This document shows positions 1 through 64,000 of a stretch of DNA of 64,000 bases, one piece after another. How positions within the stretch are numbered: position 1 is the stretch's first letter; every line of letters starts with the position of its first letter. Origin of the DNA: Desulfoscipio sp. XC116 (lineage in GTDB: Bacteria; Bacillota; Desulfotomaculia; Desulfotomaculales; Desulfallaceae); the NCBI RefSeq assembly GCF_039851975.1, contig NZ_CP156660.1, forward strand, positions 3,787,035 through 3,851,034, written 5' to 3'. The notes beneath the pieces were generated by a model that was not told the DNA's origin, did no database searches, and saw only the letters and a list, made by a program, of their open reading frames with translations. The position numbers were made by a program, and so were the translations under genes.

Positions 1-926
1 GACGGGTTGTAAGCGGCCGTGTCTATTTCTTTGACGCCTTGATTTAACAAGCTCTTCTTAAGCTTTTGCGCGCCATCTTGAAAGGAGTCCGTATACATAA
101 TAACTGTGCCGGGATTTTTACCCAAAAATCCGTTTTTAAAGGGCTGGGGGTACGAACCGATCACCGCCGGGATAAACATGGTGACATCCCAGTTATGATA
201 ATCCCACCAAATTTCATCCCCGGATTGAGGACGGTATTCAGCAACGCCCACCGGGGCTAAAATACCGTTTATCCAGTAAAACCAGTCCAATTTTTTCCTC
301 TCCGAACCTGTGTAAAAGGTATACTTGGATTCCAAACCGTTAATTTTATTGACAAACCCGCCGCCGTAAGCGGTTTGGATGTCCAAGTTCCGGAACATTA
401 CTTCCATGCCCACTTCGTCCTTAACCAGGCCCACTTCTTTGCCAAACATTTTTGTATGGCCGTAATCACGGGTAACGGTTAAATTTACGTGGTAAGGACT
501 TTCAATATCTCCGGCAGCCTTATAAGAACTGGAATTTGTATCTGCCGGAGTACCTTCCTTATATTTAATTTCTCCCTGTACCGGGCCCTTGTAGCCTTTG
601 TATGTTTCCCGGTCCACGGCCACACCGGCTTGTTTTGGGGTCGGTTTCTTATTTTCGGCCGCCGCCGGTTCTTTGTCGGAGGCCCCGGCGTTCGCAACGT
701 TTTTCTTATCCTTCGCCGCAGCGGTTTTTCCGGAATTTTCGGCCGCCGCTTTGGGATTTTTCTCTTTACTGTCGTCCGGCTGTTCCTTACTGTCATCTAG
801 CGTTACGGATTGTTCTTCCACCTGTTCCGGCAGATTGGTAACCACTTTAGTATCCTTGTCCGCACAAGCAGCCATGGAAAGCACTGCCAGCAGTAAAATT
901 AAAACAATAGTTAACTTCTTAAACAA
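1..926 (-). CDS. DUF4430 (transcobalamin-like) lipoprotein, 3' end outside window
   Basis: Open reading frame from a TTG at 924-926, preceded by a GGGGTG ribosome site, running off the left edge of the window (308 codons seen). The N-terminus is a lipoprotein signal with lipobox MAAC, so the mature protein should be tethered outside the membrane. A low-complexity Lys/Glu/Ala/Pro stretch (about residues 35-90) follows, then a DUF4430-type fold marked by WFYWING and GDEIWWDY. DUF4430 resembles the C-terminal domain of transcobalamin. It sits 76 bp downstream of cbiZ, on the same strand and behind the same cobalamin riboswitch, so a role in capturing cobamides or corrinoid precursors is a reasonable inference; binding itself is not shown. 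Missing C-terminus is only a window effect. Confidence 0.8.
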   Translation of the reverse strand, partial: MFKKLTIVLILLLAVLSMAACADKDTKVVTNLPEQVEEQSVTLDDSKEQPDDSKEKNPKAAAENSGKTAAAKDKKNVANAGASDKEPAAAENKKPTPKQAGVAVDRETYKGYKGPVQGEIKYKEGTPADTNSSSYKAAGDIESPYHVNLTVTRDYGHTKMFGKEVGLVKDEVGMEVMFRNLDIQTAYGGGFVNKINGLESKYTFYTGSERKKLDWFYWINGILAPVGVAEYRPQSGDEIWWDYHNWDVTMFIPAVIGSYPQPFKNGFLGKNPGTVIMYTDSFQDGAQKLKKSLLNQGVKEIDTAAYNP

Positions 927-1002
927 TTTATCAGCACCCCTTTTATTCTCCCCAACCTATCCTGAAAAAAAAGCAAGCGGGATTCGCTTCTTTATTCAAA
1001 AA

Positions 1003-1746
1003 TTAATTTACCAAATGGCCCTTATTCTTAATGATATATTCCCCGGCGCCGGACAGTGAGATATAGTTGGCCACACCCTGGAAAATAGCTTCGGAGGTAG
1101 TCCGTCCGATATAATATCCCAAATCTGTGGCCGTGCCGGCATAAGACAGGGCTTGCCCTTTGCCGGTGCAGGCGATGACCAGCGCATCTGTGGTAGTGCC
1201 TGTAACCAGTTCGCCATCGGGCAGGCAGACATTTGCCTTGAATAAAGCCCTTGTTTTAGCCTCCGTGGCGGTTATTACGGCGTTAACCATGGCGGAGGCG
1301 GTAAGATTTCCGTCAATTAACAAAATAAGATTGATGGTTCCGTATTTTTGTCGGTTGGTTACTTTACCGATAGGCAAACCGGCTACGCCCGGATTACCTA
1401 TCCCCGCCGTGCAAAAAGTGGCCACGGAAAGTCCCCGATGATTAACGTGACTTAGAAAGGTATGGGTGATACTAACAGCCGTCATCATACCCAAGACCTC
1501 TTTTCCCAGCCCCAAGCCCGCGGCTACTTTTGACAAGTCCCGTTCGGGATTACTGCCGTTATAGTCTTTGTCCACAGTATGGTTAATAATGTATCTGGCC
1601 TGGTGAAGATCCGCCCCCAGCACGGCGGAACTCAGCACTTTTAACGGGTTGTCCGACGCAATGAGAAATGTGTTATTGCCGTGAATATAAAAATTGATTC
1701 CCGGAATGGAAACTTGTTTTTTAAAACAGGTTATTTCTTCTAACAA
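1003..1746 (-). CDS. cbiZ: Adenosylcobinamide amidohydrolase CbiZ
   Basis: 247-residue protein matching the CbiZ family, which cleaves the aminopropanol side chain of adenosylcobinamide to give adenosylcobyric acid and so salvages incomplete corrinoids. The family signature region is seen in the C-terminal half (GTTTDALVIACTG) with conserved Gly-rich stretches around residues 100-130. Start is TTG at 1744-1746, with AGGAGGT 8 bp upstream. No signal peptide, so cytoplasmic. It is the first gene behind a cobalamin riboswitch and attenuator and is followed by the DUF4430 lipoprotein, fitting a B12-repressed salvage operon. Confidence 0.9.
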   Translation of the reverse strand: MLEEITCFKKQVSIPGINFYIHGNNTFLIASDNPLKVLSSAVLGADLHQARYIINHTVDKDYNGSNPERDLSKVAAGLGLGKEVLGMMTAVSITHTFLSHVNHRGLSVATFCTAGIGNPGVAGLPIGKVTNRQKYGTINLILLIDGNLTASAMVNAVITATEAKTRALFKANVCLPDGELVTGTTTDALVIACTGKGQALSYAGTATDLGYYIGRTTSEAIFQGVANYISLSGAGEYIIKNKGHLVN

Positions 1747-1778
1747 AAAGCTACCTCCTACCTATTGGATATAGCATT

Positions 1779-1808
1779 AAAAAAACCCGACCTGCGCAGG
1801 TCGGGTTT
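1779..1808 (-). terminator. Attenuator terminator of the cobalamin riboswitch
   Basis: Perfect 26-bp palindrome at 1783-1808 (arms AAACCCGACCTGC) followed on the minus strand by seven U. It lies between the riboswitch and the cbiZ ribosome site, so it is the likely expression platform: cobalamin bound, terminator formed, cbiZ off. Confidence 0.9.
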
Positions 1809-1885
1809 AATCGGTATCTACTATGGTGAAAGCCATAAAAAATACACATACCCCTATCTACCCGTAGGCGCTTTCGGTACCGAAC

Positions 1886-2075
1886 AAACAGACAGGTCTC
1901 CTGGCTCAGGTTCATGGAAACCTTACGTCTTCCCATCCGCACTCATTTTGCAAAAATGCTGAACAGTGACTCTGTGTAAGATTTCTCCCCATTACAGTGG
2001 CGGGGACCGCGCCGGATTTACACCGGCTTCCCTTTTAAGTTTTACCCTTCCGGTAAAACACCTGTTTATCCATAC
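1886..2075 (-). promoter_or_regulatory. Cobalamin (adenosylcobalamin) riboswitch
   Basis: Read on the minus strand the leader contains the B12-box core GCCGGTGTAAATCCGGC, the GCGGTCCCCGCCACTGTAA segment and the closing GAGCCAGGAGACCTGTCTG element, in the order expected for this RNA class. It is placed between a strong promoter and an intrinsic terminator ahead of cbiZ. Confidence 0.95.
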
Positions 2076-2113
2076 TTATGCAATTTAAGTTAAATTAAAC
2101 CGTTAATGTAATG

Positions 2114-2142
2114 AACATAGCATAATTAAGTCATGGTGTCAA
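2114..2142 (-). promoter_or_regulatory. Sigma-A type promoter of the riboswitch-cbiZ operon
   Basis: TTGACA (2137-2142) and TATGTT (2114-2119) with a 17-bp spacer on the minus strand, about 40 bp upstream of the riboswitch. Confidence 0.8.
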
Positions 2143-2167
2143 CATTACCACAAATGTAATTTATTGA

Positions 2168-2662
2168 TTAAAAATTATCGGTACCCCTTTGCTTATTTTT
2201 TAATTCTTCATATCTTTTTCGGATACAACTCTCACTTTTAAAGAATCCCAGCAAAGTATTCAACCGGCAAACGGTTGCCGGACTTAAAGAATGCTCGATC
2301 AGTTCCGTTTCTTCCAGCGCATTTTCACAGCCAATCAGTTGTAAAAACTCTTCCACCGTGTTATGGCGCTCAAGAAGATAAGCACCGCTTTCCTGTCCTT
2401 TCTTTGTTAAAAGAATACTTTCATGACGGTCGTATGCCAAATACCCGAGGTTAACCAGCCTGGAAATCATCTTAGAAGCGGACGAAGGCTTGACATGCAG
2501 TTCTCCGGAAATAATACCCACGCGTGTATAGCCATGCTGCAGGCAAAGCCTGTAGGCCATTTCCAAATAATCTTCCAAAGCCGGGGTAAGTTGTCCTTCT
2601 TGTTGCTTAATGAGTTGATATCCCCTTACGGTCCGAAATTCCAAGTCTGTATCGTTACCCAT
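2168..2662 (-). CDS. mntR: DtxR-family metalloregulator, MntR-like
   Basis: 164-residue DtxR/MntR-family repressor: N-terminal winged helix (about 25-90, with the recognition segment KPSSASKMISRL) and a helical dimer/metal domain, without the SH3 domain of IdeR-type members. All six residues that bind Mn in Bacillus MntR have counterparts here: D31, E34, H100, E120, E123, H124. It is divergent from the metal ABC operon across about 200 bp, so it most likely represses that importer when Mn is plentiful. I found no clear palindromic MntR box in the shared intergenic DNA. Confidence 0.88.
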   Translation of the reverse strand: MGNDTDLEFRTVRGYQLIKQQEGQLTPALEDYLEMAYRLCLQHGYTRVGIISGELHVKPSSASKMISRLVNLGYLAYDRHESILLTKKGQESGAYLLERHNTVEEFLQLIGCENALEETELIEHSLSPATVCRLNTLLGFFKSESCIRKRYEELKNKQRGTDNF

Positions 2663-2799
2663 ACCATCGGCTCCTTGCTTTTTAATAACCTTATTAACTA
2701 TTCCATTATATTCGTAACACTTTTAATTTAAGCATCATATATTAGCCAGGGGAAAACGGTTTACCCGCCCCTATCACAAAAGAGCCGGCAAGGAGGTGA

Positions 2800-2847
2800 G
2801 TGAATAAGCGGAAGTCCTGGAATTGGATAAAAAATGTGAAACCTTAA
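2800..2847 (+). CDS. Possible 15-residue leader peptide ahead of mntA
   Basis: GTG at 2800 directly behind AAGGAGG, 15 codons (Lys-rich, two Trp) ending TAA at 2845-2847, just before the mntA ribosome site. The ribosome site is as strong as any in the window and otherwise has no gene. It could be a translated leader or an accident. Confidence 0.3.
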   Translation: MNKRKSWNWIKNVKP

Positions 2848-2868
2848 ATATGTGAGGAGAGATTAACG

Positions 2869-3825
2869 GTGTTTTCCAAAATAAAATTAATCCTGGTGAT
2901 TTTGGCGGCAGGACTGTTTATATCGGCGGGATGTGTCCAGCCCCGGACACAACGGGAGAACCCCACGCATTCCACGGCAGATGAGGTAAGGTTAAACATA
3001 GTTGCCACCACAACCATGCTGGCCGATTTAACTAAAGTCATCGGCGGAGAATATGTCAAGATTAACGGCTTAATGGGACCGGGAATCGACCCCCATCTCT
3101 ACCAGGCCAGCGCGGGCGACGTGACTTTGATGCAGGATGCCGATGTTGTAGTCTATAACGGCCTGCACCTGGAAGGGAAAATGGGTGACATTTTCGAATC
3201 CCTTAAAACTCAAGGCAGCGCGGTCATCTGCATTGAAGATGGGCTGGAGGAAGCAAAGCTTTTGCGTGCGGAAGATGACCCCGATGTCCACGACCCCCAT
3301 ATCTGGTTTGACGTGACACTATGGCAGGATGCAGCCGGAGTGCTGGCCCAAGGCCTGACTGAAATTGATGCCGCTCATGCAGAGATCTATCTGTCAAATC
3401 TTGAACGTTACTTAACGGAGCTGGATGAGCTGGATAACTATATCAGGGAACGGGCGGCGGAGGTGCCGGAGGGACAGCGGGTGCTGGTCACCGCTCATGA
3501 CGCCTTTAATTACTTTGGTAAAGCCTACGGGTTTGAAGTCAGAGGTTTGCAAGGCATCAGCACGGATTCCGAAGCCGGTACGTCCGATGTGAGCAGCCTG
3601 GCCGATTTTATCACTACAAGAAAGATTAAAGCCATTTTTGTAGAGTCCTCGGTACCCCCCAAAACGATTGAGGCCCTGCGGGCGGCGGTAAAAGCCAAGG
3701 GCTTTGATACAGCAATCGGTGGCGAGCTGTATTCCGACTCCCTGGGCGGAGAGAATTCAGGAGCCGGAACCTATATCCTTACTTGCAAGGCCAATATCGA
3801 TACCATCGTCGATGCCTTAAAATAA
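2869..3825 (+). CDS. mntA: Mn/Zn-type ABC transporter substrate-binding lipoprotein
   Basis: 318-residue cluster A-I (ZnuA/TroA/PsaA) solute-binding protein with GTG start behind GAGGAGA and a lipoprotein signal (Cys22 in SAGC). Predicted metal ligands are H76 (DPHLY), H144 (DPHIWFD), E259 (FVESSV) and D290 (YSDSLGG). The His-His-Glu-Asp set is that of Mn-binding PsaA/MntC rather than the His-rich set of zinc binders, and no His-rich loop is present. First gene of a four-gene operon divergent from the MntR-like regulator; manganese is therefore the favoured substrate, with iron or zinc possible. Confidence 0.88.
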   Translation: MFSKIKLILVILAAGLFISAGCVQPRTQRENPTHSTADEVRLNIVATTTMLADLTKVIGGEYVKINGLMGPGIDPHLYQASAGDVTLMQDADVVVYNGLHLEGKMGDIFESLKTQGSAVICIEDGLEEAKLLRAEDDPDVHDPHIWFDVTLWQDAAGVLAQGLTEIDAAHAEIYLSNLERYLTELDELDNYIRERAAEVPEGQRVLVTAHDAFNYFGKAYGFEVRGLQGISTDSEAGTSDVSSLADFITTRKIKAIFVESSVPPKTIEALRAAVKAKGFDTAIGGELYSDSLGGENSGAGTYILTCKANIDTIVDALK

Positions 3826-3841
3826 AGCGGGAGGTAGCTGC

Positions 3842-4603
3842 ATGGACACCAAAACAACACTGGACTATGTCGTTGAGATAGAGGATTTAACCGTTGCCTA
3901 TGATGCCAAACCTGTTTTGTGGGATGTTGACCTGAAAATTCCCAAAGGCCGGCTGATGGCCATCGTCGGTCCCAACGGTGCCGGCAAAACCACCCTTATT
4001 AAAGCCATGCTCAATCTGCTTACCTCTGTTTCCGGTGTCATCCGTTTCCTGCCGGAGAGAGCGGATGGCTCACCCAAGAAGAAAAACAAAATTGGTTATG
4101 TACCGCAAAGCGGCAGTGTAGACTGGGATTTTCCCGCCACCGTGCTGGATGTGGTTCTAATGGGCCGCTACGGCCTGCTGGGCTGGGTGAAACGTCCCGG
4201 TAAGAAAGATGTAGCAATTGCCAGACAAACCTTGCAAAAAGTAGGCATGGAAGAGTTTGCCGCCCGCCAAATCAGCCGGCTCTCCGGCGGTCAGCAGCAG
4301 CGGGTCTTTCTGGCCAGAGCACTGGTGCAGGAAGCCGAGATCTATTTTATGGATGAACCGTTCAAGGGCGTGGATGCGCAAACGGAAAAGGCTATTGTTT
4401 TACTGCTTAAAGAGCTTAAAGCCCAGGGTAAAACAGTGGTGGTAGTCCATCATGACCTGCAAACCGTGGCCGACTATTTTGACTGGGTAACCCTGATCAA
4501 TCTGCGCGTAGTTACCAGCGGACCGGTCGCCGAGGTCTTCCATGAAGAAAATCTAAAAAGAGTGTATCACAGCAGCGGCTCACTATTGAAAGGCGGCGTA
4601 TGA
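3842..4603 (+). CDS. mntB: Metal ABC transporter ATP-binding protein
   Basis: 253-residue ABC ATPase: Walker A GPNGAGKT (43-50), signature LSGGQQQR, Walker B IYFMDEP and switch His in VVHHD. It energises import by the two downstream permeases. It starts 16 bp after mntA and ends 3 bp before the first permease, so the genes are one transcript. Belongs to the Mn/Zn/Fe chelate family of ATPases by similarity of neighbours and sequence. Confidence 0.9.
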   Translation: MDTKTTLDYVVEIEDLTVAYDAKPVLWDVDLKIPKGRLMAIVGPNGAGKTTLIKAMLNLLTSVSGVIRFLPERADGSPKKKNKIGYVPQSGSVDWDFPATVLDVVLMGRYGLLGWVKRPGKKDVAIARQTLQKVGMEEFAARQISRLSGGQQQRVFLARALVQEAEIYFMDEPFKGVDAQTEKAIVLLLKELKAQGKTVVVVHHDLQTVADYFDWVTLINLRVVTSGPVAEVFHEENLKRVYHSSGSLLKGGV

Positions 4604-4606
4604 GCA

Positions 4607-5530
4607 ATGGATGCATGCATAATATTATTAACCGATTATACCTTTCAAACCGTCGCTTTGGGTTCAGCTATTTTAGGCATCATCAGCGGTATTATGGGGA
4701 GTTTCGCCGTGCTCAGAAAGCAGAGTCTCCTGGGCGACGGTGTCTCCCATGCCGCACTGCCGGGAGTTGTACTGGCTTTTGTCCTGACCGGCAGTAAAAA
4801 TACAGAATTTCTTTTGTTCGGCGCCCTGTTGTCCGGGCTGCTGGCCACCTTGTTTATTATCCAAATCGTTAAACACTCGCGTATTAAATTTGATAGCGCG
4901 CTGGCTCTGGTCTTGTCGGTGTTCTTTGGACTGGGCATGGTTTTGTTAACCCATGTCCAGAAGATCCCCGATTCCAACCAAGCCGGTTTAAAACGCTTTA
5001 TTTTCGGGCAGGCCGCGACTCTTTTACAGCGGGACGTGGTCCTGATGCTGGTTTGCGGCATAGTTCTCCTGATTCTGGTGATTATTTTCTGGAAAGAGTT
5101 CAAACTCTTTACTTTTGACAGCGATTTTGCCCGAAGTATCGGCTTCTCGCCCCGTAAACTCAACCTGCTGCTTTCTTTCATGATTGTGCTGACCATCATT
5201 ATCGGTCTGCAGACGGTAGGGGTTATTCTGATGAGTGCCATGTTGATTGCTCCGGCTGTGGCCGCACGCCAGTGGACGGATAAACTGGCAATGATGGTAC
5301 TGCTGGCCGCCGTTTTTGGAGCGCTCTCCGGCGTTGCCGGCACGATCGCCAGCTCTCTGGTACCCAAGCTGCCTACAGGTCCCTGCATTGTAATTATCGT
5401 CAGCCTAATCGTTCTGGTCAGCCTTTTGTTTGCCCCGGGGCGGGGAATGGTCGGCCGGCTGTACCGGCACAGACAAACCAGACTTACGCTTAAAGCAAAT
5501 GGAGGTAAATCCGATGTCTCCGCAATTTGA
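4607..5530 (+). CDS. mntC: Metal ABC transporter permease 1
   Basis: 307-residue ABC-3 family integral membrane protein with about eight hydrophobic segments and the family's conserved early stretch LLGDGVSHAALPGVVLAF. ATG at 4607 lies 3 bp after the ATPase stop. The basic C-terminal tail overlaps the next gene's start by 17 bp, suggesting translational coupling with the second permease, with which it should form a heterodimeric channel. Confidence 0.88.
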   Translation: MDACIILLTDYTFQTVALGSAILGIISGIMGSFAVLRKQSLLGDGVSHAALPGVVLAFVLTGSKNTEFLLFGALLSGLLATLFIIQIVKHSRIKFDSALALVLSVFFGLGMVLLTHVQKIPDSNQAGLKRFIFGQAATLLQRDVVLMLVCGIVLLILVIIFWKEFKLFTFDSDFARSIGFSPRKLNLLLSFMIVLTIIIGLQTVGVILMSAMLIAPAVAARQWTDKLAMMVLLAAVFGALSGVAGTIASSLVPKLPTGPCIVIIVSLIVLVSLLFAPGRGMVGRLYRHRQTRLTLKANGGKSDVSAI

Positions 5531-6653
5531 AATACAACTGATTGCCACGCTTACAGCCGTTGCTTGTTCCCTGCCCGGCGTTTTTTTGGTCCTGCGCGGG
5601 ATGTCCATGATGTCCGATTCCATTACCCACACTATCTTACTGGGCATCGTGCTGGCCTTCTTCCTGACCAATGACCTTTCCTCCCCCCTCTTAATCATGG
5701 GGGCCGCCCTGATGGGTGTTATCACGGTCTGGCTGACGGAAACCCTCAACCGCACCCGGCTTTTATCCGAGGATGCCGCTATTGGCATTGTCTTCCCACT
5801 TTTATTCAGCGTGGCTATTATTCTGATTACCCGTTACGCCGGTTCGGTGCATTTGGACACTGATGCGGTACTGTTGGGCGAACTGGCTTTTGCTCCTTTT
5901 GATCGCCTGGTTGTCTCCGGCATGGATCTTGGCGCCAGGGCTATTTACACCAGCGGCGTTATTCTGCTGTTAAACTTGCTGGTGATTGTGGTTTTTTTCA
6001 AAGAATTTAAACTTGTCACCTTTGATCCCATGCTGGCCGCCGTTTTGGGTTTCTCTCCGGTCCTGGTGCATTACGGCCTGATGACCATGATCTCACTAAC
6101 GGCCGTGGGCGCTTTTGAAGCCGTCGGTTCGGTCCTGGTTGTGGCCTTTATGATCGGCCCGCCGGTAACGGCTTATCTGTTGACGGATGATCTGAAACAA
6201 ATGCTGATTCTAAGCGGAACTGCCGGGGCCGTAAACGGTATTTTGGGTTATCAAACGGCAGCCTTCCTGGACGCTTCCATTGCCGGCAGTATGGCGGTGG
6301 TTACCGGAGTGGTTTTCTGCCTGGCTTTCATTTTTGCTCCGCAGCGCGGTTTGGTCAGTGTCCTGCGCCGGCGCAAGCTGCAGAGAACTGAATTTGCCCG
6401 GCAAACCCTGCTTTTGCATCTTTACAACCGCGAAGCAGAGGATCAAAAAGCACGGGAAGCCGGGACCCGCCTGGAGCAGCTTCATTTGCACTGGAGTGAA
6501 GCTTTTGCCCGAAAGATTGTTTTGGGTTTGCAAAAAAAAGGTTGTCTTTGCTTTGACGGCAATTTTATTAAGCTGACCCGGCAAGGAAGGCAGATTAGTA
6601 TGCGCAATTACGAGGAGTTGTTTGGACATTTTGACAAAGGTCATATTTTTTAA
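5514..6653 (+). CDS. mntD: Metal ABC transporter permease 2 with winged-helix-like C-terminal extension
   Basis: 379 residues from ATG 5514, chosen over an upstream in-frame ATG because GGAGGT lies at the right distance. Residues 1-280 are an ABC-3 permease (MSDSITHTILLGIVLAFF motif). The last ~95 residues are hydrophilic, contain a GLQKKG...KLTRQGRQ stretch typical of the wing of DtxR/MarR-like winged helices, and are absent from the first permease. Similar cytosolic extensions occur in TroD/MntD-type permeases; its function (metal sensing or regulation of the pore) is an inference. Confidence 0.85.
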   Translation: MSPQFEIQLIATLTAVACSLPGVFLVLRGMSMMSDSITHTILLGIVLAFFLTNDLSSPLLIMGAALMGVITVWLTETLNRTRLLSEDAAIGIVFPLLFSVAIILITRYAGSVHLDTDAVLLGELAFAPFDRLVVSGMDLGARAIYTSGVILLLNLLVIVVFFKEFKLVTFDPMLAAVLGFSPVLVHYGLMTMISLTAVGAFEAVGSVLVVAFMIGPPVTAYLLTDDLKQMLILSGTAGAVNGILGYQTAAFLDASIAGSMAVVTGVVFCLAFIFAPQRGLVSVLRRRKLQRTEFARQTLLLHLYNREAEDQKAREAGTRLEQLHLHWSEAFARKIVLGLQKKGCLCFDGNFIKLTRQGRQISMRNYEELFGHFDKGHIF

Positions 6654-6657
6654 ATTA

Positions 6658-6700
6658 AAACTATACTCCCGGAGTCCAAAGAACGCCGGGAGTATAGTTT
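6658..6700 (+). terminator. Hairpin terminator after the metal ABC operon
   Basis: 15-bp perfect stem AAACTATACTCCCGG / CCGGGAGTATAGTTT with 13-nt loop, starting 4 bp after the mntD stop; the U tract is weak (TTTGCTTCCTT). Confidence 0.7.
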
Positions 6701-6863
6701 GCTTCCTTATTATTGCAACCTACTCCATTAACAACTTACAGAGACCGTACATCTTCCCACCCGGCACTCTGCTTGCTAAAATACAAATTACGCCGCTAAC
6801 AATCTCGCCATTATCACGCGTCGCACGCACCACCATAAACGAATATATGTCATTGCCGGCTAA

Positions 6864-7060
6864 TGTCATCGCGAGCGCAAGCGAAGCAATCCCAAACTCC
6901 AAAGCGGCTCCAGCAAAGAAATGCGGGCTGCAAAACGGAGATTGCCACGTCGCTCGCTCCTCGCAATGACACACTCCAGGCATTCGCAGGTTTTATTCAT
7001 AGCAATGACGGGCTTTCAAACATCACATGTTCTATACATGGCAATGACAGAGCGGTACTT
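6864..7060. repeat. Composite palindromic intergenic repeat, copy 1
   Basis: Terminal inverted motif TGTCATCGCGAG ... CTCGCAATGACA bounds a ~108-bp GC-rich palindrome (6864-6971). It is followed by a shorter related tail with CATAGCAATGACGG (about 7000-7015) and CATGGCAATGACAG. Related copies lie at 13520-13672 and 62703-62830. It fills the space between mntD and paaK. Confidence 0.8.
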
Positions 7061-7061
7061 G

Positions 7062-8360
7062 CTAAATCTCCCGCTTATCTACGACCCGCTTGGCTTTGCC
7101 TTCGCTGCGCGGAATAGTCCGCGGTTCCACCAGCTTGATACGCGCGGAAATACCCAGCACGCTGTTAATTCGCGAGTAAAGCCTGCGCTCCAAGTTTTCC
7201 AGCTGGCGCACCTTATCGTTAAACATCTCGGATGACAGCTCCACCCAGATCTCCAGGTCATCCATGGTGCCTTTCCGGTCCACCACCAGCAGATAATGAG
7301 GCTCGGTTTCGCCAAATTCCAACAGCACGCTTTCAATTTGGGACGGGAATACATTGACTCCCCTGATAATTAACATATCATCGGTACGGCCGGTTACCCG
7401 CTGCATACGCACATGGGTGCGCCCGCACGGGCAGGGTTCCGGATTAAGGACCGTTATGTCCCTGGTTCGGTAGCGAATCACCGGGAAGGCTTCCTTGGTT
7501 AATGATGTGATCACCAGTTCACCCGGCTTACCATAGGGAAGAGGTTCCTCAGTTTCAGGGTCAATCACCTCGGCAATGAAATGATCTTCAAAAATGTGCA
7601 TACCTTGTTGGGCTTGACATTCCATGGCTACCCCGGGCCCCATTACTTCACTGAGCCCGTAAATATCCAGCGCAATAATATCAAGCTTTTGCTCCAGCTG
7701 CTGCCTCATGCGTTCCGACCACGGTTCAGCCCCAAAAACCCCCGCCTTTAAAGGAAGCTTGGTAAAGTCAATCCCCCGGTTCGCGCCCTCTTCAGCAAGA
7801 TATAAGGCGTAAGAAGGCGTACAGGCCAACATGGTAGTGCCGAAATCCTGCATTAACATGAGCTGCCTGCCGGTGTTGCCGCCTGAGGCGGGAACCACCG
7901 TGGCTCCCAGCCGTTCGGCGCCGTAATGGGCTCCCAATCCCCCGGTAAAGAGTCCGTATCCATAGCCAACTTGCACTACATCACTTTTAGTGCCTCCGGC
8001 CATAACCAGCGCTCTGGCTATTAGGTCCGACCAGGTATGTATATCATTTTGGGTATAGCCCACGACGATCGGCTTACCGGTTGTGCCGGATGAAGCGTGC
8101 AGCCGCACCACTTCTTCCCGAGGTACGGCAAAAAGGCCAAACGGATAATTGTCCCGCAAATCATGCTTTATGGTAAAAGGCAGTTTGCGCAGGTCATCCA
8201 GAGAGCGCAAGTCATCAGGCGTCACACCTTTTTTCGCAAAAGATTGCCTGTAAAACGGCACATTTTGGTAGGTTCTTGCCACGGAGGCCCGCAGTCTTTT
8301 TAGCTGTAATTCAGCCAATTCATCGCGGGACATGGTTTCGTATTCGCGGTTCCAGTACAT
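7062..8360 (-). CDS. paaK: Phenylacetate-CoA ligase
   Basis: 432-residue AMP-forming ligase of the PaaK family, activating phenylacetate (or a related aryl acid) to its CoA ester. Seen: the N-terminal YWNxE start typical of the family, the P-loop-like [10 protein letters not shown] (about 90-99), the YG(Y)GLFTGG stretch, the DIYGLSE-type adenylation motif and the C-terminal [15 protein letters not shown] and KAKRVVD regions. ATG at 8360 is preferred over one 6 bp upstream because the GGGGAG site is then 8 bp away. It follows livF on the same strand, suggesting uptake and activation of aromatic acids or of products of aromatic amino acid catabolism. Confidence 0.93.
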
Positions 8361-8539
8361 GATCATTTCTCCCCTTTATTTTATTAAGTAAACGCGGGTA
8401 ACGCAGGCCTTGAATGTGCCAACGCAAAATAATTCTTCTCCCGCCCGCCATTTTCCTGTTTAACTTTCTCCAAGTATCTTGTGTAAAAGATAAATTTTAA
8501 AGAACATTTGCTAATTTGGTCGTAAAAGCGCGAAACAAA

Positions 8540-8601
8540 GCAAGAGAACTATCCCCTTGCTTCAAACGCAGAGGGAGGCAAGAGAACCGTCCCCCTGCTT
8601 C
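8540..8601. repeat. Two tandem copies of a 24-bp REP-like unit
   Basis: GCAAGAGAACTATCCCC.. (8540-8563) and GCAAGAGAACCGTCCCC.. (8578-8601) share 21 of 24 bases. The unit has the GAGAACCGTCCCC type sequence often seen at ends of REP/IS200-like elements in Firmicutes (recalled, not searched). The livF reading frame ends inside it. Confidence 0.6.
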
Positions 8602-9317
8602 CTTATAGAGCGGCCGAGGTAAGCCTGTTGCACCTGCGAGTCGGACATTATCTCCTCCGAACTGCCGCTGAGGGTAATCCGGCCCCGTTCCATAACCAGA
8701 ACATGGTCAGCCATTTTTACCGCGTATTGCGTATTTTGTTCCACCAGGATAATAGTGACACCGGCATCTTTGAGCCGGGTCAGGGAAGCCATTATTTCAC
8801 GCACCACCAGGGGCGCCAGGCCGATGGATGGTTCATCCAGGAGCAATAGTTCGGGGCGGGCCATCAGGCCCCTGCCTATAGCAAGCATTTGCTGCAGGCC
8901 ACCGCTTAACCCTCCCGCGTAATCTCGTTCCCGGCCTGCAAGCGCCGGAAAGAGCTCCAGTATCTCGCCAATATCACCGGCAATTGCTTTTTTATCACTG
9001 CGGTACCGGTGATAAGCGCCCAGCATCAGATTATCCAGCACGGTCAGGGAATGGAAAATTTCCCTCCGCTCAGGCACCAGGCTGATGCCCCGCCTGACGA
9101 TATATTCGGGCGGCTTTCCGGCAATGGATTTTCCTTTTAGGTATATATCTCCCCCGGCAGGCCTGTGCAAACCCGCCAGCGTTTCCAGCAGTGTGCTTTT
9201 ACCGGCTCCGTTAACACCGATAATGGCCAGCAGTTCACCCTTTTCCACATGCAGGGAAAGATCCCGAACCGCTTGCACGTGACCGTGATATACATTCAGC
9301 CCCTTTATTTTAAGCAA
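8562..9317 (-). CDS. livF: Branched-chain amino acid type ABC transporter ATPase LivF
   Basis: ABC ATPase with Walker A GVNGAGKST, signature LSGGLQQM, Walker B LLLLDEPSIGLAP and switch His-equivalent in VEQN, the LivF hallmarks. TTG at 9317 is favoured because GGGAGG lies 9 bp upstream; an ATG at 9326 would abut the ribosome site. It overlaps the livG stop by a few bases. The final ~13 residues are encoded by the 24-bp repeat units, so the natural C-terminus has probably been replaced or extended by repeat insertion. Confidence 0.9.
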   Translation of the reverse strand: MLKIKGLNVYHGHVQAVRDLSLHVEKGELLAIIGVNGAGKSTLLETLAGLHRPAGGDIYLKGKSIAGKPPEYIVRRGISLVPERREIFHSLTVLDNLMLGAYHRYRSDKKAIAGDIGEILELFPALAGRERDYAGGLSGGLQQMLAIGRGLMARPELLLLDEPSIGLAPLVVREIMASLTRLKDAGVTIILVEQNTQYAVKMADHVLVMERGRITLSGSSEEIMSDSQVQQAYLGRSIRKQGDGSLASLCV

Positions 9318-10077
9318 CCCGATCATCCTCCCCGAGATAAGCTTTAATTACTTCCGGGTTGGCCTGAATCTCATGTGGCGTCCCTTCCGCAATTACTTCA
9401 CCAAAATTCAATACCACAACATGGTCGGCCACTTCCATAACCGTATCCATGTCGTGCTCTATAAGCATCATAGTCAGGCCTTTTTCCCGGAGCCTCTTTA
9501 AATAGGCCGCCAGCACTTTGGTTTCCGCGCTGTTTAGCCCGGCCGCCGGTTCATCAAGCAATAGCAGGCGGGGACCGGAAGCCAGCGCCCTGGCTATTTC
9601 CAAAAGCCTTTGCTGCCCGAAAGGCAGCGTCGCCGCGGATAAACCGGCGGCCTCCCCAAGTCCGACTTCCTCCAGCAGATTAGTAGCTTCATCTTTAATC
9701 ATCCGGTCCTCTCTGCTTTTGCCGGGCCGGCAGAATAAAGATTTAATAAAGCCCGTTCCACCTTTTAAATAAGCGCCGGTAATCACATTTTCCAGCACGG
9801 TCATATCACCGAACAACTGCAGATTTTGAAATGTCCTGGTCACGCCGGCTTCAGCAATTTGGTATGGTTTGAGGCCCACCAAATGTTTACCGTCTAAACT
9901 GATGGCGCCCTTTTCAGGCTTTAGCGTACCGGTAATCAGGTTGAAAATAGTAGTCTTGCCTGCGCCGTTCGGACCGATCAAGGCAGAAATACTTCCCTCG
10001 CTTACCCCAAACCCAACATTCACAGCCGCGGTAATACCGCCGAAAGATTTTGTTATACCGCTTACGTTTAAAAGCAA
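9310..10077 (-). CDS. livG: Branched-chain amino acid type ABC transporter ATPase LivG
   Basis: 255-residue ABC ATPase with Walker A GPNGAGKTT, the LivG-type LPFGQQRLLEIARAL in place of the usual signature, Walker B LLLLDEPAAGLN and IEHDMD. TTG start at 10075-10077 behind AAAGGGGGCGG. Partner of LivF in the HAAT family importer. Confidence 0.92.
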   Translation of the reverse strand: MLLNVSGITKSFGGITAAVNVGFGVSEGSISALIGPNGAGKTTIFNLITGTLKPEKGAISLDGKHLVGLKPYQIAEAGVTRTFQNLQLFGDMTVLENVITGAYLKGGTGFIKSLFCRPGKSREDRMIKDEATNLLEEVGLGEAAGLSAATLPFGQQRLLEIARALASGPRLLLLDEPAAGLNSAETKVLAAYLKRLREKGLTMMLIEHDMDTVMEVADHVVVLNFGEVIAEGTPHEIQANPEVIKAYLGEDDRVA

Positions 10078-10153
10078 TTCGTCCGCCCCCTTTCCGGCTT
10101 ACTACCACCACACCGGCACTTAAACCGGCGCCAATATAAGATATACCAAAGAC

Positions 10154-11158
10154 CTAACCCTCCGATACCTTCGCACCGGCGCCCCTGTCGGGCAGTTTTT
10201 TTGAAGATGCAAGCAATTTGCCCAACGCGCCAAGCCCCCCGGGCTGAAAGACCATCAATATGACCAATATCAAGCCAAAAAAGATAATTTGATATTCCCC
10301 GCCCGCCCCGGGAATTGCCAATGGGATCGCCCAGCGCAGCACCTCGCCCAGAGTGACCACCAACGCCGCCCCGAGCAAAGGTCCAATGAGAGTACCCAGC
10401 CCGCCCACGACAGCCATCAGTACAAACTGCACCGAAGCATGAAAGCTAAAAGGCGACGGACTGATAAAAGTTATATAAAACGCGTAAAGTCCACCGGCCA
10501 AACCGGCCAGCAGGGCACTGAATATAAAGGATTGCAGTTTTAGCCCGGCCGTGTCTATACCGGCATTCTCCGCGGCATGTTCACTTTCACTTATCGCGCG
10601 CAGCGCTCTGCCCACCCGCGAGCGCACCAGGTTGCTTACGCCGATTAAAAGCAGAAATAAAGTAGTCCAAACCAGATAAAAGAACTTAACGTCACTGTCA
10701 AAGGTCAATCCTCCCAAAGAAAAGTAGGGAATCCCGGACAATCCGGACGGGCCACCGGTTAACTCCCCGCCCTCGTTAAAAGCTATATGTACCAGTATAC
10801 CAAAGCCAAGGGTGGCCATGGCAAGATACAGTTCACGCAGTTTAAGTGTTGGCCGCCCGATTATGGCGGCAACTATACCCGGCAATAACGCCGCAGCCAC
10901 CAGAGCCGGAATTGTATACCAATTAAAGCGTGTGGTCAGGATGGCTGCCGTGTAAGCCCCCAAGCCGAAAAAGGCGGCGTGGCCGAAGGATACCTGCCCG
11001 GCATAGCCCATTAAAATGCCCAGTCCCTGTACGAGAATGGCGTAAATGCCAATGATAATAAGAGTGCTGAGAATGTAATTGCTTTCAATGAACAAAGGAA
11101 CGGTTAAAAAAAGCAGTGCGGCCACCGGCCAGAAATATTTTTTACTTTTATCCCGCAT
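10154..11158 (-). CDS. livM: Branched-chain amino acid type ABC permease LivM
   Basis: 334-residue HAAT-family permease with about nine to ten hydrophobic segments and the LivM motif GYAGQVSFGHAAFFGLGAY near residue 60. ATG at 11158 follows AGAGGTG; an upstream in-frame start lacks a site. Second membrane subunit after LivH. Confidence 0.9.
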   Translation of the reverse strand: MRDKSKKYFWPVAALLFLTVPLFIESNYILSTLIIIGIYAILVQGLGILMGYAGQVSFGHAAFFGLGAYTAAILTTRFNWYTIPALVAAALLPGIVAAIIGRPTLKLRELYLAMATLGFGILVHIAFNEGGELTGGPSGLSGIPYFSLGGLTFDSDVKFFYLVWTTLFLLLIGVSNLVRSRVGRALRAISESEHAAENAGIDTAGLKLQSFIFSALLAGLAGGLYAFYITFISPSPFSFHASVQFVLMAVVGGLGTLIGPLLGAALVVTLGEVLRWAIPLAIPGAGGEYQIIFFGLILVILMVFQPGGLGALGKLLASSKKLPDRGAGAKVSEG

Positions 11159-11272
11159 ATTCACTTCACCTCTTTTGGGCTGCGTCGGCAAGAGCGCCAA
11201 TATAACGCTGTAAAACTTTTATTCCATATGAACGCCATTATTCGCTTGTGGACTGCAGAATTTATCTTAAAC

Positions 11273-12148
11273 TTAAATTTTGCGCTGCCTGAAAGAACCA
11301 ATGATGCCCTCGGGCTTAATTAATAGAACAGCCAGCAAAATGATTATGGTGATGGCATCCTTGGAGCCGGAGGAAATCAGCCCGGCACTGTAGGATTCTA
11401 AAACGCCAAGCAGCAGCCCCCCCAGCACAGCGCCGCCGACATTACCCAAGCCTCCGATAATCGCGGCCACGAACCCCTTTACTCCGAGCATAAAACCCAT
11501 ATCATAGGTAGTCATAGTAATTGGCGCGATGAATATTCCCGCCGCCGCGCCCAGTGCCCCGCTGGTTACGAAGGCCAGGAAAGATACGGTATTGGGATTG
11601 ATACCCACCAGCCGGGCCGCCGTGCGGTTGATCATAGATGCCTTGACTGCTTTACCCCAGTAGGTAAGCTCAAAAAAGGCGTACAAACCGGCCAGGGTTA
11701 CCGCGACAAGCCCGAAAACCCACAAGCTCTGGGGAGTTATGGCAGCCCCCTGAATAAACAGGGGACCGCCCCCGGAAAAGGCGGGCAATGAATATGTCTC
11801 GGTACCCCAGGCTAAAAGTGCCAGGCCGCGCAGAGAAATGGCCAACCCAATGGTAATAATAATCAAGGTAAGCCCCGACGCCCGGCGCGCCGTGTGGATG
11901 GCCGACCGTTCAAGCACCCCCCCCAGCACAGCCACCAGCAGCACCGTTATGGCAAAAGCAGCCGGCATAGGCATTCCGGATGAATATATACTGATAGCCA
12001 GCAAAGCTCCGATGGCTACAAACTCACCCTGGGCCAGGTTTAAAACACCGGTTAGATTAAAGGTGGTTACCAGCGCCAGAGCAATTAAAGCATATATGCT
12101 TCCCAGAGTGAGCCCGGTGAACAAAAGCTGCAGGAGCTGATCCGACAT
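11273..12148 (-). CDS. livH: Branched-chain amino acid type ABC permease LivH
   Basis: About 291-residue permease with the LivH pattern TLGSIYALIALALV and NLTGVLNLAQGEFVAIGA near the N-terminus. The start is uncertain: ATG 12148 gives the usual family N-terminus (MSDQLLQLLFTG), while a GTG at 12163 is also open. Second gene of the liv operon. Confidence 0.9.
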   Translation of the reverse strand: MSDQLLQLLFTGLTLGSIYALIALALVTTFNLTGVLNLAQGEFVAIGALLAISIYSSGMPMPAAFAITVLLVAVLGGVLERSAIHTARRASGLTLIIITIGLAISLRGLALLAWGTETYSLPAFSGGGPLFIQGAAITPQSLWVFGLVAVTLAGLYAFFELTYWGKAVKASMINRTAARLVGINPNTVSFLAFVTSGALGAAAGIFIAPITMTTYDMGFMLGVKGFVAAIIGGLGNVGGAVLGGLLLGVLESYSAGLISSGSKDAITIIILLAVLLIKPEGIIGSFRQRKI

Positions 12149-12248
12149 ATGCAAAGCTAACACCCCATTAATTCATTGATTTCACTGTGATTATTCCTTT
12201 AATTGACAGCCATGTCTTTAAACGCAGCACTATAAATGAAAATATAGT

Positions 12249-13445
12249 TTAGTCCAATAGCTTCCACCGGCCGTCTTCAACTTGCACCATGACCATGGAT
12301 TCTTTATCCAGGCCGTTATGGTCCCCGGGAGATATATTAAAGACACCCGATATACCGATAAATCCCTGCGTGTGCTCAAGCGCATCCCGAACGGCCGCGC
12401 GGTCGGGGCCGGCTTTTTCAATAGCGTTAACCAGCAGATAAAAGGCATCCCAGGCGTAGCCTCCGAAGGAATCAGGCATATTATTATACTTACCGGTAAA
12501 ATCATCTATATAGCCTTGGAGCACCGTTTTTTGCGGATCGCTGTCCGGGATTTGCCGCGCCACGGTCAACTTGCCAATGGGCAGGATTACCCCGTCGGCC
12601 GCACTCCCGGCCAGCTCAATGAATTTTTGGTTGCCCACGCCGTGACTGTGTATAAGCGGAGCGGCAATTCCCAAATCCCTGTAATTTTTAGTTAGTATCG
12701 AAGCCGAAGGCGGAATGGCCCAGACCACCGTGGCCTGCGCCCGGCTGGCCTTGACCCTGGTTAACTGCGGAGTCATGTCTTTATCACTGGCCTCGAACTT
12801 TTCTTCAACCACAACTTCGATGTTGTTTTCTTCGGCCGCCGCGGTGAATGCCTTTTTGCCCCCGTCACCGTAGGCATTGTTCATATATAGGAAAGCCACT
12901 TTGGTTAAACCTTTTTCCTGCAGATAACTAATAATATTGCTGACCGTTACTATATCACTCTGGGCGGTTTTAAAAACCCAGTGACGATCGGAAACCGGTT
13001 CAACTATACTGCTGGCCGCCGCCATTGATATCATGGGCACTTTTTCTTTTTGCACCGTATTTATCATGGCCATTGACGGACCGCTGGATGCACAGCCTAG
13101 TACAGCCAGAACATCTTTCTCAATTAAAGTTTTAACTGCCAGCACCGCCTCGGTTTCGTCGCTTTTGCAGTCCAGAATAGTTAAGTCCACCGGATGACCG
13201 TCAATACCGCCAGCGGCGTTTAAATTATCAACCAGCATCTGTAAAGTATCCCGCTCCGGCACACCGAGTGATGAAGAATTACCGCTGACTTCAAGAACAG
13301 CCCCTATTTTATAAGCCTCTTTCCCATCCGCGCCTTGCTGACCTGCGGAATCTTTATCGGAAGCACACCCGCTCGTCAATATACCTAGAACTAGAACTGC
13401 AGCCAGCACTATATTAAAGCTTTTTAAGTTTATAGTTTTTTTCAA
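12249..13445 (-). CDS. livK: Liv-type periplasmic-binding lipoprotein
   Basis: 398-residue type I periplasmic binding protein with TTG start (13443-13445, AAGGGGGG upstream) and a lipoprotein signal (Cys27 in TSGC). Ligand-binding fold (LivK/Peripla_BP_6) is evident from KIGAVLEVSGNSSSLG, VLAVLGCASSGPSMA and DAFYLLVNAIEKAG. First structural gene downstream of a T-box leader. Substrate cannot be read from sequence; linkage with paaK points to an aromatic or amino-acid-derived compound as alternative to branched-chain amino acids. Confidence 0.9.
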   Translation of the reverse strand: MKKTINLKSFNIVLAAVLVLGILTSGCASDKDSAGQQGADGKEAYKIGAVLEVSGNSSSLGVPERDTLQMLVDNLNAAGGIDGHPVDLTILDCKSDETEAVLAVKTLIEKDVLAVLGCASSGPSMAMINTVQKEKVPMISMAAASSIVEPVSDRHWVFKTAQSDIVTVSNIISYLQEKGLTKVAFLYMNNAYGDGGKKAFTAAAEENNIEVVVEEKFEASDKDMTPQLTRVKASRAQATVVWAIPPSASILTKNYRDLGIAAPLIHSHGVGNQKFIELAGSAADGVILPIGKLTVARQIPDSDPQKTVLQGYIDDFTGKYNNMPDSFGGYAWDAFYLLVNAIEKAGPDRAAVRDALEHTQGFIGISGVFNISPGDHNGLDKESMVMVQVEDGRWKLLD

Positions 13446-13519
13446 CCGGTTTCCCCCCTTGGAAATTTAAATAGATAACCATACCGCTCCAACGCGTCGC
13501 CCCAAAAAATACAAATATA

Positions 13520-13672
13520 GTTTAAGTCCGTCATTGCTATGCATAAAATCTGTGCCGTTTAAAATCCGTCATTGCGAGAAGCGAAGCGACGAAGCAATCT
13601 CCGCTTCGCAGCCCGCATTTCTTTGGCGGACCCTCTTCGGGGTCCGGATTGCTTCGCTGCGCTCGCAATAAC
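13520..13672. repeat. Composite palindromic intergenic repeat, copy 2
   Basis: Inverse orientation to copy 1: CGTCATTGCGAG (13567 onward) ... CTCGCAATAAC (to 13672) plus the short CGTCATTGCTATG tail around 13530-13545. It lies between the T-box leader and livK, so it is probably transcribed in the liv leader RNA. Confidence 0.8.
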
Positions 13673-13777
13673 AGTTGCAAAATATACCGGAACAAAATAA
13701 CCAAGCTTTTTCAGGATAGATAATAAACATTTGCCGTCAAGCAATATCTGCTCCCGGAAAACGTATTTATTTATCAC
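13559..13777 (-). pseudogene. Short open frame running into repeat, possible gene remnant
   Basis: 72-codon frame opening with GTG inside a strong GGAGGTGAT site just downstream of the T-box terminators. About 40 residues are unique (no family recognised); the rest is translation of the palindromic repeat. A strong ribosome site in front of a frame that dissolves into a repeat suggests the 5' remnant of a lost T-box-controlled gene, or chance. Confidence 0.25.
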
Positions 13778-13902
13778 CTCCGCACCAACTAATCAATACA
13801 CGTTCAATCAGTTTCCTTTCAGCAGTTTACATGCGCCATTTTCAGCACTTCGTTCCTCTACTCCGGCCATATATAGCCGAGAATAGATTTCTAAAATAAA
13901 AT

Positions 13903-14023
13903 AAAAAGGCCACAGCTTTCGCAGGGACGAAAGCTGTGGCCTTCCGCGGTACCACCCCAATTGGTTATTATAAATAACCCTCTCCAAAGGTACGGGAAAA
14001 TACCCCCCTGCTTAAAGGCGTCC
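13903..14023 (-). promoter_or_regulatory. Second T-box antiterminator/terminator module without Stem I
   Basis: On the minus strand: stem III-like GGGGGTATTTTCCCGTACC, T-box GGGGTGGTACCGCG (13945-13958) and a 16-bp terminator stem (13906-13921 with 13928-13943) followed by a U-rich tract. Only ~80 nt separate it from the upstream terminator, too little for a Stem I specifier domain, so it looks like a tandem duplicate of the 3' half of the upstream T-box. Confidence 0.85.
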
Positions 14024-14029
14024 ATAAAT

Positions 14030-14320
14030 AAAAAAACTTCTCATCCTCGAAGGGACGAAAAGTAGTTCGCGGTACCACCCTTGTTGGTCTTAAAAGACCC
14101 ACTCCATAGCAGGGTACGGGAAATATTCCTTATACCCCCTTCCTTTTAACGGTGGAAGTTTCCGTCCGAGCCTACTTACAATTGGTTTCAACCCGGCAGT
14201 TCGGGGGAGAACTTCAACGAATCATACCTTAGAAACGCTCGCAGTCCATGGCGCTTCCTCCCTGCAAAGCTGTTTTCCGTCTACTTTTCCCCTTCATTAC
14301 TTTTAACAGATTACTTTCTA
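14030..14320 (-). promoter_or_regulatory. T-box leader (tRNA-sensing riboswitch) of the liv operon
   Basis: Full-length leader on the minus strand: AGTAG elements at both sides of Stem I, a distal stem GAAGCG/CGTTTC, a Stem II/III region, T-box AGGGTGGTACCGCG (14068-14081) and an intrinsic terminator (14030-14062, seven U). Uncharged cognate tRNA should favour the antiterminator. The specifier codon is not certain; a CCC followed by GAA in the right region is a candidate, which would be proline. The next gene downstream is livK, 460 bp away. Confidence 0.88.
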
Positions 14321-14323
14321 TAT

Positions 14324-14351
14324 ATTCTAGCATATTCCCACCACAGGTCAA
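14324..14351 (-). promoter_or_regulatory. Promoter of the T-box leader
   Basis: TTGACC (14346-14351) and TAGAAT (14324-14329), 16-bp spacer, minus strand. Confidence 0.7.
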
Positions 14352-14411
14352 TAGTTTTTTTGTTGTCTGACAATATTTAAAAATGTTTTTACAGATAATT
14401 CAACGATACAT

Positions 14412-16334
14412 TTATCCTCTGCTGTGCTGCCAAGGTTTTACCATCACTCCCGGTGCGGCTATATCCCGTTTCCCTGTTTGAAACTTTATCAGCCGGGCCG
14501 AGTTTAACACTACCAGTATCGACCCGATATTATGAGCGACCGCCCCCATTACCGGAGTTAATAAACCGGCTCCTGAGGCCAGCAGAGCAAGTAAGTTAAA
14601 TAATACGGCAAAAGCAATATTATAATTAATAGTTTTCATAGTGGAACAGGCCAACCGCAAAAGATACGGCAGCCTGTCCAGATTATCCCCCATCAAAGCG
14701 ACATCCGCCGCTTCCATAGCCACATCCGTCCCCATGACACCCATGGCTATGCCAATATCCGCAGCGGCCAAAGACGGGGCGTCGTTGATACCGTCACCAA
14801 CCATAGCTACCTTATAGCCGGATTTCTGAAGCTCTTTAATATGCTTAAGCTTTTGCTCGGGCAAAAGCTCGGCCCGGTACTCCTCTATTCCGCATGCCCC
14901 GGCGACATGAGCCGCCACTTCAACACCGTCACCGGTCAGCATTTGGATTTTCTTAAGGCCGGATTCCCGCAAAGCTTTAATTAGCCCTTTGACCCCGGGG
15001 CGTATACTGTCTATAATATATATTTCCCCGATCACTGAATTGTTCTCCGTTACCACAAGAGTTTTAACCCCCGGGTTAATATTTGCTGCATTTAAAACCC
15101 CTTCCGCCGACTTCTGTTCGGACCTTAAAGAACCCACAACGACTTTTTTACCGTCAACCACTGCTTCCACACCCAAGCCGGGAATGTTATTAAATGATTT
15201 CGGCTCAGCCGCAACAAGCCCTCTTTGCTCTACAGCCTTCAGTACGGCCCGGGCCAGAGGATGTTCCGAATATTTTTCCGCCGCAGCCGCCACGGAGAGA
15301 ACATAATCCTCCGCAACCCCGTTTAAAGGTTTAATACCGCTAATCGCCATGTTCCCGGCGGTTAAGGTGCCGGTCTTATCAAAAACAACGGCATCAACCC
15401 CGGCAAGTTCCTCTAAAAATACGCCTCCTTTAACCAGCATACCGTTTTTGGAAGCATTGCCCAATGCCGCTACGATAGCCGTGGGGGCCGACATAATGAA
15501 GGCGCAGGGGCAGCCTACGATAAGCACTGTAATAGCCCGGTGCAAATCCCCGGTAAAAAAATAAACAGCAAAACTAATAGCTATAATAAAGGGGGTAAAG
15601 TATTTAGCGTAATGATCCGTAACCCGCAGGGCAGGCGCTTTTTGACTTTCAGCATCCCGGACCAACTGAATCAGTTTCCCCAGGGTCGTCTCCCCGCCTA
15701 CCTTGCTTACTTCCACCACTATCATTCCGGAATAGCTGACAGATCCCGCATAAACATCATCCCCCGTTAACTTATCCACGGGCAAAGACTCCCCGGTTAG
15801 GGAAGCCTGATTAATAGACGCACTGCCGCGGATGACCCTGCCGTCAACAGGTATTTTTTCCCCCGGGCGAATTATCGCCATATCTCCCAACCGAATTTCC
15901 CGCACCGGCACCAAAACCTCGGCATCGTCCCGAATTACAGTGGCTTGCTCGGGATTTAGCCGAATCAAAGCATCAATGGCGGAACGTGCTTTTTGAGCCG
16001 TAAACTCTTCCATTAATGAGCCCAAAACCATAACCAGGGCCACCGCCGCCGCAGACAAATACTCCCCAATCAACACCGAGGCCATCATAGCCAGACTGAC
16101 CAATTCATCAACATTAAGCTCTCTTTTCAGCAGCCCTTTAAGCGCCCCTGCAATAATCGGCCCCCCCAGAACCGCCAAGGCCAGCAGCGATAATATATCG
16201 GCCGGAACCGGATAATCCCCTTCACCAAGCCAATAACCGGTTATAATAAGCAAACTGCCCGACAGCACCATATAAAACTCTTTCATTTGCAGTAATTCGC
16301 GGTATTTATTAACACCAGCATATCTGCCGATCAT
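14412..16334 (-). CDS. Heavy-metal translocating P1B-type ATPase
   Basis: 640-residue P-type ATPase without an N-terminal HMA or His-rich metal domain. Seen: actuator TGES (180-183), transmembrane metal motif CPC (275-277), phosphorylation site DKTGTLT (Asp319), HP pair (358-359) and hinge GDGINDAP. The last membrane helix carries HNIGS followed by VVLNSARL, not the MxxSS of Cu pumps nor the Asp of ZntA-type Zn/Cd pumps, so the metal is open; Zn, Mn, Co and Fe types are all possible. ATG 16334 behind AAGGGGAG, 32 bp downstream of the MarR regulator in the same operon. Confidence 0.9.
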   Translation of the reverse strand: MIGRYAGVNKYRELLQMKEFYMVLSGSLLIITGYWLGEGDYPVPADILSLLALAVLGGPIIAGALKGLLKRELNVDELVSLAMMASVLIGEYLSAAAVALVMVLGSLMEEFTAQKARSAIDALIRLNPEQATVIRDDAEVLVPVREIRLGDMAIIRPGEKIPVDGRVIRGSASINQASLTGESLPVDKLTGDDVYAGSVSYSGMIVVEVSKVGGETTLGKLIQLVRDAESQKAPALRVTDHYAKYFTPFIIAISFAVYFFTGDLHRAITVLIVGCPCAFIMSAPTAIVAALGNASKNGMLVKGGVFLEELAGVDAVVFDKTGTLTAGNMAISGIKPLNGVAEDYVLSVAAAAEKYSEHPLARAVLKAVEQRGLVAAEPKSFNNIPGLGVEAVVDGKKVVVGSLRSEQKSAEGVLNAANINPGVKTLVVTENNSVIGEIYIIDSIRPGVKGLIKALRESGLKKIQMLTGDGVEVAAHVAGACGIEEYRAELLPEQKLKHIKELQKSGYKVAMVGDGINDAPSLAAADIGIAMGVMGTDVAMEAADVALMGDNLDRLPYLLRLACSTMKTINYNIAFAVLFNLLALLASGAGLLTPVMGAVAHNIGSILVVLNSARLIKFQTGKRDIAAPGVMVKPWQHSRG

Positions 16335-16366
16335 CTGGTTACTCCCCTTTCAGCAATGCAAAAGCA

Positions 16367-16786
16367 TCAAAAAGTTTCGGCATTAATTTTTTTGAGAATA
16401 TTAAGCATTTGTTCGATTTCAGCATCGGAAAGAGGGGAAAGCATTTGTTCAGTCAAGCAAAGATGGTATTGGTGATGTTCCTTAAATGCTTGCATACCCT
16501 TGTCCGTCAAAACAATTAGGTTCACCCGCCTGTCCTCACTGCTTAATTCCCGCCTGGCATAGTCCTTTTTCTCCAGCCTGTCCACCGTTACCGTGGTGGT
16601 TCCAGTGGTTACACCCAATTTTTGAGCCAGACTCTTCATGTTCATTTGCCCGTACTGCCCCAGCACTTCAATAGCGTGGGCCTCGGAAACCGACAGGTCG
16701 CTGCTGCGTATTACCGAACTCTCCCAGGAAGTAAAGCCGTTAAAAAAATACAACAGTTCATCGGTTATTTCTTCAACAAATTTCAT
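16367..16786 (-). CDS. MarR-family transcriptional regulator of the metal ATPase
   Basis: 139-residue MarR-type winged helix protein (MKSLAQKLGVTTGTTTVTVDRLEKKDYARR recognition region in two parts, wing SSEDRRVN). ATG 16786 preferred: AAAGGAG lies 8 bp upstream while a GTG at 16792 abuts it. Cotranscribed with the P1B ATPase; zinc-sensing MarR members (AdcR/ZitR) are known, and several His/Glu residues occur near the N-terminus and in HHQYHLCLTE, so metal-dependent derepression is a plausible but unproven role. Two inverted-repeat operators overlap its promoter. Confidence 0.88.
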   Translation of the reverse strand: MKFVEEITDELLYFFNGFTSWESSVIRSSDLSVSEAHAIEVLGQYGQMNMKSLAQKLGVTTGTTTVTVDRLEKKDYARRELSSEDRRVNLIVLTDKGMQAFKEHHQYHLCLTEQMLSPLSDAEIEQMLNILKKINAETF

Positions 16787-16830
16787 GTTCACAACTCCTT
16801 TGATTTTATTATTGTAAGAAAATATTATGG

Positions 16831-16881
16831 TTTGATTTTCAAATATTATGATAACACATGTAAATTAGTTTGACAATCAAA
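16831..16881 (-). promoter_or_regulatory. Promoter with two TTTGA-N3-TCAAA operators
   Basis: Minus-strand TTGTCA (16871-16876) and TATCAT (16848-16853), 17-bp spacer. Two copies of TTTGA-N3-TCAAA lie at 16831-16843 (just downstream of the -10) and 16869-16881 (covering the -35), centres 38 bp apart. The arrangement is that of an autoregulated MarR operon. Confidence 0.75.
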
Positions 16882-17246
16882 TCTTTTTAAAACACAAAAA
16901 AATACGCTTCAGGCAATTCCGTTGTCCCCTCGTACAGTTCCGGGAAATGTCTGTCCGGGCAAAAGCGACTCTATCTTCACCCAACCGTCTAATTAAAATA
17001 ACAGCCCGGTCCTTTGATTAAAGGACCTACAAAGCTCCACACCCCTCCGTTCGGCTTTTTTCTAAACCTGCCGAGCCGTTACATTTTCCTGATTATATGC
17101 TAAAATTATCTAATGGAATTTTACTGTTGCTGTTGTTCGGACACAGCCAGCATTTTACCGGCCGGAATGCCGAAATCTGTTCAAGGCATTGGGCTACTGT
17201 ATACCCGTAAGCACATCATATCTTCAAGCGAAAGGAGCGGATAATC
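16882..17246. other. Intergenic region
   Basis: 365 bp without a recognisable gene. It contains a short hairpin GGTCCTTT/AAAGGACC (17008-17027) lacking a U tract, and the AAAGGAG ribosome site of the next gene at its end. Confidence 0.6.
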
Positions 17247-17708
17247 ATGGATAACGATAAATTCCAAGAATTAGTGCTCCAGCAATTCCAAGTCATGAAC
17301 AAACAGTTTCAGGCCATTGACCAACGGTTTGAAACCATTACTGACGAACTCCAAGCCCTAAAAGAAGGCCAAGTCCGTATGGAAACACGCATTGGTAACC
17401 TTGAGGAAGGCCAAGTCCGTATGGAAACACGCATTGGCAATCTTGAAAAAGGCCAAACTCGTACGGAAACCCGTATGGACAGGTTCGAAAAATCCCAAGA
17501 CATACTAGCAACAGAAGTAATGGCCGTAAAATCCAACACAAACGGAATTGACACCAAGTTAACCAAGCTGGCAGTACGTGTCGAAAACGAAATCGAACCC
17601 AAAATCAACACCCTCCTTGAAGGCCACAAACAAAATACTGAACAACTAACCCGTATAGAAGCCCAAGTCAGGAAACACGAAGAATTTATTTTAAAACGAA
17701 TCAAGTAG
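17247..17708 (+). CDS. Hypothetical coiled-coil protein with internal 14-residue repeats
   Basis: 153-residue, highly charged and Gln-rich protein with heptad patterning over nearly its entire length. A 14-residue unit (EGQVRMETRIGNLE) is repeated twice almost exactly at protein and DNA level and a third time imperfectly (about residues 39-80). No membrane segment or signal. Good ribosome site (AAAGGAG). I recognise no specific family; such proteins are common in Firmicutes with no assigned role. Repeat number is likely to vary by slippage or recombination. Confidence 0.7.
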   Translation: MDNDKFQELVLQQFQVMNKQFQAIDQRFETITDELQALKEGQVRMETRIGNLEEGQVRMETRIGNLEKGQTRTETRMDRFEKSQDILATEVMAVKSNTNGIDTKLTKLAVRVENEIEPKINTLLEGHKQNTEQLTRIEAQVRKHEEFILKRIK

Positions 17709-17733
17709 CCTTAACTTAAATAAAGCAACTGGA

Positions 17734-18051
17734 GCAAAATGACATTATCACAGAACGACAATACGTTCCCACCTTATGTTGACATCAAATATAGATAATG
17801 CTATATCTACGATGGAATATATCCGTTAGAAACGCTTCATTCAGGTACGGACCCGTATGAAAAATGAACGCTATGTTGATTTGTAATTTATATTGCAGGA
17901 CAATTGTCAATATTTGTAATTTTGCCATGAAGGCTAAAATGCAGTTGCAATCGCAGCTGTGTCTTGGCCCTTTTATTTTTTATATTCCCCCACCCGGCTC
18001 CTGCAAAGGTGCTCTTGCCGACTTGTTACGCATTAAATTAGTATACAAATA
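17734..18051 (+). repeat. 318-bp dispersed direct repeat, copy 1
   Basis: Identical in length to 25723-26040 and matching at 299 of 318 positions, with no gaps. All 19 differences are transitions. No terminal inverted repeats and no convincing protein, although a 62-codon frame is open in both copies. The two copies bracket the sigma-factor/TPR/Fic segment in the same orientation. Confidence 0.9.
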
Positions 18052-18416
18052 ACCAATCTAAAAAAAGCATGCCAAAGAAGCCTAACGGCTTCTGTTAAAA
18101 AAATAACCAACTTAATATTGATGGTTCAAGCAAAGCCTTGTGGCATTTAACTCGGCGAATGCCGAGAGCCTATGTAACGCTGAAGGAGGAAATAGTTTGC
18201 TTTTTTTAGTGCGGCACTTCGGTCCCGGTAAAATATGTTAGCATGCCTGGCCATCCATAGCTTCCCATAGCCAATCCCCTATACTAATTCTAAAAAAAAG
18301 GAACGATCAGATGCCAAATTGTTCCCTTGTGCCCTTTTCCATTTTTAAAATATTTTTTTTAATTATGCAACCCTTACCAATCTTTATTGGTCTAAAGAAT
18401 GTGGGAAGGAGAGGGG
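18052..18416. other. Intergenic region ahead of the ECF sigma operon
   Basis: AT-rich, no gene recognised. Contains hairpins AGAAGCC/GGCTTCT (around 18075-18095) and GGAACGAT...ATTGTTCC (around 18300-18325). The second could be part of a terminator or operator. No clear vegetative promoter seen for the sigma gene. Confidence 0.5.
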
Positions 18417-18944
18417 ATGTTGGTAAACTCCAGCTGGCAAAAAGTCGATGAGTGGATGAGGCTTTACGGAGACAAGATCATCCGGGTAGTCTATCTGATC
18501 GTAAACGACTATCATGTTGCTGAAGAGATTACACAGGAAGTTTTCGTCAGAGTTTTCAATAGCGTTAACTCCTTCCGAGGTGATTCTTCCGCCTATACTT
18601 GGCTTTATAGAATTGCCCTTAATTTGAGCAGAAATCATTTAAGCCGTAAAGCAAAGATTAGTTTCAGACCCTTAAAAATTGAAGAGAAAGAAGATGGGTT
18701 AACGGAATCCCCGGAGGAAAAAGTGGTCAGGAAGGATATGCATAAAAAGATACGGTCTTCTATTATGCAATTGCCCCTGATCTACCGGGAAGTGATCATT
18801 CTGCATTATTTCGAAGAACTAAAGGTCCCTGAGATCGCCCGGGTTTTGCGACAGCCGGAAGGAACTGTGAAAAGCAAACTCTCCAGGGGAAGAAAAGCTT
18901 TGGAGAATACCCTGCGTAAGGAGGTTTTCGCGGATGGAAGATAA
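18417..18944 (+). CDS. ECF-type RNA polymerase sigma factor
   Basis: About 175-residue sigma-70 family protein with region 2 (VYLIVNDYHVAEEITQEVF, about 20-45) and region 4 (LPLIYREVIILHYFEELKVPEIA then EGTVKSKLSRGRKAL, about 125-170). ATG 18417 is chosen because GGAAGGAG precedes it; an ATG 18 bp upstream lacks a site. It overlaps the next gene by 11 bp. Together the three genes form a sigma, anti-sigma-like membrane protein and effector operon. Confidence 0.9.
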   Translation: MLVNSSWQKVDEWMRLYGDKIIRVVYLIVNDYHVAEEITQEVFVRVFNSVNSFRGDSSAYTWLYRIALNLSRNHLSRKAKISFRPLKIEEKEDGLTESPEEKVVRKDMHKKIRSSIMQLPLIYREVIILHYFEELKVPEIARVLRQPEGTVKSKLSRGRKALENTLRKEVFADGR

Positions 18945-19305
18945 AGATATTTTGAAAACCCGGATCAAGAGCTGTCTGGAGGAAGAAACAAAAGACATCT
19001 ATTTTTCCCCTGAAGCAAGGGACAAAGTAAAACAGGTAATATTTAAAGATAAACAGTTTGGGTATATGGAGGGGTGGTGGAACAGGTCGGTATCTTTTTC
19101 CCTCAAGGCAGTATCCTTTTGCGTGATTGTCTTGTTTTTTGCTACCGCCTTATATACCAAAACCTTCTTTTACATTTCCAATAAGGATCTAGTTAAGCAT
19201 CAGATGAGGGAGAAGATAATTCTTCGTGATGATGGTATTCCCTTTGGGGCAGTACAACAGCTTAGTGTAGATTTGGAAGAGGGGAAAGGAGTTATTCGCC
19301 TATGA
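18934..19305 (+). CDS. Single-pass membrane protein, probable anti-sigma factor
   Basis: 123 residues: cytosolic N-terminus of ~50 residues, one membrane helix (about 55-75, FSLKAVSFCVIVLFFATALY), and a short external tail. No zinc-binding HxxxCxxC motif of ZAS anti-sigma factors is present, so assignment rests on topology and on the 11-bp overlap with the ECF sigma gene. Overlaps the following TPR gene by 4 bp. Confidence 0.65.
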   Translation: MEDKDILKTRIKSCLEEETKDIYFSPEARDKVKQVIFKDKQFGYMEGWWNRSVSFSLKAVSFCVIVLFFATALYTKTFFYISNKDLVKHQMREKIILRDDGIPFGAVQQLSVDLEEGKGVIRL

Positions 19306-21575
19306 AAAGGATTTCAGTGACCAATAGAACATTGGTTATCCTGACAGTTATCCTGGGATTAATTTTGGCAACCGGATATTTTGCCACCCCCAAGCTGATG
19401 GCTTTTGTAATAAAAGAATATGAACAGGCGGGTAACCAGGATAAAGTCGTTGTTTTAAGGGAACGGTTGATCCGTTTCTTCCCGGGCACGGTAGAAGCCC
19501 GTTGGCAGGCTTATGCTTTGACTGATAGTTTCTTGCAGAGGGAAGAACGGGTGATAATTGGGCCGGGGTTTATTACTGGTGGGGCCGAAGAATATATCTC
19601 TGTTCCCCCCAAAGAAGTAATTTATTGTCTTCAGAAGGTAGCGGCAGCCCAAAAAGAAGCGCTGTGGAAATACAATATTTTTGAAAAATTAGCTGAGTTT
19701 TACCATTTTCAGAGTAATTACCAGGAGGCGGAAAAACATTACCTTATTGCGGCACATGGTTTTGAAGAAGCAGACCCAGGCTTTAGAATTGCGGAAATCA
19801 ACGTGAAACTGGTTGATATGTATTTGGAAGCAGGTAAATTGGAGAAGGCCCTTTCTTTGATTGAACAAAATTTAAGAAAGTATCCGGATCTGTATCATGG
19901 AGAATTCCTTTCCTGGAAAGGTGATGTTCTTTTCCGTCTCGGGGATTACGGTCAGGCGAAAGAGTGTTACCGTGATGCTTTAGCACAAGCGGAAGAAAGG
20001 TGGAATAGACTTAGACCGGAAAAGGAAGAGAATATTAATGCCACTCTTAGTCAACAGCCGGTGTACCGGCACAGTGAGTCCAGATTGGAGATCATCCGCT
20101 CCATGGAGACAGGTGGGGAGGTTCAGAGTGGCAAAGTCAAAGGGGAAATTTTACGAGAGAATACTCCGATGCCCAATGTTTTGGTTTATCTGATAAATGA
20201 AAAAGAATATGATGGCTGTATAAGCGAATTTGAGGGGCTTGAATACAAGACAGACGCCCAAGGGAAATTTGAATTTGACAGAGTGGTTCCCGGCAGATAC
20301 TTTATTGTCCTGGAGTTAGTGCCTGGAGATTTAGCAGGATTGGGAAAATTTAAGGAGCTGGAGGAATTTACAGTTGAAGCAGGAAAAACTCAGGAGCTGA
20401 AATATGTATTCCAATCGAAGGTAAATATCCTGGAACCTACCGGGGAGCAAACCTTTAGCCCGGGTGAAAAGTTGAAGATCGTGTGGGAAGAAGTTCCTCA
20501 GGCGGAAGCTTATCATCTCCTCATTACATTGGAACTGGACAATGGATATGTATCCCGGGTTTACCGTTCGGACCTGAAAGGAAATTCTTATCTGTTTAAT
20601 CCTCAAGGATTGGCACTGCGGGAGCTGAATTTTGTGAATAGGAGTGATGGGGACGTACTCGTTCCCTCGGCAATTCTGGGCGGCTTCTATCAAGGGGCAA
20701 AAATTTTCTTCGCAATAGAAGCTGTGGATCGTGAGGGAAGTTCCATCTCTGACAGTGAGGGCTATGTACTGCAGCTTAATGGAAACTATCCGTCTATTCA
20801 AGTACAGGGGACTACCCCTATATCTCCCGGAGATAAACTGGTCATGGAAAGGAAATACCCTGAGGCTGTTAATGCCTATATCAAGGAACTAAAAGAAAAA
20901 CCCCGGAATCCCCACGCCTTACTTTCACTGGCCCGTCTTTATAATTATGGCTGGACGAAAGGAACTTCTGATCTCCGAAAGGCTGTAGGATATTACGAAC
21001 AACTGCTGCAAATTAAACGGGATAAGTTTTTAGTGGAGGAGGCAGCCGGGGCCCATGATCAGGCAGGCAATTATCAGATAGCCATAAAGCTTTATGAGGA
21101 AATTGCCGATGAGATGAGCAAAAGTATTTTCTGGGACCATCATATGGGGAAACTCTATTTAAAAACAGGCCAGGCGGAAAAGGCTCTGGACTATTACCGG
21201 ACATATCTGAATAAAGAGAGAGAATTCCAGGATCTCGGCCCGGTGATGGCATTTCTTTATCATGATAATATCTCTGGAGCTATTAAACTACTAAAGGAAA
21301 ACAGCTATTCTCAGAGAATACGATACAACAGTGATGGAGAAACGGAAAAACCGGCGGATATAAATTTGCTGATCAGCAATTTGGAAAGCTATCATAACGG
21401 TGCGAAAAGTGTCTTGAACAGAGATGACTTTCACAAGTACTTACGGGAGATTATCAATATTGACGGCAGCAACCGTTTTGAAAAAGTGCGCGCTTTCCAA
21501 AGCAAAATTGCATCTTTAGGGGATAAGGATGTGCTTGTCATAGTATTGGGAGAGCTGGCTAAGGATAGAAGGTGA
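19302..21575 (+). CDS. Membrane-anchored TPR protein with carboxypeptidase-regulatory-like domain
   Basis: 757 residues with an N-terminal membrane anchor (about 8-28). Then tetratricopeptide-like repeats (about 110-240, with YQEAEKHYLIAA and YGQAKECYRDAL), a carboxypeptidase-regulatory/CNA-B-like beta domain (about 283-360, VKGEILRENTPMPNVLVYLI and GKFEFDRVVPGRY), a fibronectin-like domain (about 365-500), and C-terminal TPRs (about 515-640). Probably exported and tethered outside, as the target or sensor of the upstream ECF sigma system. No family name recognised for the whole chain. A damaged second copy lies at 23161-24172. Confidence 0.8.
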   Translation: MKRISVTNRTLVILTVILGLILATGYFATPKLMAFVIKEYEQAGNQDKVVVLRERLIRFFPGTVEARWQAYALTDSFLQREERVIIGPGFITGGAEEYISVPPKEVIYCLQKVAAAQKEALWKYNIFEKLAEFYHFQSNYQEAEKHYLIAAHGFEEADPGFRIAEINVKLVDMYLEAGKLEKALSLIEQNLRKYPDLYHGEFLSWKGDVLFRLGDYGQAKECYRDALAQAEERWNRLRPEKEENINATLSQQPVYRHSESRLEIIRSMETGGEVQSGKVKGEILRENTPMPNVLVYLINEKEYDGCISEFEGLEYKTDAQGKFEFDRVVPGRYFIVLELVPGDLAGLGKFKELEEFTVEAGKTQELKYVFQSKVNILEPTGEQTFSPGEKLKIVWEEVPQAEAYHLLITLELDNGYVSRVYRSDLKGNSYLFNPQGLALRELNFVNRSDGDVLVPSAILGGFYQGAKIFFAIEAVDREGSSISDSEGYVLQLNGNYPSIQVQGTTPISPGDKLVMERKYPEAVNAYIKELKEKPRNPHALLSLARLYNYGWTKGTSDLRKAVGYYEQLLQIKRDKFLVEEAAGAHDQAGNYQIAIKLYEEIADEMSKSIFWDHHMGKLYLKTGQAEKALDYYRTYLNKEREFQDLGPVMAFLYHDNISGAIKLLKENSYSQRIRYNSDGETEKPADINLLISNLESYHNGAKSVLNRDDFHKYLREIINIDGSNRFEKVRAFQSKIASLGDKDVLVIVLGELAKDRR

Positions 21576-21686
21576 AAAATTCATTGTTTTTTAAAATCAG
21601 AAACCTTATTAAGCATGGGGGCAAACATATGTTACTCATAAAACGCTACAAAGAACAGATAGCTGGGGTCATCTGATGAGTACGTA

Positions 21687-22107
21687 TTAAAATACGCAAT
21701 ATAAGATATGGTATATTAAAAGGGGAAAGCCGTAGCCTCGCAGGAACAGGGCCGCATAAGCGGAGCGTACCGCGCTTCTACGGACGGTCACCACTGGCTT
21801 TCCCAGGTATTGGGTCAGCTCGTCCACCTCCTGGGGTAACTGAGTTACCTCAACATTAAGCGCACTCGGTATGTACCCTTCCGCAAACTCCTGCGGGGTG
21901 CTCAATACCGCGGTATCCGCGGTATTGAGCCCGAACCGCCGGCGCAGGGGCGACCAGCCCTGGTTGCCGGCTAAATGGCGGATTACTGCCGCGGCCTTCC
22001 GCCACAAGAGAGGCAACAGCCTCCATAATGAGGTTCCGGGTGGTCTCCTTCCGGCGGTCGCGCAGGGGACTGGAATAAGACCTGGTCTCAGTTTTTTCTT
22101 TGGCCAC
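21687..22107 (-). pseudogene. Fused remnants of a TetR regulator and a rhodanese domain
   Basis: One frame (22107 downward) begins like a TetR repressor (RDRRKETTRNLIMEAVASLV) and then loses sense; an overlapping frame (22016 to 21687) continues as a rhodanese-like domain (TPQEFAEGYIPSALN ... RSAVRSAYAALFLRGYGF). The rhodanese active-site Cys is replaced (VRRSAVRS). Frameshift and loss of catalytic residue argue for decayed, recombined fragments rather than a working gene. Confidence 0.6.
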
Positions 22108-22131
22108 AGCTAATTGATACTCCTTTATGCT

Positions 22132-22920
22132 TTAAGTAAAATCCGCCAGGCCCTTGTGGTCCGGCTTCATACCGCCTGCGAGAGTCAGCGCCTTTGCCCA
22201 TGTTTTTTCCGTTTCATACTTAAAAAACTCATACAGGTGGCTTAATTCCTCGGCTTCGTCATACTTTTGCAGGCACCGGTAATACAGCCGCTTATCCTCG
22301 TCATAGACAATAAGGGGCGGGTGGCCGTGTGTCATGAGATAGTAATTCATAAGCGTCCTGCCGACACGTCCGTTACCGTCCGCGAAGGGATGGATATACT
22401 CAAATCTCGCGTGTAAGTAGGCGGCGGCTTTCAAAACATCCCCGCCCTCATACGTGTTTAACTCAGCAATCAGCTCCGCCAGGTCGTTTTCCACATCTTC
22501 CGCGGCGGAGCCAACATCGTGGACTCCGGTTACATAATCGTGTTTTTTAAATTCACCCGGCCGCTCCTCATTGCCAATATACCTGCGCTCATCGTATGTC
22601 CCGCCGGTGAGAACCCTGTGCATCTCCTTAACCAATTCTATGTCAAGAGGGTCCTTTTTCAGAATTTTTTTCTTTAAAAACTCATAGCACAGCTTCTGAT
22701 TCTGCTGTTCAAACAGGGCACGGGGACTTCCTGTGTAACCTACCACCCTGCCGTTTTCAAATATTTCCCTGGTATCATGGTAGGTGATATCCCCGTTCTC
22801 TATCTTTCCGGAATGGAAAGCGAACAGGATACGGAAGCTGTCAAGATATTTATCAAGATCGGTGGCGGACAGTATTTTATATGACTGCCACAGCACGATA
22901 ACCCGGCTGTATTGTTCCAA
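22132..22920 (-). CDS. Fic-domain protein (predicted AMP transferase)
   Basis: 262 residues from TTG 22920, with complete FIC motif HPFADGNGRVGR (about 177-188) including the catalytic His. An N-terminal SGKIEN (about 37-42) fits the (S/T)xxxE(G/N) inhibitory helix motif of class II Fic proteins, so self-inhibited. An ATG at 22944 overlaps the predicted -10 hexamer, whereas AAGGAG sits 7 bp before the TTG. Fic enzymes usually AMPylate protein hydroxyls; the target is unknown. It is a single gene surrounded by pseudogenes, consistent with an accessory or toxin-like role. Confidence 0.9.
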   Translation of the reverse strand: MEQYSRVIVLWQSYKILSATDLDKYLDSFRILFAFHSGKIENGDITYHDTREIFENGRVVGYTGSPRALFEQQNQKLCYEFLKKKILKKDPLDIELVKEMHRVLTGGTYDERRYIGNEERPGEFKKHDYVTGVHDVGSAAEDVENDLAELIAELNTYEGGDVLKAAAYLHARFEYIHPFADGNGRVGRTLMNYYLMTHGHPPLIVYDEDKRLYYRCLQKYDEAEELSHLYEFFKYETEKTWAKALTLAGGMKPDHKGLADFT

Positions 22921-22942
22921 ACGAATTCTCCTTTCTATTAAC

Positions 22943-22948
22943 ATTATA
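22943..22948 (-). promoter_or_regulatory. -10 element of the Fic gene
   Basis: Perfect TATAAT on the minus strand 23 bp upstream of the TTG start; no convincing -35. Its position rules out the upstream ATG as translation start. Confidence 0.6.
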
Positions 22949-23131
22949 CCATTTTTTTAGTAAATTCAGGCGGGGAACCAACGGCGTTGCAACAAAAATG
23001 CGCATCTTTCGGTCAGTAACCGAATGGCTTATCCCCCCTGCAATGTTTTTACCTGCCGGCTTTAAGCAGGAATAACCGGTCTACAAAAAGAATACTCAAA
23101 AAACTTCACTTAACTAAAGGGGTGTTTAATA

Positions 23132-24172
23132 ATGGAATACAATGATGTATTGAAACATCTTGCTCCGATGCCCAATGTTTTGGTTTATCTGATAAATGAA
23201 AAAGAATATGACGGCTGTATAAGCGACTTCGAGGGGCTTGAATACAAGACAGACGCCCAAGGGAAATTTGAATTTGACAGGGTGGTTCCGACAGATACTT
23301 TATTGTCCTGGGGCTAGTGCCTGGAGATTTAGCGGGACTGGGAAAATTTAAGGGGCTGGAAGCATTCACAGTTGAAGCAGGAAAAACTGAACAATTGCAA
23401 TATGTATTCCAATCAAAGGTAAATATCCTGGAGCCTACCGGAAAGCAGACCTTTAGCCCGGGTGAAAAGCTGAAGATCGTGTGGGAAGAAGTTCCCCGGG
23501 CGGAAGCTTATCATCTCCTCATTACACTAGCACTGGACCATGGATATGTATCCCGGGTTTACCGTTCGGACCTGAAAGGGAATTCCTATCTGTTTAATCC
23601 TCAAGGATTGGCACTGCGGGAGCCGAATTTTGTGGATTGGAGTGATGGGGACGGACTCGATCCCTCGGCAATCCTGGGCAGCTTTTATCCAGGGGCAAAA
23701 ATTTTCTTCGCAATAGAAGCCGTGGATCGTGAAGAAAGATCCATCTCTGACAGTGAGGGCTATGTACTGCAGCTTAATGGGGACTATCCGTCTATTCAAG
23801 TACAGGGAACTACCCCTATATCCCCCAGAGATAAACTGGTCATAGAAAAGAAATACCCTGAGGCTGTTAATGCCTATATCAAGGAACTAAAGGAAAAACC
23901 CGGGATCTCGGCCCGGTGATGGCATTTCTTTATCATGACGATGTCTCCGGAGCGATTAAACTGCTGAAGGTAAACAGCTATTCTCTACGATACAACAGTG
24001 ACGGAGAGACGGAGAAACCGGCGGATATCAATTTGCTGATCAGCAACTTGGAAAGCTACCATAACAGTGCGAAAAGTGTCTTGAGCAAGAATGATTTTCA
24101 CAAGTACTTACGGGAGATTGTCAATATTAATGGCGGCAACCGTTTTGAAAAGGTGCGCGCTTTCCAAAGCAA
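23132..24172 (+). pseudogene. Truncated, frameshifted duplicate of the TPR/carboxypeptidase-regulatory gene
   Basis: From 23161 the DNA is a close copy of 20163-20905, then jumps to a copy of about 21229-21507, losing ~325 bp. A one-base loss near 23290 shifts the frame. The first 11 codons (MEYNDVLKHLA, behind AAAGGGGTG) are not from the TPR gene and look like the start of another protein. The copy ends abruptly at 24172, where a Uma2-like fragment begins. Built by recombination from at least three sources. Confidence 0.85.
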
Positions 24173-24378
24173 GCAAAATGTATTATACTCATGGAGTTAA
24201 AGAATATTGGCTGGTCGATCCCGAAATCGAAACAGTTGAAATACTAACCCATGGTGAAAAATACTGGCTAATTGACGGCACATATGACAACAAAGCGGCA
24301 TTACATTCCCCACTTCTAACCGGTTTGAAAATTAATTTAAAAGATATTTTCACCGGGCTAATCTCTTATGAAGATTAA
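24168..24378 (+). pseudogene. C-terminal fragment of a Uma2-family (DUF820) nuclease-like protein
   Basis: Frame reading HGVKEYWLVDPEIETVEIL followed by the family's typical beta-rich tail and SPLLTGLKINLKDIF. The N-terminal two thirds, including most catalytic residues of the PD-(D/E)XK-like fold, are missing; the fragment is joined to the end of the TPR-gene duplicate. Confidence 0.7.
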
Positions 24379-24405
24379 ATATTGTGTGTAAACAAATGGC
24401 TCCCA

Positions 24406-25467
24406 TCAGGGAGATGGTGGTGAAATAGTTGCCAACACTGTCTGATGCTCACCATCGGTTTTGGCAACGGTTATCTCAATGCTATTATTACTAATTCTAT
24501 TACTCATTTTGAAAACCACCTCGTCACCAACCCACTGCAAAAGTTCGGCGATGTTTTTCCCGGACCAGAAAAGGGATGGTGTTTGGCCGGGTTCAGCTGT
24601 CCAAATGCCCTCCTCGTCTATAAAAGCCATTTGCGAGCCATCGCTGTTCCAAACGGGGGAACCCCCACTGTGCCAGCGATACGGCGGCTTGATTTGTCCT
24701 TTTTCAAAGCCTGGCCCTTCCATAAGCCACAAGTAATATCTTTCGTTCTCATAGCTATTCAACAAAAGGTGTTTACCATCAGGTGACCAGCCGGCAAACC
24801 GTACGGTATCCGGTAAATCCAATTGTGCTATGGTTTTTCCCCATTTTTTCTTGTCGCTCGCTTGCTGGATCGTATTGTCCGCTTGTTGGGCTATAAGTTC
24901 GTAACCATCACCACCATCCCTTTCGATGAGACACCAGATCCGGCCATCCGGCGCAATGGTATAGTCGGATAATTTAAGCAATGCCGGTATTTCTTTTTGA
25001 GCACCGGTTTCAGTATTATGTAAGATTAAATTTCTTTCATTAGTTGATGGGTTAAAATTGTCATATATAATCAAATCCTGAGCCGGCGCCCATTTAACAT
25101 TAGCCGCTATGGGCTCGTCTGTTAACCGCCGCTGGTTTTGCCCGTCCGAGTTCATTAAATACCAGTGAAAAGCGGCTCCATCATAAATAACGTTATATAA
25201 AATTTTATTTGCATCAGGAGAGAAATAAGCGATGCCGATATCCCCTGTGCCGGTCAATTGTTTTAAATCATGGCCATCGGCGCTGATGGTGTAAACATCA
25301 TTGCTAAAATCCCGAGCAATAGCTGTGGACGGTGCAACAAACATAACTGGTTGCTGGTGCTTTTGTATTGGAGTCTCACTGGTTTGGGCGCCGTTCTGAC
25401 AGCCAAATAAAACCAAAAAACATATTGCCATTATTAAATTCAGATAGTGCCTGCTTATTTTTACCAA
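24406..25467 (-). CDS. TolB-like beta-propeller lipoprotein
   Basis: 353 residues with lipoprotein signal (Cys23 in LFGC) and repeated PD40/TolB-type blades (ISADGHDLKQLTGTGDIG..FSPDANKILYN, MNSDGQNQRRLTDEP, WSPDGKHLLLN, WNSDGSQMAFID). Likely cell-surface. Such proteins serve as protein-interaction or sensor modules; nothing nearby fixes a role. It is convergent with the Uma2 fragment. Confidence 0.8.
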   Translation of the reverse strand: MVKISRHYLNLIMAICFLVLFGCQNGAQTSETPIQKHQQPVMFVAPSTAIARDFSNDVYTISADGHDLKQLTGTGDIGIAYFSPDANKILYNVIYDGAAFHWYLMNSDGQNQRRLTDEPIAANVKWAPAQDLIIYDNFNPSTNERNLILHNTETGAQKEIPALLKLSDYTIAPDGRIWCLIERDGGDGYELIAQQADNTIQQASDKKKWGKTIAQLDLPDTVRFAGWSPDGKHLLLNSYENERYYLWLMEGPGFEKGQIKPPYRWHSGGSPVWNSDGSQMAFIDEEGIWTAEPGQTPSLFWSGKNIAELLQWVGDEVVFKMSNRISNNSIEITVAKTDGEHQTVLATISPPSP

Positions 25468-25722
25468 CCCCTAACAATATTCCAACACAGCGGTAATATA
25501 TTGGCTATACGCAATAGTTGGATGCCACCATTAAACTAAAACGCTACCGATTACTTTTAAGCCTTTTAAGCTTATGTAAAATTTTTTTAATTTGTATTTT
25601 TAATTTATAGACGAACCAGCAGCTATTTGGTTCCATCCAAGAAAGGCAAAAATTAAACCAATGGTTCCCTTTAAATTCAAGCTTGCTTCTCTCAAATTTC
25701 CCAAATCATTGACACCAAACAT

Positions 25723-26040
25723 GCAAAATGACATTATCACAGAACAACAATACGTTCCCACCTTATGTTGACATCAAATATGGATAATGCTATATTTATG
25801 GTGGAATATGTCCGTTAGAGACGCTTCATTCAGGTATGGGTCCGCATGAAAAATGAATGCTATGTTGATTTGCAATTTATATTGCAAGACAATTATCAAT
25901 ATTTGTAATTTTGCCATGAAGGCTAAAATGCAGTTGCAATCGCAGCTGTGTCTTAGCTTTTTTATTTTTTATATTCCCCCACCCGGCTCCTGCAAAGGTG
26001 CTCTTGCCGACTTGTTACGCATTAAATTAGTGTACAAATA
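25723..26040 (+). repeat. 318-bp dispersed direct repeat, copy 2
   Basis: Ungapped match to 17734-18051 (299/318, transitions only). It ends 27 bp before the methyltransferase start and so forms most of that gene's upstream region. The preceding stretch 25468-25722 is AT-rich with no gene seen. Confidence 0.9.
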
Positions 26041-26067
26041 CAAAAATAATTTTGAGGAGGCACACAC

Positions 26068-26880
26068 ATGGATATATCCGATATTTTAAAAGGATGGGAT
26101 CTTAAAACCAAAAACAAGCAAGCCGCCATTGAGTGGTGGAACTCCATGTCGGAAGGCTTTGGCGAACGACCAATCCCTTCTTTCACAAAGGACAATTTTT
26201 TACAATTACTCGAAATAAAACAAATGCTTAACGAAAATACAGAGGTATTGGACGTAGGCTGCGGCACGGGGGGATATGCCATTGCCATTGCGTCCCGGGC
26301 GAAAAACGTAACAGGGCTTGATCTTTCCCCGCAGATGATCGAAGCCGCAAATCGCAGGGCTGCCGATTTGCATGTCGGCAATGTCCGATTTGATATTGTC
26401 GACTGGCACAAGTTCGACATTAAAAAAGAAGCCTTCAAGAGAAAGTTTGATCTCGTATTCGCGCACATGACCCCCGCAATCCAAAGCTACGAAACCTTTA
26501 GAAAGTTCTCCGACTGCAGCCGCGGATGGTGTGCAATAGTTAAGCCTGTAAAACGCTCCGACACGGTATATGATGAGATTCTTAAAATCACCGGTATTAG
26601 CGGAAAGTTCCAGCTGGGAGACAGCGACATACTCAATGCGTTTGCATTGCTCTTTATGGAGGAACGTTATCCAATGATTGAATACAATCATAAATGTTTC
26701 GAAAGCAAACAACCCTTGGAAAAGGGGGCCAATATTTATATCAACCGTATCAAATCGATGCACGACCTTGCGCCGGAGCAGGAAACCAAAATCAGAGATT
26801 ATCTGCACTCCATTGCGCAAGATGGCCTGATAAACGCCGTAATGGATACAAAAACCGCCACATTGTACTGGCATGTTTAA
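26068..26880 (+). CDS. Class I SAM-dependent methyltransferase
   Basis: 270 residues, Rossmann methyltransferase with motif I VLDVGCGTGGYAIAIA (about 63-78) and acidic motif II (GLDLSPQMIEAA). The substrate-binding C-terminal half is distinctive (RFDIVDWHKFD) but unassigned. ATG behind GAGGAGG. It stands alone between the 318-bp repeat and a flavodoxin gene. Confidence 0.85.
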   Translation: MDISDILKGWDLKTKNKQAAIEWWNSMSEGFGERPIPSFTKDNFLQLLEIKQMLNENTEVLDVGCGTGGYAIAIASRAKNVTGLDLSPQMIEAANRRAADLHVGNVRFDIVDWHKFDIKKEAFKRKFDLVFAHMTPAIQSYETFRKFSDCSRGWCAIVKPVKRSDTVYDEILKITGISGKFQLGDSDILNAFALLFMEERYPMIEYNHKCFESKQPLEKGANIYINRIKSMHDLAPEQETKIRDYLHSIAQDGLINAVMDTKTATLYWHV

Positions 26881-27053
26881 TTTATGGCAGTTAGTCAATC
26901 GGACTCTGCTGTTGTCCCTTTCCCTGTGAAAAGATAACAGCGGACGCCGCCGTGGATAAAATTGCGGTATAGGCAAATATAATATAAGAAGTTAAACGGG
27001 AACCCGCTGAAATCAGCGGGACCGGCAGAACGAAAGGAGTGGACTGAAGGTCA

Positions 27054-27542
27054 ATGAAAATTTCGATCCTGTATTTCAGCCAAACAGGCAACACGCGAAA
27101 AATGGCGGAGGTAGTTAAATCAGGCATGGAAACCGTGCCCGGAGCAGAGGTGGGGCTGTTCCCCCTGGACGCAATTGATGATGAATTCCTGAATGAAAGC
27201 AAAGCCGTAGTTTTCGGTACCCCGACCTATTTTGCCAACACTTGCTGGCAGTTAAAAAAATGGTTCGACCAATCCCATGCTTATCACCTGGAAGGCAAGC
27301 TGGGAGCGGTTTTTGCCACGGCCAACGGTTTGCAGGGAGGCGCCCACACAGCCCTTTCCACCGTTATCGACCATATGGTCACCAAAGGGATGCTGGTTTA
27401 TTCCAGCGGCACCGGCTGCGGTCGCCCGTACATCCACCTGGGAGCGGTGGCGATACAAGGGCATTACGAACAGGGTGAAAGCATGTGCCATATATTCGGG
27501 CAACGCATCGCCCAAAAAACGGTTGAACTGTTCGGCGCATAG
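27054..27542 (+). CDS. Flavodoxin / WrbA-like FMN protein
   Basis: 162 residues with FMN phosphate-binding loop SQTGNTRKMAE (about 9-19), GTPTYF at the second loop and a ATANGLQGGAHTAL segment as in NAD(P)H:quinone oxidoreductase-type flavodoxins. Cytosolic electron carrier or quinone reductase. ATG behind AAAGGAG. A long inverted repeat follows the gene. Confidence 0.85.
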   Translation: MKISILYFSQTGNTRKMAEVVKSGMETVPGAEVGLFPLDAIDDEFLNESKAVVFGTPTYFANTCWQLKKWFDQSHAYHLEGKLGAVFATANGLQGGAHTALSTVIDHMVTKGMLVYSSGTGCGRPYIHLGAVAIQGHYEQGESMCHIFGQRIAQKTVELFGA

Positions 27543-27657
27543 CCCTCAAAAAAACGCGGGGATGCAAAGGTAATTGGGCAACCCTGTTTAAAAAACGACC
27601 CGGCACAAGTGCAAAACCATTGATAGAAATATTACATCACTGCGCGAAAGGTTATAA

Positions 27658-27745
27658 AAAATACGCCGCCTTAAAATCCGTCCTGAAGCCGCGTATTTTC
27701 AAATAATTAACCGCCCCCCGGAGTCCGGGCCGCGGACCCCGGGGG
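27658..27745. terminator. Inverted repeats between convergent genes
   Basis: AAAATACGC (27658-27666) pairs with GCGTATTTT (27691-27699), and a very GC-rich hairpin (CCCCCGG ... CCGGGGG, about 27714-27745) follows. They lie between the flavodoxin gene and the convergent anti-sigma gene and may terminate both. The remaining DNA to 27832 is GC-rich without a gene. Confidence 0.5.
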
Positions 27746-27832
27746 AACCGGCGGCAACACCGGGCACAGACTCCGGGTTAACCGAAAGCCTGTACCGGGT
27801 TCCGGCGGGGCGCTGGGGCCCAATCGCCGTAT

Positions 27833-29176
27833 TTATTGCATATTAATCGTCCAGTTACCGTTCATAACAAACTCCGGCCAGGATATATCCAGATTGATCT
27901 CATCAACATCCTTATTGAAATCGAGAATCATAACCGCTTTGTCGCCGCTGAATTCCGAAGAAGCCTTCAGAATATCTTTGCTGTATATATTGAAAGACCT
28001 GATGCCGACATATTTCTCATTTCCCGTGTTTAATTGGAATACAAGCTGGGCCGAGGTTGGGGATAGCCGTTTAATGCTCTTGGCCACCGCCTTCTGAGCA
28101 AACATATCCACGTCACGGTTGATAATTTCCTCGCCCTCTTGCGGAATGCTAATTTTTAAGCTATCAACTGTCTTTTGATAGCTTGCGATTAGAGCGGGCA
28201 GCTGCAGTGTAAGCTTGTTGTCTATTGCCGCGTCTGTCTCAAAGGCAGCTATAGGAAAAGCATTGGCATCAGCCGGAACTTCCAGCTTATATTTAGCTCC
28301 GCTTTCATCTGTTGCATAAATATCCTCCGTCCTTAAACCGGTTCCCGTACTTACAATGCCGTCCTCACCCAGATTCTCAAAGCTAGTTTTGACCGTTGCA
28401 TCCACCGGCCGGCCAAACTTACTGAGCTTCATATCCTTGTTTTTGAAAGAAGCAATCAGCTGAATAGTTTGCTTGCCGTCTTTTTCCAGACTGTTCGCAC
28501 CAACATCAACCAGGCCGATTTGGTTGGAGGTTGCTTCACTGGCAAAAAGCTTCTGTGTTCCATCCAGGCTTTCCGCCTGTTCCAGAGAGATGGAATATGT
28601 TTTATTGCCGACTAGCAAATCAAAAGATTTGCATGGCTTAATGTTGTAGTTGTCTTCTTTCCCGTTCATGAAGCTGAAATAATATTTGCCGTTATCCTCG
28701 GAATAGCCCCCCATGACATATTGAATGTCCGGATTATCCCCGGGGATAATTATCGCATCCCTCAGAATACTGATATCAAGCTTTGAGGTGAATTTCATGT
28801 CCATTCTGCCTTCCGAAACCATGAAGCTGTCGATCACCATATTGTCATCCAGTGCCAGGCCGTCCTTCAGATAATAGGCGCTTCCGTCTACCATGGTTGA
28901 ATATACCGGGGTCTTGTTAAAAAATTTCTTTACCGCTTCGGATATATCATCCGCATATACCGTATTGATGCAGATAAAGCATGCACAAATTGCCGCAACA
29001 TAAGGCAGCCGTTTTCTAAATCTGATCTTTCTATTATACTTATCAAGTTTCTTATGTGCTTTTTTGCTTATTGATTCCGTATTGCATTCAACTCCGTCCA
29101 TAAGATTGTCAATCTCCTTTTCTATTAAATCATCATCAAGATTGTTAAGTACCGTAAACATCTTGTCTTCATTCAT
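27833..29176 (-). CDS. Membrane-anchored anti-sigma-like protein (DUF4179-type)
   Basis: 447 residues: ~55-residue cytosolic N-terminus with a basic end (NRKIRFRKRLP), one membrane helix (about 58-75), and a large external beta-rich region resembling DUF4179/DUF5643 proteins that are encoded next to ECF sigma factors in clostridia. It overlaps the sigma gene by 8 bp, as partner anti-sigma factors usually do. Confidence 0.75.
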   Translation of the reverse strand: MNEDKMFTVLNNLDDDLIEKEIDNLMDGVECNTESISKKAHKKLDKYNRKIRFRKRLPYVAAICACFICINTVYADDISEAVKKFFNKTPVYSTMVDGSAYYLKDGLALDDNMVIDSFMVSEGRMDMKFTSKLDISILRDAIIIPGDNPDIQYVMGGYSEDNGKYYFSFMNGKEDNYNIKPCKSFDLLVGNKTYSISLEQAESLDGTQKLFASEATSNQIGLVDVGANSLEKDGKQTIQLIASFKNKDMKLSKFGRPVDATVKTSFENLGEDGIVSTGTGLRTEDIYATDESGAKYKLEVPADANAFPIAAFETDAAIDNKLTLQLPALIASYQKTVDSLKISIPQEGEEIINRDVDMFAQKAVAKSIKRLSPTSAQLVFQLNTGNEKYVGIRSFNIYSKDILKASSEFSGDKAVMILDFNKDVDEINLDISWPEFVMNGNWTINMQ

Positions 29177-29723
29177 ACTGCAAACCCTCCTTTATGATTT
29201 TTCTTCCCCGCAGCAGCCTGTTGTCCACGGCCGCGCGGGACAAATCGAAGGCTTTAGCCAGATCGCCGATCTTTTCGCCCAGGAAAAACCTTCTTACAAA
29301 TATCTCCCGGTCAATCTTTTGAAAGGAATTAATTATTTTTATTACTTGTTCCTGATCTTGTCTCAGCAATACCTGCTTTTCCAAATTGACGCCGTTCTTT
29401 ATACCGACATCCTCAATATCCAAAATATTACTCAGGCGTTTTTTGCGTCTGTAGGTCAGCGCCTCATACTTAGTCAGCATCAACAGCCAAGTTCTGAAGT
29501 TTGCTTTCTCCGCATCGAACTCGGCGATCTTTATCCAGGCATCGAGAAAGACATCGGCGATACATTCCTCAATATCTTCCTTGCTGTGTGACTCGGACAA
29601 AATATTGTAAGCAAGACAGAAGACCGTCTTTGTATACTTGCATATCATGTGCTCATAGGCGGCTGAATCCTCGTTTCTTATACCCCGAACCAGCTCGGCC
29701 TGCGAATACTCCAAAGCCTCCAC
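29169..29723 (-). CDS. ECF-type RNA polymerase sigma factor
   Basis: 184 residues with region 2 (VFCLAYNILSESHSKEDIEECIADVF) and region 4 (KIGDLAKAFDLSRAAVDNRLLRGRK in parts). First gene of a two-gene sigma/anti-sigma operon. Different in sequence from the ECF factor at 18417, so not a recent duplicate. Confidence 0.88.
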   Translation of the reverse strand: MEALEYSQAELVRGIRNEDSAAYEHMICKYTKTVFCLAYNILSESHSKEDIEECIADVFLDAWIKIAEFDAEKANFRTWLLMLTKYEALTYRRKKRLSNILDIEDVGIKNGVNLEKQVLLRQDQEQVIKIINSFQKIDREIFVRRFFLGEKIGDLAKAFDLSRAAVDNRLLRGRKIIKEGLQYE

Positions 29724-29816
29724 CCCCTCTCAAATATCTTTCATATATTTACTACGCATGCAAGATAGGATTTCTCTTAAAAGACAGGGAACTTCTTGTA
29801 GACCAGAAAAATATGT

Positions 29817-29862
29817 AATTTTCATATTGTGCCCGGCACCGTAATGGCAAAATATGAATTTT
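29817..29862. repeat. Long inverted repeat upstream of the sigma operon
   Basis: AATTTTCATATTGTGCC (29817-29833) and GGCAAAATATGAATTTT (29846-29862) pair at about 15 of 17 positions. It lies in the 370-bp divergent region between the sigma gene and the YcdB/SLH gene; could be an operator or terminator. Nothing else recognised in that region. Confidence 0.45.
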
Positions 29863-30093
29863 TTGTTATGAACGCGCAACAAAAACCATATCTTATACGT
29901 CTTATTAATATGAGTATTTATGCCCGCACACGGAACGGAGGTGAATATTTCAACGAGAGACAACACCCATGTTTGCACCGATTAAGACTTAGTTGGGGGT
30001 ATTCCTGCGTGAATTTCTCGTGAATTTTTATAAAAGCAAGGGATCTGCCCGAGCTAAGAATGTATGTCCCCATACCTTGCAAAGGAGGAGAAG

Positions 30094-32379
30094 ATGAAAA
30101 GAAAAGCACTCTGTTTTTCGGTGGTCTTATTATTCGGCTCTTTATTAACGTCCACCGCAGCGGCGGCGGAACAGGCAGCTTCACAAATTGTAATCAAAGA
30201 TATAACTGTTACAGAAGCGATAAAACTGCAGCCTACTTCAGAGGGGAATAAAGACTCGCCAAGAATTTCCGAAGACGAAGCATTAAAGATTGTCAAAAGC
30301 CTCTTCCCGGAGATAATCGGGGAAAGCAAGCCCGATATACAACTGAATTCCGAATCCTATCAGGGCAGAAATATATGGCAGATACATTGTTACGAAAGAA
30401 TGCGGCACGGGGGGCCGGGCATGCCGGCGGGCTATAACGTCTCCCTGGATGCCGATACCGGCGAAATATTGAATATGAGCTGGCGCAGCAACACGCCTGC
30501 GGCAACAAAGGAGATCATCCCAAAGCGGGAGGCCCAAAAGACTGCCGAACAATTTATCCAAAAGCTGCAGCCCGAACGTTTTAAAAATCTGCAGCTGCAG
30601 CAAAGCCCCGCGGAACATTATTACCGCCTCCCCAACTTGGATATAGTACACCGCTTTTATTGGGCACGGGGGGAAAACGGACTTAAAGTGGACTACGACG
30701 GCATAAATGTTTCCGTGGACGCCTTTTCGGGCCAGATTGTCGGCTTCAACATGAACTGGCAGCCCGAGGTTAAGCTGCCCGCCGCAGGAACACCGCTTCC
30801 GGCCGAAGAGCTTGCCGAAAAAGCCACTGACGAACTGGGCATGGCATTGATATACCAGGTGCCCCACCGCAATTACACCGGCAAATCTCCGGAAGCCAAG
30901 CTTATATATCAGCTCAATACCCGGGAACTGATGTTTAATGCCACTAACGGCAAGGCCGTGGATACTCAAGGCAAGGAAAAAGACATAAAAGATATCAGAA
31001 TGTTTGAAGATATTCCAAAGATTAGCGGCGTTAACAACCCCCCGGACCCCCCCGGGCAAAGGATCACGTCGGAAAAAGCCAAGAGTACGGCAGAAAGCTT
31101 TTTCCGCTCTCTGGGAATCGAAGGAGAAGCGGAGATGGGGGGAGGCGGCTCCAGCGCGGGCGGTCCCTTTGGGAATCAGGAATTCTGGAGTTTCGGGATT
31201 GTTTCCCAGGACAGCGACAGACACGATTCCGGTTCGCAAGTAAGTATTCATTATCCCGCTTCACAAGTAGGTATCGACCAAGCCACCGGCCGGGTAGTGA
31301 ATTATCACAAATACGGTTCGGAAACGCAGGCTGCAACGGGCTCCCCCAAAATCTCCCGGGAAGAAGCGCTGGCCAAGGCTGACGCATTTATTAAAAACAT
31401 AGCCCCGGAATACAGCCCCTACCTGGCGCCGGAGAAAAATCAGGTGGACATGTACGAAACAGATAACGAGCAGAACTATAGTTTTAATTTCTATAGAGTT
31501 GTCAACGGCATTCCCTTCCCCCAGGACGGCATACATATAGGGATAAGCAGCGACGGTAAAATCAGAGACTATTTCTGCGAATGGCACAAGGTTTCCTTCC
31601 CGGCAGTTCAAAATATAGTCGCCCCGGAAAAGGCGGCCGGCAAATGGCTGGAACTCTCACCCCTGCAACCGGCCTATTTCATCCCCCGGGAGAGAGAAAA
31701 AACGGGTAACCAGGCCATACTGGTCTACCGCCCTGATAACGACGGATTCAGCGCCATTGACGCGCTGACCGGAGCACCTGTTGCCTACAACGGCCGGCCG
31801 GTCACCAAAGCCTCCGGAAACGGTTACAACTATAAACAGAGCCGGGCTGCCCAATATCTTGAAATACTGGCAGGCAACGGCATTCTGCCGCCCCCGGAGC
31901 AATTCAGCCCCACAAGCGCCGTTAAAAAAAGGGATGTGGCCAGGCTGATAACAGCCAGCATGGGCAATTATTACGATTACGGCTATGACGAAAAAAGAGA
32001 GCAGCAATTCCGGGACGTAAACCCGGAGGATCCCGATTTTAACGCGATCCAGGCCGGAGCTATACTAGGCGTATATAACAAGGGCGGGAATTTCAACCCT
32101 GAGCAGCCGGTCACCAGGCTGACCCTGGCCCGCTGGATAGTGAACGCCATGGGCTATGCTGAAGTTGCCCAAATAAGCAACAACATCGCTTCTTCCTACA
32201 AGGACATCGCTTCACTTTCCGCAGCCGACCGGAATTACATCGGTCTGGCCCAGGGACTGGGCATCATGCCGGACGATGCAACAGGGTTCTTTAGACCCTC
32301 GGACAGCGTCACCTGGGAGGAACTAGCGACAGCGGCCATAAACTCGGCACCCCAAATTAGAAACCAAAATAGCATGTGA
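30094..32379 (+). CDS. Secreted YcdB/YcdC-domain protein with SLH repeats
   Basis: 761 residues from ATG 30094 (AAAGGAGGAG upstream). Signal peptide ending near AAAA, then repeated YcdB/YcdC (PepSY-like) units (ISEDEALKIVKSLFPE, ITSEKAKSTAESFF, ISREEALAKADAFI), and a C-terminal set of about three surface-layer homology repeats (about 600-760: FRDVNPEDPDFNAIQAG, GVYNKGGNFNPEQPVTR, FFRPSDSVTWEELATAA). SLH domains bind pyruvylated cell-wall polymer, so the protein is displayed on the surface. Function of the YcdB region is unknown. Confidence 0.88.
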   Translation: MKRKALCFSVVLLFGSLLTSTAAAAEQAASQIVIKDITVTEAIKLQPTSEGNKDSPRISEDEALKIVKSLFPEIIGESKPDIQLNSESYQGRNIWQIHCYERMRHGGPGMPAGYNVSLDADTGEILNMSWRSNTPAATKEIIPKREAQKTAEQFIQKLQPERFKNLQLQQSPAEHYYRLPNLDIVHRFYWARGENGLKVDYDGINVSVDAFSGQIVGFNMNWQPEVKLPAAGTPLPAEELAEKATDELGMALIYQVPHRNYTGKSPEAKLIYQLNTRELMFNATNGKAVDTQGKEKDIKDIRMFEDIPKISGVNNPPDPPGQRITSEKAKSTAESFFRSLGIEGEAEMGGGGSSAGGPFGNQEFWSFGIVSQDSDRHDSGSQVSIHYPASQVGIDQATGRVVNYHKYGSETQAATGSPKISREEALAKADAFIKNIAPEYSPYLAPEKNQVDMYETDNEQNYSFNFYRVVNGIPFPQDGIHIGISSDGKIRDYFCEWHKVSFPAVQNIVAPEKAAGKWLELSPLQPAYFIPREREKTGNQAILVYRPDNDGFSAIDALTGAPVAYNGRPVTKASGNGYNYKQSRAAQYLEILAGNGILPPPEQFSPTSAVKKRDVARLITASMGNYYDYGYDEKREQQFRDVNPEDPDFNAIQAGAILGVYNKGGNFNPEQPVTRLTLARWIVNAMGYAEVAQISNNIASSYKDIASLSAADRNYIGLAQGLGIMPDDATGFFRPSDSVTWEELATAAINSAPQIRNQNSM

Positions 32380-32394
32380 TAAATGAAAAACAAA

Positions 32395-32430
32395 AAGCGC
32401 CACAACGCTCTCATGGAGCTTGCGGCGCTT
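32395..32430 (+). terminator. Hairpin terminator after the YcdB/SLH gene
   Basis: AAGCGCC ... GGCGCTT with an inner GCTC/GAGC stem, followed by CTTTAT; 15 bp after the stop codon. Confidence 0.65.
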
Positions 32431-32527
32431 CTTTATGACCGGGGACGGAATCAAGAATCCGAGTGACAGACTGATAGTCCCGGGCATGATAAGTAAAAGC
32501 ATTGCCAATTCATATTAAATACAAATA

Positions 32528-34261
32528 TTAATTATTTTGATATTGCGTCCTTAACATCGAAGAAAAAATTCCTTGTTTTTCTTTTAATTCCAAAGGTGTA
32601 CCTACCTCTGCAATAGCGCCGTCCTTAATAACAACAATCTTATCCGCTCCTAAAACCGTTCTCATACGGTGCGCAATAATCAAAACGGTTTTGTTCTTGA
32701 TAAGCTCACTGAGTGCGCTTTGAATTTTACTCTCATTTTCCGCGTCAAGAGATGCCGTAGCCTCATCCAGCAGGATAATAGGCGCGTCTTTTAGTATCGC
32801 TCTGGCTATTGAGATACGCTGTCTTTCACCTCCTGATAATCTTTCTCCGTTTTCTCCGATCAAGGTATTGTATCCTTGCGGAAGCTTTTTAACGAACTCG
32901 TCGCATTGGGCCAGTTGCGCCGCCTTGATTACTTCTTCATCCGGCGCATCTTTCTTGCCAAGACGGATATTATCCATAACACTTGAATTAAACAAGGTAA
33001 CATCCTGAAAAACTATTGAAAAATTATGCAGAAGGGTTTCAGGATCAACCAAAGAGATATCTTCTCCGCCCAAGGTGACGACCCCTTTGTCTATATCCCA
33101 GAAGCGCGCGGACAACTTTACCACCGTGCTCTTTCCGCCGCCTGAAGGCCCTACAAGCGCGGTCACGTCGCCTTGCTTCGCGATAAAGCTTACATTCTTT
33201 AATGTCTGCACACCGTCTTGATATGAGAAGTCGACGTTTTTAAAATCGATATCGTAGTTTTGGGGATGAAACTCAGCTTTTCCCCCTTGTCTCGGCATCT
33301 CATCCATTTCTTTCATCCGGTTAATGCGTACTTTGAGAAACAGAAGCAGTGCCAAGTTGTTCATCGCTTCCATGATCGGATTATAAATACGTGCTGCAAT
33401 GACAAGAAAAACAAGGTAAGTAAAGACATTTACGGAACCGGCTGCTAAAAGATAAGCGCCGATCAATATAACGCTTGGAAGCCCGAGCTTTAAGAATACA
33501 TAAGACAGGTTGACAAATACGCCTATCAAAAGCTCTCCTTTAATCATAAACCTTTCGTAATTATCTAACTTCGAGTTTAAGGTATTGGAAAAGGCCTCTT
33601 CCCTGTTGTAGGATTTTATTTCATGGACCGATTCAAGCCCTTCTTGCATATTATCCGAGATATCTCTTTTGATATTATAGAGCTCCGCATGCATTCTGTT
33701 TTGAAGCTTTCTCGACAAATAAAAGACCAGGATTGCAACGGGAACTACCCAAAATACGGCAAGAGAGAGCATCCAGTTGTAAAAAAACATCATCACGCCT
33801 ATGATCAAAACAGTCAATCCCGCTGCATAAAGTTGGGGAACTGAATGAGAAAATTGCTGTTCTATTTGTGTGGCATCGTCCATGATGGTTGCGCTCAAAT
33901 CGGCAATATCCTTCTTGCCAAAGAACGCTAAAGGCAGCTTTCTTAGTGTTTCAGCCAGACTAATCCGTCTTCGGGCGCTTTCTTCATAAATTTTAGTGTA
34001 AGTCGAGTCGTATTGAAAATATGCGATAACTAACATCACTAGGAAAAACGCTACAGACATAATAACGTAGTAAAGCGTGCTATTTTCCGGGTTGTTCGAA
34101 GGGTTCAAAAGTAAACGCATGTATTCATCTAAGAATATAAAGCTAAGCACTACCGGGAGCATAAAACTAATGTCCATTATTACAGACCAAATAATTGAGC
34201 GTAAAAGGTCTTTGGCGCCTTTTTCAGACATGGCATATTTATTTTGAAAGTATTTAATCAT
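32528..34261 (-). CDS. ABC exporter half-transporter (heterodimer subunit 2)
   Basis: 577 residues: six-helix ABC membrane domain (about 1-310) fused to an ATPase with Walker A GPSGGGKST, signature LSGGERQR and Walker B IILLDEATASLD. Overlaps the stop of its partner by 8 bp, so the two are translated together as a heterodimer, like YbtPQ/IrtAB-type pairs found near siderophore-related genes. Direction of transport cannot be told from sequence; the fold is exporter type. Confidence 0.9.
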   Translation of the reverse strand: MIKYFQNKYAMSEKGAKDLLRSIIWSVIMDISFMLPVVLSFIFLDEYMRLLLNPSNNPENSTLYYVIMSVAFFLVMLVIAYFQYDSTYTKIYEESARRRISLAETLRKLPLAFFGKKDIADLSATIMDDATQIEQQFSHSVPQLYAAGLTVLIIGVMMFFYNWMLSLAVFWVVPVAILVFYLSRKLQNRMHAELYNIKRDISDNMQEGLESVHEIKSYNREEAFSNTLNSKLDNYERFMIKGELLIGVFVNLSYVFLKLGLPSVILIGAYLLAAGSVNVFTYLVFLVIAARIYNPIMEAMNNLALLLFLKVRINRMKEMDEMPRQGGKAEFHPQNYDIDFKNVDFSYQDGVQTLKNVSFIAKQGDVTALVGPSGGGKSTVVKLSARFWDIDKGVVTLGGEDISLVDPETLLHNFSIVFQDVTLFNSSVMDNIRLGKKDAPDEEVIKAAQLAQCDEFVKKLPQGYNTLIGENGERLSGGERQRISIARAILKDAPIILLDEATASLDAENESKIQSALSELIKNKTVLIIAHRMRTVLGADKIVVIKDGAIAEVGTPLELKEKQGIFSSMLRTQYQNN

Positions 34262-36056
34262 TTTCTCCTCCTTCCTTCACAGTTTCTTTAGCGACTATTT
34301 TCCAGGCGACAGATTTCTGGTATTCATCCCACATAGCTTTGTATAAACCGCCTTTATTCAGCAAATCCTCGTGCGTTCCTGATTCCGCAATTTTCCCGTT
34401 TTCTATAACCAGAATTCTGCCAACATTTTGTACGCTTGTAAGACGATGCGCAATCATAAGCGTTGTCTTGCCGTGACTGAGCTTCTTAAGGGCTTTTTGA
34501 ATTAAATGCTCATTTTCAGGGTCGGCAAAGGCAGTGGCTTCATCTAAAAGCACGATCGGAGCATTCTTTACAATGGCCCTGGCAAGCGCAATTCTTTGCT
34601 GTTCTCCCCCTGAAAGATAGGTCCCTTTAGAGCCTATTACCGTATCAAGTCCATCAGGAAGGTTTGCAATGATTTCTCTTGACTGCGAAAGATCAATTGC
34701 TTTATTTACTACTTCTTCTCCAATGTTTTCCTTTCCAAAAACGATATTTTCTCTTAATGAACCCTTAAACAGCTTTGTGCCTTGAAAAACGAAGGATATG
34801 TTTTCCATTAATTCTTTTTTAGGAATATCCTTGACATTTACTCCGCCAACTAATACTTCGCCCTCGTCTATATCCCAGAAGCGAGCGGCCAGCCGGGCTA
34901 TGGTCGTTTTCCCGCCTCCCGAAGCTCCGACAAGGGCGATCGTTTCACCTTCGTTCAATTTAAAGCTGATTTGATCGATGGCGCGTTTGTCGCTGCCTTC
35001 ATATGAGAATACGACATCCTTAAATTCCAGGCTGTGATTTCCAATTTTTTTTGTGTTTTCGCTATAGCTCATGACCGGATAATCTAGAAGGTTATCCAGT
35101 CTATCAATTGCTTGCTCGGCAATCATAGTATTTTGCTGAAAATACATCGATTTCATTAAAAGCACAGTAAAGATTGGAGATATAAGAATGTAAAAGATGA
35201 AGTCGGCCAGCACAAGGGTGAGATTTTCTTCTCTTCCGATTAAAAAGATAGCCATGGGAATTAAAAAGAAGGCGGCGGATTGCATAATTGCAGTGTAAAA
35301 TGACATTGGTTTTCGCCAAAGAAGCGTATATGCGTAAACCATATCTTTATATTTGATTATGCTGTCGTAGAATCGTTTAAAAGAAAATATGGTTTGACCG
35401 AATGTTTTTACAACCGGAATACCGCGGATATATTCCACGGATTCGGAGCTCATTTCCTCCAACGAATCAAAATACATTTTTTGAAACTTTTTACCTTCAG
35501 CACTCACCATAAACTTCATTGTTATAAAACCCAAAATAATAGGGACAAGAGAAGCCAGACCCATTCTCCACTCTACAATAATAATCAACGCTATCAAAAT
35601 AATGGGGGAAACGATGCTGCCTGCCATATCCGGAAGCTGGTGCGCTAAAAACGCATGCGTTGTTCCCGCTCCGTCGTTGACAATCTTTCGTATTTTTCCG
35701 CTGGAATGCCGATCAAAAAAACCAAGCGGCATAGATAGTATTTTTTCCATACCCGCTTTTTGCATTCCAACCTCTACGCGAAAGGCCGCCAGATGCGAAC
35801 TCATAAGCGCGCAAAAGTAGACCACAATTCCTCCTATGGCACTGGCAAAGGCAAGCCACGCATAAAAGCCGACATTTGAAACATTAATCGCCTGCGTAGC
35901 CGATAATATTTCACGTGTTATGAACCATACAAGCACAAAAGGCACGATGTTAAGAACGGCGGAAACGCCCGACAAGACTAATGACAAAGGCAATAATACT
36001 TTTTTCTTGCCCATATAAGGCGTAAACCTTTTTAGAACAAAAACTTTTTTTGACAT
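34254..36056 (-). CDS. ABC exporter half-transporter (heterodimer subunit 1)
   Basis: 600 residues from ATG 36056 (TAGGAGG 9 bp upstream; a more upstream ATG has no site). Membrane domain then ATPase with GASGGGKTT, LSGGEQQR and IVLLDEATAFADPE. In the last motif the residue usually His/Asp context is kept, so both sites may be active. First gene of the operon whose promoter region holds copy A of the AraC-type direct repeat. The cluster context (ECF importer, AraC regulators, Fur boxes) suggests iron or metallophore traffic. Confidence 0.9.
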   Translation of the reverse strand: MSKKVFVLKRFTPYMGKKKVLLPLSLVLSGVSAVLNIVPFVLVWFITREILSATQAINVSNVGFYAWLAFASAIGGIVVYFCALMSSHLAAFRVEVGMQKAGMEKILSMPLGFFDRHSSGKIRKIVNDGAGTTHAFLAHQLPDMAGSIVSPIILIALIIIVEWRMGLASLVPIILGFITMKFMVSAEGKKFQKMYFDSLEEMSSESVEYIRGIPVVKTFGQTIFSFKRFYDSIIKYKDMVYAYTLLWRKPMSFYTAIMQSAAFFLIPMAIFLIGREENLTLVLADFIFYILISPIFTVLLMKSMYFQQNTMIAEQAIDRLDNLLDYPVMSYSENTKKIGNHSLEFKDVVFSYEGSDKRAIDQISFKLNEGETIALVGASGGGKTTIARLAARFWDIDEGEVLVGGVNVKDIPKKELMENISFVFQGTKLFKGSLRENIVFGKENIGEEVVNKAIDLSQSREIIANLPDGLDTVIGSKGTYLSGGEQQRIALARAIVKNAPIVLLDEATAFADPENEHLIQKALKKLSHGKTTLMIAHRLTSVQNVGRILVIENGKIAESGTHEDLLNKGGLYKAMWDEYQKSVAWKIVAKETVKEGGEND

Positions 36057-36129
36057 TCTGTTTATCCTCCTACATTGGACTTCGGTCATCAACTTGAAAA
36101 CACAATATCGTATTTTCCGCTCTTTCTTC

Positions 36130-36162
36130 TACGCCAAAAGGGATTAGTTTTATGCCAAAAAG
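36130..36162 (-). promoter_or_regulatory. AraC-type operator, copy A (21-bp direct repeat)
   Basis: Half-sites TACGCCAAAAG (36130-36140) and TATGCCAAAAAG (36151-36162) 21 bp apart, upstream of the ABC exporter operon. On the minus strand GGCGTAGAAG is followed after 16 bp by GATATT, the same spacing as at the MATE operon. Rest of 36057-36302 shows no gene. Confidence 0.75.
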
Positions 36163-36302
36163 TATTTAAGGCATACAAATTAACATTTTTTCACTTGACT
36201 GGTAGACTATTATAATAACGATATGGATGATAATAGCTATCACCCATATTATCTGCGAGACAGTTACGCAATAACTAAGCGTAAACTAAAGATATATAGT
36301 TA

Positions 36303-37814
36303 TTACGCCTCCTTCCTTCCCGTAATGCGCGAAGAAACCTGTCCGCCACCCCGATAACCGATTTTATCCAATAGATATTCCACCGTGCGAATGGAGAAAT
36401 CGTCTGTAATATGACCGCCTTCCAACCGTATTGCTCGTTCACAACAGGAAAGTGCGCACTCGGCATCGTGGGTGATAACCAGAACGGTATGCCCTATCTG
36501 CGCCAGCTTTCGGATCGTACGGCTTACATTTCTCATATTGGCTCCATCCAGCCCGCTGGTAGGCTCATCCAGAATAATAATGGGGGCATCGTACATCAGA
36601 GCCACCCCCAAAGCCAGCCGCTGTTTCTGACCGCCGGAGAGTGTAAATGGATGCTGTTGTTCAAAAGCACTGAGCTCAAGCGTCTGCAGTATCGTCTTTG
36701 CACGGTCGATACGCTCTTGTTTTTCCGGCTCGCCGGTAGTCAGCTCATCCAGCAGGTTTTCACCAAAAAGCTGGCTGTCCAAGTCCTGCGGAATATACCA
36801 CACTTTCCCCATTCGCTCCTTTGGCCTGTTCTTCCGCCCAAACAACAATACCTCGCCGGAACTTTCTTTCAGGAGACCGGCTAAAATCCGGCCGAAGGTA
36901 CTTTTGCCGGTTCCGTTGGGACCGATAATCGCAACAATTTCACCCTTGTGACATGTAAAATCCAGTCCCCGTGCCACTACAGTATCTCCGAAGGATTTGC
37001 TAAGCTGCTTAGTCTCTATGACAACTTCCTCGGTCGATGCGGATTTTTTTGCTGTAAATTGCATCTGATAGATATCAGGAGTTCGAAGCCCGAGAATTTG
37101 GATTTCCTCACCGGTCAGCGCTTTCATCTGTTCTCTGGAGAATTCCCGGACAATCTCGCCATGCTGCACACAGAAAAAACGATCAGCAATATCCATCAGG
37201 TAATAGAGGCGGTGTTCCGCAATCACAATGGTTTTCCCTTGAGCTTTTAAGTCTCGGATAATATCGCCGAATCGATAAGTCGATTCAATATCCAGGTTAG
37301 CAGACGGCTCATCCATTACATAAATTTCCGGATCAATGGCCTGTGCGGAAGCAATAGCCACTTTCTGCCGCATCCCATATGACAACGCATGTAAGCTGTG
37401 GTCTAAAATATCTTCGATTTTGATATGTCGGGCCGCATGGAGAACATGATCACGGATTTCATCATGTGTATAACCGTAGTTCTCACATCCGAAAGCAATC
37501 TCCCCGGCTACCTCATTGGCAAAAAACTGACTTCTTGGGTCTTGAAATACGTTCCCCACAAATCTCCCCCGCTCCCATGAGGCTACTTCGCGTAAAGATT
37601 TGCCATCTATATCCACGTCCCCGCGCAACTCTCCCTCAAAGAAGTAGGGAATTAAACCATTGATGACACGGGTCAGGGAACTCTTACCACTGCCGGACGG
37701 CCCGGTTAACACGATTACTTCTCCGGCGTATATCTTCAAATTAATATTTCTAAGCTGATCTCCGTGCCCACTATAGGAAAACGACAAGTTACGAACCTCA
37801 ATTTCTCTTCCCAT
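36303..37814 (-). CDS. ECF transporter energising ATPase with two fused ABC domains
   Basis: 503 residues comprising two ABC ATPase domains: first with Walker A GPSGSGKSS and signature LSYGMRQK, second with GPNGTGKST and LSGGQKQR, Walker B IIILDEPTSGLDG. This is the EcfA-type fused ATPase. It follows the S and T components in one minus-strand operon. ABC part of a vitamin or metal ECF importer. Confidence 0.9.
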   Translation of the reverse strand: MGREIEVRNLSFSYSGHGDQLRNINLKIYAGEVIVLTGPSGSGKSSLTRVINGLIPYFFEGELRGDVDIDGKSLREVASWERGRFVGNVFQDPRSQFFANEVAGEIAFGCENYGYTHDEIRDHVLHAARHIKIEDILDHSLHALSYGMRQKVAIASAQAIDPEIYVMDEPSANLDIESTYRFGDIIRDLKAQGKTIVIAEHRLYYLMDIADRFFCVQHGEIVREFSREQMKALTGEEIQILGLRTPDIYQMQFTAKKSASTEEVVIETKQLSKSFGDTVVARGLDFTCHKGEIVAIIGPNGTGKSTFGRILAGLLKESSGEVLLFGRKNRPKERMGKVWYIPQDLDSQLFGENLLDELTTGEPEKQERIDRAKTILQTLELSAFEQQHPFTLSGGQKQRLALGVALMYDAPIIILDEPTSGLDGANMRNVSRTIRKLAQIGHTVLVITHDAECALSCCERAIRLEGGHITDDFSIRTVEYLLDKIGYRGGGQVSSRITGRKEA

Positions 37815-37825
37815 TTTTTACCCCC

Positions 37826-38527
37826 TCACAACATGATGCAGCAGATAAGTGCTGCAGCGCTAAATAGCATTAAGAATGTGTCCAGCAGGTTGATGCGGCT
37901 TACATAATAGCTCTGCTTATCACAGGGACTTTCAATTCCTCGGACAATAGCAGAAGCAGACAATTCATCGGCAATCTTTAGAGAGCGGAACACCATGGGA
38001 ACGATAGCGTATTCCAGCGTATTCAGGGGATGCCGCAGAACAGTTCCGAACGAGCGAAGAAAGCCTCTGACCCTCATGGCCTCTTTGACCTCACCGAACT
38101 CATGAACGACCGTAGGGGCAAAACGCAGCATGACCACCAGCACCAGCATGGCCTTTGTGGGCAACGGCAATTTCCGCAGACTGGCAGTAAGCTTGCCGGA
38201 GGGAATCCGAAACAGCAGATAAACTGGCATGGCCGGTAGAATCAGCTTATAGATTATGCTTAGCAAAAGCGGAGATGGAAAAGATATCCCATACTTTATT
38301 TCAGTGTACAATCCAAAGATGGCTGTCAAATAGACCAGGAAACAGCAAATTCCCTGCTTGACTAAACCAAAAAAGCAGAGAATTAGAAGCAGGCAAAAAG
38401 TAAAAATTGCATGGGCCAACAAATCTGTGGTTAAAAAGCTGACAAGGCAGGAGCAGACGGTCAAAAACAAGACCGTCCGTCCATCTACCCGTTCAATTTG
38501 TTTATGAGTCGCTCCAGCCCTGCTCAT
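37826..38527 (-). CDS. ECF transporter T component (EcfT/CbiQ family)
   Basis: 233-residue membrane protein with several hydrophobic helices and the EcfT coupling signatures near the C-terminal half (AMRVRGFLR and SASAIVRGIES, the two Ala-Arg-Gly type motifs that touch the ATPase). Start overlaps the S-component stop by 4 bp. Confidence 0.88.
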   Translation of the reverse strand: MSRAGATHKQIERVDGRTVLFLTVCSCLVSFLTTDLLAHAIFTFCLLLILCFFGLVKQGICCFLVYLTAIFGLYTEIKYGISFPSPLLLSIIYKLILPAMPVYLLFRIPSGKLTASLRKLPLPTKAMLVLVVMLRFAPTVVHEFGEVKEAMRVRGFLRSFGTVLRHPLNTLEYAIVPMVFRSLKIADELSASAIVRGIESPCDKQSYYVSRINLLDTFLMLFSAAALICCIML

Positions 38528-39144
38528 CCCACAATACCGGATTTTTTAAAATGCTTCCGCAGCAGTCTTTGACCGAACAACGTACCCAGAATAGTGAGGA
38601 TTGCTGTAATGGCTGCACCCAACAGCATCAGAGCCGGGCTGGTAACCATAGAGATCTGCATGTTCAGTGTTTCTGCCGTAAATCCACTTTCCACAGCCAT
38701 TGCCGAATAGCTGTCCCAGGCCCACCAGAGAGGAACTGCGCAGCCGACAAAGTTGCCCACACAGTTGATCGTCCAGCCAATCCTTGTGCGGATAGGATTG
38801 CGATATGTATCCTTGCCAATCATAGAGGCTTCTGCAAGTGCGCCTACCACAAGAAAATACGGGAGCAAGAACATATATCCCATAACACCTTGAATCAGCC
38901 CATAGATACCTGCCCACGCAAAAATCAGACCGTGTTTATTAACCCGATAGGAAGCAACTAAGAAAAAAATCGCACAAATAAAGCCATCAATACCAGCCGC
39001 GCCATAAAGATAGACAAGCGGAAAAGGAAGCGTGAAGGAGCCGACTACCATCATAATGCTAAAACAAATTACCATCATGGCGGCAATTGTCATAATATCT
39101 CGGATTCCAAATTTTTTCTTTTGATTTTGAACAGCGCTTTCCAT
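38524..39144 (-). CDS. ECF transporter substrate-binding (S) component, MptD-type
   Basis: 206 residues from ATG 39144 (GGGAGG upstream), six hydrophobic segments, resembling the putative S components annotated MptD in Firmicutes that are encoded with fused EcfA and EcfT plus AraC regulators. Substrate unknown; iron-regulated neighbours make a metal complex or tetrapyrrole-like cofactor an option. Confidence 0.8.
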   Translation of the reverse strand: MESAVQNQKKKFGIRDIMTIAAMMVICFSIMMVVGSFTLPFPLVYLYGAAGIDGFICAIFFLVASYRVNKHGLIFAWAGIYGLIQGVMGYMFLLPYFLVVGALAEASMIGKDTYRNPIRTRIGWTINCVGNFVGCAVPLWWAWDSYSAMAVESGFTAETLNMQISMVTSPALMLLGAAITAILTILGTLFGQRLLRKHFKKSGIVG

Positions 39145-39189
39145 ATGGATCAATCCTCCCATAATGTGAAAATAAAATATGAACCGCAT

Positions 39190-39224
39190 GAGTTAGAAGT
39201 GACTAACTCACATGGCTCATTATA
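39190..39224 (-). promoter_or_regulatory. -10 box and palindrome ahead of the ECF operon
   Basis: TATAAT (39219-39224, minus strand) with no good -35, immediately followed by the inverted repeat GAGTTAG-N6-CTAACTC (39190-39209). Suggests an activator-dependent promoter with an operator at the transcription start. Confidence 0.5.
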
Positions 39225-39287
39225 CAGTAGTTAATTATGTTTCTCTACTCCATTTCATAAAAGATAAATAAAAAAATAGCCCAAAAA

Positions 39288-40247
39288 CTAAATGGACTTT
39301 TTCTGCGACCGATAAGCCCGCGGTAATATCCTAAAAACATCTTGAAATGCTCTGGCAAATTTACTTGCGTTGCTGTATCCCAAAGAGAGCGCGATCTGAT
39401 TGATTGATTCGGAGCTCTCGCAGAGTTGGACCGCCGCACTGTTCATTTTATAGCGCTTTAGATAGGCATAGGGGCTGCGTCCATAGATTTGCTTGAAAAT
39501 AGCTTGGAATGTAACTGTACTAATATGCTCTCCACGGAGCATTTTTTCCAATGGTATATTACTGCTTAAATCATCTAGCATTATCCGACGAACACGTTTC
39601 ACGATATCAATATGTTCTCTGGAATAATAGGTGGCAGCTACCCTGTCCCCTTTCCAAAGTTTGCCGGCATGATACAGTAATTCCAGCGCCTTGATACGGA
39701 AGTATTCAACAGGCTCATTGCCTTTAGCCGCATAAAGCTCATTAAAAATATGGAGCATGGTAGACGGCGTTTTACAAATGTACCATTGTCTTTCTAAATC
39801 CAAGTCATATTCTAAAGCTGAAAGGTCAATCTGGTACGGAGCAAGCTGACTGATCGTCTCGTCTGTTAGGGCATCCCGATCAATGATTAAACTCAGGCCA
39901 GTGCAATACTCAAAAGGAAATGAGTATCGGGCCGGCATATTCATAAGCGCATTAATACAGAATTCATCCTGCTGAAGATGAAACACTTTTTGTCCGTCAA
40001 ATTCAAATTCTATACGGCCTTCCTGATAATGACGAAGTTCCAGGATATTTCTCACTTCAGATGGCTCATCAAAAGTGTCGGCGCAATTGAAGTCCATAAA
40101 AATTAAGTTAATACCCGGAAACAGGGCATAATCATGTAGCATTCCCGTACCGTTGCATTGATAGGAGATGACAGAACATCCGAAGTGCTGTTTCAATAAT
40201 TTGACCCCTTTACCATACCAATCTGGACAAAATCCTGTTTTGTTCAA
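39288..40247 (-). CDS. AraC-family transcriptional regulator 1
   Basis: About 319 residues with a C-terminal double helix-turn-helix (about 215-315; ISTVTFQAIFKQIYGRSPYAYLK, then INQIALSLGYSNASKFARAF). The N-terminal domain is the PchR/YbtA-like ligand domain type. TTG 40247 chosen since AGGGGGTGAT lies just upstream; GTG 40256 is inside that site. Divergent arrangement is absent; it is upstream of the ECF operon on the same strand and probably controls it. Confidence 0.85.
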   Translation of the reverse strand: MNKTGFCPDWYGKGVKLLKQHFGCSVISYQCNGTGMLHDYALFPGINLIFMDFNCADTFDEPSEVRNILELRHYQEGRIEFEFDGQKVFHLQQDEFCINALMNMPARYSFPFEYCTGLSLIIDRDALTDETISQLAPYQIDLSALEYDLDLERQWYICKTPSTMLHIFNELYAAKGNEPVEYFRIKALELLYHAGKLWKGDRVAATYYSREHIDIVKRVRRIMLDDLSSNIPLEKMLRGEHISTVTFQAIFKQIYGRSPYAYLKRYKMNSAAVQLCESSESINQIALSLGYSNASKFARAFQDVFRILPRAYRSQKKSI

Positions 40248-40315
40248 GTAGATCACCCCCTACATAAAACTCGTAGTTTCGGGGCTGAAAGCCCAGGAAC
40301 CGCAGCATTTTATCG

Positions 40316-40460
40316 TTAATGTACTCCCTTGCAATCAACAAAGATGTCACCAACTGTATGTATTTTAGATGGATCCTTCCTCAAAAACATGGCATAATAA
40401 ATGCCGGTATCCGGTTTCCCCTTTAAAAGTGCCTTAACTGTGTATGCGGAATTATCTAAC
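40316..40460 (-). pseudogene. C-terminal fragment of a HAD-superfamily hydrolase
   Basis: Frame reading YTVKALLKGKPDTGIYYAM then IHTVGDIFVDCKG, i.e. HAD motifs III (Lys) and IV (GD...D), ending in a stop at 40316-40318. The N-terminal catalytic DxD part is absent, and an in-frame stop lies just upstream. Confidence 0.65.
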
Positions 40461-40554
40461 TGATATCACTGCTGTAAGCACTATGCACATCTGAGTTCAC
40501 ATTGCCTAGTATTCTTTTCTGAATTCTCCGAAGCGTATCAAGGCGGCTTGTTTT

Positions 40555-40735
40555 TCACGGTGCCCTCATGCTCCAGCCCGCCGATTGCTGCTGCAGGTTC
40601 CACAGCCGATTATACAACCTCTGTTTTGCCAGCAGGTTTTCATGCACCCCTTGCTCCGCTACCTTTCCGTTTTCCAAAACGATGATCTTGTCTACTCCTT
40701 TGACGGTTTTTAAGCGGTGGGCTTGGTATCACCTT
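40555..40735 (-). pseudogene. C-terminal remnant of an ABC exporter ATPase
   Basis: About 57 codons reading AHRLKTVKGVDKIIVLENGK..EQGVHENLL, the end of an ABC exporter ATPase from the switch His onward. Upstream a perfect start region survives (TAGGAGGT then GTG at about 40748) but it enters another frame and stops after 11 codons, so a large internal deletion removed the gene while leaving its promoter, Fur box and AraC operator. Confidence 0.8.
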
Positions 40736-40772
40736 CCTCTTTCACATTTAATACCTCCTAAACCTTGACCCC

Positions 40773-40791
40773 GATAATGATTTTCATTATC
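40773..40791 (-). promoter_or_regulatory. Fur-type box
   Basis: GATAATGATTTTCATTATC, a perfect 8-3-8 palindrome close to the Fur consensus. It lies directly downstream of a TATAAT (40794-40799, minus strand) that serves the deleted ABC gene. Confidence 0.8.
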
Positions 40792-40827
40792 ATATTATAA
40801 TAATACTCCATTTTTACTCCGGTCTTC

Positions 40828-40860
40828 TATGCCAAAAAGAATTAGTTTTATGCCAAAAAG
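40828..40860 (-). promoter_or_regulatory. AraC-type operator, copy B (21-bp direct repeat)
   Basis: TATGCCAAAAAG at 40828-40839 and 40849-40860. On the minus strand it precedes the -10 of the deleted ABC gene, which lacks a -35, as expected for an activator site. On the plus strand it is also upstream of the methyltransferase at 40910. Confidence 0.75.
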
Positions 40861-40909
40861 TATTTAGCAAAATAGTTTCATAGAAATCATGAGAAAGGAA
40901 GTACATGTA

Positions 40910-41545
40910 TTGACTAAATCAAGAGCAGATAAAGAAGCAGCGTTTTGGGACAGATTTGCAAAGTATTATGACCGTTTTATGAGCCATATTTATCAAGGCC
41001 AATATAAAGACATATTGAAAATGATAGATGATGAACTTGGTAAGGATAAGATGGTTTTAGAAATTGGAACAGGCACCGGGAAAATTGCAATTGATATTTC
41101 CCCAAAGGCTAAAAAAGTTATAGCATGTGACCTATCCCCGCATATGATTAAATTGGCTGAAGAAAAAGCCCACGCAAAACAGATAAACAACATAGCCTTC
41201 TCAGTGCAGGATGCTTATTATCTTGACTTTCCCGACAATTCCTTTGATGTGGTTGTAGCCTGTAATATGCTGCATGTTGTCCAGCAACCGGGGAAAGTTC
41301 TATCCTCCATAAAAAGAGTATTAAAACAGGACGGGGTTGTTGTAGTCCCGACATATTGTCACGGACAAAATTTCTCAAGCCGCACGGTTTCAAAAACCAT
41401 GGGTATCGTTGGTTTCAGGGCGTACAGCCGGTGGTCGGCAGATTCTTTGCAGGCTTTTTTAGAAGATCAGGGATACATTGTAATAAAAAATTTCTTATTA
41501 AAGTCAACACCGCCTCTGCTGTATATCGTTTGCAAAAAGATTTGA
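40910..41545 (+). CDS. Class I SAM-dependent methyltransferase
   Basis: About 211 residues of the UbiE/Methyltransf_11 type: motif I VLEIGTGTGKIAIDI, motif II ACDLSPHMIKLAEE, and VVVACNMLHVV. TTG at 40910 is preferred, since AAAGGAAG sits 8 bp upstream; an ATG at 40889 has no site. Lies in the iron-responsive island between AraC-type operator B and a MATE fragment; its substrate could be a metallophore-like compound but nothing proves this. Confidence 0.82.
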   Translation: MTKSRADKEAAFWDRFAKYYDRFMSHIYQGQYKDILKMIDDELGKDKMVLEIGTGTGKIAIDISPKAKKVIACDLSPHMIKLAEEKAHAKQINNIAFSVQDAYYLDFPDNSFDVVVACNMLHVVQQPGKVLSSIKRVLKQDGVVVVPTYCHGQNFSSRTVSKTMGIVGFRAYSRWSADSLQAFLEDQGYIVIKNFLLKSTPPLLYIVCKKI

Positions 41546-41624
41546 TCATTTAATGGAGTTCAAGTGATACGTAATCATAATGCTAAAAGAGAAAAGACAC
41601 TAATTTCTAATAATAATCATTCTC

Positions 41625-41855
41625 ATGCTGATTATTTTTATTTTCTCTGCTCCTGTGCTTTTGCTGTTCAGCTCCGGTGCAAAGGTTCTGCAAATTGCTG
41701 AAAAAGCCCCGCTCAGCAACACAGCGGCGTTTTTTACCTTTGAATTCCAGTTTGCATACTCCACACTGTATCTGACATTAGCCAGGGCAATAGGCGGCGG
41801 ATTTCTAAGCATCAGCCGTCAGGGTATATTCTTTATTGCCACTTATATTGATTAA
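41625..41855 (+). pseudogene. C-terminal fragment of a MATE efflux protein
   Basis: Frame of 76 codons with two to three hydrophobic segments and the MATE-type ending ARAIGGGFLSISRQGIFFI. Only the region of the last helices is present. A Fur-like half palindrome (AATAATCATTCTCAT, 41610-41626) overlaps its start. Confidence 0.6.
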
Positions 41856-41870
41856 GGGGTAATGCCATTT

Positions 41871-42542
41871 TCACTTTAACACTGCCGGATCAATCTCCGG
41901 ACATTTCTCTACTCTGTAATACTTGAAGTCGCACATATCATCTCCATACGCAAGAGTCTTTGTGCGAATAAATTTCAATCCTCTGAGGTATTCCGCCGAG
42001 ATATAATCGGTTGCGCACAATATTCGACAGATTTCGGGACATCCCTGTTTTTCGAGCCATAACAGTGCGCCGCACTGCACGCAGTTCTGTCCCATGAAAA
42101 AATCTTCAGCCGGGAAATTAAACAGCCAGCCGTGCGGTTCTTTTACGTCAAACTGTTTCGTGAACAATCTGATGATAAATTTAGGGAAACGGAACATGTT
42201 TCGCGATAAAAATTTCATCACGCCCGACGACTCGACCTCTTTTCTGAATTGATCGCATACGATATCCGCAAGCGCCGCATATGCCCTCTCACGATCAAAA
42301 CCCATCTGTTTCTGAAGCGCACGGTACTGGGAAATCATAAAGGGTACCGCGTGAAAGAACATTGCATTTACCGATTTCTTATAAACCGGAAGATCAATCA
42401 TGACCGATTCAAGTTCGGCAAGGGATGCAGCGTAAAACCGGGCATAACAGTCCCTTCCCACATGATGTATCGCGGTTTCACGTGTCCATTGCATATAGAT
42501 CTTCCATGTGCCTACCAGTTTAGCCTCTTTTTTCACGCTCAA
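41871..42542 (-). CDS. L-2-amino-thiazoline-4-carboxylic acid hydrolase family protein
   Basis: 223 residues matching the ATC hydrolase-like family common in clostridia: Cys and His-rich C-terminal half with CPEICRILCATDYISAEYL and the ending TLAYGDDMCDFKYY. ATC hydrolase opens a thiazoline ring to give a cysteine derivative; members next to transporters and regulators are usually uncharacterised. Start is TTG 42542 or GTG 42536, both behind AGGGGAGAAGG. A thiazoline-acting enzyme within an iron-responsive cluster is notable because thiazoline rings occur in siderophores. Confidence 0.75.
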   Translation of the reverse strand: MSVKKEAKLVGTWKIYMQWTRETAIHHVGRDCYARFYAASLAELESVMIDLPVYKKSVNAMFFHAVPFMISQYRALQKQMGFDRERAYAALADIVCDQFRKEVESSGVMKFLSRNMFRFPKFIIRLFTKQFDVKEPHGWLFNFPAEDFFMGQNCVQCGALLWLEKQGCPEICRILCATDYISAEYLRGLKFIRTKTLAYGDDMCDFKYYRVEKCPEIDPAVLK

Positions 42543-42589
42543 CCTTCTCCCCTTCCCTCATATGTTTCGCAAATACCGAACCTGCAATC

Positions 42590-42735
42590 TCATTTTCACT
42601 CTCCCAATGGTATCTCTCCCTCGCCGATGTCCCAAAAACGGGGAATCAGTTAAGCAATGGTTGTCTTTCCCTCCCCCGAAGGTCCGACCGGGGCTGTAAC
42701 GCTATTCCCCTTTGATTATCTATCTGCACACTGCT
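42590..42735 (-). pseudogene. Walker A fragment of an ABC exporter ATPase
   Basis: Frame reading VTAPVGPSGEGKTTIA, a stop, then LIPRFWDIGEGEI, i.e. the Walker A to Q-loop region of an ABC exporter with an internal nonsense codon. No membrane domain or signature nearby. Confidence 0.7.
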
Positions 42736-42758
42736 TCTCCGGGGATTTATAAGCGCTT

Positions 42759-43046
42759 TCACCAAATTGCGTCAAGTACTGTTGCGGGCAGTGACCATGC
42801 CGCATACATAGTCGGCAGAACAAGCAACGTCAAACACTGTAGCACCAAACAGACACCAATAATAGCTACGGCCATCGGCCTGAAGTATACGTTAAAAACC
42901 AACCTTTTTGTCGAGCTGATCTTTTCTTCATATGTGTATCCATCACCGGTAATAGCGTATATACAACCGAATACGTCATCAAAACAATCGTTGAAATAAG
43001 GTTCCACCACACCTTCCGGCAGACTTCCTTTAATATCGTTAACCAT
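42759..43046 (-). pseudogene. Internally deleted RND (AcrB-type) efflux pump remnant
   Basis: 95 codons. The first half (LPEGVVEPYFNDCFDDVFG then YAITGDGYTY) matches the early porter domain of AcrB-type pumps; the second half (RPMAVAIIGVCLVLQCLTLL then VLPTMYAAW) matches their last membrane helix. About 800 residues in between are missing. Its start overlaps the MATE stop by 8 bp. Confidence 0.65.
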
Positions 43047-44412
43047 AGTTTACCGGCGTACTTTTTGAGGCTCGAAGCCTATTTAACGCTGCAAATTCTC
43101 TAATAATGAGAAAAATACTCAATATAATAGTAAGTAAATCTCCCAGCGGCATGGCAATCCAGGCCCCTGTCTCACCCATAAACTTTGGCAAAAGCAATAC
43201 AATTGGAATAAAAAACAATACCTGTCTTCCCATAACCAATATGGCAGCTTTGCTGCCTTTCCCCAACGCCTGAAAAAAGACAATGCCTATGGCCATGAAC
43301 CCATATAGAAGAAATATGCCCAGAAAAATTCTGAACCTGCCTATACCTAATTGAGCTAAAGATGCATCTGTTATAAACCAGCTTAAAATAAATTCAGGGA
43401 ACAACATAAAGCCAAGCCATAACACACTTGCAATACCTGTAGCTATTCCGGTAAATGATAAGAATGCCGTCTTTACGCGGTCAAATCTTCCGGCTCCATA
43501 GTTTGCACCTATAATTGGCTGTACCCCTTGAGCGATACCCCATAGTGCTATAAACGCAAACATCATCACTCTATAAGAGGCGCCCATTATAATAACACTA
43601 TTGCTTCCACCGTAATAAGACAATACCTTAAACATCAAAGACATCTGAATTGCAGGCATTATTTGCATTACCATCCCTGAAAATCCAACATTTAATATCT
43701 TGGGCATAATATCAAACGACATTTTAAAGCTCTGCTTTGATATTTTAATAACACTTTTGCCTGACTGAAAGTATGCAACATCTCCTATTACAACAAAAAA
43801 TTGGGCAATGATTGTTGCTAATGCCGCACCTTCTATTCCCATTTCAAATACTTTGATAAGAATCGGAACTAAAATAATATTAATGAGCACGCCGGAAATA
43901 ATAATTTTCATGGCCCTTTTCATTCGACCTTCACCACGAATTAGAAAGTTTAATGCAGGACCCAATGCTTCAAAGACAAAGCCTAAAGATATTATTTTTA
44001 AATACCTTGTCCCCAGATCCAATATTTCTCCCTCCGCGCCCATAAACTCGAGCATTGGACCTGCGAAATTATAAACTATGACGGTCAATAATATCGATAA
44101 CGCCGAAGTGCCGATCAACACATTACCAAATAGCTTATTTATAGTTTTCTGATCTTTTTCGCCTATCGCTCTCGATAAAACCGACACCGCTCCCATAGCA
44201 AACAACATCGCACAAGCCATATTTAAAAGAGTTATATTATATGCCAAAACTATGGCGCCAACACCTTCCGCAGAGATAAGCTGACCAACAAATATGGCAT
44301 CTACCATATTGTATAAGCCTACCGCCAGCATACCGACCATAGCCGGTATACCTAACTTCATAAAAAGTCTGCCCATGCTCATTTCCAGTAAATCTTTTCT
44401 GTTATCACTCAT
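43039..44412 (-). CDS. MATE-family efflux transporter
   Basis: 457 residues with twelve hydrophobic segments in two related halves, MATE/NorM type (LFMKLGIPAMVGMLAVGLYNMVD near the start, second-half GIAQGVQPIIGANYGAG). Likely Na+ or H+-driven export of an organic cation or a secondary metabolite. ATG behind GGAGG; translationally coupled to a 40-codon upstream frame. Its promoter carries the AraC-type operator copy C and a Fur-like box, placing it in the iron regulon. Confidence 0.92.
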   Translation of the reverse strand: MSDNRKDLLEMSMGRLFMKLGIPAMVGMLAVGLYNMVDAIFVGQLISAEGVGAIVLAYNITLLNMACAMLFAMGAVSVLSRAIGEKDQKTINKLFGNVLIGTSALSILLTVIVYNFAGPMLEFMGAEGEILDLGTRYLKIISLGFVFEALGPALNFLIRGEGRMKRAMKIIISGVLINIILVPILIKVFEMGIEGAALATIIAQFFVVIGDVAYFQSGKSVIKISKQSFKMSFDIMPKILNVGFSGMVMQIMPAIQMSLMFKVLSYYGGSNSVIIMGASYRVMMFAFIALWGIAQGVQPIIGANYGAGRFDRVKTAFLSFTGIATGIASVLWLGFMLFPEFILSWFITDASLAQLGIGRFRIFLGIFLLYGFMAIGIVFFQALGKGSKAAILVMGRQVLFFIPIVLLLPKFMGETGAWIAMPLGDLLTIILSIFLIIREFAALNRLRASKSTPVNYG

Positions 44413-44531
44413 AATTTTATTTCCTCCATAAATTTTTCCGCTTGCATGCTTCCCTTCATTTGAAGCAAAGCATCATTAGCCATCCGGCTTCTTGCCTTTA
44501 TGTGCTTTGGCAATTTTTTAAATTCACTCAT
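44409..44531 (-). CDS. Small 40-residue protein coupled to the MATE gene
   Basis: ATG at 44531, 40 codons, TGA overlapping the MATE ATG (TTATGA). Basic, Met-rich, predicted helical, no membrane segment. Ribosome site is weak (AGGGCGG). It is probably translated to couple MATE translation; whether the product acts is unknown. Confidence 0.5.
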   Translation of the reverse strand: MSEFKKLPKHIKARSRMANDALLQMKGSMQAEKFMEEIKL

Positions 44532-44571
44532 TTATCCGCCCTTTTAATGACTGAAAATTAATGTTGATGTT

Positions 44572-44590
44572 GATGTTGATTTTCATTATC
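44572..44590 (-). promoter_or_regulatory. Fur-like box ahead of the MATE operon
   Basis: GATGTTGATTTTCATTATC matches 17 of 19 bases of the Fur box at 40773. A short TGTTGA triplet tandem abuts it. Position relative to operator C is the same as at the deleted ABC gene. Confidence 0.6.
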
Positions 44591-44631
44591 ACATGATAGG
44601 AAAATAATATCTTATTTTTATGTCTTTCTTC

Positions 44632-44664
44632 TACGCCAAAAAGGATAAGTTTTATGCCAAAAAG
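44632..44664 (-). promoter_or_regulatory. AraC-type operator, copy C (21-bp direct repeat)
   Basis: TACGCCAAAAAG (44632-44643) and TATGCCAAAAAG (44653-44664). On the minus strand GATATT follows GGCGTAGAAG by 16 bp, as at copy A. Confidence 0.75.
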
Positions 44665-44874
44665 TGTTTTAGGAACAGGGAAGCCATTTCTTCACTGTTC
44701 CTAAACGGTTGCGGATCAGATATTTGAATTCTTAAATATTCCGGACGACCGCTCCTTGATTTCGTCTTTCAGTACCTGAGCCGCACAATTAACCTCACAA
44801 CAGTTAACCCGTTCAGCTAAAAGCTGAACATCAGGGCTTCAATTGGGGATTCCACACTACTTGAAGTAAAAATA

Positions 44875-44929
44875 GGAAGGGAGTGCCGCAAAACTACTTT
44901 CTTAGAGTAGTGAGCGGCGCTCCCTTTCC
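44875..44929 (-). terminator. Terminator between AraC regulator 2 and the MATE operon
   Basis: Long stem GGAAGGGAGTGCCGC / GCGGCGCTCCCTTTCC with inner CTAC..GTAG pairing, followed on the minus strand by a U-rich stretch. Two further hairpins lie at 44672-44701 (GGAACAG/CTGTTCC) and 44811-44829 (GTTCAGCT/AGCTGAAC). No gene seen in 44665-45043. Confidence 0.7.
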
Positions 44930-45043
44930 CAGATGCAGCCAATTATTCCGGTAATAATCCGGTATCTTTAAAAAGGCTGTCGCACTATGAACTATTTAGT
45001 CCGTTGTGCAACAAGCCCCGTCTTGGAATTTGATAAAGCATTA

Positions 45044-46039
45044 TTAATTTTTAGTGCATTTCGATGGATTAACACCATATTTCTTTCTGAACTTTTCCGC
45101 AAAGTGGCTGGCATCGCTATAACCTACCAGCAATGCCGCTTCGGTAACCCTAAGCTTTTTATCTTCCATCAAGAAACGTGCCATCCCCAACCTTTTATCA
45201 ATTATATAGGCATGAACAGGCACGCCAAACAATTTCTTAAAGCCTGTTTTTAGCTTGTATTCATTAATATGTACCAACCTGGCGAGCTTTCCTATCGTCG
45301 GTGGAGATGCAATATTTTCATCAAGAATTTTTCTGGCTTTATGAAGCGACTCCCTATCAGATGAAGAAAGTTTGGCTGAGGGATAATGCGATCCGCTTTC
45401 CAAGATTAACTCATTCATATAAACAGCAATCAGCTCTAATACTTTCCCTTCAAGGTAAATTCTCCTTATATGATCCCGGTAAGGACAATTAGCAATATCA
45501 TTCAAAATCAACTTGACAGCCGGCGAAAATTTTCTCTTGTAAAAAGCACCGTTTCCATAAGATTGTCCGATACGGGAGTATCTTTTACCCATATGGTGAA
45601 TAAAACTTGCTATTATTTCCGAGTCTAAATGTACTGTAAGCCCGTAAAACCGCTGTCCCGGATTATAGCTGCATATACTATTCCCCTTGTTGCCGTGGAA
45701 AATATAATTTTCCCCGCATTCTATCTCATATTCCTTTTTATTCCCTTCTAGTCTCCACCGGAACGCTTCTCCCAGACAAAAAGCAAGGCAATACTCGGGA
45801 TTGCTTGGCCCTCCCCCCATCGTCATACCTTCAGAAAACGTCGCATCGGCTATAAATACTTCCATTGAGGGTTTAAGGATAATTCTTCGATAATAGCCTT
45901 TTCCGGCTTCTTCAGGTATTTTCATCTCTTTCTGAAACAAATTTGCTTTGTAAATACTATTTAACATAGTACATACAGGGCAATTGCTGTTTTTAGGATT
46001 ATATACCTTATATTTTTGAACCGCATTCTCCATCATCAT
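45044..46039 (-). CDS. AraC-family transcriptional regulator 2 (PchR-like)
   Basis: 331 residues; C-terminal AraC DNA-binding domain (about 230-328; IGKLARLVHINEYKLKTGFK and VTEAALLVGYSDASHFAEKF) and an N-terminal domain of the PchR type, which in pseudomonads senses ferric siderophores. Residues 20-23 are CPVC, a possible metal or redox site. A Fur-like box overlaps the upstream region, so it should be made under iron limitation. It is the best candidate to bind the three TAYGCCAAAAAG direct repeats. Confidence 0.87.
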   Translation of the reverse strand: MMMENAVQKYKVYNPKNSNCPVCTMLNSIYKANLFQKEMKIPEEAGKGYYRRIILKPSMEVFIADATFSEGMTMGGGPSNPEYCLAFCLGEAFRWRLEGNKKEYEIECGENYIFHGNKGNSICSYNPGQRFYGLTVHLDSEIIASFIHHMGKRYSRIGQSYGNGAFYKRKFSPAVKLILNDIANCPYRDHIRRIYLEGKVLELIAVYMNELILESGSHYPSAKLSSSDRESLHKARKILDENIASPPTIGKLARLVHINEYKLKTGFKKLFGVPVHAYIIDKRLGMARFLMEDKKLRVTEAALLVGYSDASHFAEKFRKKYGVNPSKCTKN

Positions 46040-46065
46040 TACCCTTTCGGTGAAGATAAAATAAT

Positions 46066-46084
46066 GATAATAATAATCATTCTC
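46066..46084 (-). promoter_or_regulatory. Fur-like box ahead of AraC regulator 2
   Basis: GATAATAATAATCATTCTC, about 16 of 19 matches to the Fur consensus, 27 bp upstream of the start codon. Confidence 0.65.
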
Positions 46085-46231
46085 ATTTTATGATATATCA
46101 CCATACCTTATTAGTCAAATAAAATTTGTAGACTATTGTATGGTTCTATGCGGCAGAATGAATTAGCAACCGCAAGTATGATACGGCATTATCTATTTTA
46201 AAACCCAAGCTATCCTGTTAATAATTAAACT

Positions 46232-46271
46232 AAAAGGGGACATCTCTAAATAAATGGAGATGTCCCCTTTT
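46232..46271 (-). terminator. Terminator after the CbiX/FmdE-like gene
   Basis: Perfect 15-bp stem AAAAGGGGACATCTC / GAGATGTCCCCTTTT, 10-nt loop; minus-strand U tract. Probably also works in the other direction. Rest of 46085-46394 shows no gene. Confidence 0.85.
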
Positions 46272-46394
46272 AACCATTTTCATTCCCATATTATACCACA
46301 CAGCTAATTAGTCAAGTAAACACTTCACCATTTTTCACATAAGTCATAATAAATATGTTGGTGCATTGTCAGCAGCCGGTTACACCGAATAATC

Positions 46395-49300
46395 TTAATA
46401 CATAATTGTGATCTGTTTAGTCGCAGCGTCGTAGTCTACATTGGTGCCCAAGGTTTCGCTAACGAACCTTAGCGGCACAAAGGTACGTCCGGACGCCAAC
46501 ACCGCCGGAGCACTGTCGATGGACTTCGCCTGCCCGTCAATGAGCACTTTCGCAGAGCCGAGGGTCAGAACGATTTCCCTGTCGCCGTCTTTGATGGTAA
46601 CCTGCTGTGTCTCAGGGTTCCAGTCTGTCTGTGCCCCCAAAGCCTCGCTGACAAACCTGATGGGTACAAGCGTCCGTCCCGCCTTGGTATCTACGCAAGG
46701 CGCGGCATCCAAAGTGTACGTGTTTCCCCCTACAGTTGCCGTTGTCTGTCCGATGGTCAGAATGATAACTTTTTTCTCCTTTGCTTTATTCTCTTCCATT
46801 TTCTTTTCTTCCTCGCTAAAAACGGCAAACTTCGTCAGATGATTGACTTGCGTTACAGCATACCACTTTCCATCCGTGCCCTGCTCGACGATCGTGGGCA
46901 GGTTCACCCATTTACCCGCCTCCTCGTCGTAATAGCGAATAACCGGTTGCTCACCTGCGGCTATCTTGGCCTGATCGTAGGCAATGCAAATAGTGACTGT
47001 CTTGCCGCCAAAGTCGCACCGGCCCGAAGTCGCGACTTCATAGATATCGCTCCCAAGCTTAACCCGCAAACCCTCGGAAACCAGTTTTTTTAAGTCGGCG
47101 GAACTCAGCTTTTCCACGCTGATTACGGCATCCCCGGGGAGTACCCCGGCCGCTATTTTCACCGTAGTCTGACCGTAAGTAACAGAACCACCGGTTGCAG
47201 CTTTAATGTTCTTACTTCTGCCGGTCACGGACGACGCCGACGATGCCCCGCCGCTGCTGCTGCCGCCACCTCCGCCGGATGGGTTAATCGTCTTCACAGT
47301 AAACACCTGCTCCGGACTGTCCCAGCGCAACTTTTCCACCAGCTGAGCACGTTTAGCCTGGAACTTCTGTTTTTCCTCCGCCGTGGCTGTTCCGTCTTTC
47401 ACTTTTTTCTTCAGTTCAAAAAAATTCTCCGGATATACTTCCGGTTTAACGGTTATATTGACGGCCTTCCTACTGTGCTGATCCGTTACCTTAAAATTAT
47501 AAAACAGGTTATTTTGTTCCCGCTGTTCCAGTGTAAAATTAGCAGTACCCACAATCGTTCCCAATGCTTCTTCTACTCCATCCGAGTAAGGACCTTCAAC
47601 ATAAATCCGATCCTGCTCCGGTATTGCACCGGGCCATAGCTCAGTTAAAGCCGCCTGCATGGCGCGGAAAGCAAAAGATCCACAAACACAAACCACCCCG
47701 TCTTCTTCTACGCCAACATCTGAATATGCAATCGTGCGCGTATTACCGTTTTGTTTAACCTGCAGGGAACCCAGCACAACATCATTAGCGCGGGCTGCAA
47801 TTAAGTGAGAAATATTATCGTGCGGTAATAAAGAACGCTGTCCCGCTGCGGGGTATACATATTCCAGACCTTCCAGTACCGATGGGATCTTATTGTTGGT
47901 AAAAGCACCTTCAGAAAGCATAACCGGCACAATGATTACAGAAGCGTCGGGGTGAGCCGCTTGCTGCGCCATTACCACCGATCGAAGCCCCGGTTCGCCA
48001 ACAGCGGCAAAACCATAGTCTACTTCCCAAAAACCATGTTCTTTTTGAAGTTTTTGCCCCAGCGAAGCCAGGTTATATTTCCAGACCGCCAGATCCTGAG
48101 CTGATGAAGTTCCGTGCGCGACCAGCACAACCACTTCTTGATCGGCTTGCCGGCTAACGGAAGCAATGCGATCATTTAAAATTCCGGCCACCAAAAGGTG
48201 CTCGTCCAACGCAGAGGTTAGCTCAATGTCAGCACTGCACTGAACCGGCTCCAATCCCTCCTCAGCCGCCTCCTCGGCAGTGATGGAACTGGGTAATCCC
48301 AGCATGAACTTAATTTCTTCTATATGACCCGAGGCTGAAGCAACAAAAATTGGTACGGCTATAATGCGTTTCACACCCTGTGCTTCCAGTTTCCGGACAG
48401 CAGTGGAAATATCTTCACCCGGAACAGGTTCCAGGAAACCATACTCTACCGGGAAAGGACCGCGTATGTTCTTAACCGCATCGCGTACCGGCTGGTTCCA
48501 ATCGTCATCGGATGAGCCATGAGCCAGGACCAAAATACCGGTACTGTTTATCTGAGCCGTTTCAAGAGTGAACAGCTGATCCGGACTGCCCCAGCGCACT
48601 TTTTCCACCAACTGGGCACGCTTGGCTTGAAACTCCCGCATTTCCTCCGCCGTGGCTGTTCCGTCTTTCACTTTTTTCTTCAGTTCAAAAAAGTTTTCCG
48701 GATAAACTTCCGGTTTGACGGTAATATTGACAGCTTGTCCACTAAGCTTATCCGTCACTTTAAAATTATAAAACAGGTTGCTGTGTTCCCGCTGTTCCAG
48801 AGTAAAATTGCCGGTACCCGCAATTGTTTCCAATGCATCTTCCACTCCGTGCGAGTAAGGACCTTCAACGTAAATCCGGTCCCGCTCCGGTATTTCGCCG
48901 GGCCATAGCTCAGCTAGAGCCACCTGCATAGCACGAAAGGCAAAGGATCCACAAATACAAATTTTCCCATCCGGCTCAACCGCCACATCGGTATAGTTAA
49001 TTCGGGAAATTTCGCCCCCCGTTTTAATCTCCAAAGGCGGCAGAACCACGTCATTCACTCTTAGCTCAATAAAGCGGGCAATATTGGAGTGCGGCAGCAA
49101 AGCTCTGTTGCCGGCCCCGGGATAGCGGTAATCCAATCCATTTAACAAATTATGGGGTATTACCGTGTCGGTAAAGTACCCTTCACTCAGCATCACCGGT
49201 ACCACCAGCACGTCCCCCTGATAAACGGCTTCATAGACAGAATCGCGCACCGTGGGCTCACCCATAAGTGCAAAGCCGTAGCCGGCATCCTTCAGACCAA

Positions 49301-49937
49301 GTAAATCTTTCAAGTAGCCGGCCAAAGATGCAAAGGTTTCCCGCGATTTATGCCGGCCTTCCTCGGTATCCGAACCGTGCCCCACCAGCACGGCTACTTC
49401 ATTGCCCGGATTCTCGCTGATGGTCTCTAACCGGTCAGCCAAGATTCCCGCCACCATTACATTGTCATCCATAGCCGGAGTGAGCACGATCTCAACCTCG
49501 GTGTCCACCGGCGTCAGTTCCTCTTCTTCAGTGTCACCCCCGCCTCCGCCGGGATGCCCTCCGGCGGATTCCTCCGCTTCCGGCAGGTCAGGTCTTAAAC
49601 CCAACACATATTTTATTTCCTCGATGTGGTTGGAATAAGAAGAAATAAACAAAGGCACAGCAATAATTCTATCAACACCCCGTGCTTCTAAAGCTGCCAC
49701 TGCGTCATGAATATTTGGCTCGGCGAACTCCAAGAAACCCAATTCCACGGGATAAGACAGACTCACCTCTTCCACCGCCTGCTGTACGTCGTCGTTCCAG
49801 AAAGTTTCGTCGGAGCCGTGAGCCACCACCAGAACCCCAATGTTTTCTTCCGCAGCACCGCAAAACGGGACAACAGAAAGTACGGCCATAAACAGCAGCA
49901 AGACCACCGCCAGCCCTTTGACACCGGACCTAAACAT
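46395..49937 (-). CDS. Secreted tandem CbiX-like/FmdE-like protein with copper-amine-oxidase-N-type C-terminus
   Basis: 1,180 residues. Signal peptide (1-28). Unit 1: two CbiX/SirB chelatase-like half domains (LVVAHGSDETFW, LVGHGSDTEEG; about 32-300) then an FmdE-like domain (CICGSFAFRAMQVALAELWP, about 315-465). Unit 2 repeats the order (LVLAHGSSDDDW, LVAHGTSSAQD, CVCGSFAFRAMQAALTELWP; about 470-885). Then a Gly/Ser linker, a ZU5-like beta domain (about 910-1030) and two copper-amine-oxidase N-type repeats (VPIRFVSEALG, VPLRFVSETLG). Chelatase-type catalytic His residues are kept. The export signal makes an extracytoplasmic metal or tetrapyrrole role likely rather than sirohydrochlorin metalation. 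Controlled by a perfect Fur palindrome with a 30-residue peptide gene ahead of it. Confidence 0.8.
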   Translation of the reverse strand: MFRSGVKGLAVVLLLFMAVLSVVPFCGAAEENIGVLVVAHGSDETFWNDDVQQAVEEVSLSYPVELGFLEFAEPNIHDAVAALEARGVDRIIAVPLFISSYSNHIEEIKYVLGLRPDLPEAEESAGGHPGGGGGDTEEEELTPVDTEVEIVLTPAMDDNVMVAGILADRLETISENPGNEVAVLVGHGSDTEEGRHKSRETFASLAGYLKDLLGLKDAGYGFALMGEPTVRDSVYEAVYQGDVLVVPVMLSEGYFTDTVIPHNLLNGLDYRYPGAGNRALLPHSNIARFIELRVNDVVLPPLEIKTGGEISRINYTDVAVEPDGKICICGSFAFRAMQVALAELWPGEIPERDRIYVEGPYSHGVEDALETIAGTGNFTLEQREHSNLFYNFKVTDKLSGQAVNITVKPEVYPENFFELKKKVKDGTATAEEMREFQAKRAQLVEKVRWGSPDQLFTLETAQINSTGILVLAHGSSDDDWNQPVRDAVKNIRGPFPVEYGFLEPVPGEDISTAVRKLEAQGVKRIIAVPIFVASASGHIEEIKFMLGLPSSITAEEAAEEGLEPVQCSADIELTSALDEHLLVAGILNDRIASVSRQADQEVVVLVAHGTSSAQDLAVWKYNLASLGQKLQKEHGFWEVDYGFAAVGEPGLRSVVMAQQAAHPDASVIIVPVMLSEGAFTNNKIPSVLEGLEYVYPAAGQRSLLPHDNISHLIAARANDVVLGSLQVKQNGNTRTIAYSDVGVEEDGVVCVCGSFAFRAMQAALTELWPGAIPEQDRIYVEGPYSDGVEEALGTIVGTANFTLEQREQNNLFYNFKVTDQHSRKAVNITVKPEVYPENFFELKKKVKDGTATAEEKQKFQAKRAQLVEKLRWDSPEQVFTVKTINPSGGGGGSSSGGASSASSVTGRSKNIKAATGGSVTYGQTTVKIAAGVLPGDAVISVEKLSSADLKKLVSEGLRVKLGSDIYEVATSGRCDFGGKTVTICIAYDQAKIAAGEQPVIRYYDEEAGKWVNLPTIVEQGTDGKWYAVTQVNHLTKFAVFSEEEKKMEENKAKEKKVIILTIGQTTATVGGNTYTLDAAPCVDTKAGRTLVPIRFVSEALGAQTDWNPETQQVTIKDGDREIVLTLGSAKVLIDGQAKSIDSAPAVLASGRTFVPLRFVSETLGTNVDYDAATKQITIMY

Positions 49938-50025
49938 TCTACTCATCCTTTCAGCTGATTAATCAATCATTATGCGCTTTCTCCTCATTCTCTAACCGAA
50001 GTAGAAAATGAGAAAACTATACTAA

Positions 50026-50118
50026 TCAATTATCTGACGAATCATTCATGTCATCATCGCGTTCTATTATTTCCAGGCCGACATTTTCCAAAATTTCATT
50101 GATCAGTTCCCTGGTCAC
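50026..50118 (-). CDS. 30-residue acidic peptide ahead of the CbiX/FmdE-like gene
   Basis: GTG at 50118 behind AAAGGAGG (6 bp spacing), 30 codons, ending TGA at 50026. N-half helical (ELINEILENVG), C-half acidic with DDDMNDSSDN. First gene after the Fur-controlled promoter and 89 bp before the large secreted protein. Too short for family assignment. Confidence 0.55.
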   Translation of the reverse strand: MTRELINEILENVGLEIIERDDDMNDSSDN

Positions 50119-50154
50119 CTAAATCCTCCTTTCAATAAATTAAAACATAAATAA

Positions 50155-50183
50155 TAAACGATAATGAAATTCATTATCGTTTA
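50155..50183 (-). promoter_or_regulatory. Perfect Fur palindrome
   Basis: 29-bp perfect palindrome (14+1+14) whose core is GATAATGAAATTCATTATC (50160-50178). It sits just downstream of the -10 of the promoter at 50193-50221, ideal for repression. Confidence 0.88.
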
Positions 50184-50192
50184 CATACTATT

Positions 50193-50221
50193 AAAATATC
50201 CAGACTTTAACTATTTGTCAA
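50193..50221 (-). promoter_or_regulatory. Promoter of the Fur-controlled CbiX/FmdE-like operon
   Basis: TTGACA (50216-50221) and TATTTT (50193-50198), 17-bp spacer, minus strand. Confidence 0.75.
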
Positions 50222-50320
50222 GGACTTTTAAATGTAATATATAAAATTCTTAAAAATTTACATAAAACACAAACAAACCATCTTTTCTTAATGCTATCGC
50301 AAGATGATAATAGCATTGTT

Positions 50321-50473
50321 TTACAGAACACATTCGGCTTGGTACTTCCGGCTAATACTCATTTCACTTAGTTGATCCCGAATATTTGACTTGGTCATTT
50401 TGCCGTAATCATGTTCTTGCGCAGACCAACGGAGCAAGGCCAGCACAAAATAAGTCAGCCGGCATTCTTTTTT
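50321..50473 (-). pseudogene. Open frame continuing behind the CBS-protein stop, unassigned
   Basis: Directly after the TAA of the CBS gene the same frame stays open for 51 codons (RLTYFVLALLRWSAQEHDYG ...). No good start or ribosome site and no family recognised. It may be a degraded tail of a former gene or chance. An inverted repeat AATGCTAT/ATAGCATT lies at 50290-50317. Confidence 0.25.
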
Positions 50474-50476
50474 TCT

Positions 50477-51043
50477 TTAAACAGTTGCATAGCCGACGTA
50501 TTCCGCCGGGTCCCTATTCGTATTGTTTTCCCTGAACACATTGAAGCGCGATAGTTCGTAATAGTGGTAAAACAGGTCCCTGGCGTTCAGTATGCCCACA
50601 AATTTATTCCCCTCTTTTACTGGCAGGTAATTAATGCCGTGACCGGCAAACAGCTGGGCCGCTTCAGATACGCTGCAGTTGTATTCCATGACCACTTTTT
50701 GCAGGGGTCGCATGATTTCCCGCACTTTGATGCCGCCCTGCCTGTTGTGCAATTCTTTGATGTAGTACCAACTAAAACATTCTGATTTAAAGTAAGGATC
50801 AGCGGCTAATAGTTTCAAATGTACGGCCTGCAGGATATTTTTAAGGGTCAGGATACCGAGGGGATCGGTTTTTTCTCCGTAGACCACCGCCATGCGGTGA
50901 CCACGCCAGGCGTTGTTGCCGTCTTTTCCGTGCAGGGATTCTTTCAGCACGGCCAGGGCGTGGTAGACACCGGCATTTTCACTTAACGACGGACATTGGC
51001 TCAGAGGAACCATGAATGCCCCGGCAGCTTGCTTTATAGCCAT
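50477..51043 (-). CDS. CBS-domain pair protein
   Basis: 188 residues from ATG 51043 (GGGAGGG 8 bp upstream). Two CBS domains: about 10-95 and about 110-180 (VREIMRPLQKVVMEYNCSVSEAAQLF, HGINYLPVKEGNKFVGILNARDL in parts). CBS pairs bind adenosine nucleotides and act as energy or redox sensors. Paralogous to the preceding gene, with shared MVP...P..SENAGVY/MVPIGEYPVIPEDTSVY openings, so the pair arose by duplication. Confidence 0.82.
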   Translation of the reverse strand: MAIKQAAGAFMVPLSQCPSLSENAGVYHALAVLKESLHGKDGNNAWRGHRMAVVYGEKTDPLGILTLKNILQAVHLKLLAADPYFKSECFSWYYIKELHNRQGGIKVREIMRPLQKVVMEYNCSVSEAAQLFAGHGINYLPVKEGNKFVGILNARDLFYHYYELSRFNVFRENNTNRDPAEYVGYATV

Positions 51044-51066
51044 TACTAACACCCTCCCCGTGGATA

Positions 51067-51540
51067 CTAAGATAATAAGTCTTCTATAAACCATAACAAG
51101 TCGATTACCCGCACAACCCCCACAGCTTTATCGCCGTCAAGCACCATAATGGAATTAGCGCTGTTTTTCATGATTTTTTCCACGACCTTAATCAAGTCTT
51201 CGTTAACGTTAATCATCCTGCCCTCCACGGACTGCACGATACTTTTAACTTTAAGTTCCGTATGGTTTAGCCGGGGATTGGAAAATAAAATGTCCATCAG
51301 CTTGTTGACGTTTTCCCCGTTGCTTAATCCGATGGCCTTTAAAAAGGAGCGCAGGGTTATATAACCAACTATTTCTTTTTGCCGGTCCTCAACCAGGAGC
51401 AATTCATAACCAGTCCAGGTGCCATCCCGGTTGCGATAATTTTCCACCAGTGCGCGGGCCGCTGAATAAACGGAGGTATCTTCCGGGATTACCGGATATT
51501 CTCCGATAGGGACCATGATCCCCGCAATATTAACTTTCAT
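51067..51540 (-). CDS. CBS-domain pair protein
   Basis: 157 residues from ATG 51540 (GGGGGC upstream). Two CBS domains, the second with VKSIVQSVEGRMINVNEDLI and NSANSIMVLDGDKAVGVVRV. It is the first gene of a two-gene operon with its paralogue 23 bp downstream. Divergent from the histidine kinase gene, whose system it might modulate, but no direct evidence. Confidence 0.82.
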   Translation of the reverse strand: MKVNIAGIMVPIGEYPVIPEDTSVYSAARALVENYRNRDGTWTGYELLLVEDRQKEIVGYITLRSFLKAIGLSNGENVNKLMDILFSNPRLNHTELKVKSIVQSVEGRMINVNEDLIKVVEKIMKNSANSIMVLDGDKAVGVVRVIDLLWFIEDLLS

Positions 51541-51770
51541 TTTATATTGCCCCCAATAAAAAGTTTCGGGGTCCATGGAACTGTATAGAAGCAAATTAAA
51601 TACCAGAAAGATTCGGCTTTTCAAAGCCTCCCACTCCTGCTTTCAGATAACGCAACCCGGCGGGTGGGTAATTTTTGCCCATTGAGTGGGAAAAAAGATC
51701 CCACCAGACGAACCTGAACTGATATAATTAATATGACAAGTCAACCTGAAAACAGGAAGAAGGTCTGCCG

Positions 51771-53642
51771 ATGCGGTTAATGCCGGTACGATTTACCCTG
51801 CTGCCAAGGATCAGGATCAGGTATGAAGGGTTTACCAATCAATTACTGATCCTGGTGGCCATTTTGCTGATGATCCCCATTTTGCTTTCTGTTTACCTTT
51901 TTCACATGGTGCACTCCACCGAACTTGGGATGATCAGGAACCACCGCGAAAACCTGGAAGAGGCCATGAATTATCTTGATGACAGTCTGAACAGCTCCTT
52001 TGCGAATATCCTGTCGTCAAAAGAAGTCCGGGGCTTACCCCGGCGGGATCAGGAAAACTATTTAAACCAGGCGCTGAGCCCCATCGTGGAAAGAGCCAGG
52101 AACAAATATCCCGGCGTTGACCTCGGTTTTTACTCGGTGGATTTCGACGTGATTCTGGACGGGAACAACGAGCATTTGCACGAAAACTTTTCTACCCGCC
52201 GGAAGCGCTACTTTGATGATGCCTTGCAAAACAACCAGATGATCTATGAAGTGCTGGGCCAATCGGGTACCGGGCAGTTGGAAACCTACCAGCCGCTGGT
52301 CAGGGACGGAAAAATCATCGGCTTGGTGTGGGCCAACGAAAACATCAAGGGAATTTACAAAACCGTGGATGATATCCAGCGGGTGGTCTATGGTATTATC
52401 TTTATCGGCGCCCTCCTGGGTTTCGGAGGCGCTTTCAGCCTGGTCAACAAGTTTGCCCGTAACGTCAATGATATCAAAAAAGGGCTGGGAGTTATGGGCA
52501 GCGACCCCGCCTTTATCCTGCCCGAGGCTACGGGTGAGCTGGGTCAGATCACCGAAGCCATTAACGAGATGTACAAGAAATTGATTAACGTTGAAAAATA
52601 CAACGACCTCATTTTAACCAGTATTGACGACGGGATTATCACCATCGACAACAATGAAAAAATTATCAGTATTAACTCGGCGGCCGGCCGCATGTTAAAC
52701 CTGGATGAATACTGCATTGATAAAACCATCGGCGAGGTGCTGCCCGGCAGCCCGTTTACCCATTACCTGAAAAATACTTTAAAAGGAAGGCCGGTGAAGG
52801 ACCTTAACGCGGTGGATATTGTCCCCGGTAGTTCCAGGCACCTGCTGATCAACACTTCACAAATGTACAACGTCAGGCAGGAACTGGTGGGCGCGCTGCT
52901 TCATTTCCGTGATATCACCGAAATAGTCCGTTTGCAGGAAAGCTTTAACCGGCAGGAAAGGCTGGCCGCCCTGGGTAAACTGGTGGCCGGGGTGGCTCAT
53001 GAAATAAGAAGTCCGCTTACCTCCATCACCGGTTATTTGCAATTTTGGAACCGGGGCCATGCCCCGTCGGCCAAATCGCTTAATATTGTGAACCGGGAAT
53101 TGTACCGCCTCTCCTCGCTGACCGATCAGCTGCTGGAGTTTGCCCGGCCCTCCAAGGCGGTTTTCGTGGAATACGACTTGAACAGTCTGGTCAACCGGTT
53201 GGTGCAGTTTTTTAGCGACGCGTACAGCGGCAAGCTTGAAATATTATGCCGCCCGGATGAAAATCTGCCGCCGGCCTTGCTGGATCCGCACCAGATTGAA
53301 CAGGTCTTAACCAATATATTATACAACTCTTACCAGGTTATGGAGGGCCGGGGCAGGTTGGAGATATCCACCTGGCTGGACGATAAAACCGGCATGCTGG
53401 GAGTAGCCGTACGCGATCACGGAAGCGGTATTCCCGAAGCAGTCATTCCGCATATATTTGAACCCTTTTTTACAACCAAGTCCAAAGGTACGGGGCTTGG
53501 CTTGGCTATCGCCCATGAAATCATGGAAGCGCATAACGGTAAAATACAGGTGGAAAGCAGGGTCAACGAAGGAACCACTGTGACGCTGTACTTACCACAA
53601 GCCGGAAGAGGTGATACGGATGTCAAAAGTATTGATCGTTGA
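51771..53642 (+). CDS. Membrane sensor histidine kinase (AtoS/NtrB type)
   Basis: 623 residues: membrane helix (about 25-47), extracellular Cache-like sensor region (about 50-200), second helix (about 207-228), HAMP, PAS domain (about 275-380, ILTSIDDGIITIDNNEKIISI in parts), HisKA with His410 (VAHEIRSPLTSI), and HATPase with DHGSGIP and GTGLGL. ATG 51771 behind AGAAGG. It overlaps the NtrC-type regulator by about 20 bp. Signal unknown. Confidence 0.9.
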   Translation: MRLMPVRFTLLPRIRIRYEGFTNQLLILVAILLMIPILLSVYLFHMVHSTELGMIRNHRENLEEAMNYLDDSLNSSFANILSSKEVRGLPRRDQENYLNQALSPIVERARNKYPGVDLGFYSVDFDVILDGNNEHLHENFSTRRKRYFDDALQNNQMIYEVLGQSGTGQLETYQPLVRDGKIIGLVWANENIKGIYKTVDDIQRVVYGIIFIGALLGFGGAFSLVNKFARNVNDIKKGLGVMGSDPAFILPEATGELGQITEAINEMYKKLINVEKYNDLILTSIDDGIITIDNNEKIISINSAAGRMLNLDEYCIDKTIGEVLPGSPFTHYLKNTLKGRPVKDLNAVDIVPGSSRHLLINTSQMYNVRQELVGALLHFRDITEIVRLQESFNRQERLAALGKLVAGVAHEIRSPLTSITGYLQFWNRGHAPSAKSLNIVNRELYRLSSLTDQLLEFARPSKAVFVEYDLNSLVNRLVQFFSDAYSGKLEILCRPDENLPPALLDPHQIEQVLTNILYNSYQVMEGRGRLEISTWLDDKTGMLGVAVRDHGSGIPEAVIPHIFEPFFTTKSKGTGLGLAIAHEIMEAHNGKIQVESRVNEGTTVTLYLPQAGRGDTDVKSIDR

Positions 53643-55002
53643 CGATGAAGAGGGCGTATGTGAATTGCTCCGCGACGTGCTGGAAGATGCCGGTTTTGAA
53701 GCCTGGATTGCGTCAAACGCCCGGGAAGCGCGGGAAATATTGCAGGCCAAAACCCCGGATACCATTTTGCTGGATATCAGGCTGCCGGACGCCGACGGTA
53801 TTCAGTTGATTGAGGAGTTCAACAGCATGGGCATTCAGGTGCCGGTGATTTTAATGACTGCCTTCGGTACCACGGAGACGGCTATCCAGGCTATGAAGCA
53901 GGGCGCCCACGACTACCTGAACAAGCCTCTTAACCTGGACGAGTTGCTCCTGGCGGTACAAAAGGCGGTTAAAATGCAGGAGCTTTTTTCCGAAGTGGCC
54001 ACCCTCAGGGAGGAACTGGACATTGAAGAGAATTCTGTAGATAGCCTGATCGGCCAATCCAAGCACATGCAGGATGTTTGCAAAATCATCGGCAAGGTGG
54101 CGGACAGCGATATTACGGTATTGATCCAGGGGGAAAGCGGAACAGGCAAGGAATTGGTGGCCCGGTCCATTCACAGCAATGGTCGCCGTCACCAGCGGCC
54201 TTTCATCAAAATCAATTGCGGCAGTATCCCGGAATACTTGATGGAGAGTGAGCTGTTCGGTCATGAGAAGGGTGCTTTTACGGGCGCCATCTACCAGAAA
54301 CCGGGTAAATTTGAATTGGCCCACAGCGGAACGGTTTTTTTGGACGAGATTGGTGAATTGCCGCTGCACACTCAGGTTAAGCTGCTGCGCGTACTGCAGG
54401 AAAAGGAGTTCGAGCGGGTGGGCGGTACCAAATGCATCAAGGTTGACGTACGCATCCTCACCGCTACCAACCGTAATCTCAAGCAACTGGTGGATGAAGG
54501 TAAATTTCGCGAAGATCTCTACTACCGGGTCAATGTAGTGAACATCAAAGTACCGCCTTTGCGAGAACGGAAAGAGGACATACCAAGGCTGGTGAATTAT
54601 TTCCTAAATAAGGCGGCCCGTAAGTTTAACAAAGAAATTTCCGGCATTACCCATGAGGCGATAACGGTTTTATGCAATTATCACTGGCCCGGAAACGTCC
54701 GCGAACTGAAAAATATTTGTGAGCAAGGCGTGGTGATGAGCCGCGGGACGGCCATATTGTTGGAAGACCTGCCCCTGCCCGGTGACGGGAAGCTGTCTTT
54801 GAACGGCGCCGGAGAGCAGATCGGCATTAATATCCGCGGCGGCAAAACGTTGAAAGAAGTGGTTGCCGATGTGGAAAAGCAAGTGATCCTCAAGGCACTG
54901 AACGAAAATAACTGGAACAGGCAGGATACAGCCAGAATGCTGGGTTTGAACCGCCGGTCCCTGTATGCCAAAATGAAGGAATATGACTTAATTGATGGGT
55001 AA
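53620..55002 (+). CDS. NtrC-family sigma-54 dependent response regulator
   Basis: 460 residues: receiver domain with phospho-acceptor Asp52 (LLDIRLPDADG), AAA+ domain with Walker A GESGTGKE (171-178) and the sigma-54 contact loop GAFTGA (218-223), and a Fis-type C-terminal helix-turn-helix (DTARMLGLNRRSLYAKMKEY). ATG 53620 has AGAGGTGAT upstream. Pairs with the overlapping kinase, and a sigma-54 promoter lies 125 bp downstream, so the TauE/SafE operon is the likely target. Confidence 0.92.
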   Translation: MSKVLIVDDEEGVCELLRDVLEDAGFEAWIASNAREAREILQAKTPDTILLDIRLPDADGIQLIEEFNSMGIQVPVILMTAFGTTETAIQAMKQGAHDYLNKPLNLDELLLAVQKAVKMQELFSEVATLREELDIEENSVDSLIGQSKHMQDVCKIIGKVADSDITVLIQGESGTGKELVARSIHSNGRRHQRPFIKINCGSIPEYLMESELFGHEKGAFTGAIYQKPGKFELAHSGTVFLDEIGELPLHTQVKLLRVLQEKEFERVGGTKCIKVDVRILTATNRNLKQLVDEGKFREDLYYRVNVVNIKVPPLRERKEDIPRLVNYFLNKAARKFNKEISGITHEAITVLCNYHWPGNVRELKNICEQGVVMSRGTAILLEDLPLPGDGKLSLNGAGEQIGINIRGGKTLKEVVADVEKQVILKALNENNWNRQDTARMLGLNRRSLYAKMKEYDLIDG

Positions 55003-55048
55003 ATAGTGCCCATACAGCGAGCAATAATTGCCCAAAATAACAGGCCGA

Positions 55049-55082
55049 ACCGGTGGATCTTTTGAGCCGCCGGTTTTTATTT
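55049..55082 (+). terminator. Terminator after the two-component genes
   Basis: AACCGGTGG / CCGCCGGTT stem, 10-nt loop, followed by TTTAT. Confidence 0.8.
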
Positions 55083-55126
55083 CGCTTTATACGGGGTTAA
55101 GCAAAAAATGCCACCGGAATATGCTC

Positions 55127-55142
55127 TGGTATGCCTTTTGCT
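55127..55142 (+). promoter_or_regulatory. Sigma-54 (-24/-12) promoter
   Basis: TGGTATGCCTTTTGCT fits the TGGYRYR-N4-TTGCW consensus with the required GG to GC spacing. It stands between the NtrC-type gene's terminator and the next operon. Confidence 0.78.
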
Positions 55143-55273
55143 GCAGTATAACAGCAAGACGACGACAAATTAATATTCTCACTTTCACAATCAGGAGGGG
55201 GTGGCATATTTTCACCGGTTTACCGGCATTGTATTTTATTGCATTTTTGTTAAATAGAGAGGGAGGAAACAAA

Positions 55274-55672
55274 ATGACCCAGGCTTCAAAGAAAAAACTA
55301 AATAAATTTAGCGGTATTGCCAGCTGTGCCGTTTTTTTAATTTGTACTTTGTTATTTTGGGGAGGGCTGAATTTCCTCAGGGCAGAGGTTTTTCCCCATT
55401 ATTTTGACGCTTCCAAACACAAGATAGTCGAACAAGATCCCGACACCAAGGCGATATACGCCTGGCAAGACGCCCGGGGGCATGAGTACACCCAGGAAGA
55501 CGCCCAAGTCAAAAACTTCACCTGGGGCATCACAGCCCTGCTGGTTGTCGTGATGGTGCTGGGCACCACTATATATAATTGGACCATCAAAATGTATACC
55601 AGACTACTGTTGGAACGGGAACCCAAACCCGTATCCACGGGTACGAGGCGTTACCAGCCCGAATTACAGTAA
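55274..55672 (+). CDS. Small two-helix membrane protein of the TauE/SafE operon
   Basis: 132 residues from ATG 55274 (GGGAGGAAAC upstream). Two membrane helices (about 14-34 and 77-97) with a hydrophilic external loop rich in Asp/His, and a basic cytosolic tail. No named family recognised. First gene behind the sigma-54 promoter and 15 bp before the TauE/SafE gene, so likely an accessory to that transporter. Confidence 0.75.
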   Translation: MTQASKKKLNKFSGIASCAVFLICTLLFWGGLNFLRAEVFPHYFDASKHKIVEQDPDTKAIYAWQDARGHEYTQEDAQVKNFTWGITALLVVVMVLGTTIYNWTIKMYTRLLLEREPKPVSTGTRRYQPELQ

Positions 55673-55687
55673 TAGGGGGAAACATAC

Positions 55688-56629
55688 ATGGATATATTCT
55701 TCCCCGTAGCCAGAATGCCCATATCGATTCTCTCGATCCTGGGCCTGGGGGGTGCGGTGGGGCTCCTTTCGGGATTATTCGGAGTGGGCGGCGGGTTTTT
55801 GATGACTCCGCTGCTGATGATGATGGGAGTGCCGCCGGCTGTGGCCGTGGCCAGCGATACCAACCAGATCGTAGCGGCGTCGGCTTCAGGCACGCTGGCC
55901 CATAGCAGACAGAAAAACGTTGATTTCAAGCTGGGGTTTATCATTCTGCTGGGCGGTCTGGTGGGCGGCAGCCTGGGCACGGTGCTGGTAAAGCTATTGC
56001 GCTCGCTGGGCAACTTCGATTTCGTTTTAAGTCTGTGTTACGTGGTCATGCTGCTTTCCGTGGGAACGTTCATGCTCATAGAAAGTATCACAGCGTTAAA
56101 AAGCCTGCATCAGAAAACCCCGGATGTACCGGAGAACGCGTCTCTGAAAATTAAAAAACCTTCGGCGGTTAAGCGTTTCATGAATAAACTGCCCATGCGC
56201 GTGTATTTTGAAGTTTCCGGTATTGAAAGCTCGGTGCTGGCGCTATTCGCACTGGGGTTGCTGATTGGTGTATTATCGGCGCTGATGGGCGTGGGCGGCG
56301 GATTTATCATGCTTCCGGTGATGATTTACCTAATTGGTATGCCCACCCATAACGCAGTGGGAACCAGTATCTTTGTCATTATCTTCACCGCCATCAATGT
56401 CACGCTGGCCAATAGTTCTTTAAACCACACCGTTGATCTGGTTCTAGGCATTGTACTGTTAATCGGTTCATCAATTGGCGCCCAATTCGGTGCCAAACTG
56501 GGTAAAAAGCTGAAAGCGGAACAATTGCGGGTGGTATTCTCTTTAATCGTGCTGCTGGTAATGGTGAAAATGCTGTTTGGTTTACTGGTTGCTCCCTCTT
56601 TGTTAATCGGATTGGGGGGCGGTCACTGA
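55688..56629 (+). CDS. TauE/SafE-family (TSUP) anion exporter
   Basis: 313 residues with about eight to nine helices and the duplicated TSUP signature GLFGVGGGFLMTPLLMMMGVPPAVAVASD and SALMGVGGGFIMLPVMIYLIG (each in parts). TSUP members move sulfite, sulfoacetate or other organosulfur or C2 anions. Ends overlapping the next gene's ATG by one base. Regulated with its neighbours by the upstream sigma-54 system. Confidence 0.9.
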   Translation: MDIFFPVARMPISILSILGLGGAVGLLSGLFGVGGGFLMTPLLMMMGVPPAVAVASDTNQIVAASASGTLAHSRQKNVDFKLGFIILLGGLVGGSLGTVLVKLLRSLGNFDFVLSLCYVVMLLSVGTFMLIESITALKSLHQKTPDVPENASLKIKKPSAVKRFMNKLPMRVYFEVSGIESSVLALFALGLLIGVLSALMGVGGGFIMLPVMIYLIGMPTHNAVGTSIFVIIFTAINVTLANSSLNHTVDLVLGIVLLIGSSIGAQFGAKLGKKLKAEQLRVVFSLIVLLVMVKMLFGLLVAPSLLIGLGGGH

Positions 56630-57456
56630 TGAAGAAGAGTCTTATGTTATTACTGGTTTTTGTGCTTGTAACCGCATGCGCAAACGCGGCCTGGGCCGCC
56701 CCCGTCGCTGTCGGGGTGGCGCCGAATAAAATAGACGTGGGTTTTAATTTCAAAGGAGCGGATTTATCGGTGTCCGGCACTGTGCCGGAGGGTTCCGATG
56801 TTTACGTTAAAGTGGCTTCTCCATTTGATTCGGTGTTGCAGCTGAACAAAAAAGGGCGGGTGGGTCCGTTTTGGATGAACGTCGAAAACGTCGACGTCAC
56901 CGCGGTGCCAAAACTTTATCAGGTTTTTTCCTCGGCGCCTTTAGGAAATCTGCCGCCTGATTTGAGTCAACAATACGGATTAACACCGGGCTTTGATCCG
57001 GTATATCAAAACGCCCTGGTGGCGAAGCACGGCGAAGAAGGCAGTGCCCGGCTCGGCCAACGGGAAGCAAATGTCTACGTGGATTCGCTGGTAAATATTT
57101 ATCAAAAAAGCGGACTTTATGCCGTTAAAGAGAATTCAGCCATGGTTAACGGATCCCGGTTTGAGGTCAATGTGCAGCTGCCGCCGAACATACCTCAGGA
57201 AGACTGCGAGGTTACGGTATATGCGGTGAACAACGGCGTGTTGGTAGACCAGCAAAGCGTATCGTTGCCCGTAGGCAGCGTCGGCTTACTCAGCTGGTTA
57301 AACCACGAAGCCGTATATGACGGACCCAATTACGGTTTCATGGCCGTTTTAATCGCCCTTGTTTTTGGAACCGGCATTGCCTTGCTGTTCGGTTACCTGG
57401 AAAGTCTAATCACCGGCGACAAGACGGTAGGTCTTGATGCCGGGGCCGGTCACTGA
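56629..57456 (+). CDS. TIGR02186-type membrane protein
   Basis: 275 residues: signal peptide (1-23), beta-rich external domain, and one C-terminal membrane helix (about 238-258). It resembles the TIGR02186 proteins that in proteobacteria are also encoded directly after a TauE/SafE transporter. The one-base overlap indicates coupling and a shared complex is a fair inference. Confidence 0.8.
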   Translation: MKKSLMLLLVFVLVTACANAAWAAPVAVGVAPNKIDVGFNFKGADLSVSGTVPEGSDVYVKVASPFDSVLQLNKKGRVGPFWMNVENVDVTAVPKLYQVFSSAPLGNLPPDLSQQYGLTPGFDPVYQNALVAKHGEEGSARLGQREANVYVDSLVNIYQKSGLYAVKENSAMVNGSRFEVNVQLPPNIPQEDCEVTVYAVNNGVLVDQQSVSLPVGSVGLLSWLNHEAVYDGPNYGFMAVLIALVFGTGIALLFGYLESLITGDKTVGLDAGAGH

Positions 57457-57477
57457 TACCCCATACTTAAAACCATC

Positions 57478-57504
57478 AAACGCTCCGTCAAGGAGCGTTT
57501 TTTT
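57478..57504 (+). terminator. Terminator after the TauE/SafE operon
   Basis: AAACGCTCC / GGAGCGTTT stem with 5-nt loop and seven T. Confidence 0.92.
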
Positions 57505-57536
57505 GGTCTGTGATGAATCTGTGATGAAAATGTTAA

Positions 57537-58709
57537 TTAAACTAAATTAGATAGTACTGTTACCCTTAAAATAATACCTAACAACTTTTTATTTTCATCA
57601 ACCACGGCAATGGGGTACTTAGTTGCCGTGGCATAGGGAATCAGCTCATGCATATAGGCTTCCGGGTCCGTAGTGTAAAATTCTTGCTTCAAAATGTCTC
57701 TGATACTTTTACCATCTTTTAGAGCTTTAATAGCGTCATCGATGGTCACCAATCCTTGCAACCTACGCTCATTATCCAATACAAAGCTACTGGAGATTCC
57801 GCCTTGTTCCATTTCTTTAATGGCCACTTTCAGACCATCTTTAAGGGAAACCAGGGTAGAAGGTTTAAACATAATATTTTTTGCTTGCAATACTTTAGAA
57901 CGATCGATATCCCGGACAAACTTTTGAATATACTCATTTCTGGGCTTGGCCAGGATTTCCTCGGGAGTTCCGATTTGTTCAATAACCGCGTCTTTCATAA
58001 TGGCAACCCGGTCACCCAGTTTAAAAGCTTCATTGATGTCATGGGTAATAAAAATAATCGTCTTTTTTAAACGTGATTGAATATCCAGCAGCTCTTGTTG
58101 CATCTCCCGCTTAATCAAGGGGTCAAGGGCGCTAAAAGGCTCATCCATAAGGAGAATATTCGGATTGGTAGCCAGGGCTCTGGCCAAACCCACCCGCTGC
58201 TGCATGCCTCCGCTTAATTCATTGGGATATTTATCTTCCCAGCCTTGCAAGCCGACGCTGCTTAAAGTTTCCCGGGCTATGTTATAACGCTCCGACGGGG
58301 AAACATTTTTAATTTCCAGGCCATACGCTACATTATCAATCACTTTTCGATGGGTGAATAAACCAAAATGCTGAAACACCATGGCTACTTTTGTCTGTCT
58401 AAATGCTTTTAAATCCTTGCTGTCATAATGAACAATGTCTTCTCCATCTACGTAGATTTTCCCCTCAGTTGGTTTATTGAGAAGATTTAGGCAGCGGATC
58501 AAAGTTGACTTGCCGCTTCCCGACAGACCCATGATAACAAAGATCTCCCCTTCAGCGACGTCAAAGGAAACTTTGTTTACGCCGACCGTATGCCCGGTTT
58601 CTTTAAGAATCTGTTCCTTGGACAGTCCTTTTGCCAATTTAGGTAAAACTGAACGGGGATTGCGCCCAAAAACTTTTGTCAGTTGTTCAACTTTTAATTT
58701 TGCGTTCAT
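57537..58709 (-). CDS. proV: Glycine betaine/proline ABC transporter ATPase (ProV/OpuAA type)
   Basis: 390 residues from ATG 58709; upstream in-frame sequence overlaps the permease gene and is not used. ABC domain with GLSGSGKST, LSGGMQQR and ILLMDEPFSALDP, followed by two CBS domains at the C-terminus (about 275-388) which in OpuA sense ionic strength. Last gene of an X-W-V operon. Confidence 0.93.
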   Translation of the reverse strand: MNAKLKVEQLTKVFGRNPRSVLPKLAKGLSKEQILKETGHTVGVNKVSFDVAEGEIFVIMGLSGSGKSTLIRCLNLLNKPTEGKIYVDGEDIVHYDSKDLKAFRQTKVAMVFQHFGLFTHRKVIDNVAYGLEIKNVSPSERYNIARETLSSVGLQGWEDKYPNELSGGMQQRVGLARALATNPNILLMDEPFSALDPLIKREMQQELLDIQSRLKKTIIFITHDINEAFKLGDRVAIMKDAVIEQIGTPEEILAKPRNEYIQKFVRDIDRSKVLQAKNIMFKPSTLVSLKDGLKVAIKEMEQGGISSSFVLDNERRLQGLVTIDDAIKALKDGKSIRDILKQEFYTTDPEAYMHELIPYATATKYPIAVVDENKKLLGIILRVTVLSNLV

Positions 58710-58725
58710 TTTTTTGGCTATACTC

Positions 58726-59577
58726 CTATTCCGGATACTTAAATCGCGTGGCAACGGATTGTGACAGCCTATCGATAATAATAGCCAGAAAGACAATACT
58801 AATGCCGGCTTCAAAACCTTCCCCGATATCAATGTGCTGAATTGCCCCCAGCACGTCAAGCCCCAGTCCCTTAGCTCCAATCATGGATGCGATAACAACC
58901 ATGGACAGTGCCATCATGATCGTTTGATTGATGCCGGTCATAATTGTGGGCAGGGCCTGGGGAAGCTGAATCTTGATCAGAGTTTGCCAGTTGGAAGAGC
59001 CAAAGGAATGAGCAGCTTCGACCATTTCTTTGGGAACATTGCGTATACCCAAATCGGTCAAGCGAATAACGGGGGGGATCGCATAAATCATGGTGGCAAA
59101 TACCGCCGGTACTTTACCCATCCCAAAAAGCAACAGAGCGGGAATCAAATACACAAAGCTGGGCATTGTCTGCATGCCATCCAGAATTGGCCGCATAAAA
59201 GTATTAAATACATTATTATAAGCCATGAAAATACCCAGGGGAATTCCCAGCAGCATAGAAATTACAACAGCAGTTATGACAATGGACAGGGTTAACAGCA
59301 TGGAATTCCAAAGGCCAAACGCCCCTACCAAGAGAATTAAAAGAGTATAGATAGCACCGGAGGCCAGATCTTTAAGCTTCCATCCGATCAAGAATACTAT
59401 GACCAATACCAGCCACCAGGGTATAAAAAACATTAAATTCTGCATTTGCAGAAGAAACCATAAAATACCGGATGAAACTGCGTGAAAGAAGCCTCCAAAA
59501 TTATGCATCAACCATGTTATAAAACCTTCAACATATTGCCCCACATTTATGTTCAGGGACTCCGGAAATTGATTCAT
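58726..59577 (-). CDS. proW: Glycine betaine/proline ABC permease (ProW/OpuAB type)
   Basis: 283 residues, with N-terminal extension and six or more membrane helices and the permease EAA motif region (EMVEAAHSFGSSNWQTLIKIQLPQALPTIMTG in parts). Middle gene of the operon, 16 bp ahead of the ATPase start. Confidence 0.93.
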   Translation of the reverse strand: MNQFPESLNINVGQYVEGFITWLMHNFGGFFHAVSSGILWFLLQMQNLMFFIPWWLVLVIVFLIGWKLKDLASGAIYTLLILLVGAFGLWNSMLLTLSIVITAVVISMLLGIPLGIFMAYNNVFNTFMRPILDGMQTMPSFVYLIPALLLFGMGKVPAVFATMIYAIPPVIRLTDLGIRNVPKEMVEAAHSFGSSNWQTLIKIQLPQALPTIMTGINQTIMMALSMVVIASMIGAKGLGLDVLGAIQHIDIGEGFEAGISIVFLAIIIDRLSQSVATRFKYPE

Positions 59578-59726
59578 TTTTTACCCCTTTATCTCGTTAA
59601 CCACAGCTAAGACTCCCCACCTTTATACGCGGAAGTCAAGCGGCGATAAACTCGAAATACGTGCGACTAAGGTTCAGGCGGAGTCAAGAACCCGCCTGAA
59701 CCTTAATCTTCTTTGTTAAAAGCGGA

Positions 59727-60764
59727 CTATTTGAGTGTCGCCTTAACATTTTGGGCAATGTCACCGGGAACCCACTTCGTCCAGATATCTTCATTGTTTT
59801 TCAAAAACCAGATAGCGGCCCGATCCACTTTGACATCATTTTTCTGCATATAGGCCAAGGCGCCGCTCAATAACTCACTGTTTGTTTGATATTTTTTTAG
59901 AAACTCTACAACATCCGGCGCCTTTTGAGGAACATGCTTATTAACGGCTATCGTGATGTTCATTGAAGGAAACGCACATCTATAGCCATCATTCCACAAT
60001 TCCTCACTATAAGGAGTGTCTTGAAGCAAAGTCATATCGTATTTACCCATAATCCAAGTTGGTGTCCAATAATAGCCGAGCCAGGGTGTTCCTTCTTCAT
60101 AGGCTTTAGTTATGGAAGTGGCAAGAGCTGTGTCTGAACCGGGACTAAAATAATTGTAGTCTTTATCAAGTTCATAGCTTTTAATCTTAGTCTGGAGAAT
60201 CTTATCAACTTCCCATCCGGCGGGAGACCCGAAAATCCGGCCTTTGGACGGGTCCTCGGGGTCCTTGAATAATTGCCGGTATTTTGGCAGGTCCTGTACC
60301 GATTTCAAATCCGGAGCCAGCGGTTCTATATCTCTGGCGGGATCACCTTTGATCAGGTACGTAGGAACATATAGCCCCTGGGCGTTGTCACTGAAATTAG
60401 CGCCAAGTTCTTGGATAGCGCCGCTTTTAAGGTCTTCTCCATATTTGGGCTGCAGGTTATCTGTCCAAACCTCCATGTAAATGTCAATGTCGCCGCTAAC
60501 TAAACCCTCAAAGGTAATTGCCGAAGACCCGCTGGTGGTATCCGTTGGATACCCGTAGCCATTTTCAATAATGTATTGAGCCACAGCATTATTAAATGCT
60601 ACGCTATCCCATTGAGGATCGGCAAAAATAAGTTGTGGCTTTTGCTCACCGGCTGTCTGTTGTTGATTCTGATTAGCAGCGGCACAGCCACCAAGTAAGA
60701 ATGCCGCACCAACGGCCAATAAAGCGGATATAAATTTAATCCAACCTTTTTTCCGCATGTCCAC
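59727..60764 (-). CDS. proX: Glycine betaine/proline substrate-binding lipoprotein (ProX/OpuAC type)
   Basis: 345 residues; lipoprotein signal with Cys27 in LGGC. OpuAC-type fold with aromatic residues expected to cage a quaternary ammonium (WTDNLQPKY, GTPWLGYYWTPTWIMGKYDM in parts). GTG 60764 behind GGAGGG. First gene of the importer operon, which would protect against salt stress. Confidence 0.9.
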   Translation of the reverse strand: MDMRKKGWIKFISALLAVGAAFLLGGCAAANQNQQQTAGEQKPQLIFADPQWDSVAFNNAVAQYIIENGYGYPTDTTSGSSAITFEGLVSGDIDIYMEVWTDNLQPKYGEDLKSGAIQELGANFSDNAQGLYVPTYLIKGDPARDIEPLAPDLKSVQDLPKYRQLFKDPEDPSKGRIFGSPAGWEVDKILQTKIKSYELDKDYNYFSPGSDTALATSITKAYEEGTPWLGYYWTPTWIMGKYDMTLLQDTPYSEELWNDGYRCAFPSMNITIAVNKHVPQKAPDVVEFLKKYQTNSELLSGALAYMQKNDVKVDRAAIWFLKNNEDIWTKWVPGDIAQNVKATLK

Positions 60765-61034
60765 CTATTCCCTCCATTCCCTCCCATTTCTCCGCTCATT
60801 CTTTAGTTTAGTTTACTTTATTATTCCAGCAAAATAAAATCCCGGCATTCCCTTATTTTCGCAATGTTTTTAGATTATTCCCGCAATAACAGCAATATGC
60901 TTATGAATGCCTTAATTTACAACTTAATGGTTCTAATTAAGTTGTCGGTTGAATTTCCACAAGACTATCCAAAAATCAACTGGCAGATGCGGATAATCCT
61001 CCAGTTCTTAGTATTTACATTGCGCCTCCCAACC

Positions 61035-61082
61035 TGTGTCTAATGTTGTGTCTAATGTTGTGTCTAATGTTGTGTCTAATGA
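61035..61082. repeat. Four tandem 12-bp repeats
   Basis: TGTGTCTAATGT repeated four times head to tail, the last ending in A. It lies in the 660-bp region between proX and the YibE/F gene, which otherwise holds only AT-rich DNA, the Fur box and a terminator. Confidence 0.9.
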
Positions 61083-61326
61083 ACAGTTCGTATCATATCT
61101 AGCATCTCTTACTTTATTCTTCAACAAATCCACTATCCAGAATTTTTTGCCACCATATTATGCAAACTGCCGCCTGTTCCGTTAAAAAATTCCAGAAAAG
61201 TTTGGTAATGAAGGGATAATATTTTAATAATAGCGTAAGATTATAATAACTTTATTTTGCGTTAGCCGTTATACCTTACTTGACTAACCAACTATTGTAA
61301 TATACCATATATCATGGGAATAATAA

Positions 61327-61341
61327 TGATTATAATTATCA
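61327..61341 (+). promoter_or_regulatory. Fur-type box ahead of the YibE/F gene
   Basis: TGATTATAATTATCA differs from the 7-1-7 Fur core at one position and lies in a larger near-palindrome (61316-61350). A TTGACT with 17-bp spaced TACCAT precedes it. Confidence 0.75.
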
Positions 61342-61349
61342 TTATTATT

Positions 61350-61375
61350 CCGCACATCTTTCTTGCGGTTTTTTT
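61350..61375 (+). terminator. Terminator-like hairpin in the YibE/F leader
   Basis: CCGCA / TGCGG stem with 9-nt loop followed by seven T, immediately downstream of the Fur box and 65 bp before the gene. Confidence 0.65.
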
Positions 61376-61440
61376 CCAAGAATAAAATGGTCAGTAATAT
61401 TTAGAACTATCCTTCCAATAATTTTGAAATGGGGATTAAG

Positions 61441-62601
61441 ATGCATAAACATTGTTTAACGATTATTACGGGCTGCATTATTCTAATCTTAATGCTTACC
61501 CTCACATCCTCCCCCGCATTTAGCCAGCAAACCGGAACCGAAGCCCCCGAACATTACTACGTCAGAGCCAAGGTTGTGGGAATTAAAGACCACGGAGAGG
61601 CTAAATCACCGGACAAAATGACCGGGGTGGAAAAGGAACAACGGGTTGCCGTAGAAATCACCGGCGGCCGGCACACCGGTCAGGAGCTGATCGTGCCGCA
61701 TATTTTGATGGATCACCCCGGCTATGACATCAATGTAACCCCCGGAACTGAAGTAATATTGTATGTCGAACCTAATGGAGACGCCATAGGAAATGCATAC
61801 ATCGCCGATTACGCCAGAGACAAAAAGTTACTGTACTTGGCTGCCCTCTTTGTGCTGCTCCTGGCGGTAATCGGGGGCCGCAAGGGAATCAAATCAATCA
61901 TATCCCTGGCTATCACAGGATGTGCCATATTCTTTGTTTTATTGCCGTTAATATTCAAGGGTTACGATCCTATTACGACAACCGTTCTGGTATCCGCCGC
62001 AGTCACAACGATAATCTTAATTATTCTCGGGGGAATATCGGCAAAAACAATCTCGGCTGTTATAGGCACCACCGGCGGAGTTATAGTGGCGGGTTTACTT
62101 GCTTTTATAGTCGGCACCGCCGCTCATTTGACCGGTTTTAGTGACGAAGAAATGCAAATGCTATTATATATCCCACAACAGGTAAACTTTGATTACAAGG
62201 GTATCTTGTTTGCCGGAATGATCATTGGCGCGTTAGGCGCGGTTATGGACGTCGGTATGTCCATAGCATCGGCAGTTGAAGAAATAAAAAGGGCCAATCC
62301 GCTGCTGCGGTCCGGCTCTTTAATCAGAGCAGGCATGAATGTGGGTCGTGACATCATGGGAACCATGGCCGACACTCTCATCCTGGCTTATGCCGGCAGC
62401 GCCATGCCCCTGATGCTGGTTTTTATGGCCTATGACATGCCTGTAATTAAAATGATGAATCTTGACCTGATAGCTACCGAGATTGTCCGTGCTCTCGCCG
62501 GCAGTGTTGGTCTGATTCTGGCTGTTCCCATTACTTCAATTACGGCCGGATTGTTGTTTGGACAGGCAAAAAATTATTCACAGTCAAACTTTAATCAGTG
62601 A
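61441..62601 (+). CDS. YibE/F-family membrane protein
   Basis: 386 residues from ATG 61441, the start nearest a GGGG ribosome site (an ATG at 61429 lacks one). Signal-like N-terminus, extracellular beta domain (about 30-125), then about eight helices with the YibE/F core GALGAVMDVGMSIASAVEEI and GRDIMGTMADTLILAYAG. Function of the family is not known; Fur-box control suggests a link to iron or metal supply here. Confidence 0.88.
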   Translation: MHKHCLTIITGCIILILMLTLTSSPAFSQQTGTEAPEHYYVRAKVVGIKDHGEAKSPDKMTGVEKEQRVAVEITGGRHTGQELIVPHILMDHPGYDINVTPGTEVILYVEPNGDAIGNAYIADYARDKKLLYLAALFVLLLAVIGGRKGIKSIISLAITGCAIFFVLLPLIFKGYDPITTTVLVSAAVTTIILIILGGISAKTISAVIGTTGGVIVAGLLAFIVGTAAHLTGFSDEEMQMLLYIPQQVNFDYKGILFAGMIIGALGAVMDVGMSIASAVEEIKRANPLLRSGSLIRAGMNVGRDIMGTMADTLILAYAGSAMPLMLVFMAYDMPVIKMMNLDLIATEIVRALAGSVGLILAVPITSITAGLLFGQAKNYSQSNFNQ

Positions 62602-62702
62602 TATGTTTAAAGATCTTGATTATTCAATCATAACGGTTCTGCTTAGTTTTATTGTCTATCCTAAAAAAAGCTCAGGTTGCTTATCTTGCGTATGCTTTCA
62701 AC

Positions 62703-62830
62703 TGTAATCGGAGCGCAAGCAAAAGCAATCCCAAGCTTCGCAGACGGCTCAACATGGGATTGCCACGTCGCTTCGCTCCTCGCAATAACGGACTTTAAGT
62801 ATCACAGGTCGATTTATAACAATAACAGAC
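62703..62830. repeat. Composite palindromic intergenic repeat, copy 3
   Basis: GTAATCGGAGCGCAAGC ... CGCTCCTCGCAATAACGG plus the short tail ATAACAATAACAGACT, matching the layout of copies at 6.9 and 13.6 kb. A small hairpin ATGCCG/CGGCAT follows at 62855-62872. No gene in 62602-62882. Confidence 0.75.
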
Positions 62831-62882
62831 TAGGTTAATGCTCATCCTCTGATGATGCCGTGCAAGCGGCATGGATGTCTAG

Positions 62883-63311
62883 CTAGATGCTTATACTTTT
62901 TACGGCCTTGGCCATATTTGTAACACTGGATGATGTCAGAATCTTAATCGGCTTGCCGTGTTTTCTGCATAATTTCTTGGCGCTGGCACAAGCATTATGG
63001 CTGTTACAGTCTACCGGGCAAAAAACCATGTCACATTTGATGATCTTATTCTCCAATGGTTTATCACCTTTTCTCCAGTAACCATCTAAATATATGCATT
63101 TATAGCCACAGTTTTCAATCAAGTCTGCATACAGGTGTTTAAATTTGGTTATCCCGCCAATAATCAATATTTTTTTCATGCACTGTTTACAGCTGCGACA
63201 GTCTTTATCATTTGCCGGCCTTGTACCACATTCGCAATTAACTGCCCGGCGTTTTGATTTTTTTTTATTTACCCTGTCAAAAGCAATATTTGTCCAACCC
63301 ATTTGCGCCAT
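62883..63311 (-). CDS. DUF2325-domain protein with N-terminal Cys cluster
   Basis: 142 residues. N-terminus is basic and Cys-rich (CECGTRPANDKDCRSCKQC), C-terminal ~95 residues form a DUF2325 domain (IIGGITKFKHLYADLIENCG, DMVFCPVDCNSHNA). DUF2325 proteins are small and widespread in Firmicutes without known activity. The Cys motif could bind a metal or Fe-S cluster. ATG behind AGGAGAG. A long palindrome with Fur-like core lies upstream. Confidence 0.8.
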   Translation of the reverse strand: MAQMGWTNIAFDRVNKKKSKRRAVNCECGTRPANDKDCRSCKQCMKKILIIGGITKFKHLYADLIENCGYKCIYLDGYWRKGDKPLENKIIKCDMVFCPVDCNSHNACASAKKLCRKHGKPIKILTSSSVTNMAKAVKSISI

Positions 63312-63457
63312 TAGAATCTCTCCTGTAAAATAAGATAAACAAAACCATACTGCATATAAATGTTCCAGCCGGCCATTCTTCGCGGCCGCTGCAGGTTACT
63401 TAACAATTGCTGTACCGATTCCGATTGAGCTTTTAGAGTATCCGTGGTATTGCCAAT

Positions 63458-63498
63458 GCTTAATTAGTGATAATGACATTCGTTATCACTAATTAAGC
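63458..63498 (-). promoter_or_regulatory. 41-bp palindrome with Fur-like core
   Basis: 16-bp perfect arms GCTTAATTAGTGATAA / TTATCACTAATTAAGC around a 9-nt centre. The middle 19 bp match Fur consensus at about 14-15 positions. No U tract on either side, so an operator is more likely than a terminator. Confidence 0.6.
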
Positions 63499-63514
63499 AA
63501 AAAATTGCCCCTGC

Positions 63515-63700
63515 TCAGTATCGCCGCCAACCCCCGTAATGTGAAATTAATTTAACAATAACGGGTCTTTTTTCAACCAAAGCTTGCAAAACCTCGTTAA
63601 CAAATTGGGCTTCCTTTAACCTTTTCTGTAATTCAACCTTACTCAAGCTTAAGCTGGCAGTGATGTTTGCCGCACAAAGGTTTTCTTCCGGCACAGACAT
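63515..63700 (-). CDS. Hypothetical 61-residue protein
   Basis: From ATG 63700 with AGAGGTG 6 bp upstream. Predicted helical, with a basic end GGWRRY. No family recognised. Together with the small membrane peptide upstream it forms a short operon under a Fur-type box. Confidence 0.5.
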   Translation of the reverse strand: MSVPEENLCAANITASLSLSKVELQKRLKEAQFVNEVLQALVEKRPVIVKLISHYGGWRRY

Positions 63701-63778
63701 GTCACGCACCTCTTTTAACTATGCATTTAATTAACCTAACAACGATAATCTAAGCACCGCGGGACTTATTATTATCAT

Positions 63779-63856
63779 CTATAGGTTTTTGCGGCAAATC
63801 TTCACGGCACCGGCATACGCCGCTGCAAGTATTGATAAAGTCATAACAAGCCGCAC
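63779..63856 (-). CDS. Possible 25-residue membrane peptide under Fur control
   Basis: GTG 63856 behind AAAGG encodes a single hydrophobic helix (TLSILAAAYAGAV) with a basic end (KICRKNL). A longer reading of the frame to 63961 would start within the promoter, so it is rejected. Preceded by a textbook promoter and Fur box. Confidence 0.4.
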   Translation of the reverse strand: MRLVMTLSILAAAYAGAVKICRKNL

Positions 63857-63900
63857 AGGGACCTTTTCATAGTATCCTTCTCTTCCGAGATACCAATATT

Positions 63901-63919
63901 GATAATGATTATCATTTTC
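63901..63919 (-). promoter_or_regulatory. Fur box
   Basis: GATAATGATTATCATTTTC, 18 of 19 bases of the Fur consensus, just downstream of the -10 at 63926-63931. Confidence 0.85.
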
Positions 63920-63925
63920 ATTACC

Positions 63926-63954
63926 ATTATATTTCCTGTTAACTACATAGTCAA
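63926..63954 (-). promoter_or_regulatory. Promoter of the terminal Fur-controlled small-gene operon
   Basis: TTGACT (63949-63954) and TATAAT (63926-63931), 17-bp spacer, minus strand. Confidence 0.8.
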
Positions 63955-64000
63955 GATACATTTTAAAAGATTTTAAAAAAACCTGTTGCCCGGCAAGTGC

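Follow-up and report, generated by a model that had tools for sequence, protein, structure and literature searches.

This locus raises the question of what a chelatase does when it is placed, apparently outside the membrane and behind a Fur-like palindrome, in one chain with an FmdE domain. SirB/CbiX siroheme chelatases and the nickelochelatase CfbA act inside the cell, in cofactor synthesis. In the window (the whole 64,000-nucleotide stretch of Desulfoscipio sp. XC116 DNA analysed here), a single ORF encodes a protein of 1183 amino acids with Pfam matches to CbiX in four stretches (5.9e-47), to FmdE in two (5.2e-14) and to Cu_amine_oxidN1 in two (1e-35). ORF, Pfam and hydropathy analyses agree with the initial annotation on two CbiX-FmdE repeats, a signal-like N terminus and a Cu_amine_oxidN1 pair. 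The repeats are 56% identical to each other across 425 positions.

Domains and predicted export of the chelatase-FmdE protein

The protein is made up as follows:
46395..49946, minus strand: predicted exported protein with signal, two chelatase-FmdE repeats, Gly/Ser linker and tail (ORF, Pfam and NCBIfam profiles, repeat alignment, hydropathy)
49851..49946, minus strand: signal-peptide-like N terminus, residues ~1-32 (Kyte-Doolittle 3.17 over 15 residues)
49077..49844, minus strand: SirB-type two-lobed chelatase of repeat 1, residues ~35-290 (His43, Glu73, His107, His190)
48552..49049, minus strand: FmdE domain of repeat 1, residues ~300-465 (Cys330, Cys332)
47802..48545, minus strand: chelatase of repeat 2, residues ~468-715 (Pfam, repeat alignment)
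47283..47783, minus strand: FmdE domain of repeat 2, residues ~722-888 (best Pfam FmdE stretch 753-882)
46797..47270, minus strand: Gly/Ser-rich linker and a domain initially named ZU5-like
46404..46733, minus strand: two Cu_amine_oxidN1 repeats (Pfam), presumed to serve surface attachment

The ZU5 label was dropped, as residues 900-1060 gave no Pfam match to ZU5 at E<=1 and only a weak one to Peptidase_S68 (0.038). Pfam matches of the window to CcmE and ferrochelatase were below the cut-off and were disregarded. Linker and tail together (residues ~878-1182) are 50-58% identical in other large proteins of the bacterial family, and tail stretches resembling Cu_amine_oxidN1 recur in many other ORFs of the same genome.

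An N-terminal hydrophobic segment (mean of at least 2.2 over 15 residues) was found in 37 of the 40 family proteins described below; the other three are cut by a contig end (L093), borderline at 1.99 (L086) or a short relative (L096). We therefore rejected the reading as a cytosolic siroheme or cobalamin chelatase mistaken for an exported one, and hydropathy supports the predicted export of the window protein. Where anchors were tested, we found SLH domains in L051 and L052, a type I dockerin in L076 and Cu_amine_oxidN1 in the window protein, which may thus be held at the surface.

Exported class II chelatases such as FetB/IhtB are already known, and therefore CbiX-type folds are not exclusively cytosolic, as had been assumed at first. 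FetB of Porphyromonas gingivalis, which we take to be identical to IhtB, and the periplasmic CbiK of Desulfovibrio vulgaris share with the window protein a chelatase fold outside the cytoplasmic membrane. However, they are 16-17% identical to the window chelatase, and their chains, at 261 and 263 residues, are too short to include FmdE or another repeat. The available text of PMC6460266 cites IhtB as a CbiK-like outer-membrane protein suggested to take iron from heme, and a review describes FetB, in the part available, as exchanging porphyrin metals (PMC13402209).

The structural comparison proposed in the initial annotation gave matches for both domains. The confident model of repeat 1 (pLDDT 90.9) matched SirB (5zt7; Z 23.1, 232 residues, 2.3 A), coproporphyrin ferrochelatase (Z 19.8), FetB (9b86; Z 18.7) and periplasmic CbiK (2xvz; Z 18.3). 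In this structure comparison, SirB (Z 23) is the closer match and FetB (Z 18.7) the more distant one. The FmdE part of repeat 1, modelled alone (pLDDT 91.5), shares the fold of family PF02663, matching the crystal structures 2glz (Z 10.6), 3d00 (Z 10.2) and 2gvi (Z 9.1), with the next row at 4.5.

Conserved residues were read from an alignment (A2) of 42 of the 43 repeats, with L088 omitted because of the same length and scores as L087; a further alignment (A3) held 40 of the 42, without L081 and L093. His43, His107, Glu110 and His190 are each kept in all 42 repeats, position 73 is Glu or Asp in all 42, and position 162 is His in 39 and Asn in repeat 1 of the window. CfbA His9, Glu42 and His75 are presumably the metal-site ligands. 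His43 (the His of HGS) and Glu73 align with His9 and Glu42, whereas His107 is offset by one residue from His75 in an ungapped HMMER sequence alignment. The two-lobed fold is common to SirB/CbiX, CfbA and the window protein, but the latter is predicted to be exported, is repeated and is fused to FmdE. On the modelled fold and the first-site His/Glu, the window protein would be a class II chelatase of the SirB/CbiX type, and binding of a tetrapyrrole by the repeat is plausible.

The FmdE metal site consists, according to the text available of PMC2954224, of an FHGHxC motif, including two His ligands, and a second Cys. This motif is absent from both FmdE copies of the window (DGKICICG and DGVVCVCG), which retain the Cys residues (Cys330 and Cys332 in repeat 1) but not the two His ligands. 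Two of these metal ligands are missing from the solved FmdE structure 3d00 as well (PMC2954224, same text). The HGHxC form is present in 8 of the 42 repeats, in archaeal rows. In L092 and L094, chelatase pairs occur in proteins that have no FmdE, so the FmdE domain is perhaps dispensable.

Fur-like sites at the promoter and in the window

The region upstream of the gene and the other genes considered here are:
50193..50221, minus strand: sigma-70-like promoter TTGACA-17-TATTTT, preceding the palindrome
50155..50183, no strand: 29-bp perfect palindrome with candidate Fur box 50160-50178 (motif and palindrome search)
50026..50118, minus strand: 30-aa microprotein gene VTRELINEILENVGLEIIERDDDMNDSSDN, GTG start, 30 codons (ORF and conservation)
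45044..46039, minus strand: AraC-family regulator, co-directional with the chelatase; Fur-like site 46066-46084
43039..44412, minus strand: MATE efflux protein; Fur-like site 44572-44590
40773..41545, plus strand: Fur box 40773-40791 and methyltransferase gene 40889-41545
36303..39189, minus strand: ECF transporter (double ATPase, T component, MptD-family S component)
32528..36092, minus strand: pair of ABC transporters, fused permease and ATPase
62883..63311, minus strand: DUF2325 protein; Fur-like palindrome 63469-63487 upstream

The palindrome TAAACGATAATGAAATTCATTATCGTTTA is perfect over 14+1+14 positions and contains the Fur box, as the initial annotation had stated. A chance origin was rejected on the basis of random windows and the excess of Fur-like motifs: arms never exceeded 10 in 20 first-order Markov random windows, and with up to three mismatches we found 19 Fur-like matches in the window against 0.20 expected, counting both strands and overlapping sites. 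Only one further long palindrome (arm 13, 1783-1808) was found in the window. Lying close to where transcription presumably begins, the 29-bp palindrome is also predicted to form a stem-loop in the RNA. Sigma-70-like sites occur in the region at about chance frequency (13 against 10.5 expected), and the promoter is weak on its own.

The peptide gene reported between promoter and chelatase gene was confirmed as an ORF with a ribosome-binding site. It is conserved upstream of the orthologous chelatase gene in two other genera (63% and 57% identity; L050 and L157), which led us to reject a chance ORF, and it belongs to a wider family beyond these two loci.

Genome-wide, 7 of the 14 Fur-like sites in 4.26 Mb lie inside the 64-kb window, and feoA-feoB of the same genome is preceded by a Fur-like site with one mismatch. 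Outside the window, one site falls within an ORF of 752 codons and another overlaps the start of a gene, so an iron promoter is not apparent at every Fur-like site. The genome gave six matches to FUR-family proteins. Together, these motifs support a predicted control of the chelatase gene by Fur, which would probably act as a repressor.

Family members and neighbouring iron genes

Of 113 genomes of the same class, 8 carry the chelatase-FmdE unit; in an archaeal phylum, 32 of 392 genomes gave matches, some of which cover the chelatase or FmdE part only. In a named collection 40 loci were matched, including a match of 19 residues (L098). A single-gene oddity is rejected by these counts. For analysis we used 40 loci, comprising the window, L050 and L060-L097; L098 was dropped, as was L059, which is at the same place as L050. 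Proteins with this repeat form a family that spans Bacillota and ANME-type archaea; most members carry signal sequences, and their surface anchors vary. Carriers with strain names are Desulfotruncus arcticus DSM 17038, Syntrophaceticus schinkii Sp3 and Ammonifex thiophilus SR. Two MAGs are possibly mis-binned: L060, labelled as an archaeon, is nearest to Syntrophomonas, and L072, labelled as Armatimonadetes, is nearest to Desulfofundulus. We found no description of exported CbiX-FmdE proteins in the open-access literature, as far as its text was available.

FeoB is encoded within 10 kb of the chelatase in 13 of the 40 loci, against an expectation of 0.34 based on the density of FeoB in 19 of these genomes (the window entered with 10 kb on each side), and in 9 of the 14 loci having at least 6 kb on both sides; these counts include related genomes and are therefore not independent. 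FeoB was not seen in 27 loci, many of them on short contigs, nor near the chelatase gene of the window. FeoA was found in 13 of the 40 loci and DtxR in 10, with the DtxR of the window 44 kb away. Downstream of the chelatase, L050 encodes an SBP, FecCD and an ATPase of a Fec-type ABC operon. These counts support a link of the family to iron genes. That relatives in methane-oxidising archaea and other anaerobic bacteria are often beside iron-transport genes suggests an uncharacterised uptake of extracellular iron.

Several other genes of the window have counterparts in related loci. The AraC regulator has orthologues near the chelatase in L050 (89% identity) and L157 (70%), the DUF2325 protein is 70% identical to one encoded upstream of the L050 chelatase, and the ABC transporter pair shows 84-87% identity to one in L061, where it is encoded 3.4 kb upstream of the chelatase. 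The ECF set is separated from the chelatase gene by ~7 kb and from that of the AraC regulator by ~6 kb. In Staphylococcus lugdunensis, the iron-regulated ECF transporter LhaSTA takes up heme (PMC7299338, in the text available); the likeness to the ECF set of the window, with its S component of the MptD family, is one of description only.

A proposed role in iron acquisition

We propose, with a probability of roughly one in two, that the window protein serves in iron acquisition: repressed by Fur, exported and anchored at the surface, it would dechelate or relay Fe(II) from an extracellular chelate, perhaps a tetrapyrrole, to an importer. At low iron, the protein would be displayed outside the membrane and would bind an iron chelate in the chelatase cleft; the likeliest chelate is heme or another iron tetrapyrrole. 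Under anaerobic, reducing conditions, the His/Glu site could take the iron as Fe(II), by reverse chelation or exchange. Iron or iron chelate would then be handed to a membrane importer. This could be FeoB in many relatives and, in Desulfotruncus arcticus, a Fec-type ABC transporter; in the window, the ABC pair or the ECF transporter might serve. FmdE probably helps to hold metal or substrate. The substrate, reaction direction, importer partner and FmdE role given here are those we infer. Of the extracytoplasmic iron, cobalt or tetrapyrrole device first suggested for this locus, export and a link to iron agree with the signal-like N terminus, the Fur-like site before feoAB and the Feo/DtxR neighbours; cobalt or nickel, by comparison, is represented by family names only. 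Against our proposal we count the offset of His107, Asn162 in repeat 1, FmdE without its His ligands, the L092 and L094 proteins lacking FmdE, the 27 loci without FeoB, the window's among them, the Fur-like sites that do not resemble iron promoters, the siderophore cluster of one relative and the cbiK result from B. fragilis given below.

More tentatively, the whole family of large, surface-displayed and often repeated chelatase-FmdE proteins may be an O2-independent extracellular dechelatase of heme or another Fe-tetrapyrrole, delivering Fe(II) straight to FeoB. A likeness to Bacteroides BtuS/HmuS would then be the extracytoplasmic release of heme iron followed by FeoAB import. According to the available text of PMC6460266, B. 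fragilis releases heme iron in the periplasm and takes it up through FeoAB; heme-iron use was unaffected when a cbiK homologue was disrupted (unpublished data cited there), the dechelatase is unidentified and a btuS1 btuS2 mutant still released porphyrin. HmuS is, in the available text of PMC13227078, a large CobN-like protein without similarity to CbiK or HemH.

It is also conceivable, though doubtful, that the chelatase fold was recruited without any tetrapyrrole, as a surface Fe(II) receptor or metallochaperone that gathers scarce Fe(II), for example from sulfidic water, and passes it to FeoB. The FeoAB/DtxR linkage in archaea and thermophilic Bacillota would suit such a receptor, as would the conserved Ser/His/Glu cluster S103-S105-H107-E110 and the ZinT-family protein (a zinc-recruitment lipocalin; Pfam) encoded upstream of the L083 chelatase, with a homologue in L095. 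However, the two-lobed cleft and His190 are kept in the family, and a simple metal receptor might not need them.

A role with a salicylate/thiazoline siderophore of the yersiniabactin kind, either as its surface receptor or in releasing its iron by reduction, seems unlikely to us. In L157/L162, same-strand genes downstream of the chelatase encode AraC, a thioesterase, a cysteine synthase and a phosphopantetheinyl transferase, and further a DHB/salicylate ligase-salicylate synthase, two NRPS proteins (2281 and 1862 aa) and a thiazolinyl imine reductase similar to Irp3. This cluster would fit a siderophore role equally well, and its AraC gene has conserved counterparts in the window and in L050. 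In contrast, a search of six genomes for the Condensation family gave two pieces in the genome of the window, ~60 kb from it, one in G008 and two in G514, on contigs other than that of the chelatase, and none in G497 and G512. No siderophore cluster was recognised near the window by this search or among the ORFs to ~74 kb past its right end. Moreover, Feo genes are found in many loci and siderophore synthesis in one, the latter not having been searched for elsewhere.

An extracellular cobalt, nickel or corrinoid device of the cobaltochelatase kind is very unlikely: class II chelatases accept several metals, the protein passes the nickelochelatase models F430_CfbA (141.1 bits) and PRK00923 (131.5; cut-offs 120, summed over four stretches), in the ECF set the T component hits PF02361, a family called cobalt transport protein, and the ATPase is above the cut-off of the subfamily model cbiO, but the T component scores 18.1, far below the cobalt-specific CbiQ cut-off of 111.8, and the context is one of Fur, DtxR and FeoAB.

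Iron acquisition by strict anaerobes is poorly known, especially in anaerobic methane-oxidising archaea. Among 326 genomes of archaeal methanogens, methanotrophs and alkanotrophs, gaps in FeoAB suggest a yet-undescribed import (PMC8351635, in the text available). An exported chelatase family found beside feoAB and dtxR in some carriers from both domains is a concrete, testable candidate. If the dechelatase proposal is true, the family would be a counterpart, in Bacillota and ANME-type archaea, of the Bacteroides heme-iron pathway with a different enzyme class. We know of no earlier role for an FmdE domain outside the cell, and this would then be, as far as we know, the first.

Architecture and predicted folds of the exported protein

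We analysed the gene for the exported chelatase-FmdE protein, located in the window as follows:

46395-49946, minus strand, chelatase open reading frame (1183 residues)

Roughly the first 32 residues form a signal-like segment. Pfam found four CbiX stretches, two FmdE domains and two Cu_amine_oxidN1 repeats, which bears out the tandem CbiX and FmdE architecture with copper amine oxidase N-type repeats described in the initial annotation. A ZU5-like domain had also been proposed, but Pfam recognised no ZU5 in the tail. The two [chelatase + FmdE] repeats are 56% identical. The C-terminal tail also occurs in further, in some cases large, proteins of the bacterial family, as would be expected for a surface-attachment module.

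Repeat 1 was modelled with AlphaFold2 using an alignment of 42 repeats as input (mean pLDDT 90.9). When this model was compared using Foldseek and VIA-align, SirB ranked first (Z 23.1, 232 residues, 2.3 Å), followed by coproporphyrin ferrochelatases. FetB of P. gingivalis and the periplasmic CbiK of D. vulgaris reached Z-scores of 18.7 and 18.3, respectively. The FmdE part, modelled alone (pLDDT 91.5), matched the three solved FmdE proteins (Z 10.6, 10.2 and 9.1), whereas the next row scored 4.5. The earlier assignment of chelatase and FmdE folds therefore withstood structural comparison.

In the chelatase part, His43, His107, Glu110, Asp160 and His190 (window protein numbering) are invariant over the 42 repeats. 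Position 73 is Glu in 39 repeats and Asp in three, and position 162 is His in 39 of the 42 and Asn in window repeat 1. His9 and Glu42 of CfbA align with His43 and Glu73; without gaps in the alignment, His107 and CfbA His75 fall one position apart. In the FmdE part, 36 of the 42 repeats retain Cys330 and 40 retain Cys332, a His precedes the Cys in 25, and the motifs HGHxC and HPS[DK]GH occur in 8 and 27 repeats, respectively. According to PMC2954224, the metal ligands in two solved FmdE proteins are two His and two Cys, whereas the third lacks such a site. The His before Cys, HGHxC and HPS[DK]GH are all absent from both window copies.

Distribution in bacteria and archaea

A scan of named genomes yielded 40 loci with the family. 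Carriers among the Bacillota were Desulfotruncus, Syntrophomonas, Syntrophaceticus, Ammonifex, Moorella and Desulfofundulus; the others included many ANME-type or Methanosarcinales/Methanophagales records, for the most part MAGs. One to three nearly complete repeats are present in 37 of the 40 proteins; L092 and L094 encode chelatase pairs lacking FmdE, and L096 a short relative lacking the signal. In the class to which the window's genome belongs, the family was found in 8 of 113 genomes sampled. With the window repeat as query, 11 of 398 genomes of the phylum sample gave a match (six to a chelatase pair only, two by a short match only). In the archaeal phylum of genome G500, matches came from 32 of 392 genomes, some of them partial only.

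In a maximum-likelihood tree (midpoint-rooted, with some long branches), 28 archaeal repeats formed a single group (support 97/97) separate from the bacterial repeats. L060, labelled an archaeon, fell outside this group and clustered with Syntrophomonas. Predicted anchors vary between family members: SLH in two of the proteins searched, dockerin type I in one, and Cu_amine_oxidN1 in the window protein; a different member gave an LPXTG-anchor-like match below threshold. In addition, an archaeal open frame of 4229 codons (G890:C1, around 4282870-4294317) harbours four repeat matches, one listed containing a stop codon, and matches to the FmdE part only were seen in separate open frames of about 190-330 codons in archaeal genomes G551, G519, G559, G753 and G763.

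Fur-like sites and the small peptide gene

Searching the whole genome with up to two mismatches, we found 14 Fur-like sites, compared to one for the reversed pattern. Seven of the 14 sites are in the window. Among those elsewhere, one lies ahead of feoA-feoB and a second ahead of an ABC ATPase gene; further sites are close to methyltransferase genes, at the start of a gene or within an ORF. Six FUR-family matches are present in the genome. The 29-bp palindrome reported before the chelatase gene indeed contains a Fur box. A Fur-like box and a small peptide gene again precede the chelatase gene in Desulfotruncus arcticus (L050) and in the complete genome G427 (L157), a relative from the same order. 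At five places the box forms the middle of a longer inverted repeat, with flanks that differ in sequence yet remain complementary:

50155-50183, window, chelatase gene
63469-63487, window, DUF2325 gene
9559, L050, chelatase gene
8472, L050, second site
12526, L157, chelatase gene

Window sites 40773 and 44572 are among those without this extension. The stem-loops predicted at the extended repeats range from -14.5 to -36.4 kcal/mol, and complementary flanks would suit an RNA stem-loop near the transcript 5′ end as well as a longer operator.

The small peptide genes are located as follows:

50026-50118, minus strand, window (30 residues)
9621-9710, L050
11991-12080, L157
further copies, L123-L140

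These microproteins (23-43 residues) share TKELI(D/N)(Q/E)IL..IGLEKIE and a charged tail. A strong ribosome-binding site lies in front of most of the genes, and some copies start at TTG or CTG. All 16 bacterial-family genomes gave at least one match (E≤10; weakest best match 0.57), as did 31 of 299 phylum genomes at E≤0.001, with some matches crossing a stop. Since two-component and membrane-protein genes are among its contexts, the microprotein family is not iron-specific.

Iron-gene neighbourhoods and proposed function

Using phmmer, we found FeoB within 10 kb of the chelatase gene in 13 of the 40 loci, FeoA nearby in 13, DtxR in 10 (the window's own being 44 kb distant), DUF2325 in five, a Fec-type SBP in four and FecCD in three. 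The chance expectation for FeoB in the flanks covered is 0.34, calculated from 40 matches to FeoB_C across 50.8 Mb in 19 carrier genomes, which are not independent. FeoB was present in 9 of the 14 loci whose flanks extend 6 kb or more on both sides. In L050, the chelatase gene is followed by SBP, FecCD and ATPase genes and then the AraC orthologue. Behind the chelatase and AraC genes of G427 lies a siderophore cluster. This cluster (L157/L162) is of the yersiniabactin/pyochelin type, with a salicylate synthase fused to a DHB/salicylate ligase, an Irp3-like reductase and NRPS proteins of 2281 and 1862 residues.

Further genes of the window are the following:

32528-36092, paired ABC transporters, 84-87% identical to the pair upstream of the L061 chelatase gene
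36303-39189, ECF transporter set (double ATPase, T and MptD-family S)
41871-42542, L-2-amino-thiazoline-4-carboxylate hydrolase family protein (PF14196, 1.2e-15)
62883-63311, DUF2325 protein, preceded by a Fur-like palindrome

The ECF set adjoins the ABC transporter pair and an AraC gene, and is possibly a heme or siderophore importer. The PF14196 gene sits within the Fur-rich stretch; speculatively, its product might act on thiazoline siderophores. DUF2325 recurs near the chelatase gene in bacterial loci L050, L072, L074, L079, L090 and L097. Upstream of archaeal chelatase genes, we observed a ZinT-family protein (L083:7376-8485, by Pfam; homologue L095:6163-7272), whose N terminus resembles by eye that of the chelatase protein.

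An exported chelatase-class protein encoded close to FeoB is reminiscent of the release of heme iron in Bacteroides (PMC6460266) and of what has been proposed for FetB/IhtB. A tetrapyrrole would be the likely substrate of the chelatase-FmdE proteins; the main rival explanation is a pure Fe(II) receptor. Iron is the thread common to the Fur- and DtxR-linked loci across two domains of life, and for the window protein and its family we favour a role in extracellular iron release or relay.
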